64,000 nt of DNA from Chloroflexota bacterium (GTDB taxonomy: Bacteria; Chloroflexota; Anaerolineae; Anaerolineales; Villigracilaceae), in assembly GCA_016235425.1 (NCBI GenBank), contig JACRLC010000050.1, forward strand, positions 1 to 64,000, in the 5' to 3' direction. The notes under the pieces are model-generated. The model saw only the letters and a program-made list of their open reading frames with translations, did not search any database and was not told the DNA's origin. Position numbers and translations under genes: made by a program. Shown here piece by piece: positions 1-64,000 of the stretch (position 1 is its first letter; every line of letters starts with the position of its first letter).

Positions 1-132
1 ACCTGCCGCCAATCGAACGCACGCTACGTTCGTAAGACCTTATCGTTTTCAAAGTCCGATTTCTATCACGAACTGGTTACTCGACTATTTATCGTCCGCT
101 ACAATCTCGCCAAATCATCACTTTCAACTTAA
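1..132 (+). CDS. IS1-family transposase, C-terminal fragment (5' end outside window)
   Basis: Forty-three codons are open from base 1 to a TAA at 130-132. The peptide contains RKTLSFSKSDFYHEL followed by LFIVRYN, which resembles the conserved tail of IS1 InsB-type transposases (an RKTLSFSK-like block, then an aromatic Ile/Tyr-Asn end). The DDE catalytic residues would lie upstream, outside the window. The stop codon sits just inside the inferred terminal repeat, as is usual for IS1. The peptide is short, so the call rests on this one motif and on the matching disruption of the neighbouring permease. Confidence 0.55.
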   Translation, partial: TCRQSNARYVRKTLSFSKSDFYHELVTRLFIVRYNLAKSSLST

Positions 133-140
133 CCACTACC
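1..140 (+). mobile_element. Right end of an IS1-family-like insertion sequence, cut by window edge
   Basis: The element ends at base 140 with CACTACC, which read inwards on the minus strand is GGTAGTGGTTAAG. IS1-family terminal repeats usually start GGTnnTG, so this fits. The open frame inside (1-132) reads like the C-terminus of an IS1 transposase. The permease reading frame on the other strand is normal up to base 141 and then runs into the IS end, where it picks up Gly-Ser-Gly and a stop. The left end and any target duplication lie outside the window, so the family assignment is tentative. Confidence 0.6.
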
Positions 141-701
141 CAGGATCGTTACCAGTAAAGTGATGATCGAGACTGCCCAATTCGCACCTGCCATGCCCAA
201 TGCGGCGGCGGCCAGTCCGAAGCCGATGATCGCGGCCACAGAACCGGTGACGATGGGCGGCAGGACCATGTCAATCTTTTCCTTGCCCACGGCGCGGATG
301 ACAGCACCAATGAGGATATTGAAGACGCCGGTGACGATGATGCCGGCCTGCATCGTGCTGATGACTTCATCCGGTGCAGGCACGCCGAACTGCGGCAGGC
401 TCCCGGTCATTTGCTGGACGATGGCAAGGTACGCCGCAATGTAGCTGAAGCTGGAGCCATAGAACAGCGGAATAAATTTTCCAATCCGCCATCTTGCGAG
501 CAGTAAAGCGACTATCGTGCCGACGCCGGAAACGGTCAACACTGTGCCAACGTGGAAACCGCACAACGCGGCTACAAGCACCGTAGCCGGGAACATGGTC
601 AGCACGTGCTGAAATCCTAAAAGGACAAGCTGAAGGGGCGGGGGCACGTCATTGGGCAGGTATCCCATGACTTTACTTCTGTTTGCGTTTGACATTTTCA
701 T
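129..701 (-). pseudogene. NCS2-family xanthine/uracil permease, truncated by the IS end
   Basis: The 190-residue product matches the N-terminal part of nucleobase:cation symporter-2 proteins, which are normally about 430-480 residues. It begins with a short polar leader, has the LLGFQHVLTMFPATVLVA block of helix 1, and continues through about five hydrophobic segments to LPPIVTGSVAAIIGFGLA. The reading frame breaks at base 141, where the insertion sequence begins; the last three residues and the stop come from the IS. A transporter lacking its second half is unlikely to work. It lies divergent from the molybdenum-hydroxylase cluster, so the lost protein probably imported that pathway's purine- or pyrimidine-like substrate. 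Confidence 0.8.
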
Positions 702-1096
702 CCTCCGATCATAAAAGGTTGGTCAGGATTTGGTGGGGAGGTTGTACGAGCCTTCAATTCATGTTCACCTCCGAACAAAAATCGTCATGCCGCATCCAGC
801 ATGACGACCAAAAACACACGGTTGTTGATTGGCTCACTGCCAGTGAACTTGACTTCACAAATCGAAACCAGTGGGTTCGGGATTGGGTACATCTTGCAAA
901 CAATAACCCCAACATTCAGACAAAGACACGCGTCTTTATCGGACTTTGGTCTGCTCCCGTTATATTTGCAGTTCCGCGTTTGACGGTTGCCTGGGTTATA
1001 ATCGCACGAAAATAGTCTGATTAACCATAACCATCGCGCTTTGCTGGTGTTTTCCTACATTATCCGGCATTTCAAATCCTCGAAAGGGAAAATCTG
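702..1096. other. Divergent intergenic region, no gene seen
   Basis: These 395 bases separate the permease remnant from coxG. Only short ORFs without family resemblance occur. A TATAAT at 997-1002 is a possible -10 element for the rightward operon, but no well-spaced -35 is visible (TTGACG at 980-985 is only 11 bases away). A purine-type regulator site may be present, but I see no clear palindrome. Confidence 0.4.
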
Positions 1097-1558
1097 ATGT
1101 TATTAAAAGGCGATGTTGAAATCCGTGCATCACGAAAACGAGTCTGGGATTTTCTTACCGACCCGAACCAGATCGGGCAATGCGTGCCTGGTGTCGAGAA
1201 GATCGAAATTATCGAGCCGAATAAAAAATATCGCGGAGTGGTATCTGTTGGGCTGGGGAGTGTGAAAGCCCGCTTTAGCGGCGAAGCGCAAATACTCGAG
1301 CTTGATGAACCCAGTCATGCAAAATTGAAGGCGCATGGCATTGCCACGGGCACTGCCGCGGATGTGGTCAGCGAAATGTTGTTGACCAGTGGGGCGAATG
1401 ACAGCACCTTCGTTCATTGGACGGCGGATGTGAATGTTTCCGGCCAATTGGCGAGCCTCGCGGCGCGGTTGATGTTGCCGGTTTCGCAGAAACTTTCCGA
1501 TCAGTTCTATGACGAAGTGCGCCGAAGGATAGAAAAGGAAGGGGCAGAGGCGGCCTAG
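1097..1558 (+). CDS. CoxG-like SRPBCC protein (molybdenum hydroxylase helper)
   Basis: This 153-residue protein of the carbon-monoxide-dehydrogenase subunit G family has the START/SRPBCC fold. The family signature is an N-terminal LKGDVEIRASRKRVWDFLTD block followed by the CVPGVEKIE strand. Family members are thought to help membrane recruitment or maturation of molybdenum hydroxylases; CoxG of Oligotropha has a C-terminal membrane-anchor tail, which this copy lacks since it ends soon after the last helix. The ATG follows an AAAGGGAAA ribosome-binding stretch. It opens the cluster, seven bases before xdhC, so it is probably the first gene of the operon. The family call is firm; its exact role here is inferred. 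Confidence 0.88.
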   Translation: MLLKGDVEIRASRKRVWDFLTDPNQIGQCVPGVEKIEIIEPNKKYRGVVSVGLGSVKARFSGEAQILELDEPSHAKLKAHGIATGTAADVVSEMLLTSGANDSTFVHWTADVNVSGQLASLAARLMLPVSQKLSDQFYDEVRRRIEKEGAEAA

Positions 1559-1565
1559 AGGAACG

Positions 1566-2627
1566 ATGCGCGATATCCTTACCGGCGTGGATCACTGGAT
1601 CAGGGATGATAAGCCAATCGCCCTGGCGACTGTCATTCAAACCTGGGGATCGTCGCCGCGTCGCGCGGGGGCCAAAATGGCGCTCGCCTCCGATGGGCAG
1701 TTCTCCGGCTCGGTCAGCGGCGGATGTGTGGAGAATGCGGTAATCGAAGCCGCGGTTGAATCGTTGAAGACAGATCAATCGCGGCTTTTGCATTTCGGCG
1801 TGGCCGACGAAACCGCCTGGGAAGTGGGATTGGCCTGCGGCGGAAGCATAGATATCTTTGTGAAACCGCTCGACCTGGATTTCTTTGAAATCCTGCGCTC
1901 CGCGTGGCTGGATGACCATCAGTCTGTGCATGTTACGGTGATACGCGGCGCGGCAAATATATTGGGGTGTGAAATGTTGATCCGTGAAGATGGTCAAGTG
2001 GCAAGGACGTTCAATGACAGGTGGGGAGGAAAAATTTTGGAATCGGCTAATGGAGCCTTATTGCACGGAAAATCCTGCCGCGCGGAATTGGATGCAGAGA
2101 CCGAAATTTTCCTGGAGTTCATTTCTCCACCGCCGACTCTCGTTGTAGTTGGAGGAGTCCATATTACGGTGGTGTTGATGTCGCTGGCAAAGACGCTGGG
2201 TTATCGCACGGTGGTCATTGATCCGCGTAAGGTGTGGGGAAACAGCGAGCGCTTCCCGAACGTGGATCAACTCATTCAGGCCTGGCCTGAAGAAGCGTTT
2301 CAGCAAATTAGATTAACGCGGTCAACGGCTGTTGTGATGCTCACACATGATCCAAAACTGGATGATCCTGCGTTGAAAATTGCACTCGCAAGCCCCGCGT
2401 TTTACGTCGGCGCGCTGGGAAGCAAAACGACAAACGCGAAACGTCGTGAGCGGTTATTGAATGATGGCCTAACCGAATCGCAACTGTCACGCCTGCACGC
2501 GCCCATTGGTTTGGACATCGGCGCCGAGTCGCCTGAGGAGATCGCGCTGGCGATCATGTCGGAGGTGGTGAATGCCTATCGAAGGCAGAGTCAATTTGAA
2601 GTCCAGAAAGAAGCGGTGGTCGAGTAG
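1566..2627 (+). CDS. XdhC/CoxI-family molybdenum cofactor maturation protein
   Basis: This 353-residue protein shows the XdhC_CoxI domain at the N-terminus (TWGSSPRRAGAKMAL and SVSGGCVENAVIEA) and the XdhC Rossmann domain at the C-terminus (VVVGGVHITVVLMSLAKTLGY, later VGALGSKTTNAKRRERL and APIGLDIGAESPEEIALAI). XdhC binds molybdenum cofactor, helps sulfurate it and inserts it into xanthine dehydrogenase-type enzymes in the cytoplasm. The usual start of the second domain is GaGHva; here it is GGVHIT, a mild deviation. The last codons (Val-Val-Glu-stop) come from an overlapping GGTGGTCGAGTAG repeat, so the natural C-terminus may have been altered. Confidence 0.92.
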   Translation: MRDILTGVDHWIRDDKPIALATVIQTWGSSPRRAGAKMALASDGQFSGSVSGGCVENAVIEAAVESLKTDQSRLLHFGVADETAWEVGLACGGSIDIFVKPLDLDFFEILRSAWLDDHQSVHVTVIRGAANILGCEMLIREDGQVARTFNDRWGGKILESANGALLHGKSCRAELDAETEIFLEFISPPPTLVVVGGVHITVVLMSLAKTLGYRTVVIDPRKVWGNSERFPNVDQLIQAWPEEAFQQIRLTRSTAVVMLTHDPKLDDPALKIALASPAFYVGALGSKTTNAKRRERLLNDGLTESQLSRLHAPIGLDIGAESPEEIALAIMSEVVNAYRRQSQFEVQKEAVVE

Positions 2628-2668
2628 TTCCGAGCCGTTCTGCGGCGAGGAATGTATCGAGATCACCA
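2616..2668 (+). repeat. GGTCGAGTAG...GTATCGAGATC palindromic repeat, copy 1
   Basis: The unit starts GGTGGTCGAGTAG and ends GTATCGAGATCACC, giving imperfect complementary ends. It overlaps the end of xdhC and supplies its stop codon. Copy 2 follows 30 bases later in inverted orientation. Confidence 0.6.
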
Positions 2669-2693
2669 GTTACAAATAAATATTCGTTACATG

Positions 2694-2740
2694 TTGGTCT
2701 CGATACGCCCTTCGGCAATCACTCAGGGCTACTCGACCAA
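2694..2740 (-). repeat. GGTCGAGTAG...GTATCGAGACC palindromic repeat, copy 2 (inverted)
   Basis: On the plus strand it begins TTGGTCTCGATACGCC and ends GGGCTACTCGACCAA. Its reverse complement matches copy 1 and the copies at 4113 and 12310. Copies 1 and 2 form a head-to-head pair filling the xdhC-coxM gap, a REP/BIME-like arrangement that could fold in the transcript. Confidence 0.65.
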
Positions 2741-2751
2741 CGGAGTTTTTT

Positions 2752-3636
2752 ATGAAACCTGCTCCATTTGAATATCACGTTCCCGATTCACTAGAACAAG
2801 CATTGGCTTTGCTGAAAGAGCATGGCGGCGATGCCAAATTGCTCGCGGGCGGGCAAAGCCTCGTGCCCGCCATGAATTTCCGTGTGGTTCAACCGGGTGT
2901 GTTGATTGATTTGAATCGTGTGAGTGAATTGGCTTACGTCAGGCAGGATGGAGAAAATTTACGCATCGGCGCAATGACCCGCGAGCGGACTTTGGAAATC
3001 GATCCTTTGGTTGCGAAGCAGTCTCCATTGCTGGAGGAAGCGATGCCGCACGTGGCTCATCCGCAAATCAGGAATCGCGGAACATTGGGAGGCAGTCTTG
3101 CAAATGCCGATCCCGCGGCGGAATTGCCCGTCATCATGCTGGCGTTGGGAGCGCGTCTTAAAGCGCGTAATGTTTCGGGGGAGCGTTGGATGGAGGCGCA
3201 TGATTTTTTCTCCGGCATGTTTACCACTGCGCTTGCTCCTGATGAAATCCTTGTCGAAATCGAATTGCCGCCTGATTTGCCTCACACAGGCTGGTCGTTT
3301 ATGGAAGTTGCGCCGCGTGCGGGTGACTATGCTTTGATGGGCGTGGCCGCGCAAGTGACGCTGGATGAAAATGGACGCTGCAGGCAGGCGCGGCTGGTGT
3401 ATCTCAATGCAGGAGATGGGCCGGTGGATGCGAAAGAGGCCGCAAAAATATTGGGAGGCGAAATGCCCAACGATGACGTGATCGAAGCGATGGCGGAGTT
3501 GGTGAGCCGGAAGGAGATCAATCCCTTTGGGAATATTCACGCTTCGTCAGATTTTCAACGACACCTGGCGGGGGTTTTGACGCGCAAGGCATTGAAACAG
3601 GCAATCGAACGCGCTGGTGAGGATGGTTTGCAATGA
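2752..3636 (+). CDS. Molybdenum hydroxylase FAD-binding subunit (CoxM/XdhB type)
   Basis: This 294-residue medium subunit carries FAD and passes electrons from the Fe-S subunit to the acceptor. The N-terminal FAD-binding domain shows AGGQSLVPAMNFRVVQP (the usual AGGQSLlP motif) and then HPQIRNRGTLGGSLANADPAAELP, the FAD pyrophosphate loop (TxGGSLxxADP). The C-terminal CO_deh_flav_C domain begins near residue 175. The start ATG follows ACGGAG at good spacing. Its stop overlaps the start of the 2Fe-2S subunit by four bases (ATGA), so the two are translationally coupled. The substrate cannot be read from this subunit. Confidence 0.93.
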   Translation: MKPAPFEYHVPDSLEQALALLKEHGGDAKLLAGGQSLVPAMNFRVVQPGVLIDLNRVSELAYVRQDGENLRIGAMTRERTLEIDPLVAKQSPLLEEAMPHVAHPQIRNRGTLGGSLANADPAAELPVIMLALGARLKARNVSGERWMEAHDFFSGMFTTALAPDEILVEIELPPDLPHTGWSFMEVAPRAGDYALMGVAAQVTLDENGRCRQARLVYLNAGDGPVDAKEAAKILGGEMPNDDVIEAMAELVSRKEINPFGNIHASSDFQRHLAGVLTRKALKQAIERAGEDGLQ

Positions 3637-4109
3637 AGCAGCTTTGTGCCGTAAACGTAACCGTGAATGGGGTTTCGTATCAACGCGAAGTGGAGCCGCG
3701 GCTTTTGTTGAGCGATTTCCTGCGACACGAACTTAACCTGACTGGCACTCACGTGGGTTGTGAGCATGGCGTCTGCGGTGCGTGCACAATTTTATTCGAT
3801 GGACAGTCCGTGCGTTCGTGCTTGATCTTTGCCGTGCAAGCCGATGGACATTCGGTTACGACGGTCGAGGGACTGGCAAAAAGCGTTGATCAATTGCATC
3901 CGCTTCAACAGGCATTCTGGGAAGCCCATGGACTGCAATGCGGTTATTGCACTCCCGGCATCCTGATGACCATGATCCCATTTTTGGAGGAGAATCCCAA
4001 CCCGACTGAAATGGAGATTCGGCAGGCGCTTTCCGGGAATTTGTGCCGTTGCACGGGATACCAGCACATTGTGGACGCGGTGAAGCTGGCGGCAGAGAAA
4101 ATGCGATAA
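3633..4109 (+). CDS. Molybdenum hydroxylase 2Fe-2S subunit (CoxS/XdhC-type small subunit)
   Basis: This 158-residue small subunit binds two [2Fe-2S] clusters. The plant-type cluster site is GCEHGVCGACTILFDG (Cys-x4-Cys-x2-Cys, with the fourth Cys in VRSCLIFAVQ). The second, alpha-helical cluster site is LQCGYCTPGILM plus NLCRCTGYQHIVDAV. All eight expected cysteines are present, so the protein looks functional. It overlaps the FAD subunit gene by four bases. The molybdopterin subunit gene is not adjacent but lies 5.8 kb downstream, so the enzyme's genes are split by the amidase, allF, allG and cyclase genes. Confidence 0.94.
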   Translation: MKQLCAVNVTVNGVSYQREVEPRLLLSDFLRHELNLTGTHVGCEHGVCGACTILFDGQSVRSCLIFAVQADGHSVTTVEGLAKSVDQLHPLQQAFWEAHGLQCGYCTPGILMTMIPFLEENPNPTEMEIRQALSGNLCRCTGYQHIVDAVKLAAEKMR

Positions 4110-4112
4110 CAA

Positions 4113-4168
4113 GTGGTGGTCGAGCAGCTCGAAGCGTTTTTGCTGAGGGCGTATCGAGACCATACCAC
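4113..4168 (+). repeat. GGTCGAG...GTATCGAGACC palindromic repeat, copy 3
   Basis: The unit starts GTGGTGGTCGAGCAG and ends GTATCGAGACCATACCAC, with complementary outer ends (GTGGT/ACCAC). It lies directly after the 2Fe-2S subunit stop and is followed at once by an AATTGGAGA tract. Confidence 0.6.
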
Positions 4169-4170
4169 AT

Positions 4171-4220
4171 GGTAATTGGTGAATTGGTAATTGGAGATTT
4201 GGAGATTTGAGATTGGAGAT
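4171..4220 (+). repeat. AATTGGAGATT-type repeat tract upstream of the amidase
   Basis: The tract is made of overlapping words GGTAATTGGT, AATTGGAGATT and GAGATTGGAGATT and ends one base before the amidase ATG at 4222. An in-frame TTG at 4207 lies inside the tract, which argues against it being the real start. No clear Shine-Dalgarno is present other than the GGAG words of the repeat, so the repeat may serve as the ribosome-binding site. Confidence 0.7.
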
Positions 4221-4221
4221 T

Positions 4222-5520
4222 ATGCGTCAGTACCAGATAATGGAGTCTTTGCGTTCCGGTCAATTGACACTTCCCGAATATCTCTCGCAAGTGGAGGCGC
4301 AATTTATCGAACGTGAACCATCTGTTATCGCGTTTATCCCTGAGGAGGATCGGTTCGCGCGCTTACACGATGACGCGGAGTCGCTTGTTGCGCGTTACCC
4401 CGATTCGATCAACCGTCCGCCGTTGTTTGGAATGATGGCAGGGATAAAAGATATTTTCCACGCGGAGGGGTTCGCGACTCAAGCGGGAAGCCGCCTGCCA
4501 TCCAAAGTGTTGCAAGGCGCTGAGGCTGAAAGCGTCTCGCGATTAAGAGACGCTGGCGCGCTGATTTTGGGAAAGACGGTCACAACAGAGTTTGCTTATT
4601 TTTCTCCCGGTCCCACGCGTAACCCGCATAACCCTGAGCACACTCCAGGAGGTTCGAGCAGCGGGTCAGCCGCGGCGGTCGCGGCGGGATATTGCAACCT
4701 TGCTCTCGGTACTCAAACAATTGGTTCGATCATCCGTCCTGCGTCTTTTTGCGGGGTGGTGGGGTTGAAGCCGACTTATGATCGTATTTCGCGGGAAGGT
4801 GTGATTCCACTTTCGCCTTCACTCGATCACGTTGGATTTTTCGCTCCCGATGTTTTTACCGCGCAACAAGCGGCTAGTGTGTTGTTTCGAGATTGGAGTG
4901 CAAAGAATAGAGATTGGAGATTGGAGATCGAAGATCGGAAGCCGATCATTGGAATCCCTGAAGGTGTGTACTTAAACTCCGCTTCAAGCGAGACCTTGAA
5001 CTGGTTCCGCTCAATTTGCCAATCCCTCACCGATGCGGGGTACAAACTAAGCCGCGTTTCGATCATGGACGATTTTCAGGCAATACGCAGCCGCCACGAT
5101 GTCATCATGTCTGCTGAAGCGGCGCAGGTCCATAAAGATTGGTTTGAAAAATACCGGGAACTTTATTCGGCAAAATTTACGGAGCTTATCAAACGCGGGC
5201 AGGAAATCTCCAATCTCCAATCCTCTCTTGGCGCGCGCGACGACTTCCGCGCCGAACTCAGGCGGGCCATGATTGATCATAATATTGACCTATGGATTTG
5301 CCCCTCCACGGTCGGTCCCGCGCCGAAAGGATTGGACAGCACAGGCGATCCCGTGATGAATCTTCCGTGGACGCAAGCGGGTCTTCCGGCCATCAATTTG
5401 CCAGCGGGCAAAAACCAGGATGACCTGCCGATGGGTTTGCAGGTGGTTGGTAATTGGTACAAGGATGAATCCTTATTGTTTTGGGCGAAGGATTTAGAGA
5501 AGGTCTTGGCTGACTTATGA
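4222..5520 (+). CDS. Amidase-signature family hydrolase
   Basis: This 432-residue serine amidase shows the Ser-cisSer-Lys triad: Lys in MAGIKDIFHAEG, cis-Ser in GGSSSGSAAAVAAG, and the nucleophile Ser in LGTQTIGSIIRPASFCGVVG. The family cleaves amide or ureido bonds in the cytoplasm. Its place between hydroxylase subunits and allF suggests it opens or deaminates the oxidised product. The ATG at 4222 (MRQYQIMESLRSGQLT) fits the family's start better than the TTG at 4207, which lies in a repeat. Two AATTGGAGA-type tracts lie inside the gene without breaking the frame (about 4908-4929, peptide RDWRLEIE, and 5204-5225, peptide EISNLQSS). The last four bases overlap allF. Confidence 0.9.
   Translation: MRQYQIMESLRSGQLTLPEYLSQVEAQFIEREPSVIAFIPEEDRFARLHDDAESLVARYPDSINRPPLFGMMAGIKDIFHAEGFATQAGSRLPSKVLQGAEAESVSRLRDAGALILGKTVTTEFAYFSPGPTRNPHNPEHTPGGSSSGSAAAVAAGYCNLALGTQTIGSIIRPASFCGVVGLKPTYDRISREGVIPLSPSLDHVGFFAPDVFTAQQAASVLFRDWSAKNRDWRLEIEDRKPIIGIPEGVYLNSASSETLNWFRSICQSLTDAGYKLSRVSIMDDFQAIRSRHDVIMSAEAAQVHKDWFEKYRELYSAKFTELIKRGQEISNLQSSLGARDDFRAELRRAMIDHNIDLWICPSTVGPAPKGLDSTGDPVMNLPWTQAGLPAINLPAGKNQDDLPMGLQVVGNWYKDESLLFWAKDLEKVLADL
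4891..4929 (+). repeat. AATTGGAGATT-type tract inside the amidase gene
   Basis: Words GATTGGAG and AGAGATTGGAGATTGGAGAT lie in frame and encode a charged segment (NRDWRLEIE) between two conserved blocks of the amidase. This looks like an insertion in a surface loop. A second, opposite-strand copy (AATCTCCAATCTCCAATCC) lies at 5204-5225. Confidence 0.6.
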
Positions 5521-7190
5521 CTGTCATAAAACATGATATCCGCCGCGGCGCTTATTATGACTCGGTTGTGCTGATGCAACTCCAGTGCGGGTTGATCGGC
5601 TTGCCCGGCATCATCGACGCGGGCGTCGTGATGGCAACCACTGCCAATTGTGAACTTCTCGCGGCAAACAATCTCCTGTCCGATTCCATCGCGGCCAGCC
5701 CGGACGATTTGCTGATCGTCGTCAAAGCGGAAAATGATTCATCCGCAAGCGAAGCAATTCGTCAAGTTGACTCATTGCTTGCCCGCCGTCGTTCGTCTGC
5801 TTCACAGGATTTTCGTCCGCGCAGTTTGAGCGCGGCGGTAAAGCAACTGCCAGATTCAAGTTGGGCGCTGATCTCTGTTCCGGGACGATACGCCGCGGCT
5901 GTTGCGCGTGAGGCGTTGGAACTGAATCAACATATTTTCCTTTACAGCGACAACGTCTCGCTCGAAGATGAAATTGCATTGAAGAAGACCGCTCGCGAAA
6001 AGGGACTCTTGGTGATGGGCCCGGATTGCGGGACGGCGATCATCAACGGTGTTGGCTTGGGATTTGCCAACCGCGTCCGCCGCGGACCGATTGGGCTGGT
6101 CGGCGCTTCGGGGACAGGACTCCAGGCTGTGACGTCTCACATCCACAACCTGGGTGGAGGCGTTTCCCACGCGATTGGCACGGGCGGGCGCGATCTCAAA
6201 TCTGAAGTCGGCGCGATTACCGCCCATCAAGCGCTCGATCTATTGGCGCGTGACCCTGAAACGAAAGTCATTGTGCTGATCTCGAAACCCCCTTCACCAG
6301 ATGTTGCAACGAAATTGCTTTCAGCCGCGCAAGCCACAGGCAAGCCCGTTGTCGTGGATTTCATCGGATATCCGCCTCCCGCCCGGAAATTAGGGAACTT
6401 GCATTTTGCGACAAGTTTGAGTGAAGCGGCGGAGCTTTCAATTAGAGAACTAGAGAATTGGAGACTAGTGACTAAAGAGTTGGAGTCCCCAGTGTCCAGT
6501 CTTTACTTACGCGGTCTTTTCTCTGGAGGCACTCTTGCCTACGAGACCCTCCTCAGCTTGCAGGCGAGTTTGTCCCCAATCTACTCCAATTCTCCAATCT
6601 CTAATTCTCAGGTTTTGCAGGACCCTCTTCACAGTGAATACCATACCATCATAGACCTCGGCGACGAGTTTTTCATGGTTGGTCGTTTGCACCCAATGAT
6701 TGACAATGATCTGCGGATTCGCCGTCTGAGGCAGGAGGCGGCTGATCCTGAAGTTGGAATGATTTTGCTGGATGTTGTTTTAGGCGAAGGCTCACACCCT
6801 GATCCTGCGGGGGAGTTGGCTCCTGTTATTAAAGAGGTAATCGGTAATTCGGGATTGATGATAGTGGCGATTGTGATTGGCACGGAGGATGACCCGCAAA
6901 ACCTTCAATCCCAGGTTGAACGATTGAGTGAAGCCGGCGCGGTTGTATTTCGCAGTGTGACCGAAGCGGTAAATCATGTCAGTGTGCATTTGAGCCGCCA
7001 CGCGAAAAACGAATTTCCACCTGTTACCCTTGATCGCTTTGCACAGCCTTTAGCGGCAATCAACGTTGGGTTGGAATCATTTTATGAGAGCCTGACATCG
7101 CAGGGCGCGCAAGCGATTCATGTGGAATGGCGTCCGCCCGCGGGCGGGAATGAAAAGCTGGCTTTGCTGCTGGCGAGGATGAAAAAATAG
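5517..7190 (+). CDS. FdrA/AllF-like protein, oxamate carbamoyltransferase-type subunit
   Basis: This 557-residue FdrA-family protein has tandem CoA-ligase-like Rossmann folds. Visible blocks are RGAYYDSVVLMQLQCGLIGLPG at the N-terminus, GLLVMGPDCGTAIINGVGLGFANRV, and a central LVGASGTGLQAVTSHIHNLGGG phosphate-binding loop, then SHAIGTGGRDL. In E. coli fdrA (renamed allF) with ylbE and ylbF (allG, allH) encodes oxamate carbamoyltransferase of allantoin breakdown; that is established work. Here allG follows directly. Two repeat tracts lie inside the gene in frame (6439-6500 and 6577-6611), adding ENWRLVTKELES and SNSPISNSQ in the linker between halves. The true substrate is unknown. Confidence 0.85.
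   Translation: MTVIKHDIRRGAYYDSVVLMQLQCGLIGLPGIIDAGVVMATTANCELLAANNLLSDSIAASPDDLLIVVKAENDSSASEAIRQVDSLLARRRSSASQDFRPRSLSAAVKQLPDSSWALISVPGRYAAAVAREALELNQHIFLYSDNVSLEDEIALKKTAREKGLLVMGPDCGTAIINGVGLGFANRVRRGPIGLVGASGTGLQAVTSHIHNLGGGVSHAIGTGGRDLKSEVGAITAHQALDLLARDPETKVIVLISKPPSPDVATKLLSAAQATGKPVVVDFIGYPPPARKLGNLHFATSLSEAAELSIRELENWRLVTKELESPVSSLYLRGLFSGGTLAYETLLSLQASLSPIYSNSPISNSQVLQDPLHSEYHTIIDLGDEFFMVGRLHPMIDNDLRIRRLRQEAADPEVGMILLDVVLGEGSHPDPAGELAPVIKEVIGNSGLMIVAIVIGTEDDPQNLQSQVERLSEAGAVVFRSVTEAVNHVSVHLSRHAKNEFPPVTLDRFAQPLAAINVGLESFYESLTSQGAQAIHVEWRPPAGGNEKLALLLARMKK
6439..6500 (+). repeat. AATTGGAGA-type tract inside allF-like gene
   Basis: Words AATTAGAGAACTAGAGAATT and GGAGACTAGTGACTAAAGAG lie in frame in the interdomain linker. 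A complementary tract (TCCAATTCTCCAATCTCTAA) follows at 6577-6611, also in frame. The two could pair in the mRNA. Confidence 0.6.
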
Positions 7191-7235
7191 AGAAGGAGAG
7201 AATTGGAGAATTCTCTAATCCTCCGATTCTCTCCT
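7191..7235. repeat. Palindromic AATTGGAGA/TCTCTAAT tract between allF and allG
   Basis: The tract reads GGAGAGAATTGGAGAATTCT and then CTAATCCTCCGATTCTCTCC, so its two halves are partly complementary and can form a hairpin right after the allF stop. Confidence 0.65.
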
Positions 7236-7251
7236 TCACACGGAGATGATT

Positions 7252-8496
7252 ATGGATATTGACAATGCAAACCAGAATGCCGTCGAACGAATGATGTCCG
7301 CCCGTCCCATTTTGAAAGGCGTTGTCACGGCGCGCGATGTAATCCCTGGTATGAAGGACAATCTTCTGCTCCATGCCGGCCCGCCGATTGAGTGGGCGCG
7401 GATGTCCGGTCCGTTGCGAGGGGCGTTGATCGGCGCGATGCTGTTCGAGGGGCTGGCAGCCAATGAAACGGAAGCAGTTGCCAGGGCGGAGAGAGGCGAG
7501 GTCGAATTCGACGCGTGTCACCATCATGGTGCGGTCGGTCCGATGGCGGGAGTCATCTCGGCTTCGATGAAAGTCTATGTGATTGAGAATGTCGAGCATG
7601 GAAACAAGTCATTTTCCAATTTGAATGAGGGCTATGGAAAGGTCCTGCGCTACGGCGCATACAGCGAGGATGTGCTGAAAAAACTGCGTTGGATGAACGA
7701 TGTGCTGGGTTCGGCTCTGGCTGATGCGCTTGCGCAATCGAACGGCATTGACATGCGTGCGCTGATCGCCGAAGCGCTGCACATGGGCGATGAGGGACAT
7801 AACCGTAACAAAGCTGGCTCGTTGATTTATCTCAAATTGATTTCACCATTGATTGCCAAAGTTGTAAAAGATGATGTTGTTGAATCGGAAGTGCTTCAAT
7901 TTATCGGGGACAATGCGCTGAGTGTTTTAAATCCTGTGATGGCGGCGTGCAAGGCGATGACCGACGCGGCGCATGGGGTGGAAGGAAGCACGATTGTCAC
8001 GACAATGGCGCGCAACGGCACGGACTTTGGAATCCGAGTCAGCGGGTTGGGGGAGAAGCAGTGGTTCACCGCGCCTGCTGAGATTCCGGTTGGCTTGTTC
8101 TTTTCAGGCTTCACGCAGAACGACGCGAATCCCGACATTGGCGATAGCGCCATCACAGAGACGGCAGGCATCGGCGGGTTTGCAATGGCGACCGCGCCAG
8201 CGATTGTCACGTTTGTGGGTGGCACACCAAAGGATGCGATGAATGCGACGCTTGAGATGTACGAGATCACTTTTGCTGAAAGTAAATACTTCACGATGCC
8301 ATCGCTTGATTTCCGCGGCACGCCAACAGGGATTGATCTTCGCAAGGTGGTTGAGTTGGGAATCGCCCCGCGCATCAACACTGGCATCGCACACAAGAAC
8401 GCGGGTGTGGGTCAAGTGGGGGCGGGGTTGGTGAGGCCGCCGCTTTCCATTTTTGAACAGGCGTTATTGGCTTATGCTGAGAAATATGAACTGTGA
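7252..8496 (+). CDS. YlbE/AllG-like protein (DUF1116), carbamoyltransferase subunit
   Basis: This 414-residue DUF1116 protein is related to E. coli YlbE (AllG). Recognisable blocks are LLLHAGPPIEWARMSGPLRGA near residue 45, CHHHGAVGPMAGVISASM near 85, the central HMGDEGHNRNKAGSLIYLKL and the C-terminal AHKNAGVGQVGAGLVRPPL. In E. coli the AllF/AllG/AllH trio transfers a carbamoyl group between oxamate and phosphate. The start at 7252 is preferred because CGGAG at 7241-7245 is spaced correctly for it, while an in-frame ATG at 7246 abuts that site. It shares the operon with allF; allH is about 12 kb away. Confidence 0.85.
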   Translation: MDIDNANQNAVERMMSARPILKGVVTARDVIPGMKDNLLLHAGPPIEWARMSGPLRGALIGAMLFEGLAANETEAVARAERGEVEFDACHHHGAVGPMAGVISASMKVYVIENVEHGNKSFSNLNEGYGKVLRYGAYSEDVLKKLRWMNDVLGSALADALAQSNGIDMRALIAEALHMGDEGHNRNKAGSLIYLKLISPLIAKVVKDDVVESEVLQFIGDNALSVLNPVMAACKAMTDAAHGVEGSTIVTTMARNGTDFGIRVSGLGEKQWFTAPAEIPVGLFFSGFTQNDANPDIGDSAITETAGIGGFAMATAPAIVTFVGGTPKDAMNATLEMYEITFAESKYFTMPSLDFRGTPTGIDLRKVVELGIAPRINTGIAHKNAGVGQVGAGLVRPPLSIFEQALLAYAEKYEL

Positions 8497-8497
8497 A

Positions 8498-8525
8498 AAA
8501 GAGAATTGGAGAATTCGTGGTTGGA
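8498..8525 (+). repeat. AATTGGAGA-type tract upstream of four-helix-bundle gene
   Basis: AAAGAGAATTGGAGAATTCG follows the allG stop; the adjoining TTGGAGGTTG provides the Shine-Dalgarno (GGAGG, 8523-8527) for the ATG at 8533. Confidence 0.55.
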
Positions 8526-8532
8526 GGTTGAT

Positions 8533-9018
8533 ATGCCGACAGCATTGGAAGATGTGAGAGTATTGAAGAACGCCGAGCAGATTGCGGATGCAATATACAA
8601 GATTGCCGCGCGGTGGGATGATTTTGCACGCGACGTAGTTGGTAAGCAGATTGCTCGTGCCGCTGACTCGGTCGGAGCGAATATCGCCGAGTCGTTTGGG
8701 CGTTTTCATTTCGGGGAGAAAATTCAATTTCTCTATTATGCTCGGGGCAGTGTGTTCGAAACAAAATATTGGCTTAATCGAGCGGCTGCGCGGGAGTTGA
8801 TGCTGTCCGCTGATTCACAAAGTTATGCAGCGCGCTTGACTGAGATTGCACGCCAACTTAATCTGTATGTTTCCAGCCTCAAAGGTCAACGCTCAGGCGA
8901 AATCACCGTTGCAAAGACCATCAAAGAAAACCCTGTCGAGTATGTTGTATCACGTCTCCCAGACGATTTTCCCAACGTGCTCTTTGACGAAACCGACTTT
9001 GCATGGCTCGAATCATAA
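8533..9018 (+). CDS. Four-helix-bundle protein (23S rRNA IVP / S23-like)
   Basis: This 161-residue member of the four-helix-bundle family was first noticed as ORFs in 23S rRNA intervening sequences. Typical parts are VGKQIARAADSVGANIAESFGR (helix 2) and KIQFLYYARGSVFETKYWLNRA (helix 3). The molecular role is unknown; related proteins such as Avd bind nucleic acid or reverse transcriptase. There is no catalytic link to the surrounding catabolic genes. It is bracketed by two AATTGGAGA tracts (8498-8525 and 9021-9058), which suggests it was inserted as a cassette. The C-terminal 35 residues beyond the bundle (FPNVLFDETDFAWLES) are not typical of the family. Confidence 0.85.
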   Translation: MPTALEDVRVLKNAEQIADAIYKIAARWDDFARDVVGKQIARAADSVGANIAESFGRFHFGEKIQFLYYARGSVFETKYWLNRAAARELMLSADSQSYAARLTEIARQLNLYVSSLKGQRSGEITVAKTIKENPVEYVVSRLPDDFPNVLFDETDFAWLES

Positions 9019-9020
9019 CC

Positions 9021-9058
9021 GTTCAATTCTCCAATCTCTAATTCTCAAATCTCTTTCC
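9021..9058 (-). repeat. AATTGGAGA-type tract between four-helix-bundle and cyclase genes
   Basis: The plus strand reads CAATTCTCCAATCTCTAATT then CTCAAATCTC; this is the reverse complement of the tract type found upstream of the four-helix-bundle gene. Confidence 0.6.
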
Positions 9059-9077
9059 CCACCCAAAGGAGTCCCTC

Positions 9078-9857
9078 ATGAAAATCTACGATTTATCCCA
9101 AGACCTCAATCAAGACTGTTCCTTTTGGCCCTTCTATCCGCCGTTTGAGGTGAAATATATCAAGCGCAAATCGGAGCACGGAGTCAACGCGCAGTATATC
9201 CAGACGTCAAATCACATGGGCACGCATCTCGACGCGCCGCGGCATTTTGTGACCAAAGGCAAGACGATTGATCAGATCCCGATTGAGTGGTGTTACGGTC
9301 CTGGCGTGATTGTTGACTTGAGCGACATGCTCGATGATGTAGGTCTCTTCACGCCCGAAGATATCGAGAAGCGCGCCGATGTGCAGGATGGCGATATTTT
9401 ATTTCTTCATACAGGCTGGCATAAGTATTCGTTCTTTGGCGAAGAAGCCGATGAAGAGAGATACATCCAGCGTCACCCAGGTCCGCATTTCAGCATTTGC
9501 GATTGGCTGTTGAAGAAGAAAATCCACATCTGGGGCGTGGACATGATCTCCACCGATCATCCGATGAACCTGCCAATCGGCCGCTTCCTCGGCAAAGGCG
9601 GATTGGAACACTGGCAGAAAGTCCGCGCGAAGGCGGAAGCCAAGTTTGGCGCTGACAAAATGGATGAGTTGTTCCCCGATTCGGCGTATCAACTGACTCA
9701 CAACGCCTTGTTCCCACGTGACTGCATCCACGTGGAGAATCTCGGCGGCGATATCGGCTTGAAAGAACTGCACAACAAGCGCATCACCCTCGGCGTCTTC
9801 CCATGGAAGTTCAAAGGCGGAGAGGCAGCGTTTTGCCGCGCGGTGGCGTGGGCGTAA
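9078..9857 (+). CDS. Cyclase-family (kynurenine formamidase-like) metal hydrolase
   Basis: This 259-residue protein of the cyclase family (PF04199) has the metal-binding signature HxGTHxDxPxHF seen as SNHMGTHLDAPRHFV near residue 45. A second conserved part, WGVDMISTDHP, provides further active-site residues. Relatives are arylformamidases, isatin hydrolases and cyclic-amide hydrolases, so it may open a ring or cleave an N-acyl bond of the oxidised heterocycle. The ATG follows AAAGGAG at ideal spacing. It lies in the operon between allG and the molybdopterin subunit gene. Confidence 0.9.
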   Translation: MKIYDLSQDLNQDCSFWPFYPPFEVKYIKRKSEHGVNAQYIQTSNHMGTHLDAPRHFVTKGKTIDQIPIEWCYGPGVIVDLSDMLDDVGLFTPEDIEKRADVQDGDILFLHTGWHKYSFFGEEADEERYIQRHPGPHFSICDWLLKKKIHIWGVDMISTDHPMNLPIGRFLGKGGLEHWQKVRAKAEAKFGADKMDELFPDSAYQLTHNALFPRDCIHVENLGGDIGLKELHNKRITLGVFPWKFKGGEAAFCRAVAWA

Positions 9858-9860
9858 AAC

Positions 9861-9925
9861 AAAATCTCCAATTCTCTAATTCTCACCCTCACGAGATTAG
9901 AGATTGGGGAGAATTGGAGAATTGC
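9861..9925. repeat. Palindromic AATTGGAGA/TCTCCAATT tract before coxL-like gene
   Basis: AATCTCCAATTCTCTAATTC is followed, after a short loop, by GATTAGAGATTGGGGAGAAT and TGGAGAATTG. The halves are complementary and can form a long hairpin right before the ATG at 9926, so it may affect translation of the large subunit. Confidence 0.7.
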
Positions 9926-12259
9926 ATGGCAACTCGATACTTCGGCGAACGGATCAAACGCAACGAAGACCCACGTCTGCTTACGGGGCAGGGATTATAC
10001 GTGGACGACGTGGATCTACCGAACATGCTCCATGCTGCTTTCGTGCGGAGTCCATACGCGCATGCAAAGATCAACAGCATTGATGTTTCGCAAGCCTTGC
10101 AACGCGAAGGTGTGGCTGCCATTTACACCGCGAACGATTTGGGCGATTACTGGAAGCCTGGTCCGCTGCTTGTTTCGCCGCCGCCCGTCAAGGACATTGT
10201 TTTCAATGAGAAGACGCAGGTTCCATTGGCAAAAGACAAAGTCAAGTTTGCGGGTGAGCCGATTGTGATGGTGCTGGCGGAGAGTCGCTACATCGCCGAA
10301 GATGCGTTAGCTGACATTCGAATAGATTACGAACCTTTGGAAGCCGTTGTTGATCTTGAGAAAGCAATTCAACCTGACAGTACTCTCATTCACGAAGAGA
10401 TTGGTTCAAACATCGCCGCACATGTGGTGCAGACGAAAGGTGATTACGACGCCGCGAAGAAGGATGCGGCATTGGTCATCAAGCGCCGATTCAGTTATGA
10501 GCACGGATGTGCCGCCGCCATCGAGAATCGCGGCATCGTCGCGGAGTGGGATTCACGCGCGGGACGATTAACCGTCTGGGACACCACGCAGGCGCCCGTT
10601 GTGATCCGAAACGGATTGGCGAACATGCTTGGGTTGTCGGAGCGACAAGTCCGCGTCATTGCGCCGTTCATTGGCGGTGGATTCGGTCCAAAGATCATGA
10701 TGTTCTATCAGGAGGAAGTGCTCGTCCCGTGGGTCGCGATGAAGTTGAACCGCCCCGTCAAATGGATCGAGGACCGCGCCGAAAATTTTGTCGCCACCAC
10801 ACACGAGCGCGGACAGATCCATGATGCGGAGATCGCGCTCGATAAAGACGGTCGCATTCTCGGCGTGCATGATGTCTTTTTGCATGACACGGGCGCGTAT
10901 GCCCCGTATGGTCTAACTGTGGCGCTTAACTCGCAAGCCAATGTGCTTGGGCTGTACGACATCCAAAACTATTACAGCGAGTTCACGGCGGTGTTCACGA
11001 ACAAGACCATCGTCACGCCCTATCGCGGCGCGGGACGTCAACATGGCGTGTTCGTCATCGAACGCTTGCTTGATCTCGCGGCGAAAGAACTCAAGATCGA
11101 CCGCGCCGAAATACGCCGACGCAATTTTATTCAGCCAGACCAATTCCCATACAACAACGAGATCATCTATCAGGATTTTGCACCGCTGGTGTATGACAGC
11201 GGAAACTACGAACCCTTGCTGGATGAAACGCTCGAACGAATCGGTTACCACAAATTCGTCAACGAGACTCAACCGAAGTTACGCGCCGAAGGCAAACATG
11301 TTGGCATTGGCATCGTCGCGTATGTGGAAGGCACAGGCATCGGCCCGTACGAAGGCGCGAAGGTGCAGGTCATGAGCAGTGGACGCGTCTCGGTCGTCAC
11401 GGGTGTTGGCACGCAGGGACAGGGTCACTTCACGAGTTTCGCGCAGATCGTCGCGGAGCAGCTCAGCGTGGATGTAAACATGATCGATGTTGTCACAGGT
11501 GACACTGACCAGTTCTATTGGGGCGCGGGGACGTTCGCCAGCCGCGGCGCGGTTGTCGCGGGCAATGCCATCAATGAAGCGGCGAAAGTTGTGCGCAAGA
11601 AAATTCTCAAACTCGCCTCCGAACATTTCAACGCGCCCGAAGATGAACTCGAACTCGCCGATGGCATGGTGAAAGTGCAGGACCTTCCGCGCATGTCCAT
11701 TTCGCTGGGTGAACTGGCGGGCAAGGCGAATCCGATGCGCGGCGCGGTCAAGCCCGGGACAGAGCCTGGTTTGGAAGCGACCAGCTATTTCGGTCCAGAA
11801 AGAGGCGCCACTGCCAGCGGCATCCACGCCATGATCGTGGAGGTCAACCCCGAGACGCTGCAAATCCACATCCAGAAATATCTCGTCGTGCACGATTGCG
11901 GCAAGGTCATCAATCCGCTGATCCTCGATGGGCAAATTCACGGTGGTGTTGCGCAGGGCATTGGCAATGCATTTTACGAGCGGCTCGCCTACGACGAAAA
12001 TGGGCAGCTGCTCAACGGCACGTTCATGGATTATCACCTGCCCACCAGCCTGGATGTGCCGCGCATCGAAACGGGACATGGCGTGACGCTTTCGCCGCTC
12101 AACCCGATGGGCGTGAAGGGCGCGGGCGAAGCAGGCGCGATCCCCGTTGGTCCGCTTTTTGCGCAGGCATTGGAAGATGCTTTGCACGATGTGGATTTTG
12201 AAATTCTAGAGATTCCGTTGAATTCAAATAGATTATGGGAATTGGTGAGTGGTAAGTAG
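9926..12259 (+). CDS. Molybdenum hydroxylase large subunit (molybdopterin-binding, CoxL/XdhA type)
   Basis: This 777-residue catalytic subunit binds molybdopterin and the substrate. It starts RYFGERIKRNEDPRLLTGQG, has the FVRSPYAHAKI block near residue 40, the IGGGFGPKIMMF loop near 250, YRGAGRQHGVF, and the C-terminal HDCGKVINPLILDGQIHGG and NPMGVKGAGEAGAIPVGP ending, which holds the catalytic Glu (GVKGAGE). I do not see the AYXCSFR loop of CO dehydrogenase form I, so it is probably a form II or aldehyde/xanthine-type enzyme. Upstream in-frame codons overlap the cyclase gene and a repeat; the ATG at 9926 matches the family start. Confidence 0.93.
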   Translation: MATRYFGERIKRNEDPRLLTGQGLYVDDVDLPNMLHAAFVRSPYAHAKINSIDVSQALQREGVAAIYTANDLGDYWKPGPLLVSPPPVKDIVFNEKTQVPLAKDKVKFAGEPIVMVLAESRYIAEDALADIRIDYEPLEAVVDLEKAIQPDSTLIHEEIGSNIAAHVVQTKGDYDAAKKDAALVIKRRFSYEHGCAAAIENRGIVAEWDSRAGRLTVWDTTQAPVVIRNGLANMLGLSERQVRVIAPFIGGGFGPKIMMFYQEEVLVPWVAMKLNRPVKWIEDRAENFVATTHERGQIHDAEIALDKDGRILGVHDVFLHDTGAYAPYGLTVALNSQANVLGLYDIQNYYSEFTAVFTNKTIVTPYRGAGRQHGVFVIERLLDLAAKELKIDRAEIRRRNFIQPDQFPYNNEIIYQDFAPLVYDSGNYEPLLDETLERIGYHKFVNETQPKLRAEGKHVGIGIVAYVEGTGIGPYEGAKVQVMSSGRVSVVTGVGTQGQGHFTSFAQIVAEQLSVDVNMIDVVTGDTDQFYWGAGTFASRGAVVAGNAINEAAKVVRKKILKLASEHFNAPEDELELADGMVKVQDLPRMSISLGELAGKANPMRGAVKPGTEPGLEATSYFGPERGATASGIHAMIVEVNPETLQIHIQKYLVVHDCGKVINPLILDGQIHGGVAQGIGNAFYERLAYDENGQLLNGTFMDYHLPTSLDVPRIETGHGVTLSPLNPMGVKGAGEAGAIPVGPLFAQALEDALHDVDFEILEIPLNSNRLWELVSGK

Positions 12260-12260
12260 T

Positions 12261-12308
12261 AATTGGAGATTGGAGACCAGAGACTGAGAATTAGAGGACT
12301 AGAGGATT
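12261..12308 (+). repeat. AATTGGAGA-type tract after coxL-like gene
   Basis: AATTGGAGATTGGAGACCAG then AGACTGAGAATTAGAGGACT follow the stop codon at once. It marks the end of the catabolic cluster together with the next repeat. Confidence 0.65.
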
Positions 12309-12309
12309 C

Positions 12310-12359
12310 GGTGGTCAAGTAGGGCTGAGCGTTCGTGGCGAAGCCCGTATCGAGACCAA
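12310..12359 (+). repeat. GGTCAAGTAG...GTATCGAGACC palindromic repeat, copy 4
   Basis: The unit starts GGTGGTCAAGTAGGGCT, ends AGCCCGTATCGAGACCAAA and has complementary inner AGGGCT/AGCCC arms. It is the same family as copies at 2616, 2694 and 4113; all four lie within the catabolic cluster. Confidence 0.6.
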
Positions 12360-12386
12360 ATTGGATGAAGTGCCCCGCTTCTCTCT

Positions 12387-12421
12387 AAGCCGATGGTTAA
12401 TTCTGACTATCGGCTTTTTTC
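12387..12421 (+). terminator. Rho-independent terminator of the catabolic operon
   Basis: Arms AAGCCGAT (12387-12394) and ATCGGCTT (12409-12416) are followed by a run of six T. It isolates the catabolic operon from the toxin-antitoxin promoter downstream. Confidence 0.85.
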
Positions 12422-12493
12422 TTCGCTTTAGCCGCTGACGGTGGATTCAGGGAATGAACATGGAACTGTCATAATTTGTAATACATATAAATA

Positions 12494-12522
12494 TTGACTT
12501 ACTTCTTGTTCCATGATATACT
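12494..12522 (+). promoter_or_regulatory. Sigma-70-type promoter of the VapBC/MORC operon
   Basis: TTGACT (12494-12499) and TATACT (12517-12522) are spaced by 17 bases. It lies 31 bases before the antitoxin ATG. The flanks AATACAT (about 12479) and TTGTATT (about 12528) are roughly inverted and could be the VapB operator. No further promoter-size gap occurs until 17336, so it probably drives all five genes. Confidence 0.75.
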
Positions 12523-12553
12523 TCTTATTGTATTTCTGAAAGGAGAGCAAAAA

Positions 12554-12784
12554 ATGGAAACTGTAGCCACTTCAAAGGGGCAGGTTGTCATCCCATCCAA
12601 AATTCGCAAGCAATTGGGGATCAAGGACGGAACTTATCTTCAAATTGACGTGAATCCCGCAACCAGGCAGATCATCCTCACCCCCGTAACTCGTGAGTAT
12701 ATTCATAGCCTGCGTGGAAAATATAAGGGCAAAGGGTTGATGAAGGCGTTGCTGGCTGACAAGAAGCGCGAAAGGGAGTTGTAA
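12554..12784 (+). CDS. AbrB/MazE/VapB-type antitoxin
   Basis: This 76-residue swapped-hairpin AbrB-type DNA-binding protein has TVATSKGQVVIPSKIRKQLGIKDGT, the classic family signature, at its N-terminus. The basic C-terminal tail probably wraps the toxin. The ATG follows GAAAGGAGAG. It normally represses its own operon and neutralises the PIN toxin encoded one base downstream. Base composition is intermediate between the flanking GC-rich genes and the AT-rich genes that follow. Confidence 0.9.
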   Translation: METVATSKGQVVIPSKIRKQLGIKDGTYLQIDVNPATRQIILTPVTREYIHSLRGKYKGKGLMKALLADKKREREL

Positions 12785-12785
12785 T

Positions 12786-13196
12786 ATGGTAAAGAAGGCA
12801 AAAGCATACGTGTTGGATACCTGGGCGGTGATTGCCTACCTTGAAGATGAGCCTTCGGGGGAGCAGGTGGAAGATTTGATCGCCACAGCACATGAAGAAC
12901 AAATTCCCATCTATATGAGTGTGGTCAACGTCGGAGAAGTTTGGTACACGCTGGCGCGGGAAGTCTCGGAAGAGGAAGCCAACGCCAGCGTGAAGTCTCT
13001 CCGTGATTTGCGGATTCAATTCGAGAATGCAGATTGGGAATTAACGCAGGAAGCGGCGCGTTTCAAATCGCAAAACAAAATGTCCTACGCCGATTGTTAT
13101 GCCGCCGCGCTTGCCAAATCAAAAAAAGCGGATTTGGTGACGGGGGATAATGAATTCAAGCCGTTGGATGGTCAAATCAAGATTTCGTGGGTATAA
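12786..13196 (+). CDS. VapC-type PIN-domain ribonuclease toxin
   Basis: This 136-residue PIN domain has acidic active-site residues visible: Asp in YVLDTWAVIAYLE, Glu in NVGEVWYTL, Asp in MSYADCYAAALAK, and the last Asp in LVTGDNEF. VapC toxins cleave RNA, often tRNA or the 23S sarcin-ricin loop, and stall translation. Paired with the AbrB-type antitoxin one base upstream. The next gene starts 11 bases later, so the pair is probably co-transcribed with the sigma/alpha-like and GHKL genes. This may make it an effector or a retention module for that system. Confidence 0.9.
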   Translation: MVKKAKAYVLDTWAVIAYLEDEPSGEQVEDLIATAHEEQIPIYMSVVNVGEVWYTLAREVSEEEANASVKSLRDLRIQFENADWELTQEAARFKSQNKMSYADCYAAALAKSKKADLVTGDNEFKPLDGQIKISWV

Positions 13197-13207
13197 GGTG
13201 AGGCAAT

Positions 13208-15142
13208 ATGCAGGATTTTGACCATATTGCAATTGAGAAATTAAACCTTTCAAGGCGAACATATCACGCCTTGTCACGCGGCGGGGTTTTAACAATTGGC
13301 AATCTTAGGGACTTCTACACAGATAGAGGCAAGTATCATGTACGCAATATTGGAGATAAAAGCCTTGACGAAATAGCAAAGGCGCTTGAAAGCTTGAACA
13401 TAGATTTATCCTTATCCGTATTAGCAGAAAAGGATACAGCTCAAGTATCTGTTTATGATGAAGAGATAATAAAAACAGCAAGCCAATTGTCAATTGATGT
13501 CTTAAGTCTTCCAAGAGTAATCAAGGGCATATTGAAGAAAAACGGAATTAAGACCGTCAAAGATTTATTGAATGTACCCGACTCGAGCCTTTCAAGCTTT
13601 AATAGAGTTGGACCCAAAGCGTTGGCGACAGTAAACCTATGTCGTGAAGATTTTGTAAAAAACTACAGCAAGTTTATTGTTGCTCTTCCCAAATTAATTG
13701 TAATAGAAAAAAGGGCTATTACGTGGGGGCAAATCACTGAGGAATATTTCAGGCACGAAAAGGATATTTACTCTTATATATTGATCTCGCGTTTTGGGTT
13801 TTCCCCAAAAACTTTGGAAGAAATAGCAACAGAACTTGGCGTAACACGAGAGAGGGTACGGCAAATTCAGGAAGCGGTGGCAGTTCGTTATCTCAAACAT
13901 ATAAGATTTTCAGGTGCAATAAGACTGCTTGAAAAGATTGAAGAAGTATTTGCGACTCACGGAGATGGCTTATCCTTATCTAGCCTCAAAACAATCCTGA
14001 AAAAGGAGGGAGTGCTTGGTCAATTTTCTGAGCCTGTTACAACAGAACATATCAGAAATTTAGATTTATTGGAAACCATGATTTGTTGGCTGAATCTAAT
14101 CTCCAACAAGAAGTACGCCATGCAACCTATTGAGTTTTCAGTAGATATTTCTGATTTAACAAAGTCGGGCAGAATTTCAATTAGAGACCACGCTACTCTA
14201 ATGAATATTTCAAAAACAGAGAGAAGGAAAATCAAAAGGAAAGTGTTATTTACTGGTGGAATAACTGTCAAGGAAGCCTCAAGAATCCTGTCCAAAGATG
14301 AAAGAATCACAGTTTTAGTACTAAAAAATCTGAATTTACAAAAAATAGATGATGAATGGTTCACCTTTAAGAGTCTAACTGACGACCAAGACAACAGCAA
14401 AATTCCTTTGAGGATCGCTGGATTAAAAATGCTGGCTGTTAAACCCATAATGACCATCGATTCGTTTCATGACGGACTTCGGCGGCATGCAAGTCGTTTC
14501 TATGCAGGTATTGCCCCTATACATGTTGTTGAACATGTTTTGCCCATGTTGGGATTTGAAATTAAAGACGCAAAAGTTTCGACCCAACTTTCCGTGAAAG
14601 GCATTCTTTCCCAAAGCGAAAATTGCCTAATTTCTGCAATCAAGAAAAATGGTGACATTGCAAGTTTTTTAGAAATAGCTGAAGAATTTTTTCTTCAAAA
14701 CCTTTCGTTGCCCGCCGTTTCAGTCACACTCAGAAGATCACCAATAGCAGAAAAGGTGAACGAGGGATTTCATAAATTGCGAGGCACAGAAATATCTTGG
14801 CAAGATATTGAAATCGCTCAAAAACGACAAAAAAGGTTGGCTCAAGATGATGAAATTGCCCATGGACTCGATGGTGTAGTGAGAATGAGATTTACTGTAA
14901 ACAGTTATGCTTTTTTGACGGGAGTAGTTGGGGCATGGAGTGTGAAAGAACTATCGGGTTCTTGGACAGTGCTCCATGATAGAAGTCCGTTCGGTGATGC
15001 CAAAATCGACGAATCCTATCTGTGGGGATTAGCCAAGATTTTCAAAAAAATGGAAGTAAAAATGGGAGAACGTATGGAATTGGCGTTCAATACATGGAAC
15101 AGAACCTTATCTGTTCGAAAGGTGAACAATGAAAATTCATAA
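13208..15142 (+). CDS. RNA polymerase alpha-CTD-like / sigma region-4-like fusion protein, function unknown
   Basis: This 644-residue protein contains transcription-machinery modules. Residues 8-65 resemble the alpha subunit C-terminal domain (RTYHALSRGGVLTIGNLRDF and VRNIGDKSLDEI); residues 98-150 look like a second copy (KNGIKTVKDLL, FNRVGPKAL). Residues 197-232 match sigma-70 region 4.2 (KTLEEIATELGVTRERVRQI), the part that reads -35 elements. The remaining 400 residues hold several helix-rich, possibly winged-helix segments I cannot name. It has no polymerase or nuclease motif. Possible roles are promoter targeting of the partner ATPase, sensing of hijacked RNA polymerase, or acting as an alternative sigma-like regulator. 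The gene is visibly AT-rich compared with its surroundings and overlaps the next gene by 14 bases. Confidence 0.8.
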   Translation: MQDFDHIAIEKLNLSRRTYHALSRGGVLTIGNLRDFYTDRGKYHVRNIGDKSLDEIAKALESLNIDLSLSVLAEKDTAQVSVYDEEIIKTASQLSIDVLSLPRVIKGILKKNGIKTVKDLLNVPDSSLSSFNRVGPKALATVNLCREDFVKNYSKFIVALPKLIVIEKRAITWGQITEEYFRHEKDIYSYILISRFGFSPKTLEEIATELGVTRERVRQIQEAVAVRYLKHIRFSGAIRLLEKIEEVFATHGDGLSLSSLKTILKKEGVLGQFSEPVTTEHIRNLDLLETMICWLNLISNKKYAMQPIEFSVDISDLTKSGRISIRDHATLMNISKTERRKIKRKVLFTGGITVKEASRILSKDERITVLVLKNLNLQKIDDEWFTFKSLTDDQDNSKIPLRIAGLKMLAVKPIMTIDSFHDGLRRHASRFYAGIAPIHVVEHVLPMLGFEIKDAKVSTQLSVKGILSQSENCLISAIKKNGDIASFLEIAEEFFLQNLSLPAVSVTLRRSPIAEKVNEGFHKLRGTEISWQDIEIAQKRQKRLAQDDEIAHGLDGVVRMRFTVNSYAFLTGVVGAWSVKELSGSWTVLHDRSPFGDAKIDESYLWGLAKIFKKMEVKMGERMELAFNTWNRTLSVRKVNNENS

Positions 15143-15695
15143 TGAATTGAGTAATTCTGAAATAGTGACTCTTGCAATTTATTTGCTTGGTGGCACTATT
15201 GCTCCGATTGAACTTGAAGACGCAGCAGTGAAGGCTTTCGCTTTAGCTCCAAAGAAATTTAGTTGGAAAAAATATGAAGACCAAATAGATTTGCGAATAG
15301 TTCATTACTCATTACAAACTGCAGTTAAACCGAACGTAGGGTATCTGAAAGGCGACTCTAAGCACGGTTATATGCTCACTCAAATAGGGCTTAAATGGGC
15401 TGAGAAGTTTGATGAAACTAAGCAATTGTCAACGACTTCTAGAAAACTATCACTATCTGATCTTATTCAAAAGGAACAGATTCGTCTGAAGAACGCCAGT
15501 GCCTACAAAAAATACATGAGTGGCGACAAAGAGAAAATTACTGTTATGGATTTTCGTGAATTCACAAGGGTAAACGATTACTTTCCCGAAGACATTCGCA
15601 GGCAAAGATATGCAAAAATAGATAATGCAGTAAAAGATGATATTGACCTAAAAAATATTTGGGATTTCATCAAGACGAAGTTTGAGGAGGAATAA
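15129..15695 (+). CDS. Small protein of possible winged-helix type in the GHKL operon
   Basis: This 188-residue protein matches no family I can name. The first 95 residues look like a winged-helix fold: LSNSEIVTLAIYLLGG, an alpha-helical part, then VGYLKGDSKHGYMLTQIGLKWAEKF resembling a wing and last helix. The rest is basic and helical. It overlaps the sigma/alpha-like gene by 14 bases and ends three bases before the GHKL ATPase start, so the three are made together and probably form a complex. It may be the DNA-recognition or adaptor part. AT-rich like its neighbours. Confidence 0.7.
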   Translation: MKIHNELSNSEIVTLAIYLLGGTIAPIELEDAAVKAFALAPKKFSWKKYEDQIDLRIVHYSLQTAVKPNVGYLKGDSKHGYMLTQIGLKWAEKFDETKQLSTTSRKLSLSDLIQKEQIRLKNASAYKKYMSGDKEKITVMDFREFTRVNDYFPEDIRRQRYAKIDNAVKDDIDLKNIWDFIKTKFEEE

Positions 15696-15698
15696 CTT

Positions 15699-17336
15699 AT
15701 GAGTAAAAAGATTTCTGTAAAGAGTCACGTTTCACGAGATTTTCTTCAAAACGCTGTATATTTCAACACTCTCCCCAAGGTAGTTTGGGAATATGTTTCA
15801 AATTCGCTGGACAATGGTAAAGACGATATTCCTACCACTGTTGCTGTCGAAATACGAAAAGATGACGGCACTCTTATTGTTGCCGATAATGGCGCTGGAA
15901 TGTCTCGGGAAGATTTGGAGCGATTTTTTACCATGCACGGCGAGAACATCCAAAGGAAACGAGGAAAGCGCGTTCGAGGAAGATTTGGAACAGGTAAATC
16001 GGCTGCTTTTGGAATTGCCAAATCATTGCTCATTGATGCGCGACGTGATGGAAAGAAAAATGTTGTCTCGCTTCATCTGGAAGACATTAAGAAAGCTACA
16101 AGCGGAGAAACTTTTGAAGTAAATGAAATCATAGTTGATGAAAAAACTGATCAGGACGATGGAACTATTATTGAGATAAAAGAGTTCATGACAGCACGCA
16201 TGGATATTGACGCCACTATCAGCTATATCGAAAAACATCTGTCGCGCTACCGAATGCGGGCTAATGTCATCATCAATGGGCATACATGCAAATTTAAAGA
16301 ATTGCCTTGTGTAGAAACAGTAACAGTTCAAGTGCCAACAGAAATCGAGCAACATATAGGATCGCCTACTTTAACAATTAAAGTCGCTCCTTTTACTTTA
16401 GACCAAGACGAAAGGGGCATAGATATTCTTTCAGAAAGTATTTGGCATGAAACAACACTAGGCGACGTTGAGGGAAAAGAACTTTCGGAGAGGCTCTTCG
16501 GAGAAGTGGATGTTCCTTTATTGGAGCAGGTAAGTGACGATATTGCCCCATTTGACAACACCAGAAACAATCTCCTGAACCGAGCGAACCCAAGAGTGGT
16601 TATCCTGATCGCATGGATCTCACAAGAGCTAGAAAAAGTACGTCAATCACTTGTGAAGGAGGAGAGAGAAAAGCGCAAAACAGAACAAGCTAAGAAACTG
16701 GCACAAGAAGCTCAACGGATGGCAGATATTCTTAACGAAGATTTCAAGAACTTTATGATTGACCTTGAAGTTTCTCGTCGCATTACAGGAAAAACGAAAA
16801 GCAAAATCAATGAAGCTGTTTCTTTGCAGGGCGAGGTTTTGCCAGGTGATGGTGATCAGGATTCCAGGTGGCAACAATCTGGACAGCCACATGGCAACGG
16901 TCATAGAGGAAAGAACCCTCCAGGCGAAGGAGATTTACCGAGAGAGGGTCCAAATTTAATACCTGGAAATTCCAAAGGTACTCAAAAAGACTCAAGCGAG
17001 TCTGGTAGCAAACGCAGATCAGGATTATTCAGCATTGAGTTTGTAAACTCTACAAAAGATTATCCAAGGTCGCAGTATAAAAGAGAAGAACACAAGATCT
17101 TGATAAATTTGGATCATCCTCAAATTGCACTGGCTCTTAAAGAAGGAGGAGGAACGCAAGACTCCCGTCATTTCCTTGCCATGGTGTATGAGGTGGCAAC
17201 TGTAGAATACGCGCAAGCCGTTCAGTTTGAAAGATTTAATCAAGGTGAACAAATTGATGCTGCAGAAGCACTATTTGCAGTTGGAGATACAGTAGATAGA
17301 GTCACAAGAAGATTTTCTGAAGTATTACAGGCATAG
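15699..17336 (+). CDS. MORC/MutL/Hsp90-like GHKL ATPase
   Basis: This 545-residue protein has a clear Bergerat-fold ATPase: N box EYVSNSLDN (E31, N35), G1 box VADNGAGMS (62-69) and G2 box GRFGTGKSAAFG (94-105). An S5-like transducer domain follows (about 200-310), then a charged coiled coil (EKRKTEQAKKLAQEAQRM), a Gly/Pro-rich linker (about 385-440), and a C-terminal domain from 445. Prokaryotic MORC-like ATPases are known from restriction-modification and other conflict loci (work of Iyer, Abhiman and Aravind). ATP-driven dimerisation around DNA is expected. No nuclease motif is seen in it, so any effector would be VapC or an unnoticed domain. It ends the AT-rich operon. Confidence 0.85.
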   Translation: MSKKISVKSHVSRDFLQNAVYFNTLPKVVWEYVSNSLDNGKDDIPTTVAVEIRKDDGTLIVADNGAGMSREDLERFFTMHGENIQRKRGKRVRGRFGTGKSAAFGIAKSLLIDARRDGKKNVVSLHLEDIKKATSGETFEVNEIIVDEKTDQDDGTIIEIKEFMTARMDIDATISYIEKHLSRYRMRANVIINGHTCKFKELPCVETVTVQVPTEIEQHIGSPTLTIKVAPFTLDQDERGIDILSESIWHETTLGDVEGKELSERLFGEVDVPLLEQVSDDIAPFDNTRNNLLNRANPRVVILIAWISQELEKVRQSLVKEEREKRKTEQAKKLAQEAQRMADILNEDFKNFMIDLEVSRRITGKTKSKINEAVSLQGEVLPGDGDQDSRWQQSGQPHGNGHRGKNPPGEGDLPREGPNLIPGNSKGTQKDSSESGSKRRSGLFSIEFVNSTKDYPRSQYKREEHKILINLDHPQIALALKEGGGTQDSRHFLAMVYEVATVEYAQAVQFERFNQGEQIDAAEALFAVGDTVDRVTRRFSEVLQA

Positions 17337-17369
17337 CGAGGTCAATCCAAACGGGCGGGGAAAGAGATT

Positions 17370-17441
17370 GTGGAGGGAGATGTTCATGTCACAAGCGCTG
17401 GCGGCAAAACAGGCAGAACTTTGGTCAAAGCGCTCTTTGAA
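17370..17441 (+). pseudogene. N-terminal fragment of an NAD(P)-binding (NmrA/SDR-like) gene
   Basis: The GTG-initiated frame encodes HVTSAGGKTGRTLVKALFE, the beta-alpha-beta start of an atypical SDR (usual form VTGAGGxTGRxxVkAL). After about 24 residues the similarity stops and unrelated repeat sequence follows, so only the first dinucleotide-binding turn remains. Confidence 0.55.
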
Positions 17442-17468
17442 TGCATGTCAGCTTTTCCCCTATCCCAC

Positions 17469-17756
17469 GCTTGCATCGTAACAGACCTCACCCCGATTGC
17501 GACGATTGATCGGCGTGTCCGTTTGCCCCTCTCCCAAGGGAGAGGGCATGGAGTCGGCTTTTGTTCTTGGCTCAAGGGATGGTGGTTTTCAAGTCTATGA
17601 TTGGTTTGATGAGCACATAGCTTCTCCCCCTTGGGGGAGACAGGAGAGGGGTTGATGGAACGTCCGCGGGTTCGATATTTTTTCTTATCCATCCCTTTGC
17701 AGTTTTCAGCGACACTACATTCTCACTTCCTCTCCCCTGCTTGCATCGTAACAGAC
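17469..17756. repeat. 18-bp direct repeats bracketing a 252-bp insert
   Basis: GCTTGCATCGTAACAGAC occurs at 17469-17486 and again at 17739-17756. On the minus strand both encode VCYDAS, the tail of a VOC protein. The insert contains CTCTCCCAAGGGAGAGGG, a palindrome typical of widespread intergenic repeats. It could be a small insertion with target duplication or a local duplication. Confidence 0.6.
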
Positions 17757-17798
17757 AAACTCCAGCAGATTCCCCTCTGGGTCGGAGAAGTACAGCGT
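17715..17798 (-). pseudogene. C-terminal fragment of a VOC/glyoxalase-family gene
   Basis: The minus-strand frame reads KTLYFSDPEGNLLEFVCYDAS, a standard VOC-family C-terminus, then leaves the family and stops at 17715. It begins directly after the stop codon of the neighbouring MDR reductase gene. The 5' part of the VOC gene is missing. Confidence 0.7.
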
Positions 17799-17801
17799 TT
17801 T

Positions 17802-18806
17802 TTAAGTTTCGTGATTCTGCTCCACAGTGATGACTACATTCCCCTTTTTCTGCCCAGTGTCTACATAGCGATGGGCCTCGGCGGTCTGTTCCAGCGGATA
17901 GCGTCGATCAATGACTGGTTTTATCTTCCCCGCCTCTATTAGCTCTGTGAGGGCAAGCAGGTTATTGACCGTATAGCCCCCTGTCCAAGTGATTACTTTC
18001 TTGTTACTTCTCCTTGAAGCTATTCGCGCTCGAACCCCACCGAACAGTCCAGGGTTGGCGTTCAGATAGATCCCACTTTCATTGAGCGATCTTAAACTGC
18101 CCGCAAACGGACTCTTGCCGATCGTATCCAATATGACATCATAAGTCAGACCGTTTTTGGTGAAATCTTCCTGGGTGTAATCAATGACGTGGTCTGCGCC
18201 AATCGAGCGCAGCATGTCCAATTTCTCCGGTTTGTCCACACCGGTCGCTTCGGCTCCATATAGTTTGGCAAACTGTACGGCGTACGTGCCGATACTACCG
18301 CCCGCGCCAACGATCAAAACTTTTTGTCCGCGCTGGATATTTGCTCTTCCAAGAGAATGCAGGGCTTCGAGTCCACCAAACGGTACGGCGGCGGCTTCCT
18401 CATAACTTATATTAACCGGTTTTTTCCCAATCACACTTGCCAGCGCTGAAGGTTTTTCAGTCAGACACATATACTCCGCATAGGTTCCCATACTCAGACC
18501 GGTATATCCATAAACCTCGTCGCCTGGCTTATATTGGGTCACATCTTTGCCGGTAGCTGCAATCTCCCCGGCAAACTCCGTCCCAAGGATCGTGATTCGG
18601 GTTGGTTTTATGGAACCCAGATATAGCCGCAAAGGGATCGCAAACAAGAGAGGCAGTTTGAGCCTTCGGAGCTCGGTGTCTGCTTGCGATGCGGTTGCCG
18701 CGTGTATTCTGATCAGGACTTCATTATCCCTGGGAGTCGGTTTTGCTACTTCTCGAAGTTGAAGACCGTCCGGTGATCCATATTTCGTCCATACGATTGC
18801 TTTCAT
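17802..18806 (-). CDS. NAD(P)-dependent MDR-family oxidoreductase (quinone reductase-like), copy 1
   Basis: This 334-residue zinc-free medium-chain dehydrogenase/reductase starts MKAIVWTKYGSPDGLQLREV, has a GroES-like fold with GTEFAGEIAATGKDV and PGDEVYGYTG, and an NADP-binding Rossmann fold at VLIVGAGGSIGTYAVQFAKLYGAE. It lacks structural-zinc cysteines. The family reduces quinones or enones; substrate unknown. The last residues (EQNHET) sit at the border with VOC-gene debris and may not be original. A paralogue lies 30 bases upstream in the same direction, so the two are probably co-transcribed tandem duplicates. Confidence 0.9.
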   Translation of the reverse strand: MKAIVWTKYGSPDGLQLREVAKPTPRDNEVLIRIHAATASQADTELRRLKLPLLFAIPLRLYLGSIKPTRITILGTEFAGEIAATGKDVTQYKPGDEVYGYTGLSMGTYAEYMCLTEKPSALASVIGKKPVNISYEEAAAVPFGGLEALHSLGRANIQRGQKVLIVGAGGSIGTYAVQFAKLYGAEATGVDKPEKLDMLRSIGADHVIDYTQEDFTKNGLTYDVILDTIGKSPFAGSLRSLNESGIYLNANPGLFGGVRARIASRRSNKKVITWTGGYTVNNLLALTELIEAGKIKPVIDRRYPLEQTAEAHRYVDTGQKKGNVVITVEQNHET

Positions 18807-18836
18807 GATTACTCATCCTGATCAGGTTTTGTTATT

Positions 18837-19802
18837 CTATTCCACCGTGATGACGACTTTCCCTTTGGCATGTCCTTCCCCAAGATAGCGGAGCGCTTCA
18901 GGAACCTCACTTAGCGAATATCGTCGGTCAATCACAGGTGCGATTTCGCCCGCTACACACAGCTCTGTAATGTACTCCAGGTCTTTTCGGTTGCGTTGAA
19001 CCGCCAGGAGACGTACGTTCTTGCCTGAGGTTCTTCGTATCCAGGGCCCGAAGAGAAAAAACTGGAGAAATGTGGCAACCGAACCTCCCACCGCGTAATA
19101 ACTTCCATTGGACTTGAGCGCCCGGGCGTAGGCAAAAGCTGAACGATAGGCGATCAGGTCAAGGATGAAGTCATACTGTCCCCTATTCTTGGTGAAGTCT
19201 TCGCGCGTGTAATCGATGACGTGGTCTGCGCCCAGCGAGCGCATAAAATCTAGCTTGCCGGTGTTATCCACTCCAGTCACTTCTGCCCCGAATAGTTTGG
19301 CAAGCTGTATGGCAAACGAACCGGCGCCACCAGCGGCGCCATTGATCAAAACCTTTTGCCCCGGCTGGATCTGTCCTTTATCGCGAATCCCCTGCAGGGC
19401 GATCACTCCCGCCTGCGGAATGGCGGCCGCTTCCGCGAACGGAAGACGGGTCGGTTTTTGTGCCCAGGCTCTTGCACGCGTGCAGACGTATTCAGCAAAA
19501 CCGCCATGATAGTCTCCCATTTCCCCAAATACTTCATCGCCCGGTTGAAACTCTCTGTTGTTTTTCCCAGCCATTTCCACTCGCCCGGCGACGTCTGAAC
19601 CAAGAATCTTGTTCGATGGCTTTCGAAGCCCTCCCATACGGGCATATAACGGTTTCCCGATCAGCCCCTCCCAATCCGATCGATTGACAGATACCGCATG
19701 GACCTTGATCAGTACTTCATCGTCTGTGGGAGTAGGTTTTGCGACCTCTTTGATTTGAAGAACATCCGGTGATCCGTATTCTGTGTATATGATCGCTTTC
19801 AT
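18837..19802 (-). CDS. NAD(P)-dependent MDR-family oxidoreductase, copy 2
   Basis: This 321-residue paralogue of the preceding gene has the same opening (MKAIIYTEYGSPDVLQIKEVAKPTP) and the same GroES block (LGSDVAGRVEMAGKN, PGDEVFGEMGDYHGGFAEYV). Its cofactor loop reads VLINGAAGGAGSFAIQLAKLFGAE, and it ends VIDRRYSLSEVPEALRYL...VVITVE. It lacks zinc ligands. The DinB gene ends 12 bases upstream of its start, so the three genes probably form one minus-strand operon led by dinB-like. Confidence 0.9.
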   Translation of the reverse strand: MKAIIYTEYGSPDVLQIKEVAKPTPTDDEVLIKVHAVSVNRSDWEGLIGKPLYARMGGLRKPSNKILGSDVAGRVEMAGKNNREFQPGDEVFGEMGDYHGGFAEYVCTRARAWAQKPTRLPFAEAAAIPQAGVIALQGIRDKGQIQPGQKVLINGAAGGAGSFAIQLAKLFGAEVTGVDNTGKLDFMRSLGADHVIDYTREDFTKNRGQYDFILDLIAYRSAFAYARALKSNGSYYAVGGSVATFLQFFLFGPWIRRTSGKNVRLLAVQRNRKDLEYITELCVAGEIAPVIDRRYSLSEVPEALRYLGEGHAKGKVVITVE

Positions 19803-19814
19803 ACGTATTCTCGA

Positions 19815-20315
19815 TTACTTCGATATCGGGACGAGCGCATTTGTGGCTTCTCCATAACTCCAACCATCCATGTCTGGAGGGGTAGTTCCCAGTGCGGTGA
19901 GCATACTGCATATCTGCTCGCGGTGTTCGGTTGCATGGTTAATGATCTGAAGCATGACAACCCAAGGCTCCACGGAGTACTCATCCCTCGTTTGGAGTCG
20001 AGTCTTCGGGAATTTGCTCTCGCCTCTCGCCAGAGCCAGCAGCCCGTCTCCGCTGATGCGCGCGGACTCCTGCAACTCGGCAAATGTCACGATGGCGGCA
20101 TCAAGTCTCGCTTCCAATGGCATGGTCAGAATTCTCAAGTACCCCCACTGAGCAGCCACGAGATGCAACAAGGTACTGCGGATGCTCCCTTTCGTCACTG
20201 AATGAGGTTCAGCGTCGAGTTGCCCGTCACTTAAGGCGGAACAAGCCTGGATGATTTGCATGTTCGCCCAGTTGTTGTGTTCGAATAACCTTGCAAGAAT
20301 GTTCTCGGTCATCAA
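19815..20315 (-). CDS. DinB-family (DUF664-like) four-helix protein
   Basis: This 166-residue DinB/YfiT-type putative metal-dependent protein has helix 1 LFEHNNWANMQIIQACSALSDGQL, the metal-binding His in STLLHLVAAQWGYLRIL, and the second His pair in LQIINHATEHREQICSML. Relatives include damage-inducible B. subtilis DinB and thiol transferases; the substrate is unknown. The usual HxxxH pattern (NHATEHR) is intact. First gene of the leftward group with the two MDR reductases. A possible promoter lies in the 316-354 bases upstream, but none is distinct. Confidence 0.85.
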   Translation of the reverse strand: MMTENILARLFEHNNWANMQIIQACSALSDGQLDAEPHSVTKGSIRSTLLHLVAAQWGYLRILTMPLEARLDAAIVTFAELQESARISGDGLLALARGESKFPKTRLQTRDEYSVEPWVVMLQIINHATEHREQICSMLTALGTTPPDMDGWSYGEATNALVPISK

Positions 20316-20354
20316 GAGACTCCTTATTGTCCTGCATAATTTACTGCGTAGGAA

Positions 20355-20870
20355 TTATACGCCTGCCTCGATTTGCCTCTCAAGCCTCACCTTCGCAAAC
20401 CACAAAAGCAACGCCGAGTAGATTTTGTGGAATCCCATCAACGCTTGAGACCCGAACCCAAGCGACAGTTTCCCCGTTTTCGGGTTTCGCTTTGGCACAA
20501 CCGCAGAGCCAAAATACAACTGCGTTCGTGGACCGTTATCCTTCACCATCAGCCAGGACCGTGTCTGCCCCAGAAAATCGCACATCAATATTTCATTTTC
20601 GCTTCGGCCCTCTACGCGTCAGGCGGCAAATTTGTCACTGACGCCGTCGGCTAATTGTCTCGCCTGAATGTCTGTTGAAGGTTTTGACACTAACTTTAAA
20701 ATCAATCTCTCCAGCTGAAAGAGCGGAGTCGTATAGAATGCGAAGATAAACTTAGGGAAAAATACTCGCCCAGGGATCTCGATCAAGTAACAGTCTGTAT
20801 AGGTCCCATTCCTTGTATATTTGTCCAGCATGGTATTGGCTGGGACTGGGCATTTTTCAATCGAAAACAT
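20355..20870 (-). pseudogene. DUF2867-like gene with one in-frame TGA
   Basis: Two minus-strand frames (20870-20619 and 20588-20355) are in the same register and separated only by a TGA at 20619-20621. Read through, they give one 171-residue protein: MFSIEKCPVPANTMLDKY, VSDKFAA-stop-RVEGRSENEILMCDFLGQTRSW, then LYFGSAVVPKRN. The TGA lies where Trp is expected, so one base change from TGG would explain it. The pattern resembles DUF2867-type proteins, but that is tentative. It is either a fresh pseudogene or a base-call error. Confidence 0.65.
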
Positions 20871-20943
20871 AGCTTAATCTCCGTTCGTGGGATAATGTGA
20901 AGATTATACGTTGTCTCAGTTCAGATAAAAGACCAGGAACACG

Positions 20944-21870
20944 ATGCAATTCACTCAAGCCCTTTCCCTAACTCCCATTGTAAACAATTGGCTGGCGAAT
21001 TCGCGTCATCCGCGTATTTTGCACATCTTCGACCGCGCCTGCAATTTGATCAACGAGCGCAGGGAAGTTTTATCCATCGTCATGCCGCAAATCGGAAATG
21101 GCCCGTTCAATCTGGTTGTTGAAGACGATGTTTTCTTCTTCGATTACCTAAGTCTCCAATCTCCAGTCTCTAATTCTTCAGCTCAACTTACCCTCGGCGG
21201 CCTCACCATCCACACAGCGGACGCGAAACTCTGGTCTCCATCTCCCGATTGGGAAACATTGCATGCCAATAGGGATGATATTCTCAATCAATTATCGTCA
21301 TTGCGAGCGGCCCTGAGCGAAGCCGAAGGGGAGCGAAGCAATTCCCTCATCAATTTGGAGATTGCTTCGGGTGAGGTTTCGACGCAAAGCGTCTCAACCA
21401 CCGCCCTCGCAATGACATTACCAATTACCAATTACCTATTCTCTAATTCTCTAATCTCTGCTCTTGCAAACGCTGACCTTCCATCCTCGCTCACCGCCAC
21501 CCAAAAATTTGCTGGCTTAGGTGCTGGTCTCACTCCCGCATGCGATGACTTCATTCTCGGCGCAATTCTCGCGGCGTGGATCGTTCATCCGTATGAGGTT
21601 GCAAGCGTCCTTGCCAAAGAAATAACAGATGCCGCCGCGCCGTTGACCACGTCACTTTCGGCGGCGTGGCTGAGGTCCGCGGGGAAGGGTGAAGCGGGAA
21701 TTTTGTGGCATAATTTTTTCAACGTGCTGATTTCCGGTGATGCTGTGCAAATTCAAGAAGCGATTGAAAAAATTCTTGGTGTTGGAGAAACATCGGGGGG
21801 AGATGCGCTGGTGGGATTCATTAACACGCTGACGTGTTGGGCGGGATTGGCAAGTCCCGGAATCCCTTAA
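20944..21870 (+). CDS. DUF2877 protein, AllH-like carbamoyltransferase subunit
   Basis: This 308-residue protein carries the DUF2877 signature FAGLGAGLTPACDDFILGAI near residue 190. In E. coli YlbF (AllH) of this family acts with AllF and AllG in oxamate carbamoyltransferase. The partners here lie 12 kb to the left. About residues 118-178 are repeat-derived: a 120-bp GTCATTGCGAG palindrome gives LRAALSEAEGERSNSLIN to TTALAMT, followed by AATTGGAGA-type sequence giving LPITNYLFSNSLISALANA; a further tract at 21149-21179 gives SLQSPVSNSS. The frame is preserved through all three, so the protein may still be made but with enlarged loops. No paired carbamate kinase is in the window. Confidence 0.82.
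   Translation: MQFTQALSLTPIVNNWLANSRHPRILHIFDRACNLINERREVLSIVMPQIGNGPFNLVVEDDVFFFDYLSLQSPVSNSSAQLTLGGLTIHTADAKLWSPSPDWETLHANRDDILNQLSSLRAALSEAEGERSNSLINLEIASGEVSTQSVSTTALAMTLPITNYLFSNSLISALANADLPSSLTATQKFAGLGAGLTPACDDFILGAILAAWIVHPYEVASVLAKEITDAAAPLTTSLSAAWLRSAGKGEAGILWHNFFNVLISGDAVQIQEAIEKILGVGETSGGDALVGFINTLTCWAGLASPGIP
21149..21179 (-). repeat. AATTGGAGA-type tract inside allH-like gene
   Basis: The plus strand reads AGTCTCCAATCTCCAGTCTC then TAATTCT, in frame, encoding SLQSPVSNS. Confidence 0.55.
21297..21416. repeat. GTCATTGCGAG palindromic element inserted in frame in allH-like gene
   Basis: It is bounded by GTCATTGCGAG and CTCGCAATGAC, with inner GAAGCAATTCCC and GGAGATTGCTTCG. It is 120 bp long, exactly 40 codons, so the reading frame continues. 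Related copies are at 28322, 57165 and 57922. A tract of AATTGGAGA type (21419-21460) is attached to its right end. Confidence 0.8.
21419..21460 (-). repeat. AATTGGAGA-type tract next to the palindrome inside allH-like gene
   Basis: ACCAATTACCAATTACCTAT and TCTCTAATTCTCTAATCTCT encode PITNYLFSNSLIS in frame. Confidence 0.65.
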
Positions 21871-21878
21871 TTTCCCTC

Positions 21879-21907
21879 TTGACAAAATAGAACACATATT
21901 CTAAAAT
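21879..21907 (+). promoter_or_regulatory. Promoter with 16-bp operator, upstream of arsR-like gene
   Basis: TTGACA (21879-21884) and TAAAAT (21902-21907) are 17 bases apart. Between them lies the palindrome TAGAACACATATTCTA (21888-21903). The same design occurs at 25333 and 26499, with the operator at the same offset. Occupation of the operator would block RNA polymerase. Confidence 0.85.
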
Positions 21908-21917
21908 TGGGTCTGCA

Positions 21918-21939
21918 TATATTCCCATATCGGAATATA
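21918..21939. promoter_or_regulatory. Second palindrome in the arsR leader
   Basis: TATATTCC (21918-21925) and GGAATATA (21932-21939) are separated by six bases and lie nine bases before the start codon. It may be an ArsR-type autoregulatory site distinct from the TAGAA operator; it is not seen at the other two promoters. Confidence 0.5.
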
Positions 21940-21947
21940 ATAAGGCC

Positions 21948-22280
21948 ATGGCACGTACACCTACTACTCATGATCCGTTTAATGCCGTGGCTGAACCCAA
22001 GCGACGACGAATCCTTGAGGCGCTCGGTGCGGAAGAACGATCGGTCAACGAGATCGTTAAAAAGCTTGGATGGACCCAGCCAATGGTGTCGAAACACCTT
22101 GGGGTGTTGAAGCAGGTTGGATTGGTGAGCGAGAGGCGGGTTGGACGTCAGCGAATGTATCGGGTCAACGCGCAACGGCTCAGGCCCATCTATGACTGGG
22201 TCACGCCTTTTGAGCGTTATTGGAGCGAGAACTTTGATCGCCTCGACGAAGTTTTACAGGAACTGAAAAAGGAGAAATAA
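21948..22280 (+). CDS. ArsR-family winged-helix repressor
   Basis: This 110-residue protein has the ArsR wHTH: FNAVAEPKRRRILEALGAEERSVNEIVKKLGWTQPMVSKHLGVLKQVGLV, wing ERRVGRQRMYRVN, and a C-terminal helix with YWSENFDRLDEVLQEL. It lacks the CxC metal site of ArsR/SmtB, and belongs to the subfamily usually encoded beside AHSA1/SRPBCC genes, as here (23487). It leads a run of genes: DUF998, a membrane protein, AHSA1, DHFR-like. It probably represses its own promoter through one of two palindromes upstream and may control the other two TAGAA-operator promoters. Confidence 0.9.
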   Translation: MARTPTTHDPFNAVAEPKRRRILEALGAEERSVNEIVKKLGWTQPMVSKHLGVLKQVGLVSERRVGRQRMYRVNAQRLRPIYDWVTPFERYWSENFDRLDEVLQELKKEK

Positions 22281-22281
22281 T

Positions 22282-23013
22282 ATGTCTGCGAAAATTAATT
22301 CCACATCAGCGAACGAAACAATTTCGAAAGTTACGGATACAACCGAGCCGGTAACGGCAATTTCACAAGTAGCGGGGCGCATCTCGTTTGCGGCATCTGT
22401 TGCGGCTCTGCTTTTTCTTGGAGCTCTTCACATCCTCAGTCCGGAATTTGATCCTTCGTGGCGAATGGTAAGCGAGTATGCTCTTGGGAACTATGGTTGG
22501 GTATTATCGCTGATGTTCCTCGCATGGGCAATAAGCTCCTGGGCACTCGCGTTCGCAATGAGATCACAAGTAAAGGCGATTGCCGGCAAAATTGGTTTGG
22601 CTTTTCTCATCGTTGCGGGTGTTGGTGAAGCAATGGCGTCCGTATTTGACATCAGTCATCCGCTTCACAATTTGGCTTCGGCGATTGGGATCCCCAGCCT
22701 TCCAGTTGCCGCGATGTTGATCAGCGTGAGCCTTGGTCGTACCCAGGCCTGGTCCGCCGCAAAGAAAGTGTTGCTCTGGACAGCCAATCTGACCTGGATC
22801 AGTCTTGTCCTGATGGCTGTGGCTTTTGCCATTTTGATCGTCACGTACACTCAGGCTGGCGGTGATATGACTGGTGAAGTAGTAACAGTCCTGCCTCCTG
22901 GAGTAATAGCGCTGGTCGGGTGGGCAAATAGGCTTCTGGTAGTAGTTTATTGCGTGTGGGTGATGATTGTCTCCCGGCACGTGGCGAATGCACCAGGAAT
23001 GCGTTCTTTGTGA
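22282..23013 (+). CDS. DUF998-family membrane protein
   Basis: This 243-residue integral membrane protein has a polar N-terminal tail of about 35 residues, then seven or so hydrophobic segments. The block LHILSPEFDPSWRMVSEYALGNYGWV matches the DUF998 family opening (hxxSPtyDPvrqtiSdyalG). Function is unknown; some family members are linked to stress or frhB-like sensing. It starts two bases after arsR, following AAAAGGAG, so it is under the same control. It probably acts in the cytoplasmic membrane. Confidence 0.82.
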   Translation: MSAKINSTSANETISKVTDTTEPVTAISQVAGRISFAASVAALLFLGALHILSPEFDPSWRMVSEYALGNYGWVLSLMFLAWAISSWALAFAMRSQVKAIAGKIGLAFLIVAGVGEAMASVFDISHPLHNLASAIGIPSLPVAAMLISVSLGRTQAWSAAKKVLLWTANLTWISLVLMAVAFAILIVTYTQAGGDMTGEVVTVLPPGVIALVGWANRLLVVVYCVWVMIVSRHVANAPGMRSL

Positions 23014-23056
23014 AAGATGAGTCCTTACAGGAATTTCAAAAGGAGAATGAGAGAAC

Positions 23057-23455
23057 ATGAACAAGAACACTTTCAAAAGTATCGGAGCCTTTTCCGCAGG
23101 ATTTATTGCCATTTTCGTCCTGTCGTATGGAACCGACACTGTGCTGGAAGCGATAGGTGTGTTTTCCAGCGGGCCGCTGCCGATGTATGGCTCCGAATCG
23201 TTGATCATTACCATACTGATCTATCGTCTCATCTATAGCGTGGTTGGGTGCTACATCGCGGCCAGGCTGGCGCCGGTTTTTCCCATGCGACATGCAATCG
23301 CGCTGGGAGTGTTTGGCTTCGTTTTCAGTCTTATTGGCGCAATCGTTGGGCGGGACTTGGGCCCAGCCTGGTATTTGTGGGGATTGGTTGTGTTTGCATT
23401 GCCCTGCGCGTGGCTTGGCGGCAAGCTATATGAACAGAGCACGAGCAGGCCCTAG
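23057..23455 (+). CDS. Small membrane protein, function unknown
   Basis: This 132-residue protein has four hydrophobic segments (about 8-28, 50-70, 77-95 and 103-120) and glycine-rich helix contacts such as GVFGFVFSLIGAIVGRDLGP. No named family is recognised. GGAGAATGAGAGAAC precedes the ATG. It lies in the arsR operon between the DUF998 and AHSA1 genes, a context in which DoxX-like or similar small membrane proteins are common. Confidence 0.7.
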   Translation: MNKNTFKSIGAFSAGFIAIFVLSYGTDTVLEAIGVFSSGPLPMYGSESLIITILIYRLIYSVVGCYIAARLAPVFPMRHAIALGVFGFVFSLIGAIVGRDLGPAWYLWGLVVFALPCAWLGGKLYEQSTSRP

Positions 23456-23486
23456 CCTGAAAGAACTTTAAAAGGAGTTGATAATA

Positions 23487-23984
23487 ATGAAAAAAAATAA
23501 TCCCGTAAAAATTACTGCCGAACCCGGTAAACAGGAACTCTTCATCACGAGGGAATTTGATGCCCCACGGGAGCTTGTCTTCAAAGCTCACACAGATCCG
23601 AAACTTTATGTGCAATGGCTTGGTCCGCACGGATACGAAATGATCCTCGAAACCTTTGAGCCACACAGCGGCGGCAGGTATCGCTATATCCACAAGGATA
23701 AAGATGGAAATGAATTCGGCTTTCATGGTGTGTTCCATGAAATGTCTGAAGAGCTGATGATCCAAACATTTGAGTTTGAAGGACTCCCCGAACGTGGACA
23801 TGTGATTCTCGATACGATGAGACTTGAAGCGTTACCGGGAAACAGGACGAGGATCACGATTCAATCCGTCTATCAATCTGTTTCTGATCGAGATGGCATG
23901 GTCCAATCTGGAATGGAGCGCGGCGTTACTGAGGGGTATGAGCGTCTCGATGAGATTCTGGAAAAGATGGAAAACAAAATTTAG
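23487..23984 (+). CDS. AHSA1/SRPBCC-family protein
   Basis: This 165-residue protein of the Aha1/START fold opens [27 protein letters not shown], followed by the [22 protein letters not shown] sheet and a C-terminal helix [22 protein letters not shown]. It likely binds a hydrophobic ligand; no enzyme activity is assigned. The ATG at 23487 is nine bases after AAGGAG (23472-23477); an upstream TTG at 23478 is too close. Pairing with an ArsR gene without metal site is a common arrangement. A partial copy of its 3' end lies at 24582-24776. Confidence 0.9.
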
Positions 23985-24017
23985 ATTAAAGGTAAATTGG
24001 CCCAAGGAGAATTAAGC

Positions 24018-24569
24018 ATGAGAAAAATAATCGTAAACGAGTTCATGACATTGGACGGCGTCATCGAAGCACCCGAGGAATGGCAGTTCCCCTACCTAAG
24101 CGAAGATGTGTCGGAAGAAATCAGGACAGGGGTCTATGAGGCTGAGGCCTCGCTCTTAGGACGAAAGACCTATGAAATCTTTGCCGCTTCCTGGCCTCTC
24201 CGAACCAATAATGAGTTTGGAGTCGCGGACAAGTTGAACAGCGAGCGCAAGTTCGTTGTATCTTCCACACTTGAAGAGGTGGAATGGAATAATTCAACGT
24301 TGATCAAAGGGAATGTCGAGGAAGAAGTCCGCAAGCTGAAGCAACAGCCCGGTGGAGTCATTCGAATCGTCGGCAGCGCCACCCTCGTCCAATCGCTGAT
24401 GAAAGCGGACCTCATTGATGAGTTTCAGCTCATGATTCACCCTGTAGTGGTAGGACACGGAAAGCGCCTCTTCAATGACGCGATTGGGATTCCTAGTCTA
24501 AAGCTTGTCGAAACAAAGGCATTCAGTACAGGGGTCGTTTTACTTCACTATCAGTCAGATAAGAAGTGA
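24018..24569 (+). CDS. Dihydrofolate reductase-like (RibD C-terminal) protein
   Basis: This 183-residue protein has the DHFR/RibD_C fold: MRKIIVNEFMTLDGVIEAPE at the start, then LLGRKTYEIFAASWP, the NADPH-binding part RIVGSATLVQSLMKADLIDEFQL and HPVVVGHGKRLF. Such YwjB/YyaP-like proteins are putative NADPH-dependent reductases with no known substrate and are not true folate enzymes. The ATG at 24018 follows AAGGAG; an in-frame start at 23997 would place the SD inside the gene. It is the last intact gene of the arsR-led run. Confidence 0.9.
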   Translation: MRKIIVNEFMTLDGVIEAPEEWQFPYLSEDVSEEIRTGVYEAEASLLGRKTYEIFAASWPLRTNNEFGVADKLNSERKFVVSSTLEEVEWNNSTLIKGNVEEEVRKLKQQPGGVIRIVGSATLVQSLMKADLIDEFQLMIHPVVVGHGKRLFNDAIGIPSLKLVETKAFSTGVVLLHYQSDKK

Positions 24570-24581
24570 GGAGTAAACAGA

Positions 24582-24776
24582 TGAAGTTGGAAGCATCCAG
24601 CGCGTTGAGGATGGTCGTCGGTGACATTCTAGCTGGAGGGGCAGGACAAAGGTCACGATTCACTCCGCCTTTCAATCTGTTTCTGATCGAGATGGCATAG
24701 TCCAATCTGGAATGGAGCGCGGCGTTACGGAAGGCTATGAACGTCTCGATGAGATTCTGGGAAAGATGCAAAAATA
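24582..24776 (+). pseudogene. Duplicated 3' fragment of the AHSA1 gene
   Basis: From about 24640 the frame gives [20 protein letters not shown] and [20 protein letters not shown], nearly identical to the end of the AHSA1 gene at 23850-23984, also at base level. The preceding 60 bases are only loosely alike. It is a remnant of a second AHSA1 gene or a local duplication. The fragment lies just before the VOC gene. Confidence 0.8.
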
Positions 24777-24805
24777 AAATTTAGAAATGTTATAAGGAGA
24801 TTACC

Positions 24806-25315
24806 ATGAAAAAAATTACCCCTTTCTTGTGGTTCGATGACCAGGCTGAGGAAGCGATGAACTTCTATGTTGACACGTTCAATGGCTCGCCATACAAGAA
24901 ACAAGAGTCAAGGATCGTTGACATCACCCGCTACGAAAAAGGCATGGAAGCGCCCGGTGCTGAAGCGCTGGAAGGCAAGGTCATCACCGGTATTTTTGAG
25001 TTGGCAGGGCAACGCTTTATGGCGCTCAACGGCGGCCCGATCTTCAAATTCACCGAAGCAACTTCGTTCTACGTTGAATGTGAAGATCAGAAAGAGGTGG
25101 ATTATTTCTGGAACAAACTGTCCGCTGTTCCCGAAGCCGAGCAATGTGGCTGGTGCAAGGACAAGTACGGCCTCTCATGGCAGATCATCCCAAAGCAATT
25201 GGGCGAGTTGATGAGCGACCCTGATCCAGTCAAGTCAAAACGAGTCGTCAACGCCATGCTCAAGATGAAAAAGATCATTGTCGCCGACCTGCAAAAGGCG
25301 TATGATGGGAAGTAA
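24806..25315 (+). CDS. VOC-family protein, PhnB-like
   Basis: This 169-residue protein begins ITPFLWFDDQAEEAMNFYVDTF, the PhnB/3-demethylubiquinone-methyltransferase-like opening, with the core FELAGQRFMALNGGPIFKFTEA and CGWCKDKYGLSWQIIPKQLGEL (WF, G-S-Q metal-site surroundings). VOC proteins use paired beta-alpha-beta-beta-beta units and often bind a divalent metal; the substrate is unknown. AAGGAG precedes the ATG. It may belong to the arsR-led transcript since no terminator is visible between 24569 and 24806. Confidence 0.9.
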   Translation: MKKITPFLWFDDQAEEAMNFYVDTFNGSPYKKQESRIVDITRYEKGMEAPGAEALEGKVITGIFELAGQRFMALNGGPIFKFTEATSFYVECEDQKEVDYFWNKLSAVPEAEQCGWCKDKYGLSWQIIPKQLGELMSDPDPVKSKRVVNAMLKMKKIIVADLQKAYDGK

Positions 25316-25332
25316 TTCGGACAAATTTTGTC

Positions 25333-25361
25333 TTGACTAAATAGAAAACTTGTTCTAAAAT
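25333..25361 (+). promoter_or_regulatory. Promoter with 16-bp operator, upstream of DUF1801 gene
   Basis: TTGACT (25333-25338), operator TAGAAAACTTGTTCTA (25342-25357) and TAAAAT (25356-25361), 17-base spacer. Geometry is identical to those at 21879 and 26499. Confidence 0.85.
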
Positions 25362-25398
25362 ATAGCACCCACCCATCAATCACTATGAGGAGGCTTCT

Positions 25399-25881
25399 AT
25401 GAGCCCAAAGAAGGCCACGCAGAAATCCGCCAAGAGCACCACCGCGACCGGCAAGACATCCAAGGGATGGACGGATGAGGAAAAAGCCGCGATGAAGGAG
25501 CGCGCCAAAGAACTGAAGGCGGAAGCGCGCGCGAACAAGGACAAGGCGGCCGGGGAAAGCGACGTGCTTGCGAAGATCGCTGAGATGAAGGAACCGGATC
25601 GGTCCATGGCCAAGCGGCTCCATGAGATCATCAAAGCCAGCGCGCCAGCCCTCTCGCCGAAAACCTGGTACGGGATGCCCGCGTATGCCAACAAGGACGG
25701 CAAGATTGTCTGCTTCTTCCAAGCCGCGCAGAAGTTCAACGCGAGGTACGCGACGTTCGGCTTCAACGACACAGCGAACCTCGACGAGGGCGTCATGTGG
25801 CCGACCTCCTTTGCACTGAAGGAGTTGACCGCCGCCGACGAGGCAAAGATCGCCGCGCTCGTGAAGAAAGCCGTGAGCTAA
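25399..25881 (+). CDS. DUF1801-family protein with lysine-rich N-terminal tail
   Basis: This 160-residue protein has about 60 residues of Lys/Ala-rich, probably unfolded sequence ([20 protein letters not shown], a histone-H1-like tail), then a DUF1801 (YdhG-like) domain: [48 protein letters not shown]. YdhG-type proteins are called iron chaperones in frataxin-related literature, but this is not proven for this branch. The basic tail could bind DNA or RNA. It is transcribed from the second TAGAA-operator promoter, with the next DUF1801 gene six bases on. Confidence 0.85.
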
Positions 25882-25887
25882 GTAAGT

Positions 25888-26313
25888 ATGAATGCAAGTA
25901 CGAAGCCTGCCCCGACAGGGAAATCTGCATCTCAAGAGATAGACGCTATAATCAAGGAGGCGGGTGACTGGCGGGGCAAGAAATTATCACAGCTGCGCAC
26001 TTTGATCAAGAAAGCAGACCCTGCCGTGGTCGAAGAAGTGAAGTGGAAAAAACCCTCCAGACCAATGGGAGTCCCCGTTTGGTCTCATGATGGAATAATA
26101 TGCGTAGCAGATACTCTCAAGAACGCCGTGAGGCTGACGTTTCCCAAAGGTGCTCAGGTGAGGGATCCAAAGAAGCTCTTCAATACGCGTCTGGATAGCA
26201 ACACGGTTCGTGCCATCGACTTCCACGAAGATGACACTGTAGATGAGGCAGCGCTAAAGGCTCTCATTCTCGATGCCGTAAGGTTGAACACGTCAAAAGA
26301 TCGCAAGCGGTAA
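25888..26313 (+). CDS. DUF1801-family protein, second copy
   Basis: This 141-residue protein has the DUF1801 core: IDAIIKEAGDWRGKKLSQLRTLIKKADPAVVEEVKWKKPS, then VWSHDGIICVADTLKNAVRLTFPKGA and a C-terminal helix with DEAALKALILDAVRLN. Similar to the protein at 32199, which shares DWRG-L-RLR-LI and the K-FN-L pattern. The function is unknown. It is probably co-transcribed with the preceding gene. Its stop codon lies seven bases before a MITE-like element whose target duplication begins at 26314. Confidence 0.85.
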   Translation: MNASTKPAPTGKSASQEIDAIIKEAGDWRGKKLSQLRTLIKKADPAVVEEVKWKKPSRPMGVPVWSHDGIICVADTLKNAVRLTFPKGAQVRDPKKLFNTRLDSNTVRAIDFHEDDTVDEAALKALILDAVRLNTSKDRKR

Positions 26314-26320
26314 AATGAAT

Positions 26321-26434
26321 TGGGTGTGTTTCAAATGAGTTGAAGGGATGAACGTCCCGAAGGTTTTCTCAAGGGATTTTAGCCGTTTTTTGAACCTTCG
26401 GGACGGTTGTTTCAACCGAAATGAAACACACCCA
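26321..26434. mobile_element. MITE-like palindromic element with 7-bp target duplication
   Basis: The 114-bp element has perfect 13-bp ends TGGGTGTGTTTCA and TGAAACACACCCA. Inside are further complementary arms CGTCCCGAAGGTT (26353-26365) and AACCTTCGGGACG (26392-26404). AATGAAT flanks it on both sides (26314-26320 and 26435-26441), as expected of a target-site duplication. No coding capacity. It was probably moved by a transposase encoded elsewhere. Confidence 0.85.
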
Positions 26435-26498
26435 AATGAATTTACGAATAAGACAGTAAAGAAGAACAATGTATGTAAGTAGATGAGGCGTTCCCGCC

Positions 26499-26527
26499 TT
26501 GACTATTTAGAATAAATGTTCTAAAAT
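26499..26527 (+). promoter_or_regulatory. Promoter with 16-bp operator, upstream of uvrA-like remnant
   Basis: TTGACT (26499-26504), operator TAGAATAAATGTTCTA (26508-26523) and TAAAAT (26522-26527), 17-base spacer. This is the third copy of the design and drives the uvrA-like remnant and probably the FAD oxidoreductase gene. Confidence 0.85.
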
Positions 26528-26614
26528 ATAAGCACCTTCGTCTTGGGTGGGTAAAAGCCTGGCTTTTGCCCACCCATTGCGTTCATACTCGGCTAAGAAA
26601 TCAAAGGAGACTTC

Positions 26615-26866
26615 ATGCCGCAGGAATACATCGAAATTCACGGCGCACGTGAAAACAATTTGAAGAATGTTTCATTGCGAATTCCCAAACGTAAAATCAC
26701 CATCTTTACAGGCGTATCGGGTTCAGGCAAATCGTCCATCGCGTTCGACACGATTGCGACTGAATCTCAACGCCTGTTGAATGAGAACTTCACCATGCTC
26801 GAAGGCACGCCCAAAGAATTATTGAAAGCGAAACAACCACTCACCAGCACCTATCTCAGCAACTAA
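26615..26866 (+). pseudogene. UvrA-like ATPase gene with a large in-frame internal deletion
   Basis: This 83-residue product joins the first ~60 residues of a UvrA-like protein ([20 protein letters not shown], Walker [15 protein letters not shown]) directly to a UvrA-type extreme C-terminus ([20 protein letters not shown]). A full gene would be about 750 residues or more, so roughly 2 kb is missing. The junction is near [19 protein letters not shown] and promoter are intact, so a short peptide may still be made. The parent was probably the drug-resistance-associated UvrA2 type. Confidence 0.85.
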
Positions 26867-26906
26867 CAGACAACCGATTTAACTTTAAAGATTTGGAGAC
26901 TTTAAT

Positions 26907-28313
26907 ATGGCTACGAAAAAACGATCAACTTCACTGGATACAAACCCCGCTTCTCCCTCGACCTCAGACCTGCGTGCGCTTTTCAATGGCAGAGTCATCG
27001 CCCCGGATGATACCGGCTATGACCAGGCGCGTACCGTCTTCGCTGGCGGAATCGACCGACGCCCAGCGGCTATCATCCGCGTCGCGGACGCGGGGGATAT
27101 ATCCCGCGTTGTGTCGCTGGCGCGCGAGACCGGGCTGGAGCTTGCCATCCGCAGTGGAGGCCACAGCAATGCCGGTCATAGCGTGACCGAGGGCGGAATC
27201 GTGCTGGACCTTTCGAGCATGAAGGCCCTGCAAATCGATGTCGAAGGACGCACCGCCTGGGCAGAGACAGGTCTGACCGCTGGCGAATACACAATTGCAA
27301 CGGGTGCACACGGACTCGCCACAGGCTTCGGCGACACCGGCTCGGTTGGCATCGGCGGAATCACGTTGGGCGGCGGCGTTGGGTTTCTCGTGCGCAAATA
27401 TGGTTTGACAATCGATAACCTGCTGGCGGCGGAGGTGGTCATAGCCGATGGAAAACTTCTGCGTGTGGATGAAAAGTCGCATCCAGATCTTTTCTGGGCG
27501 ATCCGCGGCGGCGGTGGGAATTTCGGCGTCGCGACACGTTTCCATTTTCAATTACAGCCAGTCGATGGGATCGTTGGTGGGATGCTCTTCCAGCCAGCGA
27601 CTCCGGATGCCATCGCCTCGTTTATTGCTGAAGCGGAGGCCGCGCCGGAGGAACTCTCGACCATCGCCAACGTGATGACCGCGCCGCCGATGCCATTCGT
27701 GCCGCAGGAGTATCACGGCAAGCCGATCATCATGTCGATGATGGTTTATGCAGGCGCAGCGGACGATGGTGAGTGCGTCATCGCGCCATTCCGCAAACTG
27801 GCCGCGCCACTGGCAGACATGGTCCGGCCGATGAAATATCCAGAAATGTATCCGCCGGAGCAGGGTGAATATCATCCCGTCGCCGCGGCGCGCACAATGT
27901 TTATGGATGCAATTGATCGCTCAATCGCTGAGACGATTCTCGATCACATTCGGGCTTCGACTGCGTCAATGGCGGTGGCTCAACTTCGAGTGCTCGGTGG
28001 GGCGATGGCGCGTGTCCCGGAGGATGCCACCGCGTTCGCGCATCGCAAATCAAAGATCATGGTGAACCTCGCCGCGGTTTATGAGAAAGCGGAGGAAAAG
28101 GCGACTCATGAAGCCTGGGTCAGTAAATTTGCCGGGACCCTCCAACAGGGCGACCGCGGTGTGTATGTTAATTTCATAGGCGATGAGGGAGAGTCGCGTG
28201 TCCGCGCAGCGTATCCAGGCCGGACCTGGGAGAGGCTCGCCGCTATCAAAGCTCAGTACGACCCGACAAATCTCTTCCGCCTCAACCAGAATATTCCGCC
28301 TGCGAAGGATTAA
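26907..28313 (+). CDS. FAD-linked oxidoreductase (berberine-bridge-enzyme-like)
   Basis: This 468-residue protein has a PCMH/FAD_binding_4 domain (RVADAGDISRVVSLARETGLELAIRSGGHSNAGHSV) with the His for covalent FAD in SGGHS. It continues with GLTAGEYTIATGAHGLATGFGD and VGIGGITLGGGVGFLVRKYGL, and ends in a BBE domain (RVRAAYPGRTWERLAAIKAQYDPTNLFRLNQNI). It probably oxidises a sugar or small alcohol with oxygen as acceptor. It has no signal peptide, so acts in the cytoplasm. It follows the uvrA-like remnant after a GGAG site. Confidence 0.92.
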   Translation: MATKKRSTSLDTNPASPSTSDLRALFNGRVIAPDDTGYDQARTVFAGGIDRRPAAIIRVADAGDISRVVSLARETGLELAIRSGGHSNAGHSVTEGGIVLDLSSMKALQIDVEGRTAWAETGLTAGEYTIATGAHGLATGFGDTGSVGIGGITLGGGVGFLVRKYGLTIDNLLAAEVVIADGKLLRVDEKSHPDLFWAIRGGGGNFGVATRFHFQLQPVDGIVGGMLFQPATPDAIASFIAEAEAAPEELSTIANVMTAPPMPFVPQEYHGKPIIMSMMVYAGAADDGECVIAPFRKLAAPLADMVRPMKYPEMYPPEQGEYHPVAAARTMFMDAIDRSIAETILDHIRASTASMAVAQLRVLGGAMARVPEDATAFAHRKSKIMVNLAAVYEKAEEKATHEAWVSKFAGTLQQGDRGVYVNFIGDEGESRVRAAYPGRTWERLAAIKAQYDPTNLFRLNQNIPPAKD

Positions 28314-28321
28314 TCAGCTCC

Positions 28322-28405
28322 GTCATTGCGAGGGCGCTCTTCCCGAAGCAATCCCTTGTAATGGACGAGAGATTGCTTCGTCGGTAAGAACATCCTCCTC
28401 GCAAC
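28322..28405. repeat. GTCATTGCGAG palindrome, worn copy
   Basis: The left end GTCATTGCGAG and inner CCGAAGCAATCCC plus GAGATTGCTTCG are intact; the right end (CCTCGCAACAC) has diverged. It lies between the FAD oxidoreductase and the MFS remnant. Confidence 0.65.
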
Positions 28406-28477
28406 ACTTGCACCTGGCGCAAGTGCAGGTGTGACGGTGAAAAGGAATTTTTCAAAAATTAGCAGATTAAAAACATC

Positions 28478-28733
28478 ATGAAAACTTTTTACGCAACCCT
28501 GGCAAACTCACTTGCCGCGTTCCTGACCAATAATTTCGTGTGGTTTGCCGTTACGTTTTGGGTGTTTCTCGAAACCAGGTCCGTGATTGCAACCTCCATT
28601 CTTCACCGTTGCCGGGCTGATCGGGCTCATTGTCACACTGCTGGCGATGAGGTCCAATGCGTATCGCGCATTGTCGGCTAATTACGAAAATCAAGATCAG
28701 GAATTAGCAGAGGCATACCCGGATGCGGCATGA
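28478..28733 (+). pseudogene. MFS transporter gene with internal deletion and frameshift
   Basis: The first 40 codons give MKTFYATLANSLAAFLTNNF and FAVTFWVFLETRSVIATS, the N-terminal helix of an MFS-type exporter. The rest of that frame is meaningless, but another frame just after the junction gives FTVAGLIGLIVTLLAMRSNA and YRALSANYENQD, a typical MFS C-terminus ending at 28731-28733. So about 1 kb between the ends is gone and the frame is shifted. Same type of damage as in the uvrA-like gene 1.7 kb upstream. Confidence 0.75.
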
Positions 28734-28843
28734 GCGCCGTAAAGGAACCTCGAATGGGTTGGCAGTTTCCATACGGCATATCCGATACACAATTTATTGT
28801 TAGGTAGCAGCGCGATCCACTACAACCACTATAAGGAGTCTAC

Positions 28844-29500
28844 ATGACACATTCTCAACCTCAGGGCTTTCTCGCTGTCCCGCCCACTGGCAAGGGACCC
28901 GGTGTATTGGTCCTTCATGCCTGGTGGGGATTGAACGACACAATGAAGGCTTTCTGCATGCAGCTTGCTGAATCCGGTTTCGTGGCATTCGCCCCAGACC
29001 TCTATCATGGCAAGGTCGCAGACAACATTGCCGATGCGGAAACCCTTGGCAAAACTCTCGACACCAACCACCTCCAAGCCAAGGCCGAGATCGCGGAGGC
29101 AACAATGTTTCTCAACGAACGTGTTGAACAAACCGACCGCGGCCTTGCAGTGATTGGCTTCTCTCTGGGTGCCTATTATGCGCTGGACCTCGCCGCCGTC
29201 AATCCCGAACACATCCGTTCCGTCGTCATCTTTTACGGAACCGGGGGCGACGACTTCAGCAACTCAAGAGCAGACTACCTCGGTCACTTTGCCGAGAACG
29301 ATGAGTTTGAGCCGCAATCCAACATCGACAGCCTGGAGGAATCCCTGAGGCGTGCTGGCCGCCCAGTGACTTTCTATCGTTACTCTGGCACTGGGCATTG
29401 GTTCTTTGAACCTGACCGCTCACAGGCATACAACCAAGCAGCAGCGAGCCTGGCATGGGATCGAACCCTAGCCTTCCTGAAGCGTTCCTCCACCTTGTAG
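28844..29500 (+). CDS. Dienelactone hydrolase-family protein
   Basis: This 218-residue alpha/beta hydrolase begins GFLAVPPTGKGPGVLVLHAWWGL. Its nucleophile region is IGFSLGAYYALDLA (Ser in the usual DLH Cys/Ser position), and the acid and His are likely in HFAENDEFEP and GTGHWFFEPD. It acts in the cytoplasm on an unknown ester or lactone. ATAAGGAG precedes the ATG. It lies alone between repeat debris and the next hydrolase gene. Confidence 0.9.
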   Translation: MTHSQPQGFLAVPPTGKGPGVLVLHAWWGLNDTMKAFCMQLAESGFVAFAPDLYHGKVADNIADAETLGKTLDTNHLQAKAEIAEATMFLNERVEQTDRGLAVIGFSLGAYYALDLAAVNPEHIRSVVIFYGTGGDDFSNSRADYLGHFAENDEFEPQSNIDSLEESLRRAGRPVTFYRYSGTGHWFFEPDRSQAYNQAAASLAWDRTLAFLKRSSTL

Positions 29501-29599
29501 GTCCAACCAATACCTGCTCCCAAAGAGAATCTCGTCCCGCCCTAGCCACTACCCCGGCAAACTACGCCGGGGCTTACGCAAACCGATAGGAGAACTCAC

Positions 29600-30382
29600 G
29601 TGAAAACAGTCACTTCAAAAGATGGTACAACCATTGCATTCGACAAGTCAGGTAAGGGGCCGACGCTTATTCTCGTGGTCGGTGCGTTCAACGACAGATC
29701 GACAGGCGCGCCGCTGACTCAGTTCCTCGAACAGCACTTCACCGTGTTCAACTATGATCGTCGGGGACGAGGTGACAGCACGGATATGCAGCCGTATGCA
29801 GTTGAGCGTGAAATCGAAGATCTCGAAGCCCTCATCAAAGAAGCGAGGGGATCGGCGTTCGTGTTTGGTTATTCCTCCGGTGCGGTTCTGGCCCTGAGAT
29901 CAGCGGCTCATGGACTCGCCATTCCGAAACTGGTGTTGTACGAAACGCCGCCAACTGGACCCTGGGCGGGAAATCTTGCTGCACGACTCGCCGGGTTGAC
30001 AGCGGCGGGTCGCCGAGGAGATGCCGTCGAGCTTTTCCAGACGGAGGGAGTGGGCATTCCTGTCGAAGTCGTTGTTGGGATGCGAAATGCGCCTTTCCGA
30101 CCAGCACTTGAGAAAATGGCGCACACCCTGGTGTATGAAATGACCATCCTGAGCGATGCGACGATGCCACCCGAGGCGGCAGATTCCGTTCAAGTGCCCA
30201 CGCTCGTGATAGACGCTGGGAATAGTCCTGAGGTGATGCGTCGCGCGTCGCAATCGTTGGCGGATGCTCTCTTCGATTCTCAATATCGCACGTTGGAAGG
30301 CCAGACCCATGATATTGTCCCGGCTATCATGGCTCCCGTGTTGGTGGAATTCCTCACCTCCAGCAAAATCGTCTTGTCGTAA
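29600..30382 (+). CDS. Alpha/beta-fold hydrolase
   Basis: This 260-residue protein starts with GTG after AGGAG. Visible parts are KDGTTIAFDKSGKGPTLILVVGAF, the oxyanion region FNYDRRGRGDS, the nucleophile elbow VFGYSSGAVLALRSAA, a likely acid in TLVIDAGNSPEVM, and the terminal His in EGQTHDIV. It resembles small esterases or peroxidase-like hydrolases often found in soil bacteria. No cap-domain peculiarity or signal peptide. Substrate unknown. Confidence 0.9.
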   Translation: MKTVTSKDGTTIAFDKSGKGPTLILVVGAFNDRSTGAPLTQFLEQHFTVFNYDRRGRGDSTDMQPYAVEREIEDLEALIKEARGSAFVFGYSSGAVLALRSAAHGLAIPKLVLYETPPTGPWAGNLAARLAGLTAAGRRGDAVELFQTEGVGIPVEVVVGMRNAPFRPALEKMAHTLVYEMTILSDATMPPEAADSVQVPTLVIDAGNSPEVMRRASQSLADALFDSQYRTLEGQTHDIVPAIMAPVLVEFLTSSKIVLS

Positions 30383-30530
30383 AGCTACTGCAAAGGGAAA
30401 ATAAGAAACGGATGCAGGCATGGGCAGGAGGCGCGGGAATCTCGCAGTCTGGAGCTGAAAGGGATCAGCGAGCAGGTCAAAGTCCGCGTGATGCGTGGCA
30501 GTTGTCAATTTATCAATAAAGGAGCTATTT

Positions 30531-31805
30531 ATGGGAAAAGTTTCAGCTGCAAACATCGAGAAGGAAGTATATTATTTCAGTATCGCAGAAATCAGTGACT
30601 TGATACGTCAGCGGCAAGTCTCGCCCGTGGAAGTCGTCGAACTGTGTCTCGAACGTATTGAGGCTCTCAACCCGAAGATCAACGCGTTCATTACTGTTTT
30701 GGCCGATCAGGCTCATGAGCAGGCAAAGATTGCTGAGACCGAGATCAAGGCCGGCAGGTGGCGCGGTCCGTTGCACGGTATTCCTGTTGGCATCAAGGAT
30801 TTCTATGATACTGCCGGCATCAGAACGACTGCCGCTTTCGAGTATTTCAAGGATCGTATCCCCGTGAACGATGCCCTGGGTGTAGCCAGGCTAAAGGAAG
30901 CCGGGGCCATTATCCTTGGGAAAATGAACATGCACCAGTTGGGCGCGGGCACAACGGGACTTGACAGCTGCTTTGGTCCTGTACGCAACCCATGGAATGC
31001 TGAATACATACCTGGCGGCTCTTCATCCGGATCGGCGGCCGCTGTTGCGAGCGGTATGTGCTACGCAACGCTCGATACAGATGCGATTGGTTCCTGTCGT
31101 TTGCCGGCCGCGTGCTGTGGTGTGGTCGGTTTCAAAGGGACGTATGGCCTGGTTAATCCCAAAGGCATCCTTGAAGGCGAGGAGCCACCTGATGAAATGA
31201 TCCAATGGTTCAGCCATCCGGGTATTACCACGCGCAATGTCAAAGATACAACGCTGATGCTCGAGGTCCTTGCAGAGAAAAGTGATCAGATCAAGACAGG
31301 AGATCTTGTAAATGGTCCGGCCCGGAATGGAAAGCTGCGAATCGGCGTGGCTGACAACTTCCATGCCCAGCCAGAAGTTTCGGATGCTTTTGGAAAAGCT
31401 GTCGGGACCATCCACGGCCTCAACCATCCCATGAGCAAAGTCGGGGTCCCTTTTGGTGACCCGAGCGGCGGCATCGCCAACATCGAAGCGGACCGAAAGT
31501 CCATTGCCGGGCAGGCTTTCAAAGATATTGACATTTTACTTCTGCCAACAACTGCAACAACCGTTCCAACGATCAAGGATACAGGCGGCAATCCGCAAGC
31601 ACTCTCGCCCGAAAATACTGCGTTCGCCAACTATTATGGTTTGCCAGCCATAAGCGTTCCTTGTGGATTTGATACAAACGGCATTCCACTGGGCCTGCAA
31701 ATTGTCGGTAGACCCTGGGATGATGGCGTTGTCCTTCAACTGGCATATCAATACCAACTGGCGGCTAAACATGGTGAAAAGCATCCGATTGCGGAAAGTT
31801 CATAA
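30531..31805 (+). CDS. Amidase-signature family hydrolase, second copy
   Basis: This 424-residue amidase has Lys in HGIPVGIKDFYDTAG, cis-Ser in GGSSSGSAAAVASG and the nucleophile Ser in LDTDAIGSCRLPAACCGVVG, so the triad looks complete. It differs clearly from the amidase in the catabolic cluster (different start, and PGITTRNVKDTTLMLEVL in the middle). It is shorter than the common 460-480 residues; the part before ADRKSIAGQAFKDIDILLLPT seems reduced. The start at 30531 follows AAAGGAGC. Probably cytoplasmic; its substrate is unknown. Confidence 0.9.
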   Translation: MGKVSAANIEKEVYYFSIAEISDLIRQRQVSPVEVVELCLERIEALNPKINAFITVLADQAHEQAKIAETEIKAGRWRGPLHGIPVGIKDFYDTAGIRTTAAFEYFKDRIPVNDALGVARLKEAGAIILGKMNMHQLGAGTTGLDSCFGPVRNPWNAEYIPGGSSSGSAAAVASGMCYATLDTDAIGSCRLPAACCGVVGFKGTYGLVNPKGILEGEEPPDEMIQWFSHPGITTRNVKDTTLMLEVLAEKSDQIKTGDLVNGPARNGKLRIGVADNFHAQPEVSDAFGKAVGTIHGLNHPMSKVGVPFGDPSGGIANIEADRKSIAGQAFKDIDILLLPTTATTVPTIKDTGGNPQALSPENTAFANYYGLPAISVPCGFDTNGIPLGLQIVGRPWDDGVVLQLAYQYQLAAKHGEKHPIAESS

Positions 31806-31853
31806 GTCTGATTTGATTCCGCGTCGTAAAGTAACGGCCAAAGGAGAATCGAA

Positions 31854-32042
31854 ATGAGAAAGCCGTTTTCTTTCAACATGGAAAGTTACTGGCCGACCGG
31901 GGCCGGCATTTCTCGACTCGAGCAATTAACCGAGCTCAGCGAGGTCGAACTCAGTCAACTGCACGGCATAGGACCCAGCGCGGTCAGCCAACTCCGCCGC
32001 GCCTTGGCAGTCCGGGGCTTGTCGTTTGCCGGTGAAAAGTGA
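31854..32042 (+). CDS. Small helix-hairpin-helix / alpha-CTD-like DNA-binding protein
   Basis: This 62-residue protein has GISRLEQLTELSEVELSQLHGIGPSAVSQLRRALAVRGLSF, the fold of the RNA polymerase alpha-CTD (two HhH-like turns, with IGPSA as the hairpin). Such single-domain proteins are widespread and usually annotated DNA-binding protein. AAAGGAG precedes the ATG. It lies 48 bases after the amidase stop, so the two may be co-transcribed. Its fold is shared with modules of the 13.2-kb protein, but the sequences are not closely alike. Confidence 0.8.
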   Translation: MRKPFSFNMESYWPTGAGISRLEQLTELSEVELSQLHGIGPSAVSQLRRALAVRGLSFAGEK

Positions 32043-32058
32043 AGAAGGAGTAGATTTC

Positions 32059-32148
32059 GTGTCACTGTTTATCTGCGCCATCGGATTTGCCATTTACCTT
32101 ATGGCACCGGCTGGAGCGTTCAAGAATCCCGCCAAGCCCACTTTTTGA
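32059..32148 (+). CDS. Possible 29-residue membrane peptide
   Basis: GTG at 32059 follows GAAGGAG at a workable distance. The peptide is one hydrophobic helix (LFICAIGFAIYLMAPAGAF) with a short basic tail. It could be a real small membrane protein or the leftover N-terminus of a lost gene; the region is rich in gene remnants. No family known. Confidence 0.3.
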   Translation: MSLFICAIGFAIYLMAPAGAFKNPAKPTF

Positions 32149-32173
32149 AGACTTGTAAAGCAATGGGTAAAAT
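32145..32173 (+). promoter_or_regulatory. Promoter of the third DUF1801 gene
   Basis: TTGAAG (32145-32150) and TAAAAT (32168-32173) with a 17-base spacer. It has no TAGAA palindrome, unlike the DUF1801 promoter at 25333. Confidence 0.5.
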
Positions 32174-32198
32174 TGCTGAATAAACAAAAGGAGAAGTC

Positions 32199-32582
32199 AT
32201 GAAAAATGTCATGACCCCATCTCAACTTATCACTAATCAAATCACAGAACTGGCCGATTGGCGCGGTAAACTGCTTGCCCGGCTGCGCAAACTGATCCTC
32301 GAGACCGCTCCCGACATCACTGAGGAATGGAAGTGGGATACCGCGGTATGGACTCAAAATGGCCTTGTTTGCAGTGCCGGTGCTTTCAAGGATCACATGA
32401 AACTTAATTTTTTCAAGGGTGCTTCTTTGAAGGATCCAAAGCATCTCTTCAACGCCGGACTTGATGCGAAGGCTGCACGCGCCATTGATTTCAGCGAAGG
32501 CGACGATATAGATGAGTCTGCCTTGAAGGACCTCGTTCGCTCTGCCGTGGCCTACAACAAGACTGGCGGCAAAAAGAAATAA
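32199..32582 (+). CDS. DUF1801-family protein, third copy
   Basis: This 127-residue protein has the DUF1801 core: ITELADWRGKLLARLRKLILETAPDITEEWKWDTAVWTQNGLVCS, then HMKLNFFKGASLKDPKHLFNAGL and a C-terminal helix with DESALKDLVRSAVAYN. It lies closer to the 25888 protein than to the 25399 protein. Function unknown; the fold binds small molecules or iron in some relatives. It is preceded by its own promoter and followed 52 bases later by a HEAT-repeat gene. Confidence 0.88.
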   Translation: MKNVMTPSQLITNQITELADWRGKLLARLRKLILETAPDITEEWKWDTAVWTQNGLVCSAGAFKDHMKLNFFKGASLKDPKHLFNAGLDAKAARAIDFSEGDDIDESALKDLVRSAVAYNKTGGKKK

Positions 32583-32634
32583 CCGGCTTTGATGAGCAAG
32601 CCAGATAGTTCTTGCTCCAACAGGAGAGATCAAT

Positions 32635-33186
32635 ATGGATAAGATCATACGAACGAACCTGGACGCCCTGCGCTCCGACGATAGAGATTTGCAGAACAAG
32701 GCCTTTTTTCATATTCTCAAGGTAACAGAAAAACCAGTAGATTGGGCGTATGAGGTATGGGATGGACTTGTTGCGGACTTGCGCAACAAAGACAACCACG
32801 TGAGGGCAATTGCGGCGCAAGTGCTTTGCAGCCTTGCCAAAAGCGACCCGGAGAACAGGATGCTCAAAGACTTTCCCGTCCTGCTCGCGGTTACAAAGGA
32901 TGAAAGATTCGTCACCGCGAGGCATTGCATGCAAGCGATCTGGAAAGTCGGCGTTGCCGGGGAGAGACAACAAAAGATATTGGTGGATGGTCTCGAAGTC
33001 CGGTTCAAAGCGTGCGTTGCTGAAAAGAATTGCACTTTGATTCGTTACGACATCATTCAAGGCCTCAAGAATTTGTATGATGAAGTAAAGGATGAGAAAA
33101 TAAGAGTGAAGGTGCTGGAACTGATCGAAACGGAAGGTGACGCCAAATATCGCAAGAAGTATGCAAGCCTTTGGCGAGTCAAGTAA
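32635..33186 (+). CDS. HEAT-repeat-like protein
   Basis: This 183-residue all-helical protein has HEAT-type helix pairs: LQNKAFFHILKVTEKPVDWAYEVW, DNHVRAIAAQVLCSLAKSDP, RFVTARHCMQAIWKVGVAG and LIRYDIIQGLKNLYDEVKDE. HEAT repeats form scaffolds for protein contacts; no catalytic motif is seen. CAGGAGAG precedes the ATG. Similar proteins are often labelled hypothetical or DNA-alkylation-repair-like, but the AlkD catalytic residues are not recognisable here. Confidence 0.75.
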   Translation: MDKIIRTNLDALRSDDRDLQNKAFFHILKVTEKPVDWAYEVWDGLVADLRNKDNHVRAIAAQVLCSLAKSDPENRMLKDFPVLLAVTKDERFVTARHCMQAIWKVGVAGERQQKILVDGLEVRFKACVAEKNCTLIRYDIIQGLKNLYDEVKDEKIRVKVLELIETEGDAKYRKKYASLWRVK

Positions 33187-33363
33187 AATAACCGCTCACT
33201 CTATAAAATAAATAGCTCGCCTTGCGCAATGTCATTCTGAGTAAAATCATAGCGGAAAAGAGCGCTGTTCAAAGCGAGAGAAGCAAGACCTCAGCCACGA
33301 ATTACGTGGCAAAAAGGTTTTGAACTCCTTACAACATCAGTAGATAAAAGGAATTATCCTCAA

Positions 33364-34233
33364 ATGAAGATTCACCTTGTGGATGGCACGTATGAGTTGT
33401 TCCGAAACCACTTCGGTGCACCGCCGAAAAAAGCTCCTGATGGCAGGGAGGTAGGCGCTACGCTCGGATTGGTGCGGAGCCTGATGCTGCTGTTGTCGAG
33501 CCCCGATGTGACGCATGTCGCCGTTGCCTTCGACCATGTGATCGAGTCGTTTCGCAACAAACTCTATGCGGGCTACAAAACAGGAGAGGGTGTTGATCCG
33601 AATCTGCTGGCGCAATTCTCACTGGCAGAAAAGGCAGTGTCCGCGCTTGGATTGGTGGTCTGGCCCATGGTCAAGTTTGAAGCGGATGATGCCATCGCCA
33701 CGGCGACCGCGCGTTTCAAGAAAGTCAAATCCGTGGAGCAGATTGTCATTTGCTCCGTTGATAAAGATTTGATGCAAATGGTGGATGGTGAGCGTGTCGT
33801 TTGTTGGGATCGTCGCCGTGAGATTATTCTTGATGAAAAAGGCGTGGTCGAAAAATTCGGTGTCAGCCCGGAGTCCATCCCGGATTATCTGGCGCTCGTC
33901 GGCGATTCAGCGGATGGCTATCCGGGCATCAAAGGTTGGGGCGCCGCCTCCACTTCCACCGTGCTTTCGCGTTTCAAGCACATCGAGTCCATTCCCAAAA
34001 ACCCAAATAAACTGGGGTTGGGATTGGGACGCGCAACCACACTGGTTGAAAACCTTCAACAAAACTATCAAGATGCCTTGCTCTTCAGGGAGCTGTCCAC
34101 ACTTCGCAAGGATGTTCCACTCAAAGAGAAACCCAGCGACCTGAAATGGCAGGGCGCAGACGAACGGCTGAAAAAGTTTTGCCGCGAATTAGGTGACGAG
34201 CGGATACCAGAGCGTATTTCGCGCTGGCGATAA
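33364..34233 (+). CDS. 5'-3' exonuclease (flap endonuclease / PolA N-terminal-like)
   Basis: This 289-residue stand-alone PIN-like 5' nuclease has the first metal Asp in KIHLVDGTYELFRNH. Next are the arch and metal residues FEADDAIATATARF and VICSVDKDLMQMVDG. The helix-hairpin-helix DNA-binding motif is VGDSADGYPGIKGWGAASTS. It probably removes RNA primers or flaps in replication and repair, in addition to the nuclease of DNA polymerase I. The typical length for stand-alone forms is 250-310 residues. It stands 12 bases before the acyl-CoA synthetase gene, which has no related function. Confidence 0.92.
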   Translation: MKIHLVDGTYELFRNHFGAPPKKAPDGREVGATLGLVRSLMLLLSSPDVTHVAVAFDHVIESFRNKLYAGYKTGEGVDPNLLAQFSLAEKAVSALGLVVWPMVKFEADDAIATATARFKKVKSVEQIVICSVDKDLMQMVDGERVVCWDRRREIILDEKGVVEKFGVSPESIPDYLALVGDSADGYPGIKGWGAASTSTVLSRFKHIESIPKNPNKLGLGLGRATTLVENLQQNYQDALLFRELSTLRKDVPLKEKPSDLKWQGADERLKKFCRELGDERIPERISRWR

Positions 34234-34244
34234 TTTCACATAAA

Positions 34245-35786
34245 ATGCCCATGTCCTTCTTAAACACTTTCACCGACAACGTTCACAAATTTCCTAATAA
34301 AATTGCGCTCGAATTTATTGACCCTCCGCTTCAACGCGTCACTTATGCGGAACTGGATCAACTCGTCCAACAAACGGCGGGTTATTTACGAAGCCTTGGA
34401 CTTCAACCCGGCGACCGCGTCGCTTTGCAACTAACAAAATGCCTTGAATTCATCCTTTTGCATCTGGCAACTTTACGTTTGGGGGCGATCTCTCTGCCGC
34501 TCAATCTGGCTTACCCTCCCGATGAAATAGAATATTTTCTCAGCGACTCCGGCACGCGGTTGTTCTTTGCGCTCGAATCAAATGCCGCGCGGCTTCAACC
34601 TGTTGTTTCCAAATTGCCTGAATTGCAGGAATGTATTTTTCTGAAACCTGCCGAACCCGACCAATTCAATTCCCTAATCTCTGATTCTCCAATTACCAAT
34701 TACCGATCGCTGACCGCTCAGGGCGAAGCCTTCCAGGACACCGCCGTCATCATCTACACCAGCGGTACGACGGGACGTCCCAAAGGCGCGGAGATCACGC
34801 ATGGCAACCTAATCTCCAATCTCCAATCTCTTCACGCCGCATGGGGATGGCGGTCTGACGACGTGTTGTTGCACGTCCTTCCGATCTTTCACGTGCATGG
34901 GTTGTTCATTGCCTTGCACGGGGCTTTGAATGCCGGAGCAACGGCGTTGCTGATGCGTGAGTTCGATGCGCGCAAAACCCTTGAAACGTTGGTCGAAAAG
35001 CACTGCACCGTTTTCATGGCGGTTCCGACAATTCATCAACGACTGTTGGATGTCCCCGATGCGAGCCAGTTCGATTTGTCGCATGTCCGGCTGATCACCT
35101 CCGGGTCTGATCGTTTGCCGGATGACGTGTTCGCAGGTTTTCAGCAAACCTTCGGTTACACCCTGCTCGAACGCTACGGCATGACGGAGACAGGAATGAA
35201 CCTGTCCAATCCATTGATTGGCGAACGGCGGATTGGATCGGTTGGATTGCCCCTGCCTGGAGTAGATGCGAGGGTCGTGAGTGCGGAAACGGGAGAGAGG
35301 CTTCCAGATGAGGAGATTGGAGAATTGGAGATTCGCGGCTCGAATGTGTTCAAGGGATATTGGCGACAGCCTGAGAAGACGTCCGCTTCTTTCACCGCCG
35401 ACGGTTGGTTCCGCACGGGCGATTTGGGTTTTCGCGAAGCTGACGGATATTTCACGCTATGCGGGCGTTCCAAGGATTTGATCATCAGCGGCGGATTGAA
35501 CATTTATCCGCCCGAAGTGGAACGCGTGCTCGTTGAGCATCCCGCGGTGGCGGCCTGCGCGGTGATCGGCTGTCCAGATAAAGAGTGGGGGGAAAAGGTC
35601 ACAGCGGTGGTGGTGCTCAATGAAGCGGGATCAGTTTCGGGGGCGGACCTGATCGCTTTTTGTCGGGAGCGTCTCGCGGCGTATAAGTCTCCCAAGTCCA
35701 TCGTCTTCAGAAATGACCTGCCGCGCAACGCCATGGGCAAGGTGCAAAAGGCGGAATTGAGGAAGACCGTTTGCCAGGTTGGTTGA
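34245..35786 (+). CDS. AMP-forming acyl-CoA synthetase (malonyl-CoA synthetase-like)
   Basis: This 513-residue ANL-superfamily ligase has P-loop IIYTSGTTGRPKGAEITHGN, A5 ERYGMTETGMN, A7 TGDLGFREADGYFTLCGRSKD and the A10 lysine in RNAMGKVQKAEL. It activates a carboxylic acid as adenylate and transfers it to CoA. The overall look is nearest MatB-type malonyl-CoA synthetases, but substrate is not certain. The start could be 34245 or 34251; neither has a good Shine-Dalgarno. Three AATTGGAGA-type tracts are in frame: 34662-34704 (peptide NSLISDSPITNY), 34808-34832 (NLISNLQSL) and 35311-35334 (EIGELEIR). Confidence 0.9.
   Translation: MPMSFLNTFTDNVHKFPNKIALEFIDPPLQRVTYAELDQLVQQTAGYLRSLGLQPGDRVALQLTKCLEFILLHLATLRLGAISLPLNLAYPPDEIEYFLSDSGTRLFFALESNAARLQPVVSKLPELQECIFLKPAEPDQFNSLISDSPITNYRSLTAQGEAFQDTAVIIYTSGTTGRPKGAEITHGNLISNLQSLHAAWGWRSDDVLLHVLPIFHVHGLFIALHGALNAGATALLMREFDARKTLETLVEKHCTVFMAVPTIHQRLLDVPDASQFDLSHVRLITSGSDRLPDDVFAGFQQTFGYTLLERYGMTETGMNLSNPLIGERRIGSVGLPLPGVDARVVSAETGERLPDEEIGELEIRGSNVFKGYWRQPEKTSASFTADGWFRTGDLGFREADGYFTLCGRSKDLIISGGLNIYPPEVERVLVEHPAVAACAVIGCPDKEWGEKVTAVVVLNEAGSVSGADLIAFCRERLAAYKSPKSIVFRNDLPRNAMGKVQKAELRKTVCQVG
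34662..34704 (-). repeat. AATTGGAGA-type tract inside acyl-CoA synthetase gene
   Basis: CAATTCAATTCCCTAATCTC and TGATTCTCCAATTACCAATT are in frame just before the P-loop and lengthen a linker. Two shorter tracts follow at 34808-34832 and 35311-35334. Confidence 0.65.
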
Positions 35787-35792
35787 GCGGCT

Positions 35793-36407
35793 TTACTTCG
35801 CGAAGAGGGCGATCATTCCAAACGTTGTAATTACCAAACCGGAAATCCTGTTGACCCAGACCATCCATGCGGGGGTGAATTTTTCGCGCAGAAGGCCGAC
35901 GCCAAAGCTGAGTCCCAGCCACCAGGCGGCGGAGCCGAGAAAGACGCCCAACACCATGAACGCGGCGGAGACGTAGTCCCCGTTTGATTCGCCGAGACGC
36001 AACCCGGCAAAGATGGCGATGAACGAGAGTATCGTCATTGGGTTGGTGATGGTGAGAAAAAAGGTGGAGATGTACGCGCCGAAGACTCCGTTTTGGCTGG
36101 CCTGCGCGGCGTGGCCTGCCGGTTTTGCAATGAAGGTGCGAATTCCGATATAGAGCAGGAAAACTCCGCCGACGAGCCGGAGCCAATTTGCCTGGCCGAC
36201 CAGCAAGTCTGTGATGAAGGTCAGGCCAAAGGCGGCGACCGCGCCGTAGAGCATGTCTGCTGTTGCCGCGCCGAGGCCGGAGAGGAATCCGTTTAATCGT
36301 CCCTCGGCCAGTGTGCGGCGGATGCACAACACGCCGATCGGCCCGACGGGGGCGGCGATGGAAAGGCCAATGATGAAGCCGCGGAGGAAGATGGTTAGAG
36401 AGTTCAT
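35793..36407 (-). CDS. LysE-family amino-acid exporter
   Basis: This 204-residue inner-membrane protein has six hydrophobic segments. The family start is LTIFLRGFIIGLSIAAPVGPIGVLCIRRTL (GxxxxxxPGPxxxxv pattern, here AAPVGPIGVLC), then TADMLYGAVAAFGL and FFLTITNPMTILSFIAIFAGL, the conserved NP loop. LysE/RhtB proteins export basic or other amino acids using the proton gradient. It is convergent with the acyl-CoA synthetase gene; only six bases separate the stops. Confidence 0.9.
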   Translation of the reverse strand: MNSLTIFLRGFIIGLSIAAPVGPIGVLCIRRTLAEGRLNGFLSGLGAATADMLYGAVAAFGLTFITDLLVGQANWLRLVGGVFLLYIGIRTFIAKPAGHAAQASQNGVFGAYISTFFLTITNPMTILSFIAIFAGLRLGESNGDYVSAAFMVLGVFLGSAAWWLGLSFGVGLLREKFTPAWMVWVNRISGLVITTFGMIALFAK

Positions 36408-36520
36408 AGTTTAGGTAGTTTTGTAGTTGCTTCGCGCTGAGCGGAGGCCGAGTGCAAGTCGAGACCGCAGTCGAAGCGCGGGGAGCTTGGAAAGATTGAG
36501 TTTGTTTGGAACCTTGTCCT

Positions 36521-36572
36521 TCGACTGCGCTCGTCGCAAAGAGCGCTCCTCACTCCGCTCAGGATGAAAGAT
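36521..36572. repeat. CCTTCGACTGCGCTCG...CTCCGCTCAGGATGA intergenic repeat
   Basis: GTCCTTCGACTGCGCTCGTC, then CTCACTCCGCTCAGGATGAA. A shorter relative lies at 54238-54275 (TCCTTCGACTGCGAAC and CTCCGCTCAGGAC). The ends are complementary (TCCT...AGGA), so this is a small palindromic intergenic element. Confidence 0.5.
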
Positions 36573-36585
36573 GCTTTAGCTCTGC

Positions 36586-37437
36586 TCAGGGCGGAGAGAG
36601 TGGGCAGGCTTCAATAAATTCGTCCAGATCCCAATTTTTGCGGATGGAGTTGAAGCCAAGTTTTTCTGCCTGTTCGCAGAATTCACTTGCACCCAATTCA
36701 TATTCAATGGTGAAGACGGGCTTGCCTGCGGTGGCGAATGGCAGGAGCAGGCCGCATTCTTCGTAATAAAAACATTGTTCGTTCAGCGCCCAATCGAAAT
36801 AGGGGACGAGTTCCGGAATTTGTTCGAGGTCGTTTTTCAGCCCGATGGAGAGTCCGCGTGCGTGGGCTGATTCGGCCAGCCAGATGTTGAATGTCAGCTG
36901 GTCTTCGTAGGTCAATGTGTAGCCGGTATCGTTTGTGTAGCCGTTGACGTTATCGGGGTCAACGCCGTCACATCCTTTCTGCGCGGCCATGTCCATTCTT
37001 TCGAACATGACCGGGGCGAGCAAATCCAGGCGGCGGATGTCGAGCCATTTTTCTCCGGGCCAGCCCTCCATGTCTTTGCCGAGGACTTCTTCTGAGAATT
37101 GATTTGCGTCCGGCCGCCAATCTTCAAATGACCCGGCGCTGAAGTAGCACATGACGAAGATGCCGCGCGCGCGCAAGTCTGCAATCATGGCTGGATCGGT
37201 GTCGAAGAGGTCGAGGTTGAAAACGTCAACGTTGAGCGCGGTGTTGATCTCGCCGGTGTATTGAATTTGCCACGCCGCGTTTGTGGGCGGGACGCGGAAT
37301 TCAGGAGTGGGTGTCTCTGCGTTTGGGGAGGGGGGAACGGCGAATGTTTCGGTTGCAAGGACTGCAGATGAAACGGTGGCAGGCGCGGCAACGCATGAAG
37401 CGAGGAGCAGGGTCAGGGTGAGGGTGATTCGTTTCAT
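36586..37437 (-). CDS. GH114-like glycoside hydrolase lipoprotein (endo-alpha-1,4-polygalactosaminidase family)
   Basis: This 283-residue protein has a lipobox LTLLLASC at the N-terminus, a Thr-Pro linker (NAETPTPEFRVPPT), and a TIM-barrel GH114 domain. The domain shows QIQYTGEINTALNVDVFNLDLFDT, IFVMCYFSAGSFEDWRPD, CDGVDPDNVNGYTN with the acidic residues, and ALNEQCFYYEEC. It is anchored outside the cytoplasmic membrane and may trim galactosaminoglycan-type exopolysaccharide. The ATG at 37437 (MKRITLT) follows AAGGA; longer in-frame starts upstream overlap the secF terminator. It lies downstream of secDF but behind a terminator. Confidence 0.88.
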   Translation of the reverse strand: MKRITLTLTLLLASCVAAPATVSSAVLATETFAVPPSPNAETPTPEFRVPPTNAAWQIQYTGEINTALNVDVFNLDLFDTDPAMIADLRARGIFVMCYFSAGSFEDWRPDANQFSEEVLGKDMEGWPGEKWLDIRRLDLLAPVMFERMDMAAQKGCDGVDPDNVNGYTNDTGYTLTYEDQLTFNIWLAESAHARGLSIGLKNDLEQIPELVPYFDWALNEQCFYYEECGLLLPFATAGKPVFTIEYELGASEFCEQAEKLGFNSIRKNWDLDEFIEACPLSPP

Positions 37438-37454
37438 GGTCATCCTTAAAATCA

Positions 37455-37485
37455 AAAGGAGTGAACAGTGACTGTCCACTCCTTT
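37455..37485 (-). terminator. Terminator after secF
   Basis: Arms CACTCCTTT and AAAGGAGTG with an inner CAGT/ACTG pairing; on the minus strand TTTTGATTTT follows. It separates secDF from the GH114 gene. Confidence 0.75.
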
Positions 37486-37490
37486 GCAGG

Positions 37491-38441
37491 TTAGAGAGTC
37501 GCTGTTTCTTTTGGCCGGAACCAATTATTCCACTCGCGGTTTTCCCAAACGACAAGGATGGGCGCGGCGTTGAAGATGGATGAATACGTGCCGCTCAAAA
37601 TACCCACGAGCAGGATGATCACGAAATGACGGATGCTGTCGCCGCCGAAGAGTGCCAGTGCGAAGAGGGTGAACATCACGGTGAGCTGTGTGTTGATGGA
37701 GCGGTCGAGTGTTTGCACGATGGAATGGTTGACCATCGTCTCGTATTCGACGCGGCGGTAGATGTGTGAGTTTTCGCGCACGCGGTCGAACACTACGATG
37801 GTATCGTGTACGGAAAAACCGATGACGGTGAGGAGCGCGGTGAGGAAGAGCGCGTCCGCTTCCCAGCCGAGGAAGTAGCCGAGGATGGCCTCGGCACCAA
37901 GCACGACGAATACATCGTGCAGCATGGCGATGATCGCGGCTGTGCCGTAGCGATAGGCGTGTTCCACACTGCGGAAAGCCCACCAGATGTACAACAGGAT
38001 TGCGACCGCCGCCATGAGGATGGCGATGCCTGCCGCGCCCGTGACCTCCGCACCGACAGAGGCGCTGACCGAGGTAAAGTTCAGCACGGTCACTTTCGAC
38101 CCGAAGCGGGATTCCATTTCGGCGACCATCTGGCCTTTGGTTTCATCGGTCATAACCTTGGAGCGAATTGAGAACGCGTCCTCTCCCAGGGGCTGGACGA
38201 TGGGGTCAATCAGCGGCTGATCGGCAGTGGAGAATTCTTCGTATAATGCTGTGATTTCGCCCGCCGCAGGGCGCGCGCCCTCGAATTGGACTTCGAGCAG
38301 GGAGCCGCCGCGGAAATCAATTCCCAGAGGCAGAGGGCCTTGTTTTGACTTCGCCCAGTTCAGTCCCATGAAAATAATGCCGGGGACGATGATCAGCAGG
38401 GAGATGAAAAAATAGAGATATCGGTTCTTAATAATGTTCAT
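37491..38441 (-). CDS. secF: Protein translocase subunit SecF
   Basis: This 316-residue membrane protein has six transmembrane helices and a periplasmic-type P1 domain. The SecF start YLYFFISLLIIVPGIIFMGLN is followed by GIDFRGGSLLEVQFEG, then SVGAEVTGAAGIAILMAAVAIL (helix 2), GFSVHDTIVVFDRVREN (conserved Asp-Arg motif of helix 4/5) and SINTQLTVMFTLFALALFGGDSIRHF. With SecD it uses the ion gradient to pull secreted proteins outward and recycle SecYEG. It starts nine bases after secD stops, so the two are one operon. Confidence 0.97.
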   Translation of the reverse strand: MNIIKNRYLYFFISLLIIVPGIIFMGLNWAKSKQGPLPLGIDFRGGSLLEVQFEGARPAAGEITALYEEFSTADQPLIDPIVQPLGEDAFSIRSKVMTDETKGQMVAEMESRFGSKVTVLNFTSVSASVGAEVTGAAGIAILMAAVAILLYIWWAFRSVEHAYRYGTAAIIAMLHDVFVVLGAEAILGYFLGWEADALFLTALLTVIGFSVHDTIVVFDRVRENSHIYRRVEYETMVNHSIVQTLDRSINTQLTVMFTLFALALFGGDSIRHFVIILLVGILSGTYSSIFNAAPILVVWENREWNNWFRPKETATL

Positions 38442-38450
38442 GGCGTGTTC

Positions 38451-39875
38451 CTAAAGACCAAACCAGCGCGGGTGGTCGGCGAGTTTGATGTTATCCATCA
38501 CTGTGTGCAGGAAGGTGCGTGTGACGATGATGGCTGTGAACAAGCTGACGCCCACGCCCAGTGCCAGTGTGACAGAGAAGCCTTTGACCATGCTGGCCCC
38601 GAATGTGCTGCCAAACAGGAAGAGGATCAGGCAGGTGATGAGCGTGGATGTGTTTGAATCGCGAATGGACGGCCACGCCCGCGACCATGCCAGGTCAATG
38701 GCCTGGCGCAGGTTGCGTCCGGCGCGCAGTTCCTCCTTGAGGCGTTCAAAGATCAACACATTCGCATCCACGGCCATGCCCACGCTCAAGATGAAACCGG
38801 CAATGCCCGGCAGGGTCAGCACGACGGGGATCAGTTTGAAAAGCATCAGGCTGAAGATTGCGTAGCTGATGAGCGCCAGATCGGCGACTATGCCCGGCAG
38901 GCGATAATAAAACGCCATGAACAGGACTACAACGCTCAAGCCAATGATGCCCGCCAGTACGCTCTTGCGGACGCTTTCCGCACCGAGGGTGGGGCCGACC
39001 GTGCGGCTTTCGACAACCTTGATCGGAATGGGCAGTGCGCCGGAGCGCAACTGCACGGCCAGCGTGTTGGCGCTTTCCTGCGTGAAACTGCCGGAGATCA
39101 TACCCTGTCCGTCTGTGATTGCCTGGTTGATGACCGGGACAGAGATCACTTGCTTGTCCAATACAATCGCAAGATACTGATTAACGTGCGAGGATGTGTA
39201 TTCGGCGAACAAATCGGATGAATCGGATTTCAGCACAAAAGCGATTTGATATTCGCCTAATGTGCTCCTGGAAACGCTCGCGTCCTGCAAGCCTGCGCCG
39301 GTCATGACCGTGTGGTAGACGGTGGGGGGCGTCCCGGTATCGGGAGACGGCGTCGCAACGGTTGGATCGGGTGTGGGAGTCACCGCCTCAGGCGCGGATG
39401 TGGGAGTTGCTTCCGTTTGTGAAGTGGTATCCACGCCGAAATCGGTCTCGATGATCGTTCCCTCGGCCACGGGCGTCGTGCCCATGTCCACGAATTCGAG
39501 CAGGGCGGTCTGCTTTAGTGCCGCCACAACTTCTTCCGGGTTGGTAATGCCAGGGAACTCCGCAACGATGCGGCGGTCACCGGCAGTCTGCATCACGATC
39601 TCGCTGACGCCCAGGGCGTTGGCGCGATTTTGCAGGATGGTCTTGGCGTTATCCAGTTCCGTACTGGTGACGTTTGTGGTTGCGGGCAGGTCGGCTTCGA
39701 GCAGGGCCTGCAAGCCGCCGCGCAGGTCAAGTCCCAGTTTGACATCCACATTACGGTCAATGAGAGGTTTGTCGTTAAGTGGGTTGTAGATCGTTAAATT
39801 CTTGCTGAGGTCCACCCATAGGGAAAAAATCAACAGAAAAATGATCACAACCAGCCAGTTATTTCGATTACGCAT
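38451..39875 (-). CDS. secD: Protein translocase subunit SecD
   Basis: This 474-residue partner of SecF has helix 1 LVVIIFLLIFSLWVDLSKNL, then LGLDLRGGLQALLEADLP (family motif DLRGG). Its P1 domain contains an unusual Thr/Pro/Glu-rich insert (TEATPTSAPEAVTPTPDPTV, about residues 155-190) and the QDASVSRSTLGEYQIAF head. The membrane part contains PGIAGFILSVGMAVDANVLIFERLKEEL, with the proton-relay Asp. The insert resembles the Thr-Pro linkers of this genome's lipoproteins and lies in the extracytoplasmic loop. Confidence 0.97.
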   Translation of the reverse strand: MRNRNNWLVVIIFLLIFSLWVDLSKNLTIYNPLNDKPLIDRNVDVKLGLDLRGGLQALLEADLPATTNVTSTELDNAKTILQNRANALGVSEIVMQTAGDRRIVAEFPGITNPEEVVAALKQTALLEFVDMGTTPVAEGTIIETDFGVDTTSQTEATPTSAPEAVTPTPDPTVATPSPDTGTPPTVYHTVMTGAGLQDASVSRSTLGEYQIAFVLKSDSSDLFAEYTSSHVNQYLAIVLDKQVISVPVINQAITDGQGMISGSFTQESANTLAVQLRSGALPIPIKVVESRTVGPTLGAESVRKSVLAGIIGLSVVVLFMAFYYRLPGIVADLALISYAIFSLMLFKLIPVVLTLPGIAGFILSVGMAVDANVLIFERLKEELRAGRNLRQAIDLAWSRAWPSIRDSNTSTLITCLILFLFGSTFGASMVKGFSVTLALGVGVSLFTAIIVTRTFLHTVMDNIKLADHPRWFGL

Positions 39876-40017
39876 TGTCTACTCCATCCACGAAAATGCC
39901 AGCCTTTGGCTGGCGCGGGCGTGATTATACTCTGGTTGAAGAGGCATGGGTAGGGAATAACCAGAGTGGACATGAATGCCGAACCATGTGGCGCGACGTT
40001 CATGTCAGACTAAACAG

Positions 40018-40043
40018 AGTCAAAAGTCGGGAGACTTTTGACT
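40018..40043 (-). terminator. Hairpin after the M1 peptidase gene
   Basis: Perfect 11-bp arms AGTCAAAAGTC and GACTTTTGACT with a GGGA loop lie directly after the peptidase stop codon (40045). On the minus strand CTGTTTAG follows, a weak T-run. A similar AAAGTC-TCCT-GACTTT hairpin occurs at 60823. Confidence 0.6.
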
Positions 40044-40044
40044 C

Positions 40045-41517
40045 CTAATAAATCCACTCTTCAAAAATTGACGTGAGATCGCAACTGCAATGCTCTTCGG
40101 CGGCAGCTTTCAATTTTTCGGGCGTGGCAATGTCCCAGGCGTTTGTTTCCGTGTAATCCTTGATGAAGGTATCGAAGGCGTCCTGGCCGATCTGTTCGCG
40201 CAGGGCTTCGAAGAAGAGCGCGCCGCGGCCATAGACGATGCCGCTGTATTCCGCGTCTGTATACTCTGCAACCGGCAGGCCAACGGGAATTTTGGCGTTG
40301 TTGATGTAGGCCCAGCGGCCTTCCAAATCCTGGCGAAATCCCTGGTTCCCGCTCTCGCCGTATTCGTCCGTGAAATATTGCAGGGTGACGAATTGCGTCA
40401 GCGACTCGTCCAGCCATGGATCATCGAGCTGGTCATTGCCGACCAGATTGTAGAACCATTGGTGGCCGATCTCGTGTGCGACGGTTGCTTCGAGGTAGGT
40501 ATCGTTCGGAACGACGGCTCCTTCGGTAATCGCGATCATGCCGGGATATTCAATTCCAAGCGCGAGCGTGGGCGTGGAGACGAAGTCCAGTTCGGTGTAG
40601 GGATATGGCGCGTAGCGTTGGTTGTAGACTTCGATTGAGCGTGCGGCAACGTCGAGCGCGTATTCTGCGCCGTCCTGCAAAAAGTCTCGTGTGTAGAATC
40701 TCAGGGTGACGCCGTTTGACTCTTTAGTGAAGACTTCATATTCAGGACTCGCCGCCAGGTAAAAGTCACGCACCGGCCCCGCTTCATACGTGACCGTTTG
40801 CCTGTTCCCGTTTAACGCGCGATTGACCTCCCTCCCGGAGCCGACCAGCGTTACCCCCTCCGGCGCAGTCACCTTGACGATGAAGAAGGACATATCTGCA
40901 TAAGTCACGTCGCCGGATTGGGGTGGGATTTCCGCGTTCCAGCCTTCGTCGTCGTAGACAGCAATCATGGGGTAGCCGTGCGCGAATGCCAGCACGTCAT
41001 CGTAATAAGCTTGCACACCGTAATTGAGATTGACGTTGTCCGGCACGACGATGTCAAAATCCATCTTTACGATTGCGCTCTCGCCGGCCTGCAAAGGCTC
41101 TGCAAACGGGACGATCATCAGGCTGTCGTTCAAATCATACGACGGCCTGTTCTTTTCTCCGCTTACGGTGAGATTGGAAACTGTCATTTCGCCGCCGAGG
41201 ATGTTGGGAAATAAACGAAAACGAACATCGTTCAGCGAAGTCTCTTCGGTGTTGGTGTAGCGGACTTCCTCGCTTCCGGTGATGTGGAGCATGTCGCTGC
41301 CGATGTTGAATTCGATGTGGTAAACGCTCGCTCCCGGCAGTTCATCCAGAATCGGTTGCGCGGAGGGGACGAGGCCGCCTTTGAAAATCGAGCGGTCATC
41401 CCATGAATCGCTGGGAATCTCGGTGGGAGGGGGAGTGGGAGTCTGTGTGAGGTTGATGAACTGACAGGAAACGGCCAGCAGGCTGAGGGACAGGAAGGAG
41501 GCGATTATTTTTTTCAT
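40045..41517 (-). CDS. M1-family zinc metallopeptidase, lipoprotein
   Basis: This 490-residue protein has a lipobox in SFLSLSLLAVSC (Cys18), a Thr-Pro linker, an N-terminal beta domain of aminopeptidase-N type, and the catalytic site HEIGHQWFYNLVGND (about residue 345) with the third zinc ligand Glu in DPWLDESL 18 residues on. The GxMEN-like exopeptidase motif appears as ALGIEYPGMIAI, which lacks the usual MEN, so substrate binding at the N-terminus may differ. It is anchored outside the cell membrane and probably digests peptides. The start overlaps the P-loop gene by four bases. Confidence 0.92.
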   Translation of the reverse strand: MKKIIASFLSLSLLAVSCQFINLTQTPTPPPTEIPSDSWDDRSIFKGGLVPSAQPILDELPGASVYHIEFNIGSDMLHITGSEEVRYTNTEETSLNDVRFRLFPNILGGEMTVSNLTVSGEKNRPSYDLNDSLMIVPFAEPLQAGESAIVKMDFDIVVPDNVNLNYGVQAYYDDVLAFAHGYPMIAVYDDEGWNAEIPPQSGDVTYADMSFFIVKVTAPEGVTLVGSGREVNRALNGNRQTVTYEAGPVRDFYLAASPEYEVFTKESNGVTLRFYTRDFLQDGAEYALDVAARSIEVYNQRYAPYPYTELDFVSTPTLALGIEYPGMIAITEGAVVPNDTYLEATVAHEIGHQWFYNLVGNDQLDDPWLDESLTQFVTLQYFTDEYGESGNQGFRQDLEGRWAYINNAKIPVGLPVAEYTDAEYSGIVYGRGALFFEALREQIGQDAFDTFIKDYTETNAWDIATPEKLKAAAEEHCSCDLTSIFEEWIY

Positions 41518-41879
41518 GGTGTATCCGTCCTTAAAAAGTCTAATGCGCGGGCGAGGACTTCGCCTGGAGTCAGGGAGTCTGTATCAATGAAAAGGTTGGC
41601 ATGTTTGCGCGCGTGGGCGAGTCGGCGCAGTTGTTCTTCGTAGTCTGTCACCCGCCAGTTGAGTTTGCGGCGCGAAGTGGAGTTTTCAAAAGAGGTGTGA
41701 AGGTAGATGAGCAGATTCGGTCTGGTGATGATCTGCCACATGGCCGGAACGTAGGAGTGCTCCTGCGCGATGTGCCGACAGCGATAGCCATGTTTTTCCA
41801 ACCCCGCGATGAGCGTGGACTTGCCCGACCCACACGGGCCGACGATGCCTATGAGCGGACTACTATCATCGTCATTCAT
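41514..41879 (-). CDS. Small P-loop NTPase (kinase-like)
   Basis: This 121-residue protein has Walker A at LIGIVGPCGSGKSTLIAGLE and a likely Walker B in NLLIYLHTSF, followed by an arginine-rich lid-like part (STSRRKLNWRVTDYEEQLRRL). It is shorter than nucleoside-monophosphate kinases but has their order of parts. Substrate unknown. Its start overlaps the RCK protein gene by eight bases and its end overlaps the M1 gene by four, so all are translated together. Confidence 0.8.
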   Translation of the reverse strand: MNDDDSSPLIGIVGPCGSGKSTLIAGLEKHGYRCRHIAQEHSYVPAMWQIITRPNLLIYLHTSFENSTSRRKLNWRVTDYEEQLRRLAHARKHANLFIDTDSLTPGEVLARALDFLRTDTP

Positions 41880-42933
41880 TATCGTGCAATAAGCGGTTCA
41901 ACTGTTTGGGCCCGCCAAGCACTGCGATGGTATCTCCGGCATGAAGCGGACTGCTGTCGGTGGGGTGCATTTCGGATTGGTGGTCGCGCCGCAGGAGGAC
42001 GATATTGAGGTGGTAATTGTCCTCGACGTAGCCGACGGTTGTATCTGCAAATTTTGAGCCTGGCCTGATGGCGAGGCGGGCAAGGCTGAGCAGTTGGCCT
42101 TCGACGGAAATTGGGTTGGTCACATCCGAGCCTGCGGCGGCGGCGGCGAAAACGGGCGCGGCCATTTCGGTGGCGCTCAATGCGACGAAGCCGAATTGTT
42201 CCTGCAATGCGTGGGCGAAGTCTTCATCGAAAATGCGGATGACAACCTGTATCTTCGGGTTGACACTGCGCGCTTTGAGCGCGATTTGCAGGTTCATGGA
42301 ATCGTTCTGGCTGGCGAGGATGATGGTGCGCGCGTCCTTGAGGTTTGCGGCCTCGAGTGCGGCGGGACGCGTGGCGTCGTCGTGAATGACGGGGATGCCG
42401 AGATCCCGCGCCGCGATAACCGTATCGGCGTTGGCGTTGAGTTCGATGACGGCGATTTGTTCGCCCATCTCGTGAAGTTTCAATGCCACGCGGTAGCCGA
42501 GGTGTCCCAGCCCGACCAAAATATTATGTTTGTTTAAAGTGGATGCGACTGCCATTTCCCATTCCTTACTGCGCGCCCTGCGGTTGAAGAGCGCGCTTCC
42601 GAAATCAGCCAAGCCTTGCGCGAGAACGATCAGCCCGATGATGGGCATGAAAAAATGAAATGCCTGCAAGGCAAAATGATGAGGAAATTCACGGTTGGAG
42701 GGTTGCAAAAATGTGGAGGTGAGGACGATATAAATCGCCTCCACCAGACCATAAACCGGCTCACCCACGGCTTTTGAGATCGAGTTGTAAAGAAAACCGC
42801 CGCCCAATACTGCCAGCGTGAACCACAGCACTGGCGTGCGGAATTCCCTCAACAGAATGCCGGTATCGCGAAAGGAGGCCAGAAAATGTCTCAGGCGATG
42901 TTTGCGCGAAGCGGATGTGTGACGATGTTTCAT
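41872..42933 (-). CDS. RCK (TrkA-N/TrkA-C) protein with degenerate ion-channel membrane part
   Basis: This 353-residue protein has a two-helix membrane part (about 30-50 and 85-115), then a TrkA_N Rossmann domain (ILVGLGHLGYRVALKLHEMG, VIHDDATRPAALEAANLKDA, ASQNDSMNLQIAL) and a TrkA_C domain near 270. Two-helix potassium channels carry TVGYGD between the helices; here the pore position reads YIVLTSTFLQPSNREFP, without this filter. It may therefore be a regulatory or non-potassium relative. It overlaps the phosphatase gene by four bases and the P-loop gene by eight. Confidence 0.85.
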   Translation of the reverse strand: MKHRHTSASRKHRLRHFLASFRDTGILLREFRTPVLWFTLAVLGGGFLYNSISKAVGEPVYGLVEAIYIVLTSTFLQPSNREFPHHFALQAFHFFMPIIGLIVLAQGLADFGSALFNRRARSKEWEMAVASTLNKHNILVGLGHLGYRVALKLHEMGEQIAVIELNANADTVIAARDLGIPVIHDDATRPAALEAANLKDARTIILASQNDSMNLQIALKARSVNPKIQVVIRIFDEDFAHALQEQFGFVALSATEMAAPVFAAAAAGSDVTNPISVEGQLLSLARLAIRPGSKFADTTVGYVEDNYHLNIVLLRRDHQSEMHPTDSSPLHAGDTIAVLGGPKQLNRLLHDNE

Positions 42934-43634
42934 TGAATGGGGAGTCTCACTGTCATGCGGCGCACATCGTCACCCTGCCGGGCAGTGACCATAAGTACCA
43001 GCACACTGATATCGTCTGCGGGACGGTTGTCGTCGAGCATAACGGCGTGGGCGAGCAGTGAATCGGCGAGTTCCTGCGGCGTGGGGTCTTGTTCTTCGAG
43101 GATGGAGCGGATGAATTCACCCGCGTCCATGGGTTGTCCGCGGCGTTCGCCTGCGTGGGTGACGCCGTCGGTGAAGATGACGACGGTCAGGCCAGGTTCG
43201 ATGGCGATCTCGGTGATGACCGGGCGCACGTCACGTGAAGTACCAAGCGGGACGCTTTCTTCAGCGATGCAGTCTACTTGCTCGCCGCGGCAGATGAACA
43301 TGGGCGCGGGGTTGTTGCGGGTGAGGACGATCGTGCCGCTGCTCAGATCAACCGAGGCGATGTTGAGCGTGGAAATCACCTTGCCTTGCCGCTCGGTAAA
43401 TAATTTGTCCGATGCGGCGCGCGCCGCGGCCCCGTCACGCACGCCTTCGGCGAGCAGTCCGATCACTTTTCTCACAACCATCTGCGAGACGGCTTTCGCC
43501 CCGCGGCCGGATGTCTGCCCGTCCGCCAGCACGACGGATAATCCGCCATTCGGGCGCTCGACCACTTCAAGCGTGTCGCCGCTCTCCGAGATGGCGTACT
43601 TGTTGATCTTGGCAACTGCGATTTTTGCTTCCAT
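42930..43634 (-). CDS. SpoIIE/PP2C-type serine phosphatase
   Basis: This 234-residue single-domain phosphatase shows the metal-binding Asp in LSVVLADGQTSGRGAKAVSQMV, then IASVDLSSGTIVLTRNNPAP, the second Asp in LTVVIFTDGVTHAGERRG, and the last in RPADDISVLVLMV. Such proteins reverse serine/threonine phosphorylation in partner-switching or kinase signalling. No sensor domain is attached. It leads the four-gene coupled operon with the RCK protein, P-loop kinase and M1 lipoprotein. The upstream divergent region holds the L32 promoter on the other strand. Confidence 0.9.
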   Translation of the reverse strand: MEAKIAVAKINKYAISESGDTLEVVERPNGGLSVVLADGQTSGRGAKAVSQMVVRKVIGLLAEGVRDGAAARAASDKLFTERQGKVISTLNIASVDLSSGTIVLTRNNPAPMFICRGEQVDCIAEESVPLGTSRDVRPVITEIAIEPGLTVVIFTDGVTHAGERRGQPMDAGEFIRSILEEQDPTPQELADSLLAHAVMLDDNRPADDISVLVLMVTARQGDDVRRMTVRLPIQ

Positions 43635-43685
43635 GCCTCGATTTTACTATGGGATTTGAAGTTTTAAATTTCCCTGCATCACGAC

Positions 43686-43714
43686 TTGACGCTCCCGCCT
43701 CCTGCCACTATAAT
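43686..43714 (+). promoter_or_regulatory. Promoter of rpmF-fabD
   Basis: TTGACG (43686-43691) and TATAAT (43709-43714), 17-base spacer. The leader to the L32 ATG is about 125 bases long and contains a GC-rich hairpin. Confidence 0.8.
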
Positions 43715-43784
43715 CAGCCCGCTTGCACAGCAACCAAATTAAATCAGTTATATGAAGTTGCAGTGCTTCGATAAAAAAACGCCG

Positions 43785-43804
43785 GGCGTTGGCCCGGCAT
43801 GTTC
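43785..43804 (+). promoter_or_regulatory. Hairpin in the L32 leader
   Basis: GCCGGGCGTTGGCCCGGC preceded by seven A. It lies about 45 bases before the L32 start. It has no T-run after it, so it is more likely a leader structure, perhaps for feedback by a ribosomal protein, than a terminator on the plus strand; on the minus strand the A-run would read as a T-run and could end leftward transcripts. Confidence 0.45.
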
Positions 43805-43846
43805 TTGTACTGGACATGCGTCCAGCACTTTCACAAGGAGAAAGCC

Positions 43847-44047
43847 ATGCCCCCACATCCAAAGCGCAAACACTCGAAGGGCCGCCGCGACCGCCGCCGC
43901 TCACAGGACGCGTTGCAAGCCCGCAACACTGTCACCTGCTCGAACTGCGGATCAAGCCGCCTTCCGCACACCGTCTGTCCCAATTGCGGCTTTTACGATG
44001 GCCGCGAAGTGGTGCAGGTGAAGAAAGAAAAGAAAGCCGCCGAGTAG
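43847..44047 (+). CDS. rpmF: 50S ribosomal protein L32
   Basis: This 66-residue protein starts PPHPKRKHSKGRRDRRRSQD, with the CSNCGSSRLPHTVCPNCGFYDGR zinc ribbon (two CxxC pairs) and a basic tail. Length and order match bacterial L32. CAAGGAG precedes the ATG. As in many bacteria it stands next to fatty-acid synthesis genes (fabD), but yceD-like and plsX genes are absent. It is followed by a strong terminator. Confidence 0.97.
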   Translation: MPPHPKRKHSKGRRDRRRSQDALQARNTVTCSNCGSSRLPHTVCPNCGFYDGREVVQVKKEKKAAE

Positions 44048-44055
44048 AGTACATG

Positions 44056-44090
44056 ACGGGTCGTGACCATCACGACCCGTTTGTGTTTAA
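44056..44090 (+). terminator. Terminator after rpmF
   Basis: Arms ACGGGTCGTGA (44056-44066) and TCACGACCCGT (44070-44080), loop CCA, then TTTGTGTTT. It would make L32 a largely separate transcript, with fabD served by read-through or its own weak promoter. A second imperfect hairpin (GTGGATCGCGCTT/AAGCGTGACCCAC) lies at about 44098-44127. Confidence 0.85.
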
Positions 44091-44149
44091 TTCCGTAGTG
44101 GATCGCGCTTCAAGCGTGACCCACTCACGTAAACCTACCCGGAGACCAC

Positions 44150-45091
44150 ATGAAACTCAACCCGCAAACCACCGCATTTATTTTTCCCGGCCAGGGTTCG
44201 CAAACTGTCGGCATGGGCAAGGACCTTGCCGCGCAATACCCAATCGCGAAACAAACTTTCGATGAAGCAGATGCAATTCTTGGATTTGCTTTTTCAGAAC
44301 TTATGTGGAATGGCCCTGATTCCGACTTAAACGACACGATCAACACCCAGCCCGCGCTCTACGTCCATTCACTCGCGGCCTTTCGAGTTTTCTCGCATCT
44401 TTACCCGGACCTCAAGCCTGCCGCGCTGGCCGGACATTCTCTCGGCGAATTATCTGCTCTCGCGGCGTCTGGAGCATTATCCTTTGAAGACGGACTCCGT
44501 CTCGTGCGAAAGCGCGGCGAATTGATGAAGCGCGCCGGCGACCTTGCTCCCGGCGGCATGGCCGCCATCCTCGGCCTGGATATTCTCACACTCGATAAAG
44601 TCTGCGCGGAAGCAAGCATTGCGGATGAATCGGTTCAAGTGGCAAATGACAATTGTCCCGGGCAGGTGGTTATCTCCGGTGCGAAGGCCGCTGTGGAACG
44701 CGCAATGGCTGGTGCAAAAGCCGCGGGCGCAAAACGCGCGTTGCCGCTGGCCGTTAGCATCGCCGCGCATTCACCTTTGATGGCGTCCATCCAAAGCGAC
44801 TGGAACGTGGCTGTGGATTCAGCATCTTTCAACATATTGACTATTCCCGTGATTGGCAATGTCCACGCTTCAACGTTGACTTCTCCCGATGAAGCCCGCG
44901 CCGACATCAAAGCGCAGATGCAGTCGCGCGTGCGTTGGACCGATTCAGTCAGATTTATGACAGGGCAGGGGATCACAACTTTCGTTGAGGTGGGAACCGG
45001 CTCCGTGCTGGGCGGGTTGGTCAAACGCATCGCACCTGAAGCAGTCAACTTGCCGTTGGGCAATCCGCAGGATTTTGCCGGTTTGGAGTAA
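44150..45091 (+). CDS. fabD: Malonyl-CoA:ACP transacylase
   Basis: This 313-residue FabD has TAFIFPGQGSQTVGMGKDLA at the N-terminus, the nucleophile site LAGHSLGELSALAASGAL, the Arg of the malonyl-binding site in GLRLVRKRGELMKRA, and the His in VSIAAHSPLM. It loads malonyl groups onto acyl carrier protein for fatty-acid synthesis. CCGGAG precedes the ATG. The PLD lipoprotein gene starts two bases after its stop. Confidence 0.96.
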   Translation: MKLNPQTTAFIFPGQGSQTVGMGKDLAAQYPIAKQTFDEADAILGFAFSELMWNGPDSDLNDTINTQPALYVHSLAAFRVFSHLYPDLKPAALAGHSLGELSALAASGALSFEDGLRLVRKRGELMKRAGDLAPGGMAAILGLDILTLDKVCAEASIADESVQVANDNCPGQVVISGAKAAVERAMAGAKAAGAKRALPLAVSIAAHSPLMASIQSDWNVAVDSASFNILTIPVIGNVHASTLTSPDEARADIKAQMQSRVRWTDSVRFMTGQGITTFVEVGTGSVLGGLVKRIAPEAVNLPLGNPQDFAGLE

Positions 45092-45093
45092 CG

Positions 45094-46323
45094 ATGAAAC
45101 GCAAAGGTACCCTCCTGGTAATCCTACTTTTTACTGTTGCATCCTGTGGGGTATTGCCGGAGATCCCAACGGATATTTCGTTCCCTGCCACGGAGATCTC
45201 GATTCCTTCAACAGACACACCCGCGCCCCTGTCTGCCACAGACACGCCGATTGTCGTCGAGTCTCCGTCGCCTACGCCGGGCTTGCCGCCGCTTTTTACC
45301 GATACACCGCTTCCGGTTCCCGCCGCCAAATGGTGGGATGTCTATTTCACCGATCCGCTCACGATCAACAACCCGGAAAATCCGGCAGGTTCAATTGAAG
45401 AAAAACTCATCGCTTTGATTGGCGCCGCGCAGACAAGCATTCATATTGCGTCGTTTGAATTCAACCTGCCGCGCGTGGCGCAGGCGTTGATCGAGGCACA
45501 CAATCGCGGCGTGGATGTCCGCTGGGTGACGGATGACGAAAACGGGTTGGAGATCGACGGCGAACCCAACAGGGGACAGTTTGCCGTTTTAACGGGAGCA
45601 GGCATCGGAGTCAAGAATGATGCGGGGCGCTCGGCTTTGATGCACAACAAGTTTTGGATCTTCGATAAGCAAACTGTGTGGACCGGGTCAACGAATATCA
45701 CCGTCAATGGGATCTACAAGCAAAACAACAATGTGATCGTCATTCGCTCGCCCGAGATCGCCTATATTTATGAGCGTGAATGGGAGGAGCTGTGGTCAGC
45801 ACAGTTGGGGCGGCGCGCGCCGTCAACCATCAGCAGTCAATGGGCGATCCTGGATGGCACTGCGGTTCAGGTTTTGTTTTCAGCCGAGGATCATGCCGTC
45901 AGCAACCTGATCGCACTGGTGAACGACGCGCAAACGAGCATCCGTTTTTTGGCTTTCAGTTTCACAGATTATCCCCTTGCCCAGGCAATGATTGGCCGCG
46001 CCGCGGCGGGTGTGGATGTGCAGGGAGTGTATGAAACGTTTGGGAGCAACAGTCCGCGCTCCGAGTTGAAAACGTTTTACTGCGCGAACGTTCCGGTGAG
46101 GCAGGATGGCAACAGCAGTTTTCTGCACGACAAAATTATCATCATTGATGACAGCATTGTGGTGACGGGTTCGCTGAATTTTTCGTCCAGTGCGGATGAG
46201 GATAACGAAGAGAACGTGGTGATTTTGGATAATGCCGAGATCGCGGCGCTGTATTTGCAGGAATATGAAAAGCTCTGGAATGAGGCGCATGACCTGGTGC
46301 CGGCGGATTTTCCATGTCAATAA
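45094..46323 (+). CDS. Phospholipase D-family lipoprotein with two HKD motifs
   Basis: This 409-residue protein has a lipobox LLFTVASC (Cys18), a Thr/Pro-rich linker to residue 75, then two PLD half-domains. The HKD motifs are MHNKFWIFDKQTVWTGSTN (about 183-201) and LHDKIIIIDDSIVVTGSLN (about 345). Both are complete, so it is probably an active phosphodiesterase on the outer face of the membrane, acting on phospholipids or, like Nuc, on extracellular nucleic acid. It starts two bases after fabD and is likely translated from the same mRNA. Confidence 0.93.
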   Translation: MKRKGTLLVILLFTVASCGVLPEIPTDISFPATEISIPSTDTPAPLSATDTPIVVESPSPTPGLPPLFTDTPLPVPAAKWWDVYFTDPLTINNPENPAGSIEEKLIALIGAAQTSIHIASFEFNLPRVAQALIEAHNRGVDVRWVTDDENGLEIDGEPNRGQFAVLTGAGIGVKNDAGRSALMHNKFWIFDKQTVWTGSTNITVNGIYKQNNNVIVIRSPEIAYIYEREWEELWSAQLGRRAPSTISSQWAILDGTAVQVLFSAEDHAVSNLIALVNDAQTSIRFLAFSFTDYPLAQAMIGRAAAGVDVQGVYETFGSNSPRSELKTFYCANVPVRQDGNSSFLHDKIIIIDDSIVVTGSLNFSSSADEDNEENVVILDNAEIAALYLQEYEKLWNEAHDLVPADFPCQ

Positions 46324-46394
46324 TAAATAGTTGTAATCAGACTCTGAATGTTCTATACTGTTTTTAGCGAATCTCTTTATTTTGGAGGTGCACG

Positions 46395-46628
46395 ATGCAA
46401 ACAGTTGTCGGTTATTTGTTGATCCTTATTGGTGCAGGAATGGAAGTTGTCTCAGTGTTGGTTTGGCTGGGTGTGATTAAACCTGCGGCTGGCAGCAGCC
46501 CGTTGCAATCAGCCACATTCTGGGATATTCTGCTCGAGCTATTGAAACGCGCGCCGTGGCCTGCGGCTGTGGGTCTGCTTATGATCTATGCAGGGCTGAA
46601 GATGATTGGAGTGGTCCTGCCGTTTTAA
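46395..46628 (+). CDS. Small two-helix membrane protein
   Basis: This 77-residue protein has two hydrophobic helices (about 5-27 and 55-75) joined by a 25-residue loop with a short amphipathic helix (FWDILLELLKRAPWP). No family recognised. TTTGGAGGTG before the ATG is a good ribosome-binding site, so it is probably real. It stands alone between the PLD and DUF2726 genes. Confidence 0.65.
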   Translation: MQTVVGYLLILIGAGMEVVSVLVWLGVIKPAAGSSPLQSATFWDILLELLKRAPWPAAVGLLMIYAGLKMIGVVLPF

Positions 46629-46762
46629 TGCGGGAAGTCGAAGCCGGGATGCCGCGGGCGAATCTGCTGTTAATGCCGCGGCAGGCTAAGAGTCAGAAAA
46701 AGACGCGCAGAGTTTCGTCTAAAATCGTTATCCTATAAATTGGAATATCCATAGGTGTGACC

Positions 46763-47356
46763 ATGACGGACAAAAAGGCGGAGATCCAAAGATTGCCTTA
46801 CCGAATGCGCCAGCCATTTCTCTCGTCAACAGAAATAGCTTTGTTTCGTGCGCTTCAGGAAATAATCGGCGACCGTTATTTGATTTGCCCGAAGGTTGCA
46901 TTGAACGATGTGTTTTTCATTGTGCGCCCGAATGAGAACGTGCATTTCTTTAATAAGATTTTCCGCAAACACGTTGACTTTTTGTTGTGCGATCCTCATA
47001 GCATGGCCCCGGCTTTTGGGATTGAGATCGTGAAGCCCGTCTCCAAAACGGAAACGCGCGCCAGCGATCAATTCATGGACGAATTGTTTACGAGCGCGGG
47101 CCTGCCGCTTGTGCATGTCCCGTCTAGTGACCATTACGAGACCGCCGACATCGTGCACTTGTTTCAGCTTGCTGTCACGAAGATCGGCGGCACAGTTTCA
47201 TTACGGGTGGATAGTGCCAGTGATTCCGTTCCGTTATGTCCGATATGCGGGAAGATGATGGTCTTGCGGATTCATCGCGGGGGCGTCAATGGGGGAAAGA
47301 AATATTATGGCTGCATGGATAACCCACATTGTGCGGGGGTTGTGGCGCTGGATTAG
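46763..47356 (+). CDS. DUF2726 protein with topoisomerase-type zinc ribbon
   Basis: This 197-residue protein has a DUF2726 domain (LSSTEIALFRALQEIIGDRYLICPKVALNDVFFIV; VDFLLCDPHSMAPAFGIEI; RASDQFMDELFTSAGLPLVHV), which has the layout of a PD-(D/E)xK nuclease-like fold (D in DFLLCD, E in GIEI). The C-terminal C4 zinc ribbon (LCPICGKMMVLRIHRGGVNG, then YYGCMDNPHC) is of the topoisomerase I type. It probably binds DNA. A GTG at 46757 could also serve as start. The stop overlaps the convergent NAD(P)-binding gene by four bases. Confidence 0.85.
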   Translation: MTDKKAEIQRLPYRMRQPFLSSTEIALFRALQEIIGDRYLICPKVALNDVFFIVRPNENVHFFNKIFRKHVDFLLCDPHSMAPAFGIEIVKPVSKTETRASDQFMDELFTSAGLPLVHVPSSDHYETADIVHLFQLAVTKIGGTVSLRVDSASDSVPLCPICGKMMVLRIHRGGVNGGKKYYGCMDNPHCAGVVALD

Positions 47357-48255
47357 AAATGCCTCATCAGCTCTGAGGCGTAATTTCTCCCGACTGTTTC
47401 CCTGTGTTTCATAAGCCAGTCGCGCAGACTGGTTTTGCAACGAGGCGGTTCATTCGAGATCAGCAGGTTTGCCATCAGGCCGTCAATTTCTTCGGGGGTG
47501 AGCATCACATCGCGGACGAACAGACTGAGAAATTGCGCGGCCAGCAACGCCAGTCGCGGGTTCATGGAAATGAGCGGCCTTTGCGCGCCGATGCTTTTTC
47601 CGATTATCTCCACCATTTCCTTGAAAGTGAATTCGTCCGGGCCGACAGCATCCCAAATGTAATCATCGTTTCGATAAACCGCGTCCACTGTGAGTTCGGC
47701 GAGATCGTCAACGTAAACTGGTGATAACTTGTAGGAACCGTCGCCGGGCAAGCCGAAGATGGGGAAGCGTCTCAACAGCCAGGCGATGTTGTTGATCAAA
47801 ATATCCTCCTTGCCGAACAAAACAGTGGGACGCAGGATTGCGTAGCTCATGCCCGATTCGATTACAGCCTTTTCGTTGGCGGCTTTTCCCCAAAAATAGG
47901 GGAGTGGTGAATCGGCGGATGGATTTGTAATGCTGACATGAACGATCCGTTTCACGCCTGCTTTTGCCGCCGCACTGACAAGTACGCGTGTGTTCTCGAC
48001 TGCACGCGGTTGTGTATTTTCAGCTTTGTCAAATCGAATCCAGTAGGTGTTGACCAGTACATCCATGCCGCGTAAATTGTTGATGAGTTCTGCCTCGTTC
48101 GAAAAATCAAGCGGATACGCTTTTACTTTCCCTTCAAATGGATCGAGGCGGTTTGGATGGTTGGTGAGCGTGACGATATTCTCGCCGCATTCCAACAACC
48201 GCCGCGTGATGTATTTTCCCGAATACGAAAAGGCTCCTGTGACCGCGATTTTCAT
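47353..48255 (-). CDS. NAD(P)-binding atypical SDR (NDUFA9/NmrA-like)
   Basis: This 300-residue protein begins MKIAVTGAFSYSGKYITRRLLECG, the extended/atypical SDR nucleotide-binding turn (TGxxxYxGxxI), and continues with VLVNTYWIRFD, GVKRIVHVSITNPSADSPLPYFWGKA (the YxxxK motif is altered to FWGKA) and VYVDDLAELTVDA. Relatives include complex I assembly factor NDUFA9 and sugar epimerases. It stands alone; the MarR-like regulator gene lies 10 bases upstream in the same direction and may control it. Confidence 0.88.
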   Translation of the reverse strand: MKIAVTGAFSYSGKYITRRLLECGENIVTLTNHPNRLDPFEGKVKAYPLDFSNEAELINNLRGMDVLVNTYWIRFDKAENTQPRAVENTRVLVSAAAKAGVKRIVHVSITNPSADSPLPYFWGKAANEKAVIESGMSYAILRPTVLFGKEDILINNIAWLLRRFPIFGLPGDGSYKLSPVYVDDLAELTVDAVYRNDDYIWDAVGPDEFTFKEMVEIIGKSIGAQRPLISMNPRLALLAAQFLSLFVRDVMLTPEEIDGLMANLLISNEPPRCKTSLRDWLMKHRETVGRNYASELMRHF

Positions 48256-48265
48256 TCGATGCTCC

Positions 48266-48796
48266 TCATTTCAAAATGGATAAAACTTTTGTGACGGTGG
48301 AGAATCCCAGGCTGTCCAATTTGGACACTGCCCGCGTGAGACTATCGAGCGCGTCGAAGAAATCTTGCAACGCCCGCACACGCTCCAGGATGAATTGCTT
48401 CTCCGCCTCCTCACCAGATACCGAGCCTGATTCCAGTTTCTCAAGCGTTTCCCTCACCGACCGCACCGCGCTGTCGAACTCGCTGTTTTGCCTTTCCTTC
48501 AATATCGCGCGAATAGACTTGTAGAAATCCGTCTCGGCTTCATAGTAATCTTTGCGGTCTGCCAGCCTGGATGAACGGTGGACTAATCCCAGCCGCGCCA
48601 GTGCGCGCACCTCCGTGCTGACCGCGCCTTTGGTCAACCCTGTTTGCTGGACAATCTCATCGAGCGAAAGCGGGGAAGGGGAAATGTACAGCACGGCGAA
48701 GATCGCGCCCATGCCCTTGGGAAAACCCCAGAACCGGCTGATCTGGCTGAGGCCTTCCGTGAAATCCTGTTTGAGTTGGGTGAGGTTGGTTGTCAT
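48266..48796 (-). CDS. GbsR/MarR-type transcriptional regulator
   Basis: This 176-residue protein has the GbsR winged helix: FPKGMGAIFAVLYISPSPLSLDEIVQQTGLTKGAVSTEVRALARLGLV, followed by RSSRLADRKDYYEAETDFYKSI and a long C-terminal coiled coil. Such regulators of osmoprotectant or drug genes often repress themselves. The start at 48796 (MTTNLTQLK) is chosen because longer in-frame starts would lie upstream of the mapped -10 box. A perfect palindrome lies between promoter and start, so autorepression is likely. It is probably co-transcribed with the SDR gene 10 bases on. Confidence 0.9.
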   Translation of the reverse strand: MTTNLTQLKQDFTEGLSQISRFWGFPKGMGAIFAVLYISPSPLSLDEIVQQTGLTKGAVSTEVRALARLGLVHRSSRLADRKDYYEAETDFYKSIRAILKERQNSEFDSAVRSVRETLEKLESGSVSGEEAEKQFILERVRALQDFFDALDSLTRAVSKLDSLGFSTVTKVLSILK

Positions 48797-48810
48797 GGTT
48801 TGTTTAGAAT

Positions 48811-48859
48811 GTTTAGTAACTACTAAACGAAGTATATGCTGGATGAAATGGATTGTCAA
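48811..48859 (-). promoter_or_regulatory. Promoter and operator of the GbsR-like gene
   Basis: On the minus strand TTGACA (48854-48859) and TATACT (48831-48836) have a 17-base spacer. Just downstream, over the expected start of transcription, is GTTTAGTAACTACTAAAC (48811-48828), perfect 8-bp arms around AC. A bound dimer there would block initiation. Confidence 0.85.
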
Positions 48860-48865
48860 GGGAAA

Positions 48866-48890
48866 AGAAAAAAGCCGCTCGAAAGCGGCT
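48866..48890 (-). terminator. Terminator of the hypothetical lipoprotein gene
   Basis: Arms AGCCGCT (48884-48890 read on minus) and AGCGGCT around a TTTC loop, then TTTTTTCTTTT on the minus strand. It ends the transcript of the gene at 48909-49493 just before the next promoter. Confidence 0.8.
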
Positions 48891-48908
48891 GTAAAAGTAT
48901 AGGGTCAG

Positions 48909-49493
48909 CTAGGTTGGCGCAGTGGGCGGAATATAAAACCAACGAAACAATTCCATGCCTGTTTTTTCCTTCACATCTTTATATTGTTGGATGGGGACGC
49001 GCACAACCAAGTTTTCAGTGTCGCTTTTGATAAACCAGAATTCCACGAAACCGGGTTGCGGGCCAGGAACTTCTTCGGAAGGGAGTTGCAGAATGACCAG
49101 CATCACTTGCGCCATCCAGTTGCCAAAGGCTTCTTCATCGGTCAAATCTGAGACCGGCATGCGGATGTAAAAGTCTGTTTCCATCGCGCTGAAGGTGGAA
49201 TGTCCGTCTGCGAAGACGCAATCCTCTCCAAAGGCACTCGCGTTGGCGCTGGCATTTGGGTCAAGCGCACGGATTTCGATATCCATTTTTTGAGTAAGTT
49301 CAGGCAGTTCCTGGCTTGCCCAGACGAAGTAACAGCTCTCGTACGCGGGTGTAAAGGTTGGAGTCGGTGCATGGGTCGCGTTCTTTGTCCGAGTTGGGCT
49401 TTTAGTGGGTGTGGCCTGAGGGGTGAGAATGTTTCTCGAGCACGCGCCCAGCATCAAGGTCAGGAAAAGAAGCGTGGATGAGAGTCTTTTCAT
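48909..49493 (-). CDS. Hypothetical lipoprotein
   Basis: This 194-residue protein has a lipobox LTLMLGAC (Cys18) and a Thr/Pro linker (TPQATPTKSPTRTKNATHAP, about residues 24-45). The globular domain of about 140 residues has CYFVWASQELPELTQKMDIEIRAL, SAMETDFYIRMPVSDLTDEE and VEFWFIKSDTENLVVRVPIQQY. I recognise no family. It is expected on the outer face of the membrane. It is monocistronic, with its own terminator at 48866-48890. Confidence 0.75.
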   Translation of the reverse strand: MKRLSSTLLFLTLMLGACSRNILTPQATPTKSPTRTKNATHAPTPTFTPAYESCYFVWASQELPELTQKMDIEIRALDPNASANASAFGEDCVFADGHSTFSAMETDFYIRMPVSDLTDEEAFGNWMAQVMLVILQLPSEEVPGPQPGFVEFWFIKSDTENLVVRVPIQQYKDVKEKTGMELFRWFYIPPTAPT

Positions 49494-49599
49494 ATTTGCA
49501 TTTTACCTTTTCTTCTCCAAATTCCCGGATATTCATATCGTCATGCAAGGATGTTTATCACTAGGCCGCCCGCGTATGTAAGGATATAAACATAGCGTG

Positions 49600-49833
49600 A
49601 TGTTGTTAATTGATGTTCCTGTTGGAAGGCAGGTGCGGATGGGGTCGGTGGAAGGCCGCCGCCTGCTCGATAAATTAATTCAAATCGGCCTGCACCCCGG
49701 CGATAGTTTGCGCGTCCTGCGCATCGCGCCGATGGGCGGGCCAATGCTGGTTGAAATCAATGGCCGTGAAGTTGCGCTGGGGCGCGGCGTCGCCAGAAAA
49801 ATTTTAGTGGAGGCTGAATGCGAGTCGCCTTAA
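49600..49833 (+). CDS. feoA: Ferrous iron transport protein A
   Basis: This 77-residue SH3-like protein has LLIDVPVGRQVRMGSVEGRRLLDKLIQIGLHPGDSLRVLRIAPMGGPMLVEINGREVALGRGVARKILVE, the usual FeoA order. It helps FeoB in Fe2+ uptake at the cytoplasmic membrane. GTG at 49597 is another possible start. It overlaps feoB by 16 bases, so they are translationally coupled. No Fur box was recognised in the 100 bases upstream. Confidence 0.93.
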   Translation: MLLIDVPVGRQVRMGSVEGRRLLDKLIQIGLHPGDSLRVLRIAPMGGPMLVEINGREVALGRGVARKILVEAECESP

Positions 49834-51542
49834 TTGGCCAGCCGAATTGCGGCAAAAGCACACTCTTCAATCAAGTTGCCGGGTATAAAGCAGAGACCGG
49901 CAATTTCAGTGGAACCACCGTGACGTATACCGAAAGCAAGGTGCGCGTTGCAGGGGAGGTAATCGAACTTGTTGACCTGCCCGGCGCATATACTTTGGAT
50001 GGGGGAAGTCCTGCGGAACTGGAAGCCGCGCGTTATTTGGACTCGCGCGACGTGGACGTGATCGTCAACGTTGCAGACGCCACCCATCTGGCCCCCGCTC
50101 TCGAACTGACCCTTGAACTGCTCTCGTTAAACAAGCCCTTGATCCTCGCCCTGAACATGATGGACGAGGCCGCGCGTTTGGGCCTGCGTATCGAAGGCGA
50201 GGGGCTCAACCATGAGCTGGGGATCCCGGTTTTGCCGCTCGTGGCGAGCAAAGGCAGGGGCGTAAAAGGATTGTTCCTGAAAGTGGTGGAAGTGGGAAGA
50301 GCAAAGAGCGCGTTGCAAAATGGAAACCACCAAAAAATGGAATTGGGGGAAAGGCATAAACTTGCCGATAAAATCGCGCGGAAATACATCGCGCGAGGCG
50401 AGAGGCGCATCACCTGGCGCGATACATTGGATGACGTTTTGCTCCATCCGATATGGGGTTATGCAATTCTGTTGTTCGTGTTGTTGATGTTTTTTCAGGC
50501 CGTGTACGGAATCGGGAAATTGATCGAACCGCCCTTGCTGACGCTCTTCGATTTTTTGACGCGCGGCGTTTTGTCTCCTTTCGGCGCGGAAACATTTCTC
50601 TCTGAACTCTTTCTCGGCGTCATGCAGGGGATTACGGCTGGCATAGCGATTGTCCTGCCGTATTTATTGCCGTTCCTCTTTGGGCTGGGAATTCTCGAAG
50701 ATATTGGTTACTTGCCACGCGTGGCCTTCCTCATGGATTCGCTCATGCACCGCATTGGCTTGCATGGCAAGGCAATTGTCCCGTTCATTCTCGGTTACGG
50801 ATGCAACGTGCCAGCCGTCATGTCCACGCGGACGCTGGAAGAGCCGCGTGACCGTTATCTTGCCGCGGCGCTTGCAACGCTCGTCCCGTGCGCGGCGCGG
50901 CTGGCGGTGGTGTTTGGGCTGGTGGCGTTTTACATGGGGCCGACTGCCGCGTTCGCGTTGTATCTTTTTAACTTATTGGTGATTGCTGTGACTGGACGCA
51001 TCCTGTCGAAATTAATGCCGGAGGATACGCCTGGTCTCATTTTGGAGATGCCCGCCTATCGTGTGCCTACACTCAAGAACGTAACGAGCAAAGCATGGTT
51101 CCGCGTGCGCGAGTTCGTGATCGAAGCGTGGCCGGTGTTGATCGCGGGGAGCGCAGTGTTGGCGGCCTTGAATTATTTCAACGTGGACGTGATATTCAAC
51201 TGGCTTGTCCGCCCGCTGACGTGGATACTGGGTCTGCCATCTGAGGTGGGGGTGCCGCTGATTTTTGGCATCCTTCGCAAGGAACTCTCGCTCATCATGC
51301 TGGGGCAGGCGCTGGGGACGATGAGTTTTGACCTGGCCTTGTCCACAGAGCAGTTGGTTTCATACGCGACTTTTGTTATGTTCTACCTGCCGTGCCTGGC
51401 AACTTTATCCGTGTTGAAGCGCGAGCTTGGCATGAAAGCCATGTTGGCTATTTCCGCGTTGACCGTTGTTGTAGCTGTGATTGCGGCACTCCTGGCGCGC
51501 GGGGTTGTTAGTTTTTCTTCCTGGCATCCAGCCATTTTTTGA
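49818..51542 (+). CDS. feoB: Ferrous iron transporter FeoB
   Basis: This 574-residue protein has the N-terminal GTPase domain with G1 LIGQPNCGKSTLFNQVAG, G3 ELVDLPGAYTL and G4 LALNMMDEA, a helical linker, and a membrane domain with two Gate motifs (PFILGYGCNVPAVMSTRTLEEPRDR and FGILRKELSLIMLGQAL). It drives Fe2+ uptake. At 574 residues it is shorter than E. coli FeoB (773) because the C-terminal cytoplasmic part is missing, a form known in several phyla. The 3' end overlaps the convergent DUF2442 gene by 35 bases. Confidence 0.96.
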   Translation: MRVALIGQPNCGKSTLFNQVAGYKAETGNFSGTTVTYTESKVRVAGEVIELVDLPGAYTLDGGSPAELEAARYLDSRDVDVIVNVADATHLAPALELTLELLSLNKPLILALNMMDEAARLGLRIEGEGLNHELGIPVLPLVASKGRGVKGLFLKVVEVGRAKSALQNGNHQKMELGERHKLADKIARKYIARGERRITWRDTLDDVLLHPIWGYAILLFVLLMFFQAVYGIGKLIEPPLLTLFDFLTRGVLSPFGAETFLSELFLGVMQGITAGIAIVLPYLLPFLFGLGILEDIGYLPRVAFLMDSLMHRIGLHGKAIVPFILGYGCNVPAVMSTRTLEEPRDRYLAAALATLVPCAARLAVVFGLVAFYMGPTAAFALYLFNLLVIAVTGRILSKLMPEDTPGLILEMPAYRVPTLKNVTSKAWFRVREFVIEAWPVLIAGSAVLAALNYFNVDVIFNWLVRPLTWILGLPSEVGVPLIFGILRKELSLIMLGQALGTMSFDLALSTEQLVSYATFVMFYLPCLATLSVLKRELGMKAMLAISALTVVVAVIAALLARGVVSFSSWHPAIF

Positions 51543-51807
51543 GTGATTTTTGGCTTTCCCCGCTGTGGCGCCCTGCAAGCAATCCCTCGATTCCGATGTG
51601 CTCATCAATTTCAGGAAATTCAATTGCGTATCCGTCCCCCAAAATATCAAAATGTTGGCGCTCTGCAGGTGTGGCATACATGAGGCGCGGATACCAAGCC
51701 AATGGAACACTGATTTGACGTCCATCTGCAAGATTCACGATTAGTTCATCATCAGTCACAGAGACCTTGACTGCAACCGGTTCGATTTCAAGCGTTAAAG
51801 TATTCAT
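51508..51807 (-). CDS. DUF2442 protein (possible antitoxin)
   Basis: This 99-residue protein has the DUF2442 pattern: VKVSVTDDELIVNLADGRQISVPLAWYPRLMYATPAERQHF, then GYAIEFPEIDEHIGIEGLLAGRHSGES, ending in a basic helix. DUF2442 proteins are often encoded right after DUF4160 genes, as here, and the pair is considered a putative toxin-antitoxin. The start at 51807 (MNTLTLEIEP) overlaps the DUF4160 gene by 20 bases. The end overlaps feoB on the opposite strand. Confidence 0.88.
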   Translation of the reverse strand: MNTLTLEIEPVAVKVSVTDDELIVNLADGRQISVPLAWYPRLMYATPAERQHFDILGDGYAIEFPEIDEHIGIEGLLAGRHSGESQKSLKKWLDARKKN

Positions 51808-52024
51808 GCCATTTCTCCAGGAAAAATCCTTCATGCTCGGCAATAATGCGCGTTATTTTGTTTAGTTCATGGCTTGCAAATCCTTTATTTTTTGCCAGCA
51901 CAACAGGGGTAAGCCAAAACTTGGCAATACGGCGTTCATGTTTGACGTGAATATGAGGCGGTTCGCCTTTGTCGGAACTGAAAAATATGAACGAGTATTG
52001 GCCTTCTTCCAAAACGGTGGGCAT
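51788..52024 (-). CDS. DUF4160 protein (possible toxin)
   Basis: This 78-residue protein shows the DUF4160 core: MPTVLEEGQYSFIFFSSDKGEPPHIHVKHERRIAKFWL and a C-terminal SHELNKITRIIAEHEGFFLEKWHEYF. The EPPHIHV motif is the family hallmark. The activity is unknown; the pairing with DUF2442 and small size suggest a toxin-antitoxin. First gene of the two-gene unit. Confidence 0.88.
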   Translation of the reverse strand: MPTVLEEGQYSFIFFSSDKGEPPHIHVKHERRIAKFWLTPVVLAKNKGFASHELNKITRIIAEHEGFFLEKWHEYFNA

Positions 52025-52099
52025 ATTGGTTTGAGCGTCTGGCGGAGATTATAGCATAACAAACTTTATGGTAAATTACCCGAGTTTAGGATCCAATAA

Positions 52100-53308
52100 T
52101 TATTTCAGAAACTCTGCCGCCGCGCTTGCCATGAGACCTGCAGCGCGCCAGAGGGCTTCTTCATCGAAGTCGAATTTGGGGTGGTGATGACCGTAATCGA
52201 GGCCGCGTGCTGAGTTGTTCGAGCCGACGAAGAAATAACAGCCGGGGATTTTCTCCAGCATGAAGGCCATGTCTTCGCCGCCCATGGTGACGAAGCTGTC
52301 GGTGTTGTGATTTGAGTCGGGTAAAACGCGCCGAGCGGTTTCCTGCACGTGTGCGGCCACCTTCTCATTGTTGATCATTGCCGGGGAAAGTTTTTTGACT
52401 TCCACCTCCACTTTGCATCCCATTGCTTCACCGACGCTCTTGGCGATTTCATTAAACCGCATCACTACTTTTTCGCGCACAGCCGGATCGAAAGTGCGGA
52501 TGGTCCCTTCCAATTCGACATCCGTTGGAATGACATTGAATGCCGAACCGCCATGCACCATCGTCACACTGACAACTGCCGCCTCCAGCGGGCCGACGTT
52601 TCGCGACGTGATGCTTTGCAGTGCTGTGATGATCTGCGACGACGCGACGATTGGATCCACCGCCAGATTTGGAATCGCGGCATGACCGCCCCTGCCTGTC
52701 ACGCGGACTTTGAACTGCTCCACGCCCGCCATCACCGGGCCAGCCGCAACGTTGACCCAACCAAGAGGGTGCTCATTCCACAAGTGCATGGACAGGGCAA
52801 AATCCGGTTTGGGGTTTTCGAGAACGCCGTCGCGTATCATCATCTCTGCGCCGCCCACTTCTTCGCCGCATGTCCCTTCCTCCGCGGGTTGAAAGACAAA
52901 CTTGACCGTGCCTGCCAGTTCGTTCCGGTGTGCGTGCAGAAGTTTTGCAACGGTCAACCCAATCGCGGTGTGACCGTCGTGTCCGCAGGCGTGCATGACG
53001 CCGGAATTTTGGGAGGCATATTCTGCGCCTGTTTCCTCGACAATGGGAAGCGCGTCCATGTCAAAGCGGATGAGCAGGGTGGGGCCGGGCTTCGCGCCTT
53101 CGAGCAAACCCACAACGCCTGTTTTGCCGATGCCTTTGGTGACTTCGAGACCCAGCGCTTCAAGTTCCTTTGCCACAATGCCGCCCGTGCGAACTTCATG
53201 GAATCCGAGTTCGGGGTGAATGTGAAAGTCGCGGCGCAGGGATTGGGTATAGGGGAAGAGTTGTTTTGCTTCAGAAAGAAATAAGGAGTACTCGATGGAA
53301 TCTGTCAT
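52100..53308 (-). CDS. M20-family amidohydrolase (N-acyl-amino-acid hydrolase type)
   Basis: This 402-residue protein of the HipO/IAA-amidohydrolase group has metal-site regions GVMHACGHDGHTAIGLTVAK and VFQPAEEGTCGEEVGGAEMM, dimerisation-domain entry GRGGHAAIPNLAVDPIVASS, and a C-terminal VTMGGEDMAFMLEKIPG with NHNTDSF nearby. It removes acyl groups from amino acids in the cytoplasm. It follows the small gene at 53310 after one base and is part of a three-gene operon with the MBL-fold gene. Confidence 0.94.
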   Translation of the reverse strand: MTDSIEYSLFLSEAKQLFPYTQSLRRDFHIHPELGFHEVRTGGIVAKELEALGLEVTKGIGKTGVVGLLEGAKPGPTLLIRFDMDALPIVEETGAEYASQNSGVMHACGHDGHTAIGLTVAKLLHAHRNELAGTVKFVFQPAEEGTCGEEVGGAEMMIRDGVLENPKPDFALSMHLWNEHPLGWVNVAAGPVMAGVEQFKVRVTGRGGHAAIPNLAVDPIVASSQIITALQSITSRNVGPLEAAVVSVTMVHGGSAFNVIPTDVELEGTIRTFDPAVREKVVMRFNEIAKSVGEAMGCKVEVEVKKLSPAMINNEKVAAHVQETARRVLPDSNHNTDSFVTMGGEDMAFMLEKIPGCYFFVGSNNSARGLDYGHHHPKFDFDEEALWRAAGLMASAAAEFLK

Positions 53309-53309
53309 A

Positions 53310-53648
53310 TTATTCCTCTTTTGGCTTTAGGCCGTATAATCTTTCTTCTTCTGCAAGAAATTCCTGGAACGTACCGTCTAATTCCACGGCTGGGAAGAGA
53401 GTGTTGATTTCTGTTTTGCCAAGCCAGGAGAGATGGATGGCAGTGAAGCGCTCAGGTTGTTCCAGATGGCGAAATAGTACATCGTCTGTGGCTTCGCGGT
53501 ACGCAAAGGCGATAACTGCTTTGTCAAATAACAAATGTCCGGTTGGCAATTCCCGCTGAAGTTCCATCAGCAGGCTGTTTGCTTTTTCCTTGTCGGGATA
53601 GTACCAACCCTCAGGTAATACCGGTTGGAATTTTGGCAGGTCAGTCAT
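53310..53648 (-). CDS. Conserved small protein of unknown function
   Basis: This 112-residue protein begins LPKFQPVLPEGWYYPDKEKANSLLMELQRELPTGHLLF, then AVIAFAYREATDDVLFRHLEQPERFTAIHLSW and NTLFPAVELDGTFQEFLAEEE. The tail resembles small proteins that follow metal-dependent hydrolases, but I cannot name the family. The ATG at 53648 (MTDLPKF) is chosen because it overlaps the MBL gene end by eight bases; longer frames lie within that gene. One base separates it from the M20 gene. Confidence 0.7.
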   Translation of the reverse strand: MTDLPKFQPVLPEGWYYPDKEKANSLLMELQRELPTGHLLFDKAVIAFAYREATDDVLFRHLEQPERFTAIHLSWLGKTEINTLFPAVELDGTFQEFLAEEERLYGLKPKEE

Positions 53649-54216
53649 GGCTGTTGCCGTGCGCGGGAAAGAGGCGCGTGATCTTGTGCTGGTAAATTTT
53701 GTCCCAACTCTCACGGCTGGCTCGATCTTCCTCTGGAACCATGAAGCGGGGATGCAAATCTCCGGTGAATGCAAAGCCTTCGTCAAGAATCAATGTGACG
53801 CTGTCGTCGCTGTGGCCGGGGGTGGAGATAACCTCGCCCTGGATCCCAAGTTTGGCGAGGAAGACGCGGCTTTCATCGAATTTCAATATGAGGTTATCGT
53901 CCTGCCTGATTTCGATGAACGGGAATTTTTTGGTCTTGAAGAATGCGGCCAGTTCCGGGATGAAAGTGGGTTGTGTTTCAAGCAGGATCAGTTTCATGCC
54001 AGAGTTTTTGAGTTCCTGGGTCAGCCCCGCATGATCTGGATGAAAATGGGTGACGAGAAGATATTTGATTTCGTTGAGTGCAATCCCTTTGCGTTTGAGT
54101 TCCGCTAAAAGCTTGGGGAATGTGCCGGGCCAGCCGCAGTCAACCAGAAGTTTGTTTGGTTTTGAATCAATGATGTAAAAGTTGGTTGAGTCGTAACCGA
54201 CATTGATGATGTTCAT
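53641..54216 (-). CDS. MBL-fold metallo-hydrolase
   Basis: This 191-residue metallo-beta-lactamase-fold protein has LLVTHFHPDHAGLTQEL (the HxHxDH motif, residues 57-62), VISTPGHSDDSVTLIL and FTGDLHPR as further metal ligands. It starts VGYDSTNFYIIDSKPNKLLVDCGW. Similar to short glyoxalase II-like hydrolases; substrate unknown. It leads the operon with the small unknown gene and the M20 amidohydrolase. The last His of the family lies in LFPAHG near the end. Confidence 0.92.
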   Translation of the reverse strand: MNIINVGYDSTNFYIIDSKPNKLLVDCGWPGTFPKLLAELKRKGIALNEIKYLLVTHFHPDHAGLTQELKNSGMKLILLETQPTFIPELAAFFKTKKFPFIEIRQDDNLILKFDESRVFLAKLGIQGEVISTPGHSDDSVTLILDEGFAFTGDLHPRFMVPEEDRASRESWDKIYQHKITRLFPAHGNSHD

Positions 54217-54237
54217 TGTTATTAATTCCGCTTTGAG

Positions 54238-54275
54238 TGTCCTTCGACTGCGAACAGTTCTCCGCTCAGGACGAA
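54238..54275. repeat. CCTTCGACTGCG...CTCCGCTCAGGAC short repeat
   Basis: GTCCTTCGACTGCGAACAGT and TCTCCGCTCAGGACGAATT have complementary GTCCT/AGGAC ends. It is a short relative of the repeat at 36521. Confidence 0.5.
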
Positions 54276-55004
54276 TTACCCATATTTCACTACGCGGAAT
54301 TTTTCTTCGTAGCGCGGGTTTTCGTCGATGCTGTTTTCGGTGCGCCGGGATTTCATGCGTTCGATGAGTTTTGCTTCGTCAGCGATTTGGGTCTTATGCT
54401 TGAGGATGGCCTGGAGCTTGACCGGCCAGGTTTCGGTCACGTCAAGGATGACGTTGGGCTGGTTGGTCAGCGCGACCCAGACTTCCCTGGGCGTGTGAGG
54501 CGCGTATCCCTCTGCGAGCAGTTCAGGAAAATATTCCTTATTGCCTGCGGCGGGAAAGACCGCGTCCAGCACAACTTGTCCCGCGGCGCGGTGGTCGGGA
54601 TGGTTGATGCCGTACGCGGCGAACAGGTTTTGCGGGTCGCAGGTGACGAGGACATCTGGCTTCTCGCGGCGGATGACGCGGACAATCTCGCGGCGCAGAT
54701 CAAGGTCTGGGATGAGGCAGCCGTCCAAACGGTCCAGGAAATGAACCGCTTTGGCTCCTATAACGGAAGCGGCCTCTTGTTGTTCCTGATGTCGAATGGC
54801 ACAAAGTTCGTCGGGCGTCATGTCCGCAGGCGTTGAATCGTTGAAGCCTTTGTCTCCGCAGGTCAGCAGTTGGTAGATGATGTGATGGCCTGCGCGTGCC
54901 CAGCGGGCAAGGGTTGCGCCACAAAAAAATTCTGGGTCATCGGGGTGAGCCAGAATTACCAGAATTTTTTGAGGGGTTTCCCAATGATCAGTTTGTTCGG
55001 TCAT
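54276..55004 (-). CDS. PIG-L family deacetylase
   Basis: This 242-residue protein has the zinc-site motif ILVILAHPDDPEFFCGATLARWARAG near residue 15, CGDKGFNDS, AIRHQEQQEAASVIGAKAVHFLD and the third His in YGINHPDHRAAGQ. Relatives deacetylate N-acetylglucosaminyl compounds, such as in mycothiol or bacillithiol synthesis or lipid modification. The start at 55004 overlaps the PSP1/RicT gene by 17 bases. A longer frame upstream is only a shadow of that gene. Confidence 0.93.
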   Translation of the reverse strand: MTEQTDHWETPQKILVILAHPDDPEFFCGATLARWARAGHHIIYQLLTCGDKGFNDSTPADMTPDELCAIRHQEQQEAASVIGAKAVHFLDRLDGCLIPDLDLRREIVRVIRREKPDVLVTCDPQNLFAAYGINHPDHRAAGQVVLDAVFPAAGNKEYFPELLAEGYAPHTPREVWVALTNQPNVILDVTETWPVKLQAILKHKTQIADEAKLIERMKSRRTENSIDENPRYEEKFRVVKYG

Positions 55005-55920
55005 TGCTTTTCTTTGCTTTGCCGCAGGTGCATCCGCCGCCTTCGTGACGGTCGCATGGGGCCTGGGATTTGCGCCGCAGGGCCTCGAGTTCGTCCCAGG
55101 GTTGGATCTCGTCGCGGTCGAAGGTGATCCATTGGGCGCGTTGTTCTTCGCTTTCGATGGCGACGACAACCTTGTTGGTGAGGGGAAGCACGTCAATGAC
55201 TTTGCCTTCGCCCTTGGGTGTGACGACGCGTTTGTTGCGCTTGGGCAGTTGTTTGCGGGCTTCGACGTATTGCTCGTATTCGTAAATGAGACAACAGCGC
55301 AGGCGCCCGCACATGCCGGTGATTTCGTTGGGCGTGAGGGAGATGCCCTGTTCCTTCGCCATTTTGATGGAAATCGGGGAGAAGTCGGTGAGGAACTTGG
55401 AGCAACAGCGGGTTTCGATGCCACATGCGCCCATGCCGCCGATGAGTTTGGCTACGTCGCGAGGGCCGATCTGGCGCATCTCGATTTGCGTGTTGGAGTA
55501 GAGTCTCTGCATGTCCTTTTTGAGGGACTTGAGATCTACTTTTTCTTCGCTCTCCGTGCTGAACAGGAAGGCGAGACGCGAGCCGTCGTAGTTGTATTCG
55601 GCGGCGATGATCTTGACTTCGTTCAGTCCGAGTTCCGAGGCGCGGGCGCGGCAGTTGATCATGGCTTCGGTCTGCTTGGCCTGCCAGGATTGTTGCAGGA
55701 GCAGGTCACGCGGAGTGGCGCGGCGTTCAACGGGTTTCCATCCGCCTTCGGGTGAGGGGGGTGTTTCCGCCAGAACCTGCGCGACTTCGCCGAGATGCCT
55801 GCCGCGGGATGTATCCACAATGACATGTTCACCGACGCCCACGTTGGGGATGGAGGTGGAGTCGAAGTGGTAGACTTTTCCGATTTTGGTGAAGCGTACA
55901 CCGATAATTGTAGGTTGCAT
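54988..55920 (-). CDS. PSP1 / RicT (YaaT)-like protein
   Basis: This 310-residue PSP1-domain protein has TKIGKVYHFDSTSIPNVGVGEHVIVDTSRG at the N-terminus and AEYNYDGSRLAFLFSTESEEKVDLKSL, RQIGPRDVAKLIGGMGACGIETRCCSKFL, and GMCGRLRCCLIYEYEQY in the PSP1 core. In B. subtilis, RicT (YaaT) with RicA and RicF binds Fe-S clusters and helps RNA maturation by RNase Y. The cysteines CGIETRCC and CGRLRCC are kept; a Cys/His-rich tail (CDRHEGGGCTCGK) is extra. It is translated with the PIG-L gene. Confidence 0.93.
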   Translation of the reverse strand: MQPTIIGVRFTKIGKVYHFDSTSIPNVGVGEHVIVDTSRGRHLGEVAQVLAETPPSPEGGWKPVERRATPRDLLLQQSWQAKQTEAMINCRARASELGLNEVKIIAAEYNYDGSRLAFLFSTESEEKVDLKSLKKDMQRLYSNTQIEMRQIGPRDVAKLIGGMGACGIETRCCSKFLTDFSPISIKMAKEQGISLTPNEITGMCGRLRCCLIYEYEQYVEARKQLPKRNKRVVTPKGEGKVIDVLPLTNKVVVAIESEEQRAQWITFDRDEIQPWDELEALRRKSQAPCDRHEGGGCTCGKAKKSNDRTN

Positions 55921-55950
55921 GTGATCATTATACCGTAGGGAGGCGGGGGG

Positions 55951-55990
55951 GAGATTGGAGAATTAGAGATTAGAGATTGGGGATTGAGGG
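55951..55990 (+). repeat. AATTGGAGA-type tract between mrp and ricT-like genes
   Basis: GAGATTGGAGAATTAGAGAT and TAGAGATTGGGGATTGAGGG. Its opposite-strand counterpart TCTCCAATCTCTATTCTCTA lies at 56034-56053 across a terminator hairpin, so the two tracts flank it. Confidence 0.7.
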
Positions 55991-56005
55991 TTGTTTTTAT
56001 AGCAA

Positions 56006-56038
56006 AGAGACCTGATCGTATTTTTTCGCCAGGTCTCC
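56006..56038 (-). terminator. Terminator after mrp
   Basis: GAGACCTGGCG on the minus strand pairs with CAGGTCTC (plus-strand arms AGAGACCTG at 56006 and CAGGTCTC at 56030), followed by TTTGCTATAAAAACAA. The T-run is weak. Confidence 0.55.
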
Positions 56039-56057
56039 AATCTCTATTCTCTATTGT

Positions 56058-57137
56058 TCATTCCACAATATTGATCGGCAATTCGTTCTTTCCGCCCAGT
56101 GCCGCGACGGACACTCTTGCCGCAACTTTCTGCGTGATTTCGTTCAGCGCGATTGCCACAGGCGAATCAGGGTAGGCCGCGACGATGGGTTTGCCGCTAT
56201 CCCCGCCGATGCGCACGTTCTGGTCAATCGGCACTTTGCCGAGGAAGGTAGTTTCGGTTGCCTGCGCGAGTTGCTCGCCGCCGCCGGAGCCGAAGATGTC
56301 CATGCGTGTGCCATCGGGCAAATCGAGATAGGACATGTTCTCGATGATTCCGAGAATCGGCACTTCCAGCGTTTTGAACATGTTCAGGCCGCGTCCTGCA
56401 TCTTCGAGCGAGACCAACTGCGGAAGCGTCACAATGATCGCGCCGCTGAGGGGCAGGGCCTGCGCGAGCGAGAGGGACGCATCACCGGTGCCGGGGGGCA
56501 GATCAACGATCAGGTAATCGAGTTCGCCCCATTCCACATCACCTAAAAATTGACGGATGGCAGAGTTGAGCATCGGGCCGCGCCAAATGAGCGGTTGGCC
56601 AGGCTTCACCAGCAGACCCATTGAGATCATTTTGATGCCATAGGCTTGCGCGGGGATGAGTTTGTTGCCGTTTGGCGGCGGGAGTTTTTCCACGCCAAGC
56701 ATGGTGGGGATGTTCGGGCCGTAAATATCCGCATCCATCAGGCCGACGCGTGCACCGCTCTGTGCGAGAGATACCGCGAGGTTGACCGCCACCGTGGATT
56801 TTCCAACTCCACCTTTGCCGGAGCCAACCGCAATCGCGTTGCGGATTGGCATGTTGACCAGTCCACGCATGCGGCCATCGTTGGGGACGTCCGAGTCCAT
56901 TTTGATCTCGACGGATCTCACGCCTTCCACAGACATCACGGCTTGTCTGGCTTCCTTGTCAATTTGTCCGCGCAATGGGCAGGCGGGCGTGGTGAGCGTG
57001 ACGGTAAATGTGACCTTGTCGCCCGTGATTTCCAAATTGCGGATCATGTTCAACGTGACCAGGTCCTGGTGTAATTCAGGTTCCTGCACTTTGCCGAGCG
57101 CGGCGAGTACTGCTTCTTTTGTGATTTTGTTTGCCAT
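56058..57137 (-). CDS. Mrp/NBP35-family Fe-S carrier P-loop ATPase
   Basis: This 359-residue protein has an N-terminal MIP18/DUF59 domain (AALGKVQEPELHQDLVTLNMI), then the deviant Walker A AVGSGKGGVGKSTVAVNLA, GLMDADIYGPNIPTMLG, VDLPPGTGDASLSLAQALPLSGA and a C-terminal IENMSYLDLPDGTRMDIFGSGGGE. Mrp carries Fe-S clusters to target proteins. In Mrp/ApbC a CxxC follows ENMS; here this place reads YLDLPDG without cysteine, so cluster binding may differ. It is the last gene downstream of iscX-nuoB-nuoCD-nuoI, suggesting help in loading complex I clusters. Confidence 0.93.
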   Translation of the reverse strand: MANKITKEAVLAALGKVQEPELHQDLVTLNMIRNLEITGDKVTFTVTLTTPACPLRGQIDKEARQAVMSVEGVRSVEIKMDSDVPNDGRMRGLVNMPIRNAIAVGSGKGGVGKSTVAVNLAVSLAQSGARVGLMDADIYGPNIPTMLGVEKLPPPNGNKLIPAQAYGIKMISMGLLVKPGQPLIWRGPMLNSAIRQFLGDVEWGELDYLIVDLPPGTGDASLSLAQALPLSGAIIVTLPQLVSLEDAGRGLNMFKTLEVPILGIIENMSYLDLPDGTRMDIFGSGGGEQLAQATETTFLGKVPIDQNVRIGGDSGKPIVAAYPDSPVAIALNEITQKVAARVSVAALGGKNELPINIVE

Positions 57138-57164
57138 TATGGTTTACCAATCAATAAATATTAT

Positions 57165-57278
57165 GTCATTGCGAGACGGCGTTCTTCCGTCGAAGCAATC
57201 TCCGGTTAAGCGGTGGAAACCATCAGTGAGACTTGCCATTTCATGGGAGATTGCTTCGCGAAGTGCGCTCGCAATGAC
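57165..57278. repeat. GTCATTGCGAG palindrome between nuoI and mrp
   Basis: Bounded by GTCATTGCGAG and CTCGCAATGAC (114 bp), inner arms GAAGCAATCTCC and GGAGATTGCTTCG. Lies in the nuoI-mrp gap, where it could form a large hairpin in the mRNA. Confidence 0.8.
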
Positions 57279-57287
57279 ATGCTAATG

Positions 57288-57905
57288 TTATGCCGCGCTT
57301 GTTGCTTCGGCTTTGGCGGCCTTGGCCGCTTCCTTCGCCCGGCGCGCTTCGTCTTCACGCGCCGCGTTCTGCGGACGAATCCCCGCGTAGTATTTCGCGG
57401 GTTTGAGAAGTTTTTCAAGATTGTACACGTTACGTCCATAGGAGGCAATGTCGAAATCGTGATCCATCTTGATGGCGTCAAACGGGCAGTACTCGGCGCA
57501 CAGGCCGCAGTTCATGCAGATGTCCATGTCGATGTAGAAATCTGTCGGAACGGGAACAGGCCTCCCCGTCGCGGGATCGTTTGTCCTCACGATCCAAATG
57601 CACTGTGGCGGGCAGACCTTGGCGCAGATGCCGCACGAGGTGCATCGCACTTCCTTTTTGCCTTCCGTACCTTCATCGTAAACAAGGAATGGCACGTAGC
57701 GAAACTCTTCGGGCAGGATCAGTTGTTCTTCGGGATACTGCACCGTGAAAATTCCACGCGCATTCTTGCTGGAGCGATGTTTGATGCCTTCCTCGGTGTT
57801 GTAGCGTTTTCTGCCGCTTACCAGCCATACGATGTCATCCCAGTATGTGTTCCAGTAACGGGTGAGAGTGACCTTCAGTCCTTTAAGAATACCTTTTCCG
57901 TACAT
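57288..57905 (-). CDS. nuoI: NADH-quinone oxidoreductase subunit I
   Basis: This 205-residue protein has two [4Fe-4S] motifs: CTSCGICAKVCPPQC and CMNCGLCAEYCPFDA, the relay clusters N6a/N6b of complex I. The N-terminal part GILKGLKVTLTRYWNTYWDD fits NuoI. It passes electrons from the NuoG side to NuoB. It follows nuoCD with a GTCATTGCGAG palindrome between them; nuoH, which usually precedes nuoI, is absent. The C-terminal Ala/Lys-rich tail (EDEARRAKEAAKAAKAEATS) is an extension. Confidence 0.95.
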   Translation of the reverse strand: MYGKGILKGLKVTLTRYWNTYWDDIVWLVSGRKRYNTEEGIKHRSSKNARGIFTVQYPEEQLILPEEFRYVPFLVYDEGTEGKKEVRCTSCGICAKVCPPQCIWIVRTNDPATGRPVPVPTDFYIDMDICMNCGLCAEYCPFDAIKMDHDFDIASYGRNVYNLEKLLKPAKYYAGIRPQNAAREDEARRAKEAAKAAKAEATSAA

Positions 57906-57921
57906 AATTTAATCTCCTTAT

Positions 57922-58032
57922 GTCATTGCGAGCGCACTTTGCGAAGCAATCTCCCGCGAGACGGACACACTTCAACGAGGAGTTATAACCGTTTAATCGG
58001 GGATTGCTTCGGGCTTTCACTCTCGCAATGAC
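57922..58032. repeat. GTCATTGCGAG palindrome between nuoCD and nuoI
   Basis: Bounded by GTCATTGCGAG and CTCGCAATGAC (111 bp), inner GCGAAGCAATCTCCC and GGGATTGCTTCG. It sits two bases beyond the nuoCD stop. Confidence 0.8.
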
Positions 58033-58034
58033 AT

Positions 58035-59777
58035 TTATCTGTCGAGTTCGCCCATCACGATGTCGAGCACGCCGAGCAAAGCGACGAAGTCCGCAATTTT
58101 GGTGCCGAGACAAATCTTCTCGAGGGCAGTGATGTTGACGAACGAAGCGGGGCGGACGTGATAACGCCACGGATTTGGCTTGCCGTTCGAGACGACGTAA
58201 AAGGCCAGTTCACCTTTGGGCGACTCAATACGGCCATACGCCTCACCTGCCGGGACCCGGACCTGGTATTGCGGTTTCTGTGAGTTGATCGGCCCCTGAG
58301 GAATTTGTTTCGTGGCTTGCTCCAGAATTCTCAGCGACTGTCGAATCTCGTCAATGCGGATGAGGTAGTTGTCGTAAAGATCGCCGTTTTGGCGGACAGC
58401 TACATCGAACTCGAAACGGTCATAGACAGAGTATGGGTCAGCACGGCGGATATCGTATGGTACGCCTGCGGCGCGGAGTACCGGGCCGGTCATCGAATAT
58501 TGGATCGCAGTCTCTCCGTCAATGACGTGGATGCCCCTCAAGCGCGAGACCAACACTTCGTTTTCACTCAGGAAACGTTCCATTTCGTCCGTCTTTGCGG
58601 CCAGACGATCAAAGACCAGATCCTTGATCTTCTGCATTACATCGTTTGGCACATCGCGTACCACGCCGCCGAAGCGGAAGTAGTTGCACATCATGCGCGA
58701 ACCGGCAACGGCTTCGAAGATGTCGAGGATGAGTTCGCGCTCCTCGAAGGCGTATAGTGCAGGGGTGTACATCGCACCGAGGTCGTTCAGCAGCATACCG
58801 ATGAACACAAGGTGGTTCTGGATGCGGCTGAGTTCGGCCATGATGACGCGAATGTAATCGGCGCGTTCGGCCACGGGGATGTTCATCAGCTTTTCGACCG
58901 CGACCGCGTAGCCGAAGTTGTTGCTCATCGAGTTGAAGTAATCGAGGCGGTCGGTGTAGGGCATGTTTTGCAGGAAGGTGTTGCGCTCGCCGATCTTGTC
59001 GTGGTTGCGATGCAGGTAACCGACGACAGGTTTGAGACCGACGATGGTTTCGCCGTCAAGGGTTATCGCAGCGCGGAAAACACCATGCGTGGATGGATGT
59101 TGCGGGCCCATGTTGACCACGATACGGTCAGTGCCGAGGCCATCTTCCTCCTTAAGTGTGTAGCGGGCAAGTGAACCGTAGAGCAGGGCGTCACCTTCGG
59201 GAATCCATTTTTCGGGATCAAAATTCTGTGGGAATTTAAGGTTATCTTTGAACGGATTCTTGTCTTCGGCCATGACGATCTTGCCATCCGGCCAGCGGCT
59301 CTTGAAAGGCTTTGTGTCCTCTTCATAGAAGGGTTCCTTCCAATCCTTGCGGAGCGGGTGGCCTTCGTAGCCTTCCCACATCAGGATGCGGCGCAAATCA
59401 GGATGACCGGTAAACTTAATTCCGAGCAGATCCCAGGCTTCGCGTTCCTGAAGGTCAGCGCCGGGATAGACATCAATCAACGAGGGAACTTCGACGGGAT
59501 CTTCGCGTGGGATTTGAACTTTGAAGATCAGGCCGGGGCCGCCTGTAGTTTTGTAGGCGTGATAAACCACTTCCATTTTGTTTTCGGGAAGATAGTCCAC
59601 GCCGGTGACGGCGGTGAGCAGGTCGTAGCCGAATTCGTCGCGGATGGCAGTCGCCACTTCGACGAGTTTATCTTTTTCGATGATCCAGCCGCTATAGCTG
59701 GGACGACTGTCGGCGGCGGCGATGCCGGGGAAACGCGCGGCCAGGTCAACGGTCTGGGTGAGAAGCGGGGTTGTCAT
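58035..59777 (-). CDS. nuoCD: NADH-quinone oxidoreductase subunit C/D fusion
   Basis: This 580-residue fusion has the NuoC (30-kDa) part in residues 1-165 ([55 protein letters not shown]) and the NuoD (49-kDa) part from about 190 ([47 protein letters not shown]), ending VMGELDR. Subunit D forms the quinone site with NuoB. Fusion of C and D is known in E. coli and others. It lies four bases after nuoB. Confidence 0.96.
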
Positions 59778-59781
59778 ATCG

Positions 59782-60411
59782 TTATCCTACCTTCACAGAC
59801 GCGATTTCTTTGATCTCGGAGTTGCGGCGCGGATCAATTAAATCGGGGCCGAGAACAGGAACCGGCACGTAATTCGCGTCCACTTTCTTTCTGTCGTACC
59901 AGCGCACTTTCTTGATGGATTGCTTGTCAATCTTTTCCTGCAATTTGATCATGCCTGCGATCAGCGCCTGCGGGGTGGGAGGGCAACCGGGGATGTACAC
60001 GTCCACGGGCAGGAATTTGTCAATGCCCGCGACCACGTTGTAACCTTCCTTGAATGGCCCGCCACCCGAAGCGCACGCGCCCATTGCCACAACGTATTTT
60101 GGCTCAGGCATTTGATTGTACAGGCGCACGATGGACGGAACCATCTTCTTTGTCACCGTGCCGGAGACCAGCATCATATCGGCTTGGCGCGGGGTGGGGC
60201 GCATGACTTCCATGCCGAAGCGTGCCATATCGTAGCGGGCGGCTTGCGCGGCGATCATTTCAATCGCGCAACAGGCAAGCCCGAACATGAGCGGCCACAC
60301 GGATGAGCGCCGCCCCCAGTTATAGAGGCGATCCAGCGTGGTGATGGCGACGATGTTTTCCATGTCCTGCGGAATATCGTAACCAGGTAAACTTAGTTTT
60401 TCATTTTCCAT
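59782..60411 (-). CDS. nuoB: NADH-quinone oxidoreductase subunit B
   Basis: This 209-residue subunit carries cluster N2. Ligand regions are [14 protein letters not shown] (Cys-Cys), [20 protein letters not shown] and [16 protein letters not shown], all complete. The start at 60411 ([11 protein letters not shown]) overlaps iscX by 11 bases; longer frames run into iscX. The C-terminus is extended ([20 protein letters not shown]). No nuoA is found upstream, where iscX stands instead. Confidence 0.96.
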
Positions 60412-60610
60412 TGATGTTCTCCTCGAACCAGTCTTGAAAAATTGCATGAAGGATATCGTCGTTGCAAAGTGACGGGTCATCCTCGAATTCCGAAAGTTGA
60501 AGCGTCCATTTGTAAATTTGCTGGAGTGAGACTTCTTCCACATTTACATCTGGATACAGCCTGCGTAACGCTAAAGCAATGGCGTAGGTGGATTCCCAGG
60601 TTAGGGTCAT
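60401..60610 (-). CDS. iscX: IscX-like Fe-S assembly protein
   Basis: This 69-residue acidic protein begins [62 protein letters not shown]. The spacing of W, ALxxxYPD, LxxIYxW, FxDDP and ILxAIxxxW matches IscX (YfhJ), a frataxin-like regulator that binds IscS and iron. Its place as the first gene of a complex I operon, overlapping nuoB, is unusual; in proteobacteria it ends the isc operon. This suggests local adjustment of cluster supply to NuoB/NuoI. Confidence 0.8.
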
Positions 60611-60657
60611 TTAGTAATCAATTGTCAGCATGTGTGTGCTTATATTCACAGGCGGTT

Positions 60658-60685
60658 ATTATAGCAGTTTGACGTTCAAAGTCAA
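60658..60685 (-). promoter_or_regulatory. Promoter of the iscX-nuo operon
   Basis: On the minus strand TTGACT (60680-60685) and TATAAT (60658-60663), 16-base spacer, 48 bases before the iscX start. The 26-bp palindrome lies just upstream of the -35. Confidence 0.75.
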
Positions 60686-60689
60686 CTGA

Positions 60690-60715
60690 TTTATGCAAAA
60701 ATATATTTGCATAAA
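60690..60715. promoter_or_regulatory. 26-bp palindromic operator between iscX-nuo and the SufR-like gene
   Basis: TTTATGCAAA (60690-60699) and TTTGCATAAA (60706-60715) flank AATATA. An extra half-site ATGCAAA follows at 60735-60741. It lies next to the -35 of the minus-strand promoter and overlaps the -35 of the plus-strand one, so a single protein could control both directions. Confidence 0.8.
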
Positions 60716-60733
60716 TGGATTTGTGAGTATAAT
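60706..60733 (+). promoter_or_regulatory. Promoter of the SufR-like regulator
   Basis: TTTGCA (60706-60711) or TTGCAT (60707-60712) and TATAAT (60728-60733). The -35 is part of the palindrome, which implies autorepression. The leader then has two perfect hairpins: CGAAAGTC/GACTTTCG (60823-60842) and CCAAAATCT/AGATTTTGG (60848-60867). Confidence 0.6.
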
Positions 60734-60879
60734 CATGCAAATTGGATGACAAGCCCGCCTCGCGCGGGAGTTTGGCCTGCTGAGGCCTTCGAGAGACATT
60801 TTCTCACTTTGAGCGACGGAGTCGAAAGTCTCCTGACTTTCGAATATCCAAAATCTGGAGATTTTGGAGTCCAAGGACA

Positions 60880-61458
60880 ATGATCACTGCCAGGCAAAAA
60901 ATTCTTACACACTTAAAAAGGAACCGCGCTGTCTCCGCACGGGAGATTGCGCGCGCATTGAACATGTCCGCGCCGAATGTGAGGCATCACCTGAGAGTGC
61001 TGGTCTCCGATGGGCGCGCGGAGGTGATGTCCGTGCGGTGGCGTGAGGGGAAGGGGAGGCCGGAGAAAGTGTACTCCCTCTCCCGGGCCGCGTTGGGCGA
61101 TAATCTCGCGGGGTTGGCGAATGCTCTTTTAGCGGAGGCAGGTTTAGAGGTCAGAATGGAAGCGGTAGGAGAAAGACTGGCGAGTCTGTCGAATCCGGCA
61201 AGTCTGCCCATCTCGAAGCGGCTCGCAATCATCGTCGAAGAATTAAATGAATTGCATTACATGGCGCGCTGGGAAGCCAGCGCGGAAGGGCCGCGCCTGA
61301 TCCTGGGTCATTGCCCTTATGCGGCGATTATCGAAAAACAACCGGGGTTGTGCAGGATGGACGCGGCGATGTTGAGCGCGATTTCGGCCATGAAAGCGGA
61401 GCAGAAGATGAAGTTGGAAGGGATTGTGCCGATGTGCGTGTTTTTGTTGAGAGATTGA
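60880..61458 (+). CDS. SufR-like winged-helix regulator with conserved cysteines
   Basis: This 192-residue protein has a DeoR/ArsR-type winged helix (ILTHLKRNRAVSAREIARALNMSAPNVRHHLRVL, wing WREGKGRPEKVYSLS) and a C-terminal domain LGHCPYAAIIEKQPGLCRMDA to VPMCVFLL. Cysteines C145, C158 and C186 have spacing C-x12-C-x27-C, close to SufR (C-x12-C-x13-C-x14-C), with the third one absent. SufR binds [4Fe-4S] and represses suf genes. Divergence from iscX-nuo over a shared palindrome makes control of Fe-S or complex I genes likely. Cluster ligation by three cysteines plus another residue is inferred. Confidence 0.82.
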   Translation: MITARQKILTHLKRNRAVSAREIARALNMSAPNVRHHLRVLVSDGRAEVMSVRWREGKGRPEKVYSLSRAALGDNLAGLANALLAEAGLEVRMEAVGERLASLSNPASLPISKRLAIIVEELNELHYMARWEASAEGPRLILGHCPYAAIIEKQPGLCRMDAAMLSAISAMKAEQKMKLEGIVPMCVFLLRD

Positions 61459-61480
61459 GGAGATAACACACCTTATGCAA

Positions 61481-61516
61481 ACCGTCCCGCAGGCGCTGGT
61501 CTACCTGCGGGACGGT
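61481..61516. terminator. Hairpin between convergent regulator and SLH gene
   Basis: Arms ACCGTCCCGCAGG (61481-61493) and CCTGCGGGACGGT (61504-61516), 13 bp perfect. There is no T-run, but it lies between two convergent genes and may protect or end both transcripts. Confidence 0.6.
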
Positions 61517-61548
61517 GCATGCCATCAGTTATTGCTCAGGAACTTTTT

Positions 61549-64000
61549 CTATGGCAGGTTGAAGGTCTTCACCAGGAAGACAGCTATCTGTGCGCGCGTG
61601 ACTGGGGAATCGGGACAGTAGATACCTGCCCCGCACCCGCTGGTGATGCCTTCACTGGCAAGTTGTTCAATCCAACTGGCGGCCCAATGGTCTGCAGGAA
61701 CATCACTAAACATGGTCCCGGTGGCTAAGGGTGGTAAATAGCTCGCTCCATGCTTGGATTTCAAGAGGAAGACCGCCATTTCTGCCCTGGTGACGGATGC
61801 CTCCGGGCAGTAGATACCAAGGCCGCAACCACTGGTGATCCCGTCCGCTTTGAGGGCTTCGATCCAGTACTGAGCCCAATGTCCAGGAGTATCGGTGAAG
61901 GTGATGGGAACGACTGGCGGGTTGAAAGTGGAACCCTTCAAACCCTTTTCGAGGAAGACCGCTATTTGGGCTCGAGTAACATTGTCCTCTGGACAATAGT
62001 TGAAGGGGTTTGTGGAGCATCCGCCTGTAATTCCTGCGTTGTAAAGCCGTTCGATCCATTGCCAGGCCCAGTGAGTGGTCGGTACATCTGCGAAAGTAGC
62101 CGTATCCAGCAAGTTATTGATGTTAATGGTGAAGATCTTGGTTGTATTCAATGCACCACTATCAGTCGAGTGGATACATACACTATAGCTACTCTTCGTC
62201 TCGTAGTCGAACATCACAGCAGACTGCAGACTGTTATTGACGATCGTGAAGTAAGCGGTATTGCTTCCGCCGCAGAATGTATAGGTAAAACTATCACCCA
62301 CATCAGGGTCAGTTGTAGAGAAGATACCAACCACACTTCCCGCGGCTTGGTTTTCGTCAATACCGGAATTCGAGAGGATGATGTCCGTGGGAGGGTTGTT
62401 TACGGCATTGATGGTCACGTTGACAGCAATGGTATCGATACCACCGTTACCATCCGAAACCTGGACAGTGAAGCTATCGGAACCGTTGTAGTTGAGAGTG
62501 GGTACATAGCTGATTATTTTGGATGTACCCGTGCCGTAAGCAGATGCAGTACCGTGCGTTGCGGGAATGGAGACGCTCCAAGTGAGGGTGTCGCCCGAAT
62601 CGGGATCGGTTGCATGCAAGGTCAGGCTAAATGGGACCGGCGAGCCATTCTCCGACATGGTAACCCCTATCGAGGCGCCTTCAGTGATGATTGGCGGCTG
62701 ATTAGGCATTACTGCGTAGGTGACGCCGGCGGTATGGGTACTGGCGGGCATGGTGACGGTGTTGGTGCTTAAAGTGCTGGCGTTGTTATTGGTGCCAGTC
62801 CAGCCGCTGATCTGCCAGCCGCTATTGGGTATGGCGCCGCTTAGGTTGATGGTCGCCCCTGCAATATATTGCCCAACTGCGCAATCGGTCGAGTTGGTTG
62901 GAGAAGCCACGGGATTGCTGCCCTGACCAGTATGACTGAGGGTCAGTGCGTAGCACGTCGGGAAGTCGATGGTCCAGGTGTAGGATGCTGGTGTCGGGTC
63001 TGGAGTTCCATAGCTCTCCACGGCTCGCACGTTAAATGTGTGACTGCTTTCGCTCAAGCCGGTATAGCTTTTCGAACTAGTACAGGCGCTGTAACTGCCG
63101 CTGTCCAATTGACATTCAAACGTAGCGGCAGGATCGTTACTGGTGAAGGAGAAGGTGGCATTGGCGCTGGTGCTCGGGTTTGGTGGGTTGCTGGTGATGG
63201 TTGTATCCGGTGCAACACTGAAATACATCGGATTACTCCATTTGCCATAGCCGGTTGAGTTCCAGGCACGTACCCACCAGGTATGTGGTCCGTTCGAGAG
63301 AGTCAAAGGGTGTGTCAGTGAGCAAACGGAGCCGTTACACACATCTGCAGGTGCAAACGATTCCCGGATCAACGTTACTCCTGTCGGACCGTTTACTGCC
63401 AGAGTGTAATGCTCTGCATTACTTACAGCATTCCAGGTATAAGTCGGGTTGTGTATATTACCGATGTTGCCCTCGGGTGAGATCAGCGTTGGCTTCTCGG
63501 GAATCGGGAGATTGACAGTATGGCTCTCGATGTCGAGACTGTCAGCGAAGGTTGCATTGCCAGTGTAAGTGGCGGTGAGAGTCTTTGTCCCGCTGGTAGT
63601 GAAGGTTGCATCGCAACTACCACTTCCACTAGCCAGAGTGATCGTGCAGTCGGTGTCGGCTCCGGTAATGTCCACACTCCCGGTGGGTGTGCCAAAGTCG
63701 CTCGCAACCGTCACGTTCACGCTGACGGTCTGGTTAAGGATGGACGGGTCGGGAATATCGGCTGTAATCGTGGTGGTGGTTGGGAAGGGTGGATAGGAGC
63801 TCGTGCAGGCAACATCTCCACACCAGGGAGTGAAGTCCACATTGTCACTGACCGCGTCGCCTGTACCAATCAGGTTGCTGGCATGAGTTGGCCCGGAGGC
63901 CGCGCCCCACCAGTTGTTCTCAGCATCCAGCGGGCCTCCAGAGGCGACAGCCTCCACCTTGACGCCGAAATCGGTGTTGCCCTCAATCTTATTGGATGTG
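61549..64000 (-). CDS. Surface protein with Ig-like, cadherin-like and three SLH domains (N-terminus outside window)
   Basis: The frame is open to the window edge, giving at least 816 residues. It begins in the end of a probable right-handed beta-helix (LDAENNWWGAASGPTHASNL), then has a bacterial Ig-like repeat (SVNVTVASDFGTPTGSVDIT), a fibronectin-like part (PTYTWNAVSNAEHYTLAV), cadherin-type repeats (LHATDPDSGDTLTW, VQVSDGNGGIDTIAVNV, TTDPDVGDSFTY), and three SLH domains (FADVPTTHWAWQWIERLYNAGITGGC, HWAQYWIEALKADGITSGC, HWAASWIEQLASEGITSGC). SLH repeats anchor proteins to cell-wall polymers. Each SLH domain has an extra Cys pair (GCSTNPFNYC, GCGLGIYC, GCGAGIYC). Confidence 0.9.
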   Translation of the reverse strand, partial: TSNKIEGNTDFGVKVEAVASGGPLDAENNWWGAASGPTHASNLIGTGDAVSDNVDFTPWCGDVACTSSYPPFPTTTTITADIPDPSILNQTVSVNVTVASDFGTPTGSVDITGADTDCTITLASGSGSCDATFTTSGTKTLTATYTGNATFADSLDIESHTVNLPIPEKPTLISPEGNIGNIHNPTYTWNAVSNAEHYTLAVNGPTGVTLIRESFAPADVCNGSVCSLTHPLTLSNGPHTWWVRAWNSTGYGKWSNPMYFSVAPDTTITSNPPNPSTSANATFSFTSNDPAATFECQLDSGSYSACTSSKSYTGLSESSHTFNVRAVESYGTPDPTPASYTWTIDFPTCYALTLSHTGQGSNPVASPTNSTDCAVGQYIAGATINLSGAIPNSGWQISGWTGTNNNASTLSTNTVTMPASTHTAGVTYAVMPNQPPIITEGASIGVTMSENGSPVPFSLTLHATDPDSGDTLTWSVSIPATHGTASAYGTGTSKIISYVPTLNYNGSDSFTVQVSDGNGGIDTIAVNVTINAVNNPPTDIILSNSGIDENQAAGSVVGIFSTTDPDVGDSFTYTFCGGSNTAYFTIVNNSLQSAVMFDYETKSSYSVCIHSTDSGALNTTKIFTININNLLDTATFADVPTTHWAWQWIERLYNAGITGGCSTNPFNYCPEDNVTRAQIAVFLEKGLKGSTFNPPVVPITFTDTPGHWAQYWIEALKADGITSGCGLGIYCPEASVTRAEMAVFLLKSKHGASYLPPLATGTMFSDVPADHWAASWIEQLASEGITSGCGAGIYCPDSPVTRAQIAVFLVKTFNLP

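Follow-up and report, generated by a model that had tools for sequence, protein, structure and literature searches.

A Mo-hydroxylase operon interleaved with AllF and AllG in a Chloroflexota bacterium may serve the catabolism of a pyrimidine base

The window analyzed here is the whole stretch of 64,000 nucleotides at the start of contig JACRLC010000050.1 of a Chloroflexota bacterium. In it, coxG, xdhC, the genes for three molybdenum (Mo) hydroxylase subunits, an amidase, AllF/FdrA, AllG and a cyclase-family hydrolase constitute a single tight co-directional operon, with intergenic gaps of -4 to 124 bp across positions 1097-12259 when the start of the large-subunit gene is taken as the ATG at 9926. 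Judging from the families of the encoded proteins and their neighbors, we suggest that this operon, together with a displaced allH and a matB-like gene, may serve to break down a pyrimidine, either uracil or perhaps thymine, a reading that falls just short of an even chance. In this scheme, the base would be imported by an NCS2 permease, whose gene is broken in the assembly, and would be converted to barbiturate by the Mo hydroxylase, matured by CoxG and XdhC. The cyclase-family metal hydrolase would open the barbiturate ring to give ureidomalonate, an acyl-urea like oxalurate, and AllFGH would split ureidomalonate phosphorolytically into malonamate and carbamoyl phosphate, thus conserving the carbamoyl group. 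Malonamate would then be hydrolyzed to malonate and ammonia by the amidase, and the ligase would convert malonate to malonyl-CoA. We infer every substrate and reaction of the scheme.

Gene content of the window

The gene content, order and families observed are as follows.

1..142, strand not assigned, terminal part of an IS1-like element with which the contig begins (128 bp shared with contig C64; 8-bp repeat)
129..701, - strand, NCS2 nucleobase permease, N-terminal fragment of 190 aa (PF00860, 55.9 bits)
1097..1558, + strand, CoxG-like Mo-hydroxylase accessory protein (PF06240, 94 bits)
1566..2627, + strand, XdhC/CoxI maturation factor (Pfam)
2752..3636, + strand, Mo hydroxylase FAD (medium) subunit (Pfam)
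3633..4109, + strand, Mo hydroxylase 2Fe-2S (small) subunit (Pfam)
4207..5520, + strand, amidase-signature hydrolase, malonamidase-like (Pfam; best PDB match malonamidase E2)
5517..7190, + strand, AllF/FdrA, carbamoyltransferase subunit (NCBIfam NF004760, 531 bits; cut-off 433)
7246..8496, + strand, AllG, carbamoyltransferase subunit (PF06545, 312 bits)
8506..9018, + strand, 23S_rRNA_IVP (23S rRNA-intervening-sequence, four-helix) protein within the operon (PF05635, 90 bits)
9078..9857, + strand, cyclase-family metal hydrolase, candidate ring opener (PF04199; motif NHMGTHLDAPRHF)
9926..12259, + strand, Mo hydroxylase molybdopterin (large) subunit (Pfam, NCBIfam, motif)
20944..21870, + strand, AllH, third carbamoyltransferase subunit (PF11392, Pfam, 79 bits; cut-off 25)
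33364..34233, + strand, 5'-3' exonuclease (linked in relatives)
34245..35786, + strand, malonyl-CoA-synthetase-like acyl-CoA ligase (75% identity to the operon-adjoining gene of locus L037)

A preliminary description of this DNA had named nine of these genes, all correctly in place and strand, and their families were matched by Pfam (by NCBIfam for FdrA); it overlooked AllH, the malonyl-CoA-synthetase-like gene, the break in the permease and the 23S-IVP gene. For the large subunit, the listed open reading frame starts at 9803, but translation more probably begins with the ATG at 9926. Here, allH and the ligase gene are set apart from the operon by inserts of 8.7 and 11.5 kb; in the closest relatives, they lie directly or almost directly downstream of it. 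For example, allH immediately follows the large-subunit gene in L037/L172, and it is the 8.7-kb insert that displaces it here. The 23S-IVP gene is present in relatives too. The NmrA-like, 23S-IVP and exonuclease genes have no part in the proposed pathway.

The divergent NCS2 permease gene is broken by an IS1-like insertion in the assembly. The opening 128 bp of the contig are identical to the start of contig C64, the C-terminal part of the permease is found at the end of contig C51, an InsA Zn-ribbon (31 bits; cut-off 26) runs past the end of C51, and both contig ends carry the 8-bp flank CAGGATCG, as expected of an IS1-type insertion. Of the upstream permease described earlier, only the 190-aa N-terminal fragment is present, on the minus strand.

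The carbamoyltransferase

All three subunits, AllF, AllG and AllH, are encoded in the window. Carbamoyltransferase activity on oxalurate, an acyl-urea, has been proven for AllFGH of E. coli, with oxalurate and oxamate as the demonstrated substrate pair (PMC11326118). The present system is similar to that of the E. coli allantoin pathway in its three subunits and in carbamoyl phosphate as the expected product. However, AllF and AllG sit here within a Mo-hydroxylase operon having a cyclase and an amidase, and the carbamate kinase AllK linked to the E. coli operon has no counterpart found in this genome, where the search gave at best one partial match of 28.8 bits (cut-off 358; as a yardstick, the enzyme of the L046 cluster scores 347). 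This lack counts against the scheme. Of the other Mo clusters, six include a carbamate kinase gene (L064, L070, L075, L076, L083 and L089). The product here is probably malonamate rather than the oxamate of the E. coli system.

Recurrence of the gene set and the ring-opening step

The gene set was observed to recur in Chloroflexota, and variants of it occur in Acidobacteriota, Gemmatimonadetes, Bacillota and Caldiserica; Alkaliphilus transvaalensis and Thermomicrobium are cultured bacteria that have clusters of this kind. No description of the cluster as a gene set was found in the literature. Substitution of parts was observed as well, that is, an amidase or a nitrilase-type hydrolase, an acyl-CoA ligase or a class III CoA-transferase, and two kinds of Mo hydroxylase. 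Among 60 AllG neighborhoods of the phylum (stretches of at most 20 kb), a Mo hydroxylase occurs in 28, and a Mo hydroxylase together with a cyclase in 24, which suggests an association beyond chance. The Fisher p-values for association are 0.0016 (one-sided) and 0.0007, 0.0007, 0.002 and 0.0008; they ignore shared ancestry and use profiles derived from the very loci tested, and the last four concern traits chosen after inspection of the neighborhood table. These values are inflated by relatedness, since the phylogeny-corrected test (ligase/CoA-transferase, NCS2 and isochorismatase versus Mo/cyclase context) has only four independent pairs and no power.

The PF04199 motif HxGTHxDxPxHF appears in the cyclase as NHMGTHLDAPRHF, several of its positions being variable in relatives, and the PDB kin of the cyclase are kynurenine formamidase and isatin hydrolase. 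The lack of barbiturase claimed earlier holds, in that no PF09663 match was obtained in the organism's own genome. PF09663 was found in 18 of 400 genomes of the phylum, five of which have AllG, and in none of the 18 does a PF09663 gene lie on an AllG-bearing contig. A Mo hydroxylase scoring at least 900 is present in 13, and a cyclase in 11, of the 17 PF09663 neighborhoods taken in (all except that of G095). In family f31, the cyclase stands beside a PF09663 enzyme, i.e., a second ring-opening enzyme. Among solved structures, this protein is closest to 5hy0, a member of class V with no known substrate, followed by cyanuric acid hydrolases and only then by barbiturase 5hwe. The locus L129, the single copy checked, represents a second type of Mo-hydroxylase/cyclase cluster without AllFG; its permease matches RutG best (391 bits) and its ligase malonyl-CoA synthase (413 bits), both below cut-off. 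The PF09663 link was dropped as proof of barbiturate because the L129 protein, the one examined closely, is nearest to 5hy0, and the family never occurs on an AllG contig.

At an E-value of 1e-3, no match to the cyclase, PF09663 or dihydropyrimidinase was obtained in L184, L199, L201, L211 and L217, which are Acidobacteriota-type loci carrying AllG and a Mo hydroxylase. Therefore, the cyclase is not general as a ring opener.

Could the substrate then be another N-heterocycle or a xenobiotic cyclic ureide (a modified pyrimidine, a dihydropyrimidine, a purine-derived or a drug-like compound), degraded by the same logic? The loci without cyclase are consistent with this, as are the six dihydropyrimidinase-family proteins, all above cut-off, that adjoin certain clusters (L048 twice, L049, L176, L197 and L212), which fit the uracil reading as well, and the transporters, which differ among clusters (NCS2, Bmp-type proteins, NCS1). 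In addition, two Mo-hydroxylase types accompany AllFG and the cyclase, the RGAGR type and the RGFG type (17 of 93 large subunits), which may mean differing substrates. However, the link to malonyl-CoA synthetase is recurrent, barbiturate being a malonyl-urea ring, and the L129 permease is best matched by RutG, so that such a substrate appears not likely, though it keeps appreciable weight.

Malonate or oxalate as the end point

The nearest solved relative of the amidase is malonamidase E2 (1ock), at 157 bits, a likeness in sequence with a lead over GatA of just 13 bits. Its K81, S150, S174 and R177 (motif GTQTIGSIIRPA) align with the Lys-Ser-Ser triad of the amidase signature and the Ser+3 Arg of malonamidase E2. 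An Arg at the nucleophilic Ser+3 occurs in 29 of the 32 amidases scoring at least 426, among which some genomes appear twice (two collections). In L047, L079 and L175, the amidase of the cluster lacks it and has an Arg at +2.

In the PDB comparison, the ligase scores 402 bits against malonyl-CoA synthetase MatB (4fuq), its nearest solved relative by sequence, versus 304 bits against oxalate-CoA ligase, and on NCBIfam PRK07514, the top among the models listed, it scores 553.7 bits (cut-off 558). The ligase was found at E <=1e-150 in 8 of 61 family genomes, seven of which carry AllG, and it adjoins allH and the large-subunit gene in L034/L163, L035, L037 and L161. Ligases scoring best as malonyl-CoA synthase were also found next to the clusters of L181 and Thermoanaerobaculia L211. 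No ligase is in view near L038, L039 and L048, and G337, the genome of L039, has none at E up to 1e-150. An exonuclease gene with no evident role also lies next to the ligase gene, and, like the missing ligases, it weighs against the scheme.

In other clusters, a class III CoA-transferase replaces the ligase. For the two such enzymes that were run against the PDB, the closest structure is the human-type succinate-hydroxymethylglutarate CoA-transferase. By model, six of eight score best as the succinate-glutarate type and two as CoA:oxalate CoA-transferase (L047, 364 bits; L242, 380 bits), the latter model being at most 8 bits from the best in L245 and L238; all eight fall below every cut-off, with partly thin margins.

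These assignments bear on an oxalurate route, in which a hydantoin-type ring would be converted by the hydroxylase to parabanate, and by the cyclase to oxalurate, from which AllFGH would form oxamate and carbamoyl phosphate, followed by oxalate (amidase) and oxalyl-CoA. Such a route would use the very pair demonstrated for AllFGH (PMC11326118). The oxalate-type scores of the above CoA-transferases and the D-hydantoinase-family genes adjoining some clusters also agree with it. According to the title of a 1965 paper cited in PMC3364942, oxamate transcarbamylase is reportedly induced by parabanic acid, which we count on the same side. However, oxalyl-CoA decarboxylase stays below cut-off in this organism's genome, where the top match has 226 of 739 bits, and is above it in none of 19 further genomes (0/20 in total), with one control genome above cut-off in each search. 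On this result and on the identity of the ligase and CoA-transferases, of which the latter have partly thin margins, the oxalate end point is not favored, and malonamate and malonate seem more probable final products than oxamate. The route from uracil through barbiturate and ureidomalonate to malonamate fits better than oxalurate and oxamate because the amidase is malonamidase-E2-like and the ligase malonyl-CoA-synthetase-like, and we consider the oxalurate route unlikely. The general part of the earlier scheme, with nucleobase-ring hydroxylation, ring opening and carbamoyl-phosphate removal, is supported by the recurrence of the gene set and by the part substitutions.

Type of the Mo hydroxylase

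The large subunit has PYRGAGR where CoxL (8uem) has YACSFR, and the Glu of GxGE is retained; the RGAGR motif and this Glu together are what we take to be the mark of the form II type. The motif C-[SG]-[FY]-R of the CO-dehydrogenase Cys loop was found in none of the 93 large subunits. CO dehydrogenase identity is ruled out by the active-site motif, the form I Cys loop of the Cu-Mo site being missing, which speaks against the CO half of the "CO or aldehyde enzyme" that the preliminary description had set against its proposal. The closest NCBIfam models ('CODH group 5' and glyceraldehyde dehydrogenase), both below cut-off, would agree with an aldehyde or CO enzyme whose subunits are interleaved by chance with unrelated ureide genes. 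We consider this very improbable in view of the missing Cys loop, the form-II-type motif, an interleaved gene order kept across genomes and a Mo association that switches nine times on the AllG tree (six if three double-cyclase loci with no hydroxylase in view are grouped with Mo). The enzyme resembles CODH form II/BMS-type hydroxylases, e.g., quinoline 2-oxidoreductase (1t3q), in its three-subunit make-up, active-site motif and CoxG and XdhC accessories, but its genomic partners are ureide enzymes.

Implications

The oxidative uracil pathway employs uracil dehydrogenase, barbiturase and ureidomalonase. The pyrimidine route suggested here would share its intermediates up to ureidomalonate, and later malonate. 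However, this genome has no PF09663 barbiturase, and where the known pathway hydrolyzes ureidomalonate to urea and malonate, carbamoyl transfer and a malonamidase are proposed here. We tentatively put forward, at somewhat less than an even chance, a phosphorolytic form of oxidative pyrimidine breakdown, in which uracil or thymine would be oxidized by a Mo hydroxylase of the form II type, the ring would be opened by a cyclase-type barbiturase with no kinship to the known enzyme, and the product would be split by an AllFGH specific for ureidomalonate.

Such operons may carry the labels of their nearest models, such as CO dehydrogenase, glyceraldehyde dehydrogenase or acyl-CoA synthetase FdrA, and, if the proposal is true, annotations in many metagenome genomes would be corrected. 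It would also yield candidate genes for a new barbiturase and for uracil/thymine dehydrogenase, as well as a second substrate for the AllFGH family. The pyrimidine pathway would then keep the carbamoyl phosphate bond and yield malonyl-CoA, through which carbon would enter metabolism, in a phosphorolytic route spread over several phyla, anaerobes among them.

Gene organization in the window

The genes named in the preliminary description at 1097-12259 are borne out by Pfam and NCBIfam matches. They run in one direction and make up a single unit whose gaps range from -4 to 124 bp. The source contig is 69,702 bases long and belongs to an assembly of 5.0 Mb; the window covers its first 64,000 bases. 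The nearest named relatives of the window AllG are from Chloroflexota MAGs, several of them Anaerolineales. The features considered here are as follows.

4207-5520 (+), amidase gene
8506-9018 (+), 23S-rRNA-intervening-sequence protein gene, inside the operon and overlooked in the preliminary description
9926 (+), probable start of the Mo hydroxylase large subunit, whose open frame begins at 9803
20944-21870, allH, the third carbamoyltransferase subunit, within the window
34245-35786 (+), malonyl-CoA-synthetase (MatB)-like ligase gene

AllH is described as the third subunit of the E. coli AllFGH enzyme in PMC11326118. In locus L037 (the same as L172, judged by gene scores), allH lies directly behind the large subunit gene and is followed by an exonuclease gene and then the ligase gene. 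The window keeps this order, although inserts of 8,684 and 11,493 bp pull the genes apart, and the GC content is 0.41 over 12400-17400 in the first insert versus 0.53 in the operon. In L160, from the same genus, allH is located about 7-8 kb from the exonuclease/ligase pair, and the ligase gene has one internal stop codon.

The low-GC stretch that separates allH from the large subunit gene (12494-17336) codes for a MazE-like antitoxin with a PIN-domain protein, a GHKL ATPase, an unknown protein of 188 aa, and a protein that combines an RNA polymerase alpha-CTD with sigma-70 region 4. Its PADLOC matches are weak: 15.8 bits for MzaA, 24.5 bits for MzaB and 34 bits for a type II restriction model. 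The four-helix 23S-rRNA-intervening-sequence gene is found repeatedly between allG and the cyclase gene (the window, L034, L037, L039, L048 and others).

The NCS2 permease reported upstream of the operon is indeed present, but with just 190 residues, and its gene is broken. A C-terminal part is found at the end of contig C51, where an InsA zinc-ribbon reads off the contig end. IS1-like ends together with the flank CAGGATCG occur at both contig ends (the window start and the C51 end), and therefore the permease gene, as assembled here, is disrupted by an IS1-like element and split across contigs C40 and C51 (window 1-142; L096 14600-14799). The same IS1-like end starts contig C64 (L098 1-142). 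L034, L035, L037 and L039 have longer permease homologues (462-512 aa), encoded divergently to the operon.

Recurrence of AllG with the Mo hydroxylase and cyclase

AllG was found in 71 of 400 genomes of the phylum. AllG neighbourhoods were compared in 60 stretches from the phylum, part of 81 AllG rows, with the Mo hydroxylase scored as present if the large subunit exceeded 300 bits or both small subunits were found. The hydroxylase occurs in 28 of them, the cyclase in 25 and both in 24. Among 12 further family stretches the corresponding numbers are 7 and 9, and among 80 loci from named genomes 57, 60 and 51 (both), a set that is biased because the query alignment was built from Mo-associated AllG. 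As some stretches stop at a contig end, all these counts are lower bounds.

Mapped onto a 72-protein AllG tree, the Mo association requires 9 changes, or 6 if three double-cyclase loci without hydroxylase in view join the Mo group. Consequently, the pairing is seen in several regions of the tree. The window AllG belongs to a 22-row clade (support 100/100); the hydroxylase is in view for 19 of these rows, and the remaining 3 have a double cyclase. The pairing is also found in Acidobacteriota-type MAGs (L184, L199, L201, L211, L217), Gemmatimonadetes (L175), Bacillota (e.g., Alkaliphilus transvaalensis L245 and Anaerosolibacter L231), Caldiserica-labelled MAGs (L235, L236, L239) and Thermomicrobium (L244).

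Eight AllFG clusters with no Mo hydroxylase in view (L059, L061, L073, L080, L081, L087, L088, L090) encode carbamate kinase together with an isochorismatase-family hydrolase, and most of them also AllH and PucR. They form a separate context, perhaps of allantoin/oxalurate or biuret type.

Proposed pathway

The most economical fit to the parts is a chain from uracil to malonyl-CoA. Uracil (or thymine) would be oxidized to barbiturate, which would be opened to ureidomalonate; this would yield malonamate and carbamoyl phosphate, malonamate would give malonate and ammonia, and malonate would be activated to malonyl-CoA. On chemical grounds, barbiturate gives an acyl-urea of malonate, which would suit a sequence of an AllFGH-type carbamoyltransferase, then a malonamidase, then a malonyl-CoA synthetase. 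The uracil-barbiturate-ureidomalonate idea was put down before the malonamidase and malonyl-CoA-synthetase matches appeared. No carbamate kinase was found in the genome itself (best match 28.8 bits), although one is present in six Mo clusters elsewhere; one possibility is that carbamoyl phosphate is used biosynthetically here.

AllFGHK is reported to adjoin triuret/biuret genes in nitrifier genomes (PMC12625717), and a reductive uric acid pathway is described with a different carbamoyltransferase (PMC12507026). No account of the cluster was found in PMC12625717, PMC3364942, PMC4051656, PMC12507026 and PMC10478638, or in the open-licence literature on AllFGH, uracil/barbiturate oxidation, malonamidase and MatB, which does not prove its absence from print. 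Ureidomalonate was absent among the matches listed in the open-licence literature on barbiturate/uracil.

Amidase and putative acid activators

The best solved relative of the amidase is malonamidase E2 (157 bits; GatA scores 144 and biuret hydrolase 125), with which its Lys-Ser-Ser triad aligns. Arg at position +3 from the nucleophile, which we take to bind the carboxylate in malonamidase E2, is found in 29 of 32 amidases scoring at least 426. Besides L088, where no Mo hydroxylase is in view, the exceptions are L047 and L079, whose cluster amidases have Arg at +2, as have the L175 cluster amidase (276 bits) and those amidases of genome family f31 that were read.

The window ligase is nearest to malonyl-CoA synthetase (402 bits versus 304 for oxalate-CoA ligase). 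At E up to 1e-150, eight of the 61 family genomes have it. Seven of these also have AllG, which overall occurs in 21 of the 61 (one-sided Fisher p = 0.0016); the eighth is 65% complete. An extra copy lies at a contig end in L150, outside the eight counted genomes. No ligase is in view in three window-type operons (L038, L039, L048), and L048 has two dihydropyrimidinase-family genes instead. For the neighbouring ligases of L181 and L211, malonyl-CoA synthase is likewise the top model, at 541 and 488 bits (cut-off 558); that of L191 is of the long-chain fatty acid type.

Parts are swapped among clusters. Operons of the window type have an amidase-signature enzyme as their C-N hydrolase and, where visible, an AMP-forming ligase as acid activator; L032, L033, L036, L040 and L153 have a nitrilase-family hydrolase, a double cyclase and a class III CoA-transferase as activator, and L047, L079 and L242 combine amidase with CoA-transferase. 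Among the 60 phylum loci, with counts that are not phylogenetically independent, ligase or CoA-transferase occurs in 9/29 Mo/cyclase loci versus 0/31 others, NCS2 likewise in 9/29 versus 0/31, amidase or nitrilase in 13/29 versus 2/31, and isochorismatase in 0/29 versus 9/31. A tree-based pair test of the ligase/CoA-transferase, NCS2 and isochorismatase associations had 4 pairs only and no power.

Six of the eight cluster CoA-transferases examined are best as the succinate-glutarate type and two (L047, L242) as the CoA:oxalate type; none reaches any cut-off, and for L245 and L238 these two models lie within 8 bits of each other. Against solved structures, succinate-hydroxymethylglutarate CoA-transferase is nearest (L245, 366 bits; L033, 386 bits), ahead of YfdE (336 and 252 bits). 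Oxalyl-CoA decarboxylase is below cut-off in the genome itself and in 19 other genomes that bear clusters; each search included one control genome that scored above it.

Candidate ring openers and the hydroxylase

The five Acidobacteriota-type loci, which have AllG and the hydroxylase, give no cyclase, PF09663 (barbiturase family) or dihydropyrimidinase match even at E 1e-3, which argues against the cyclase as a general ring opener. The amidase is present at high score in four of these five clusters. In L197, L209, L210, L212 and L214 (Caldilineaceae and similar MAGs), nitrilase-type and dihydropyrimidinase genes come after the AllFG/cyclase/Mo-hydroxylase cluster, identities that were checked by profile for L197 and L212 only.

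The window large subunit has PYRGAGR where CoxL (8uem) has YACSFR, and keeps the Glu of GxGE. The C-[SG]-[FY]-R loop occurs in 0 of 93 long large subunits and an RGFG-type motif in 17 (e.g., L043, L051, L146), including the Bacillota or Caldiserica loci L224, L229, L231, L232, L233, L235 and L240. Thus, different hydroxylases go with one AllFG/cyclase core, which may mean different substrates.

Among 17 PF09663 neighbourhoods, a large subunit scoring at least 900 is found in 13, the cyclase in 11, the NCS2 permease in 7 and a MatB-profile ligase in 6, and AllF or AllG in none. In L129, the top model for the permease is RutG, at 391 bits (cut-off 759), and for the ligase it is malonyl-CoA synthase, at 413 bits (cut-off 558). 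These matches support a pyrimidine-like substrate for the common hydroxylase and cyclase. The second ring-opening enzyme of this cluster type, in turn, speaks against simply equating the cyclase with the barbiturase.

In the f31 loci L121, L124, L126, L129 and L133, the PF09663 enzyme and an amidase are convergent to a permease-ligase-cyclase-Mo-hydroxylase cluster without AllFG. The L129 PF09663 protein scores 370 bits to 5hy0; its scores to barbiturase 5hwe (224 bits) and to the cyanuric acid hydrolases fall in the range 224-293. The f31 clusters may reveal the substrate of the PF09663 enzyme class to which the L129 copy, nearest to 5hy0, belongs.
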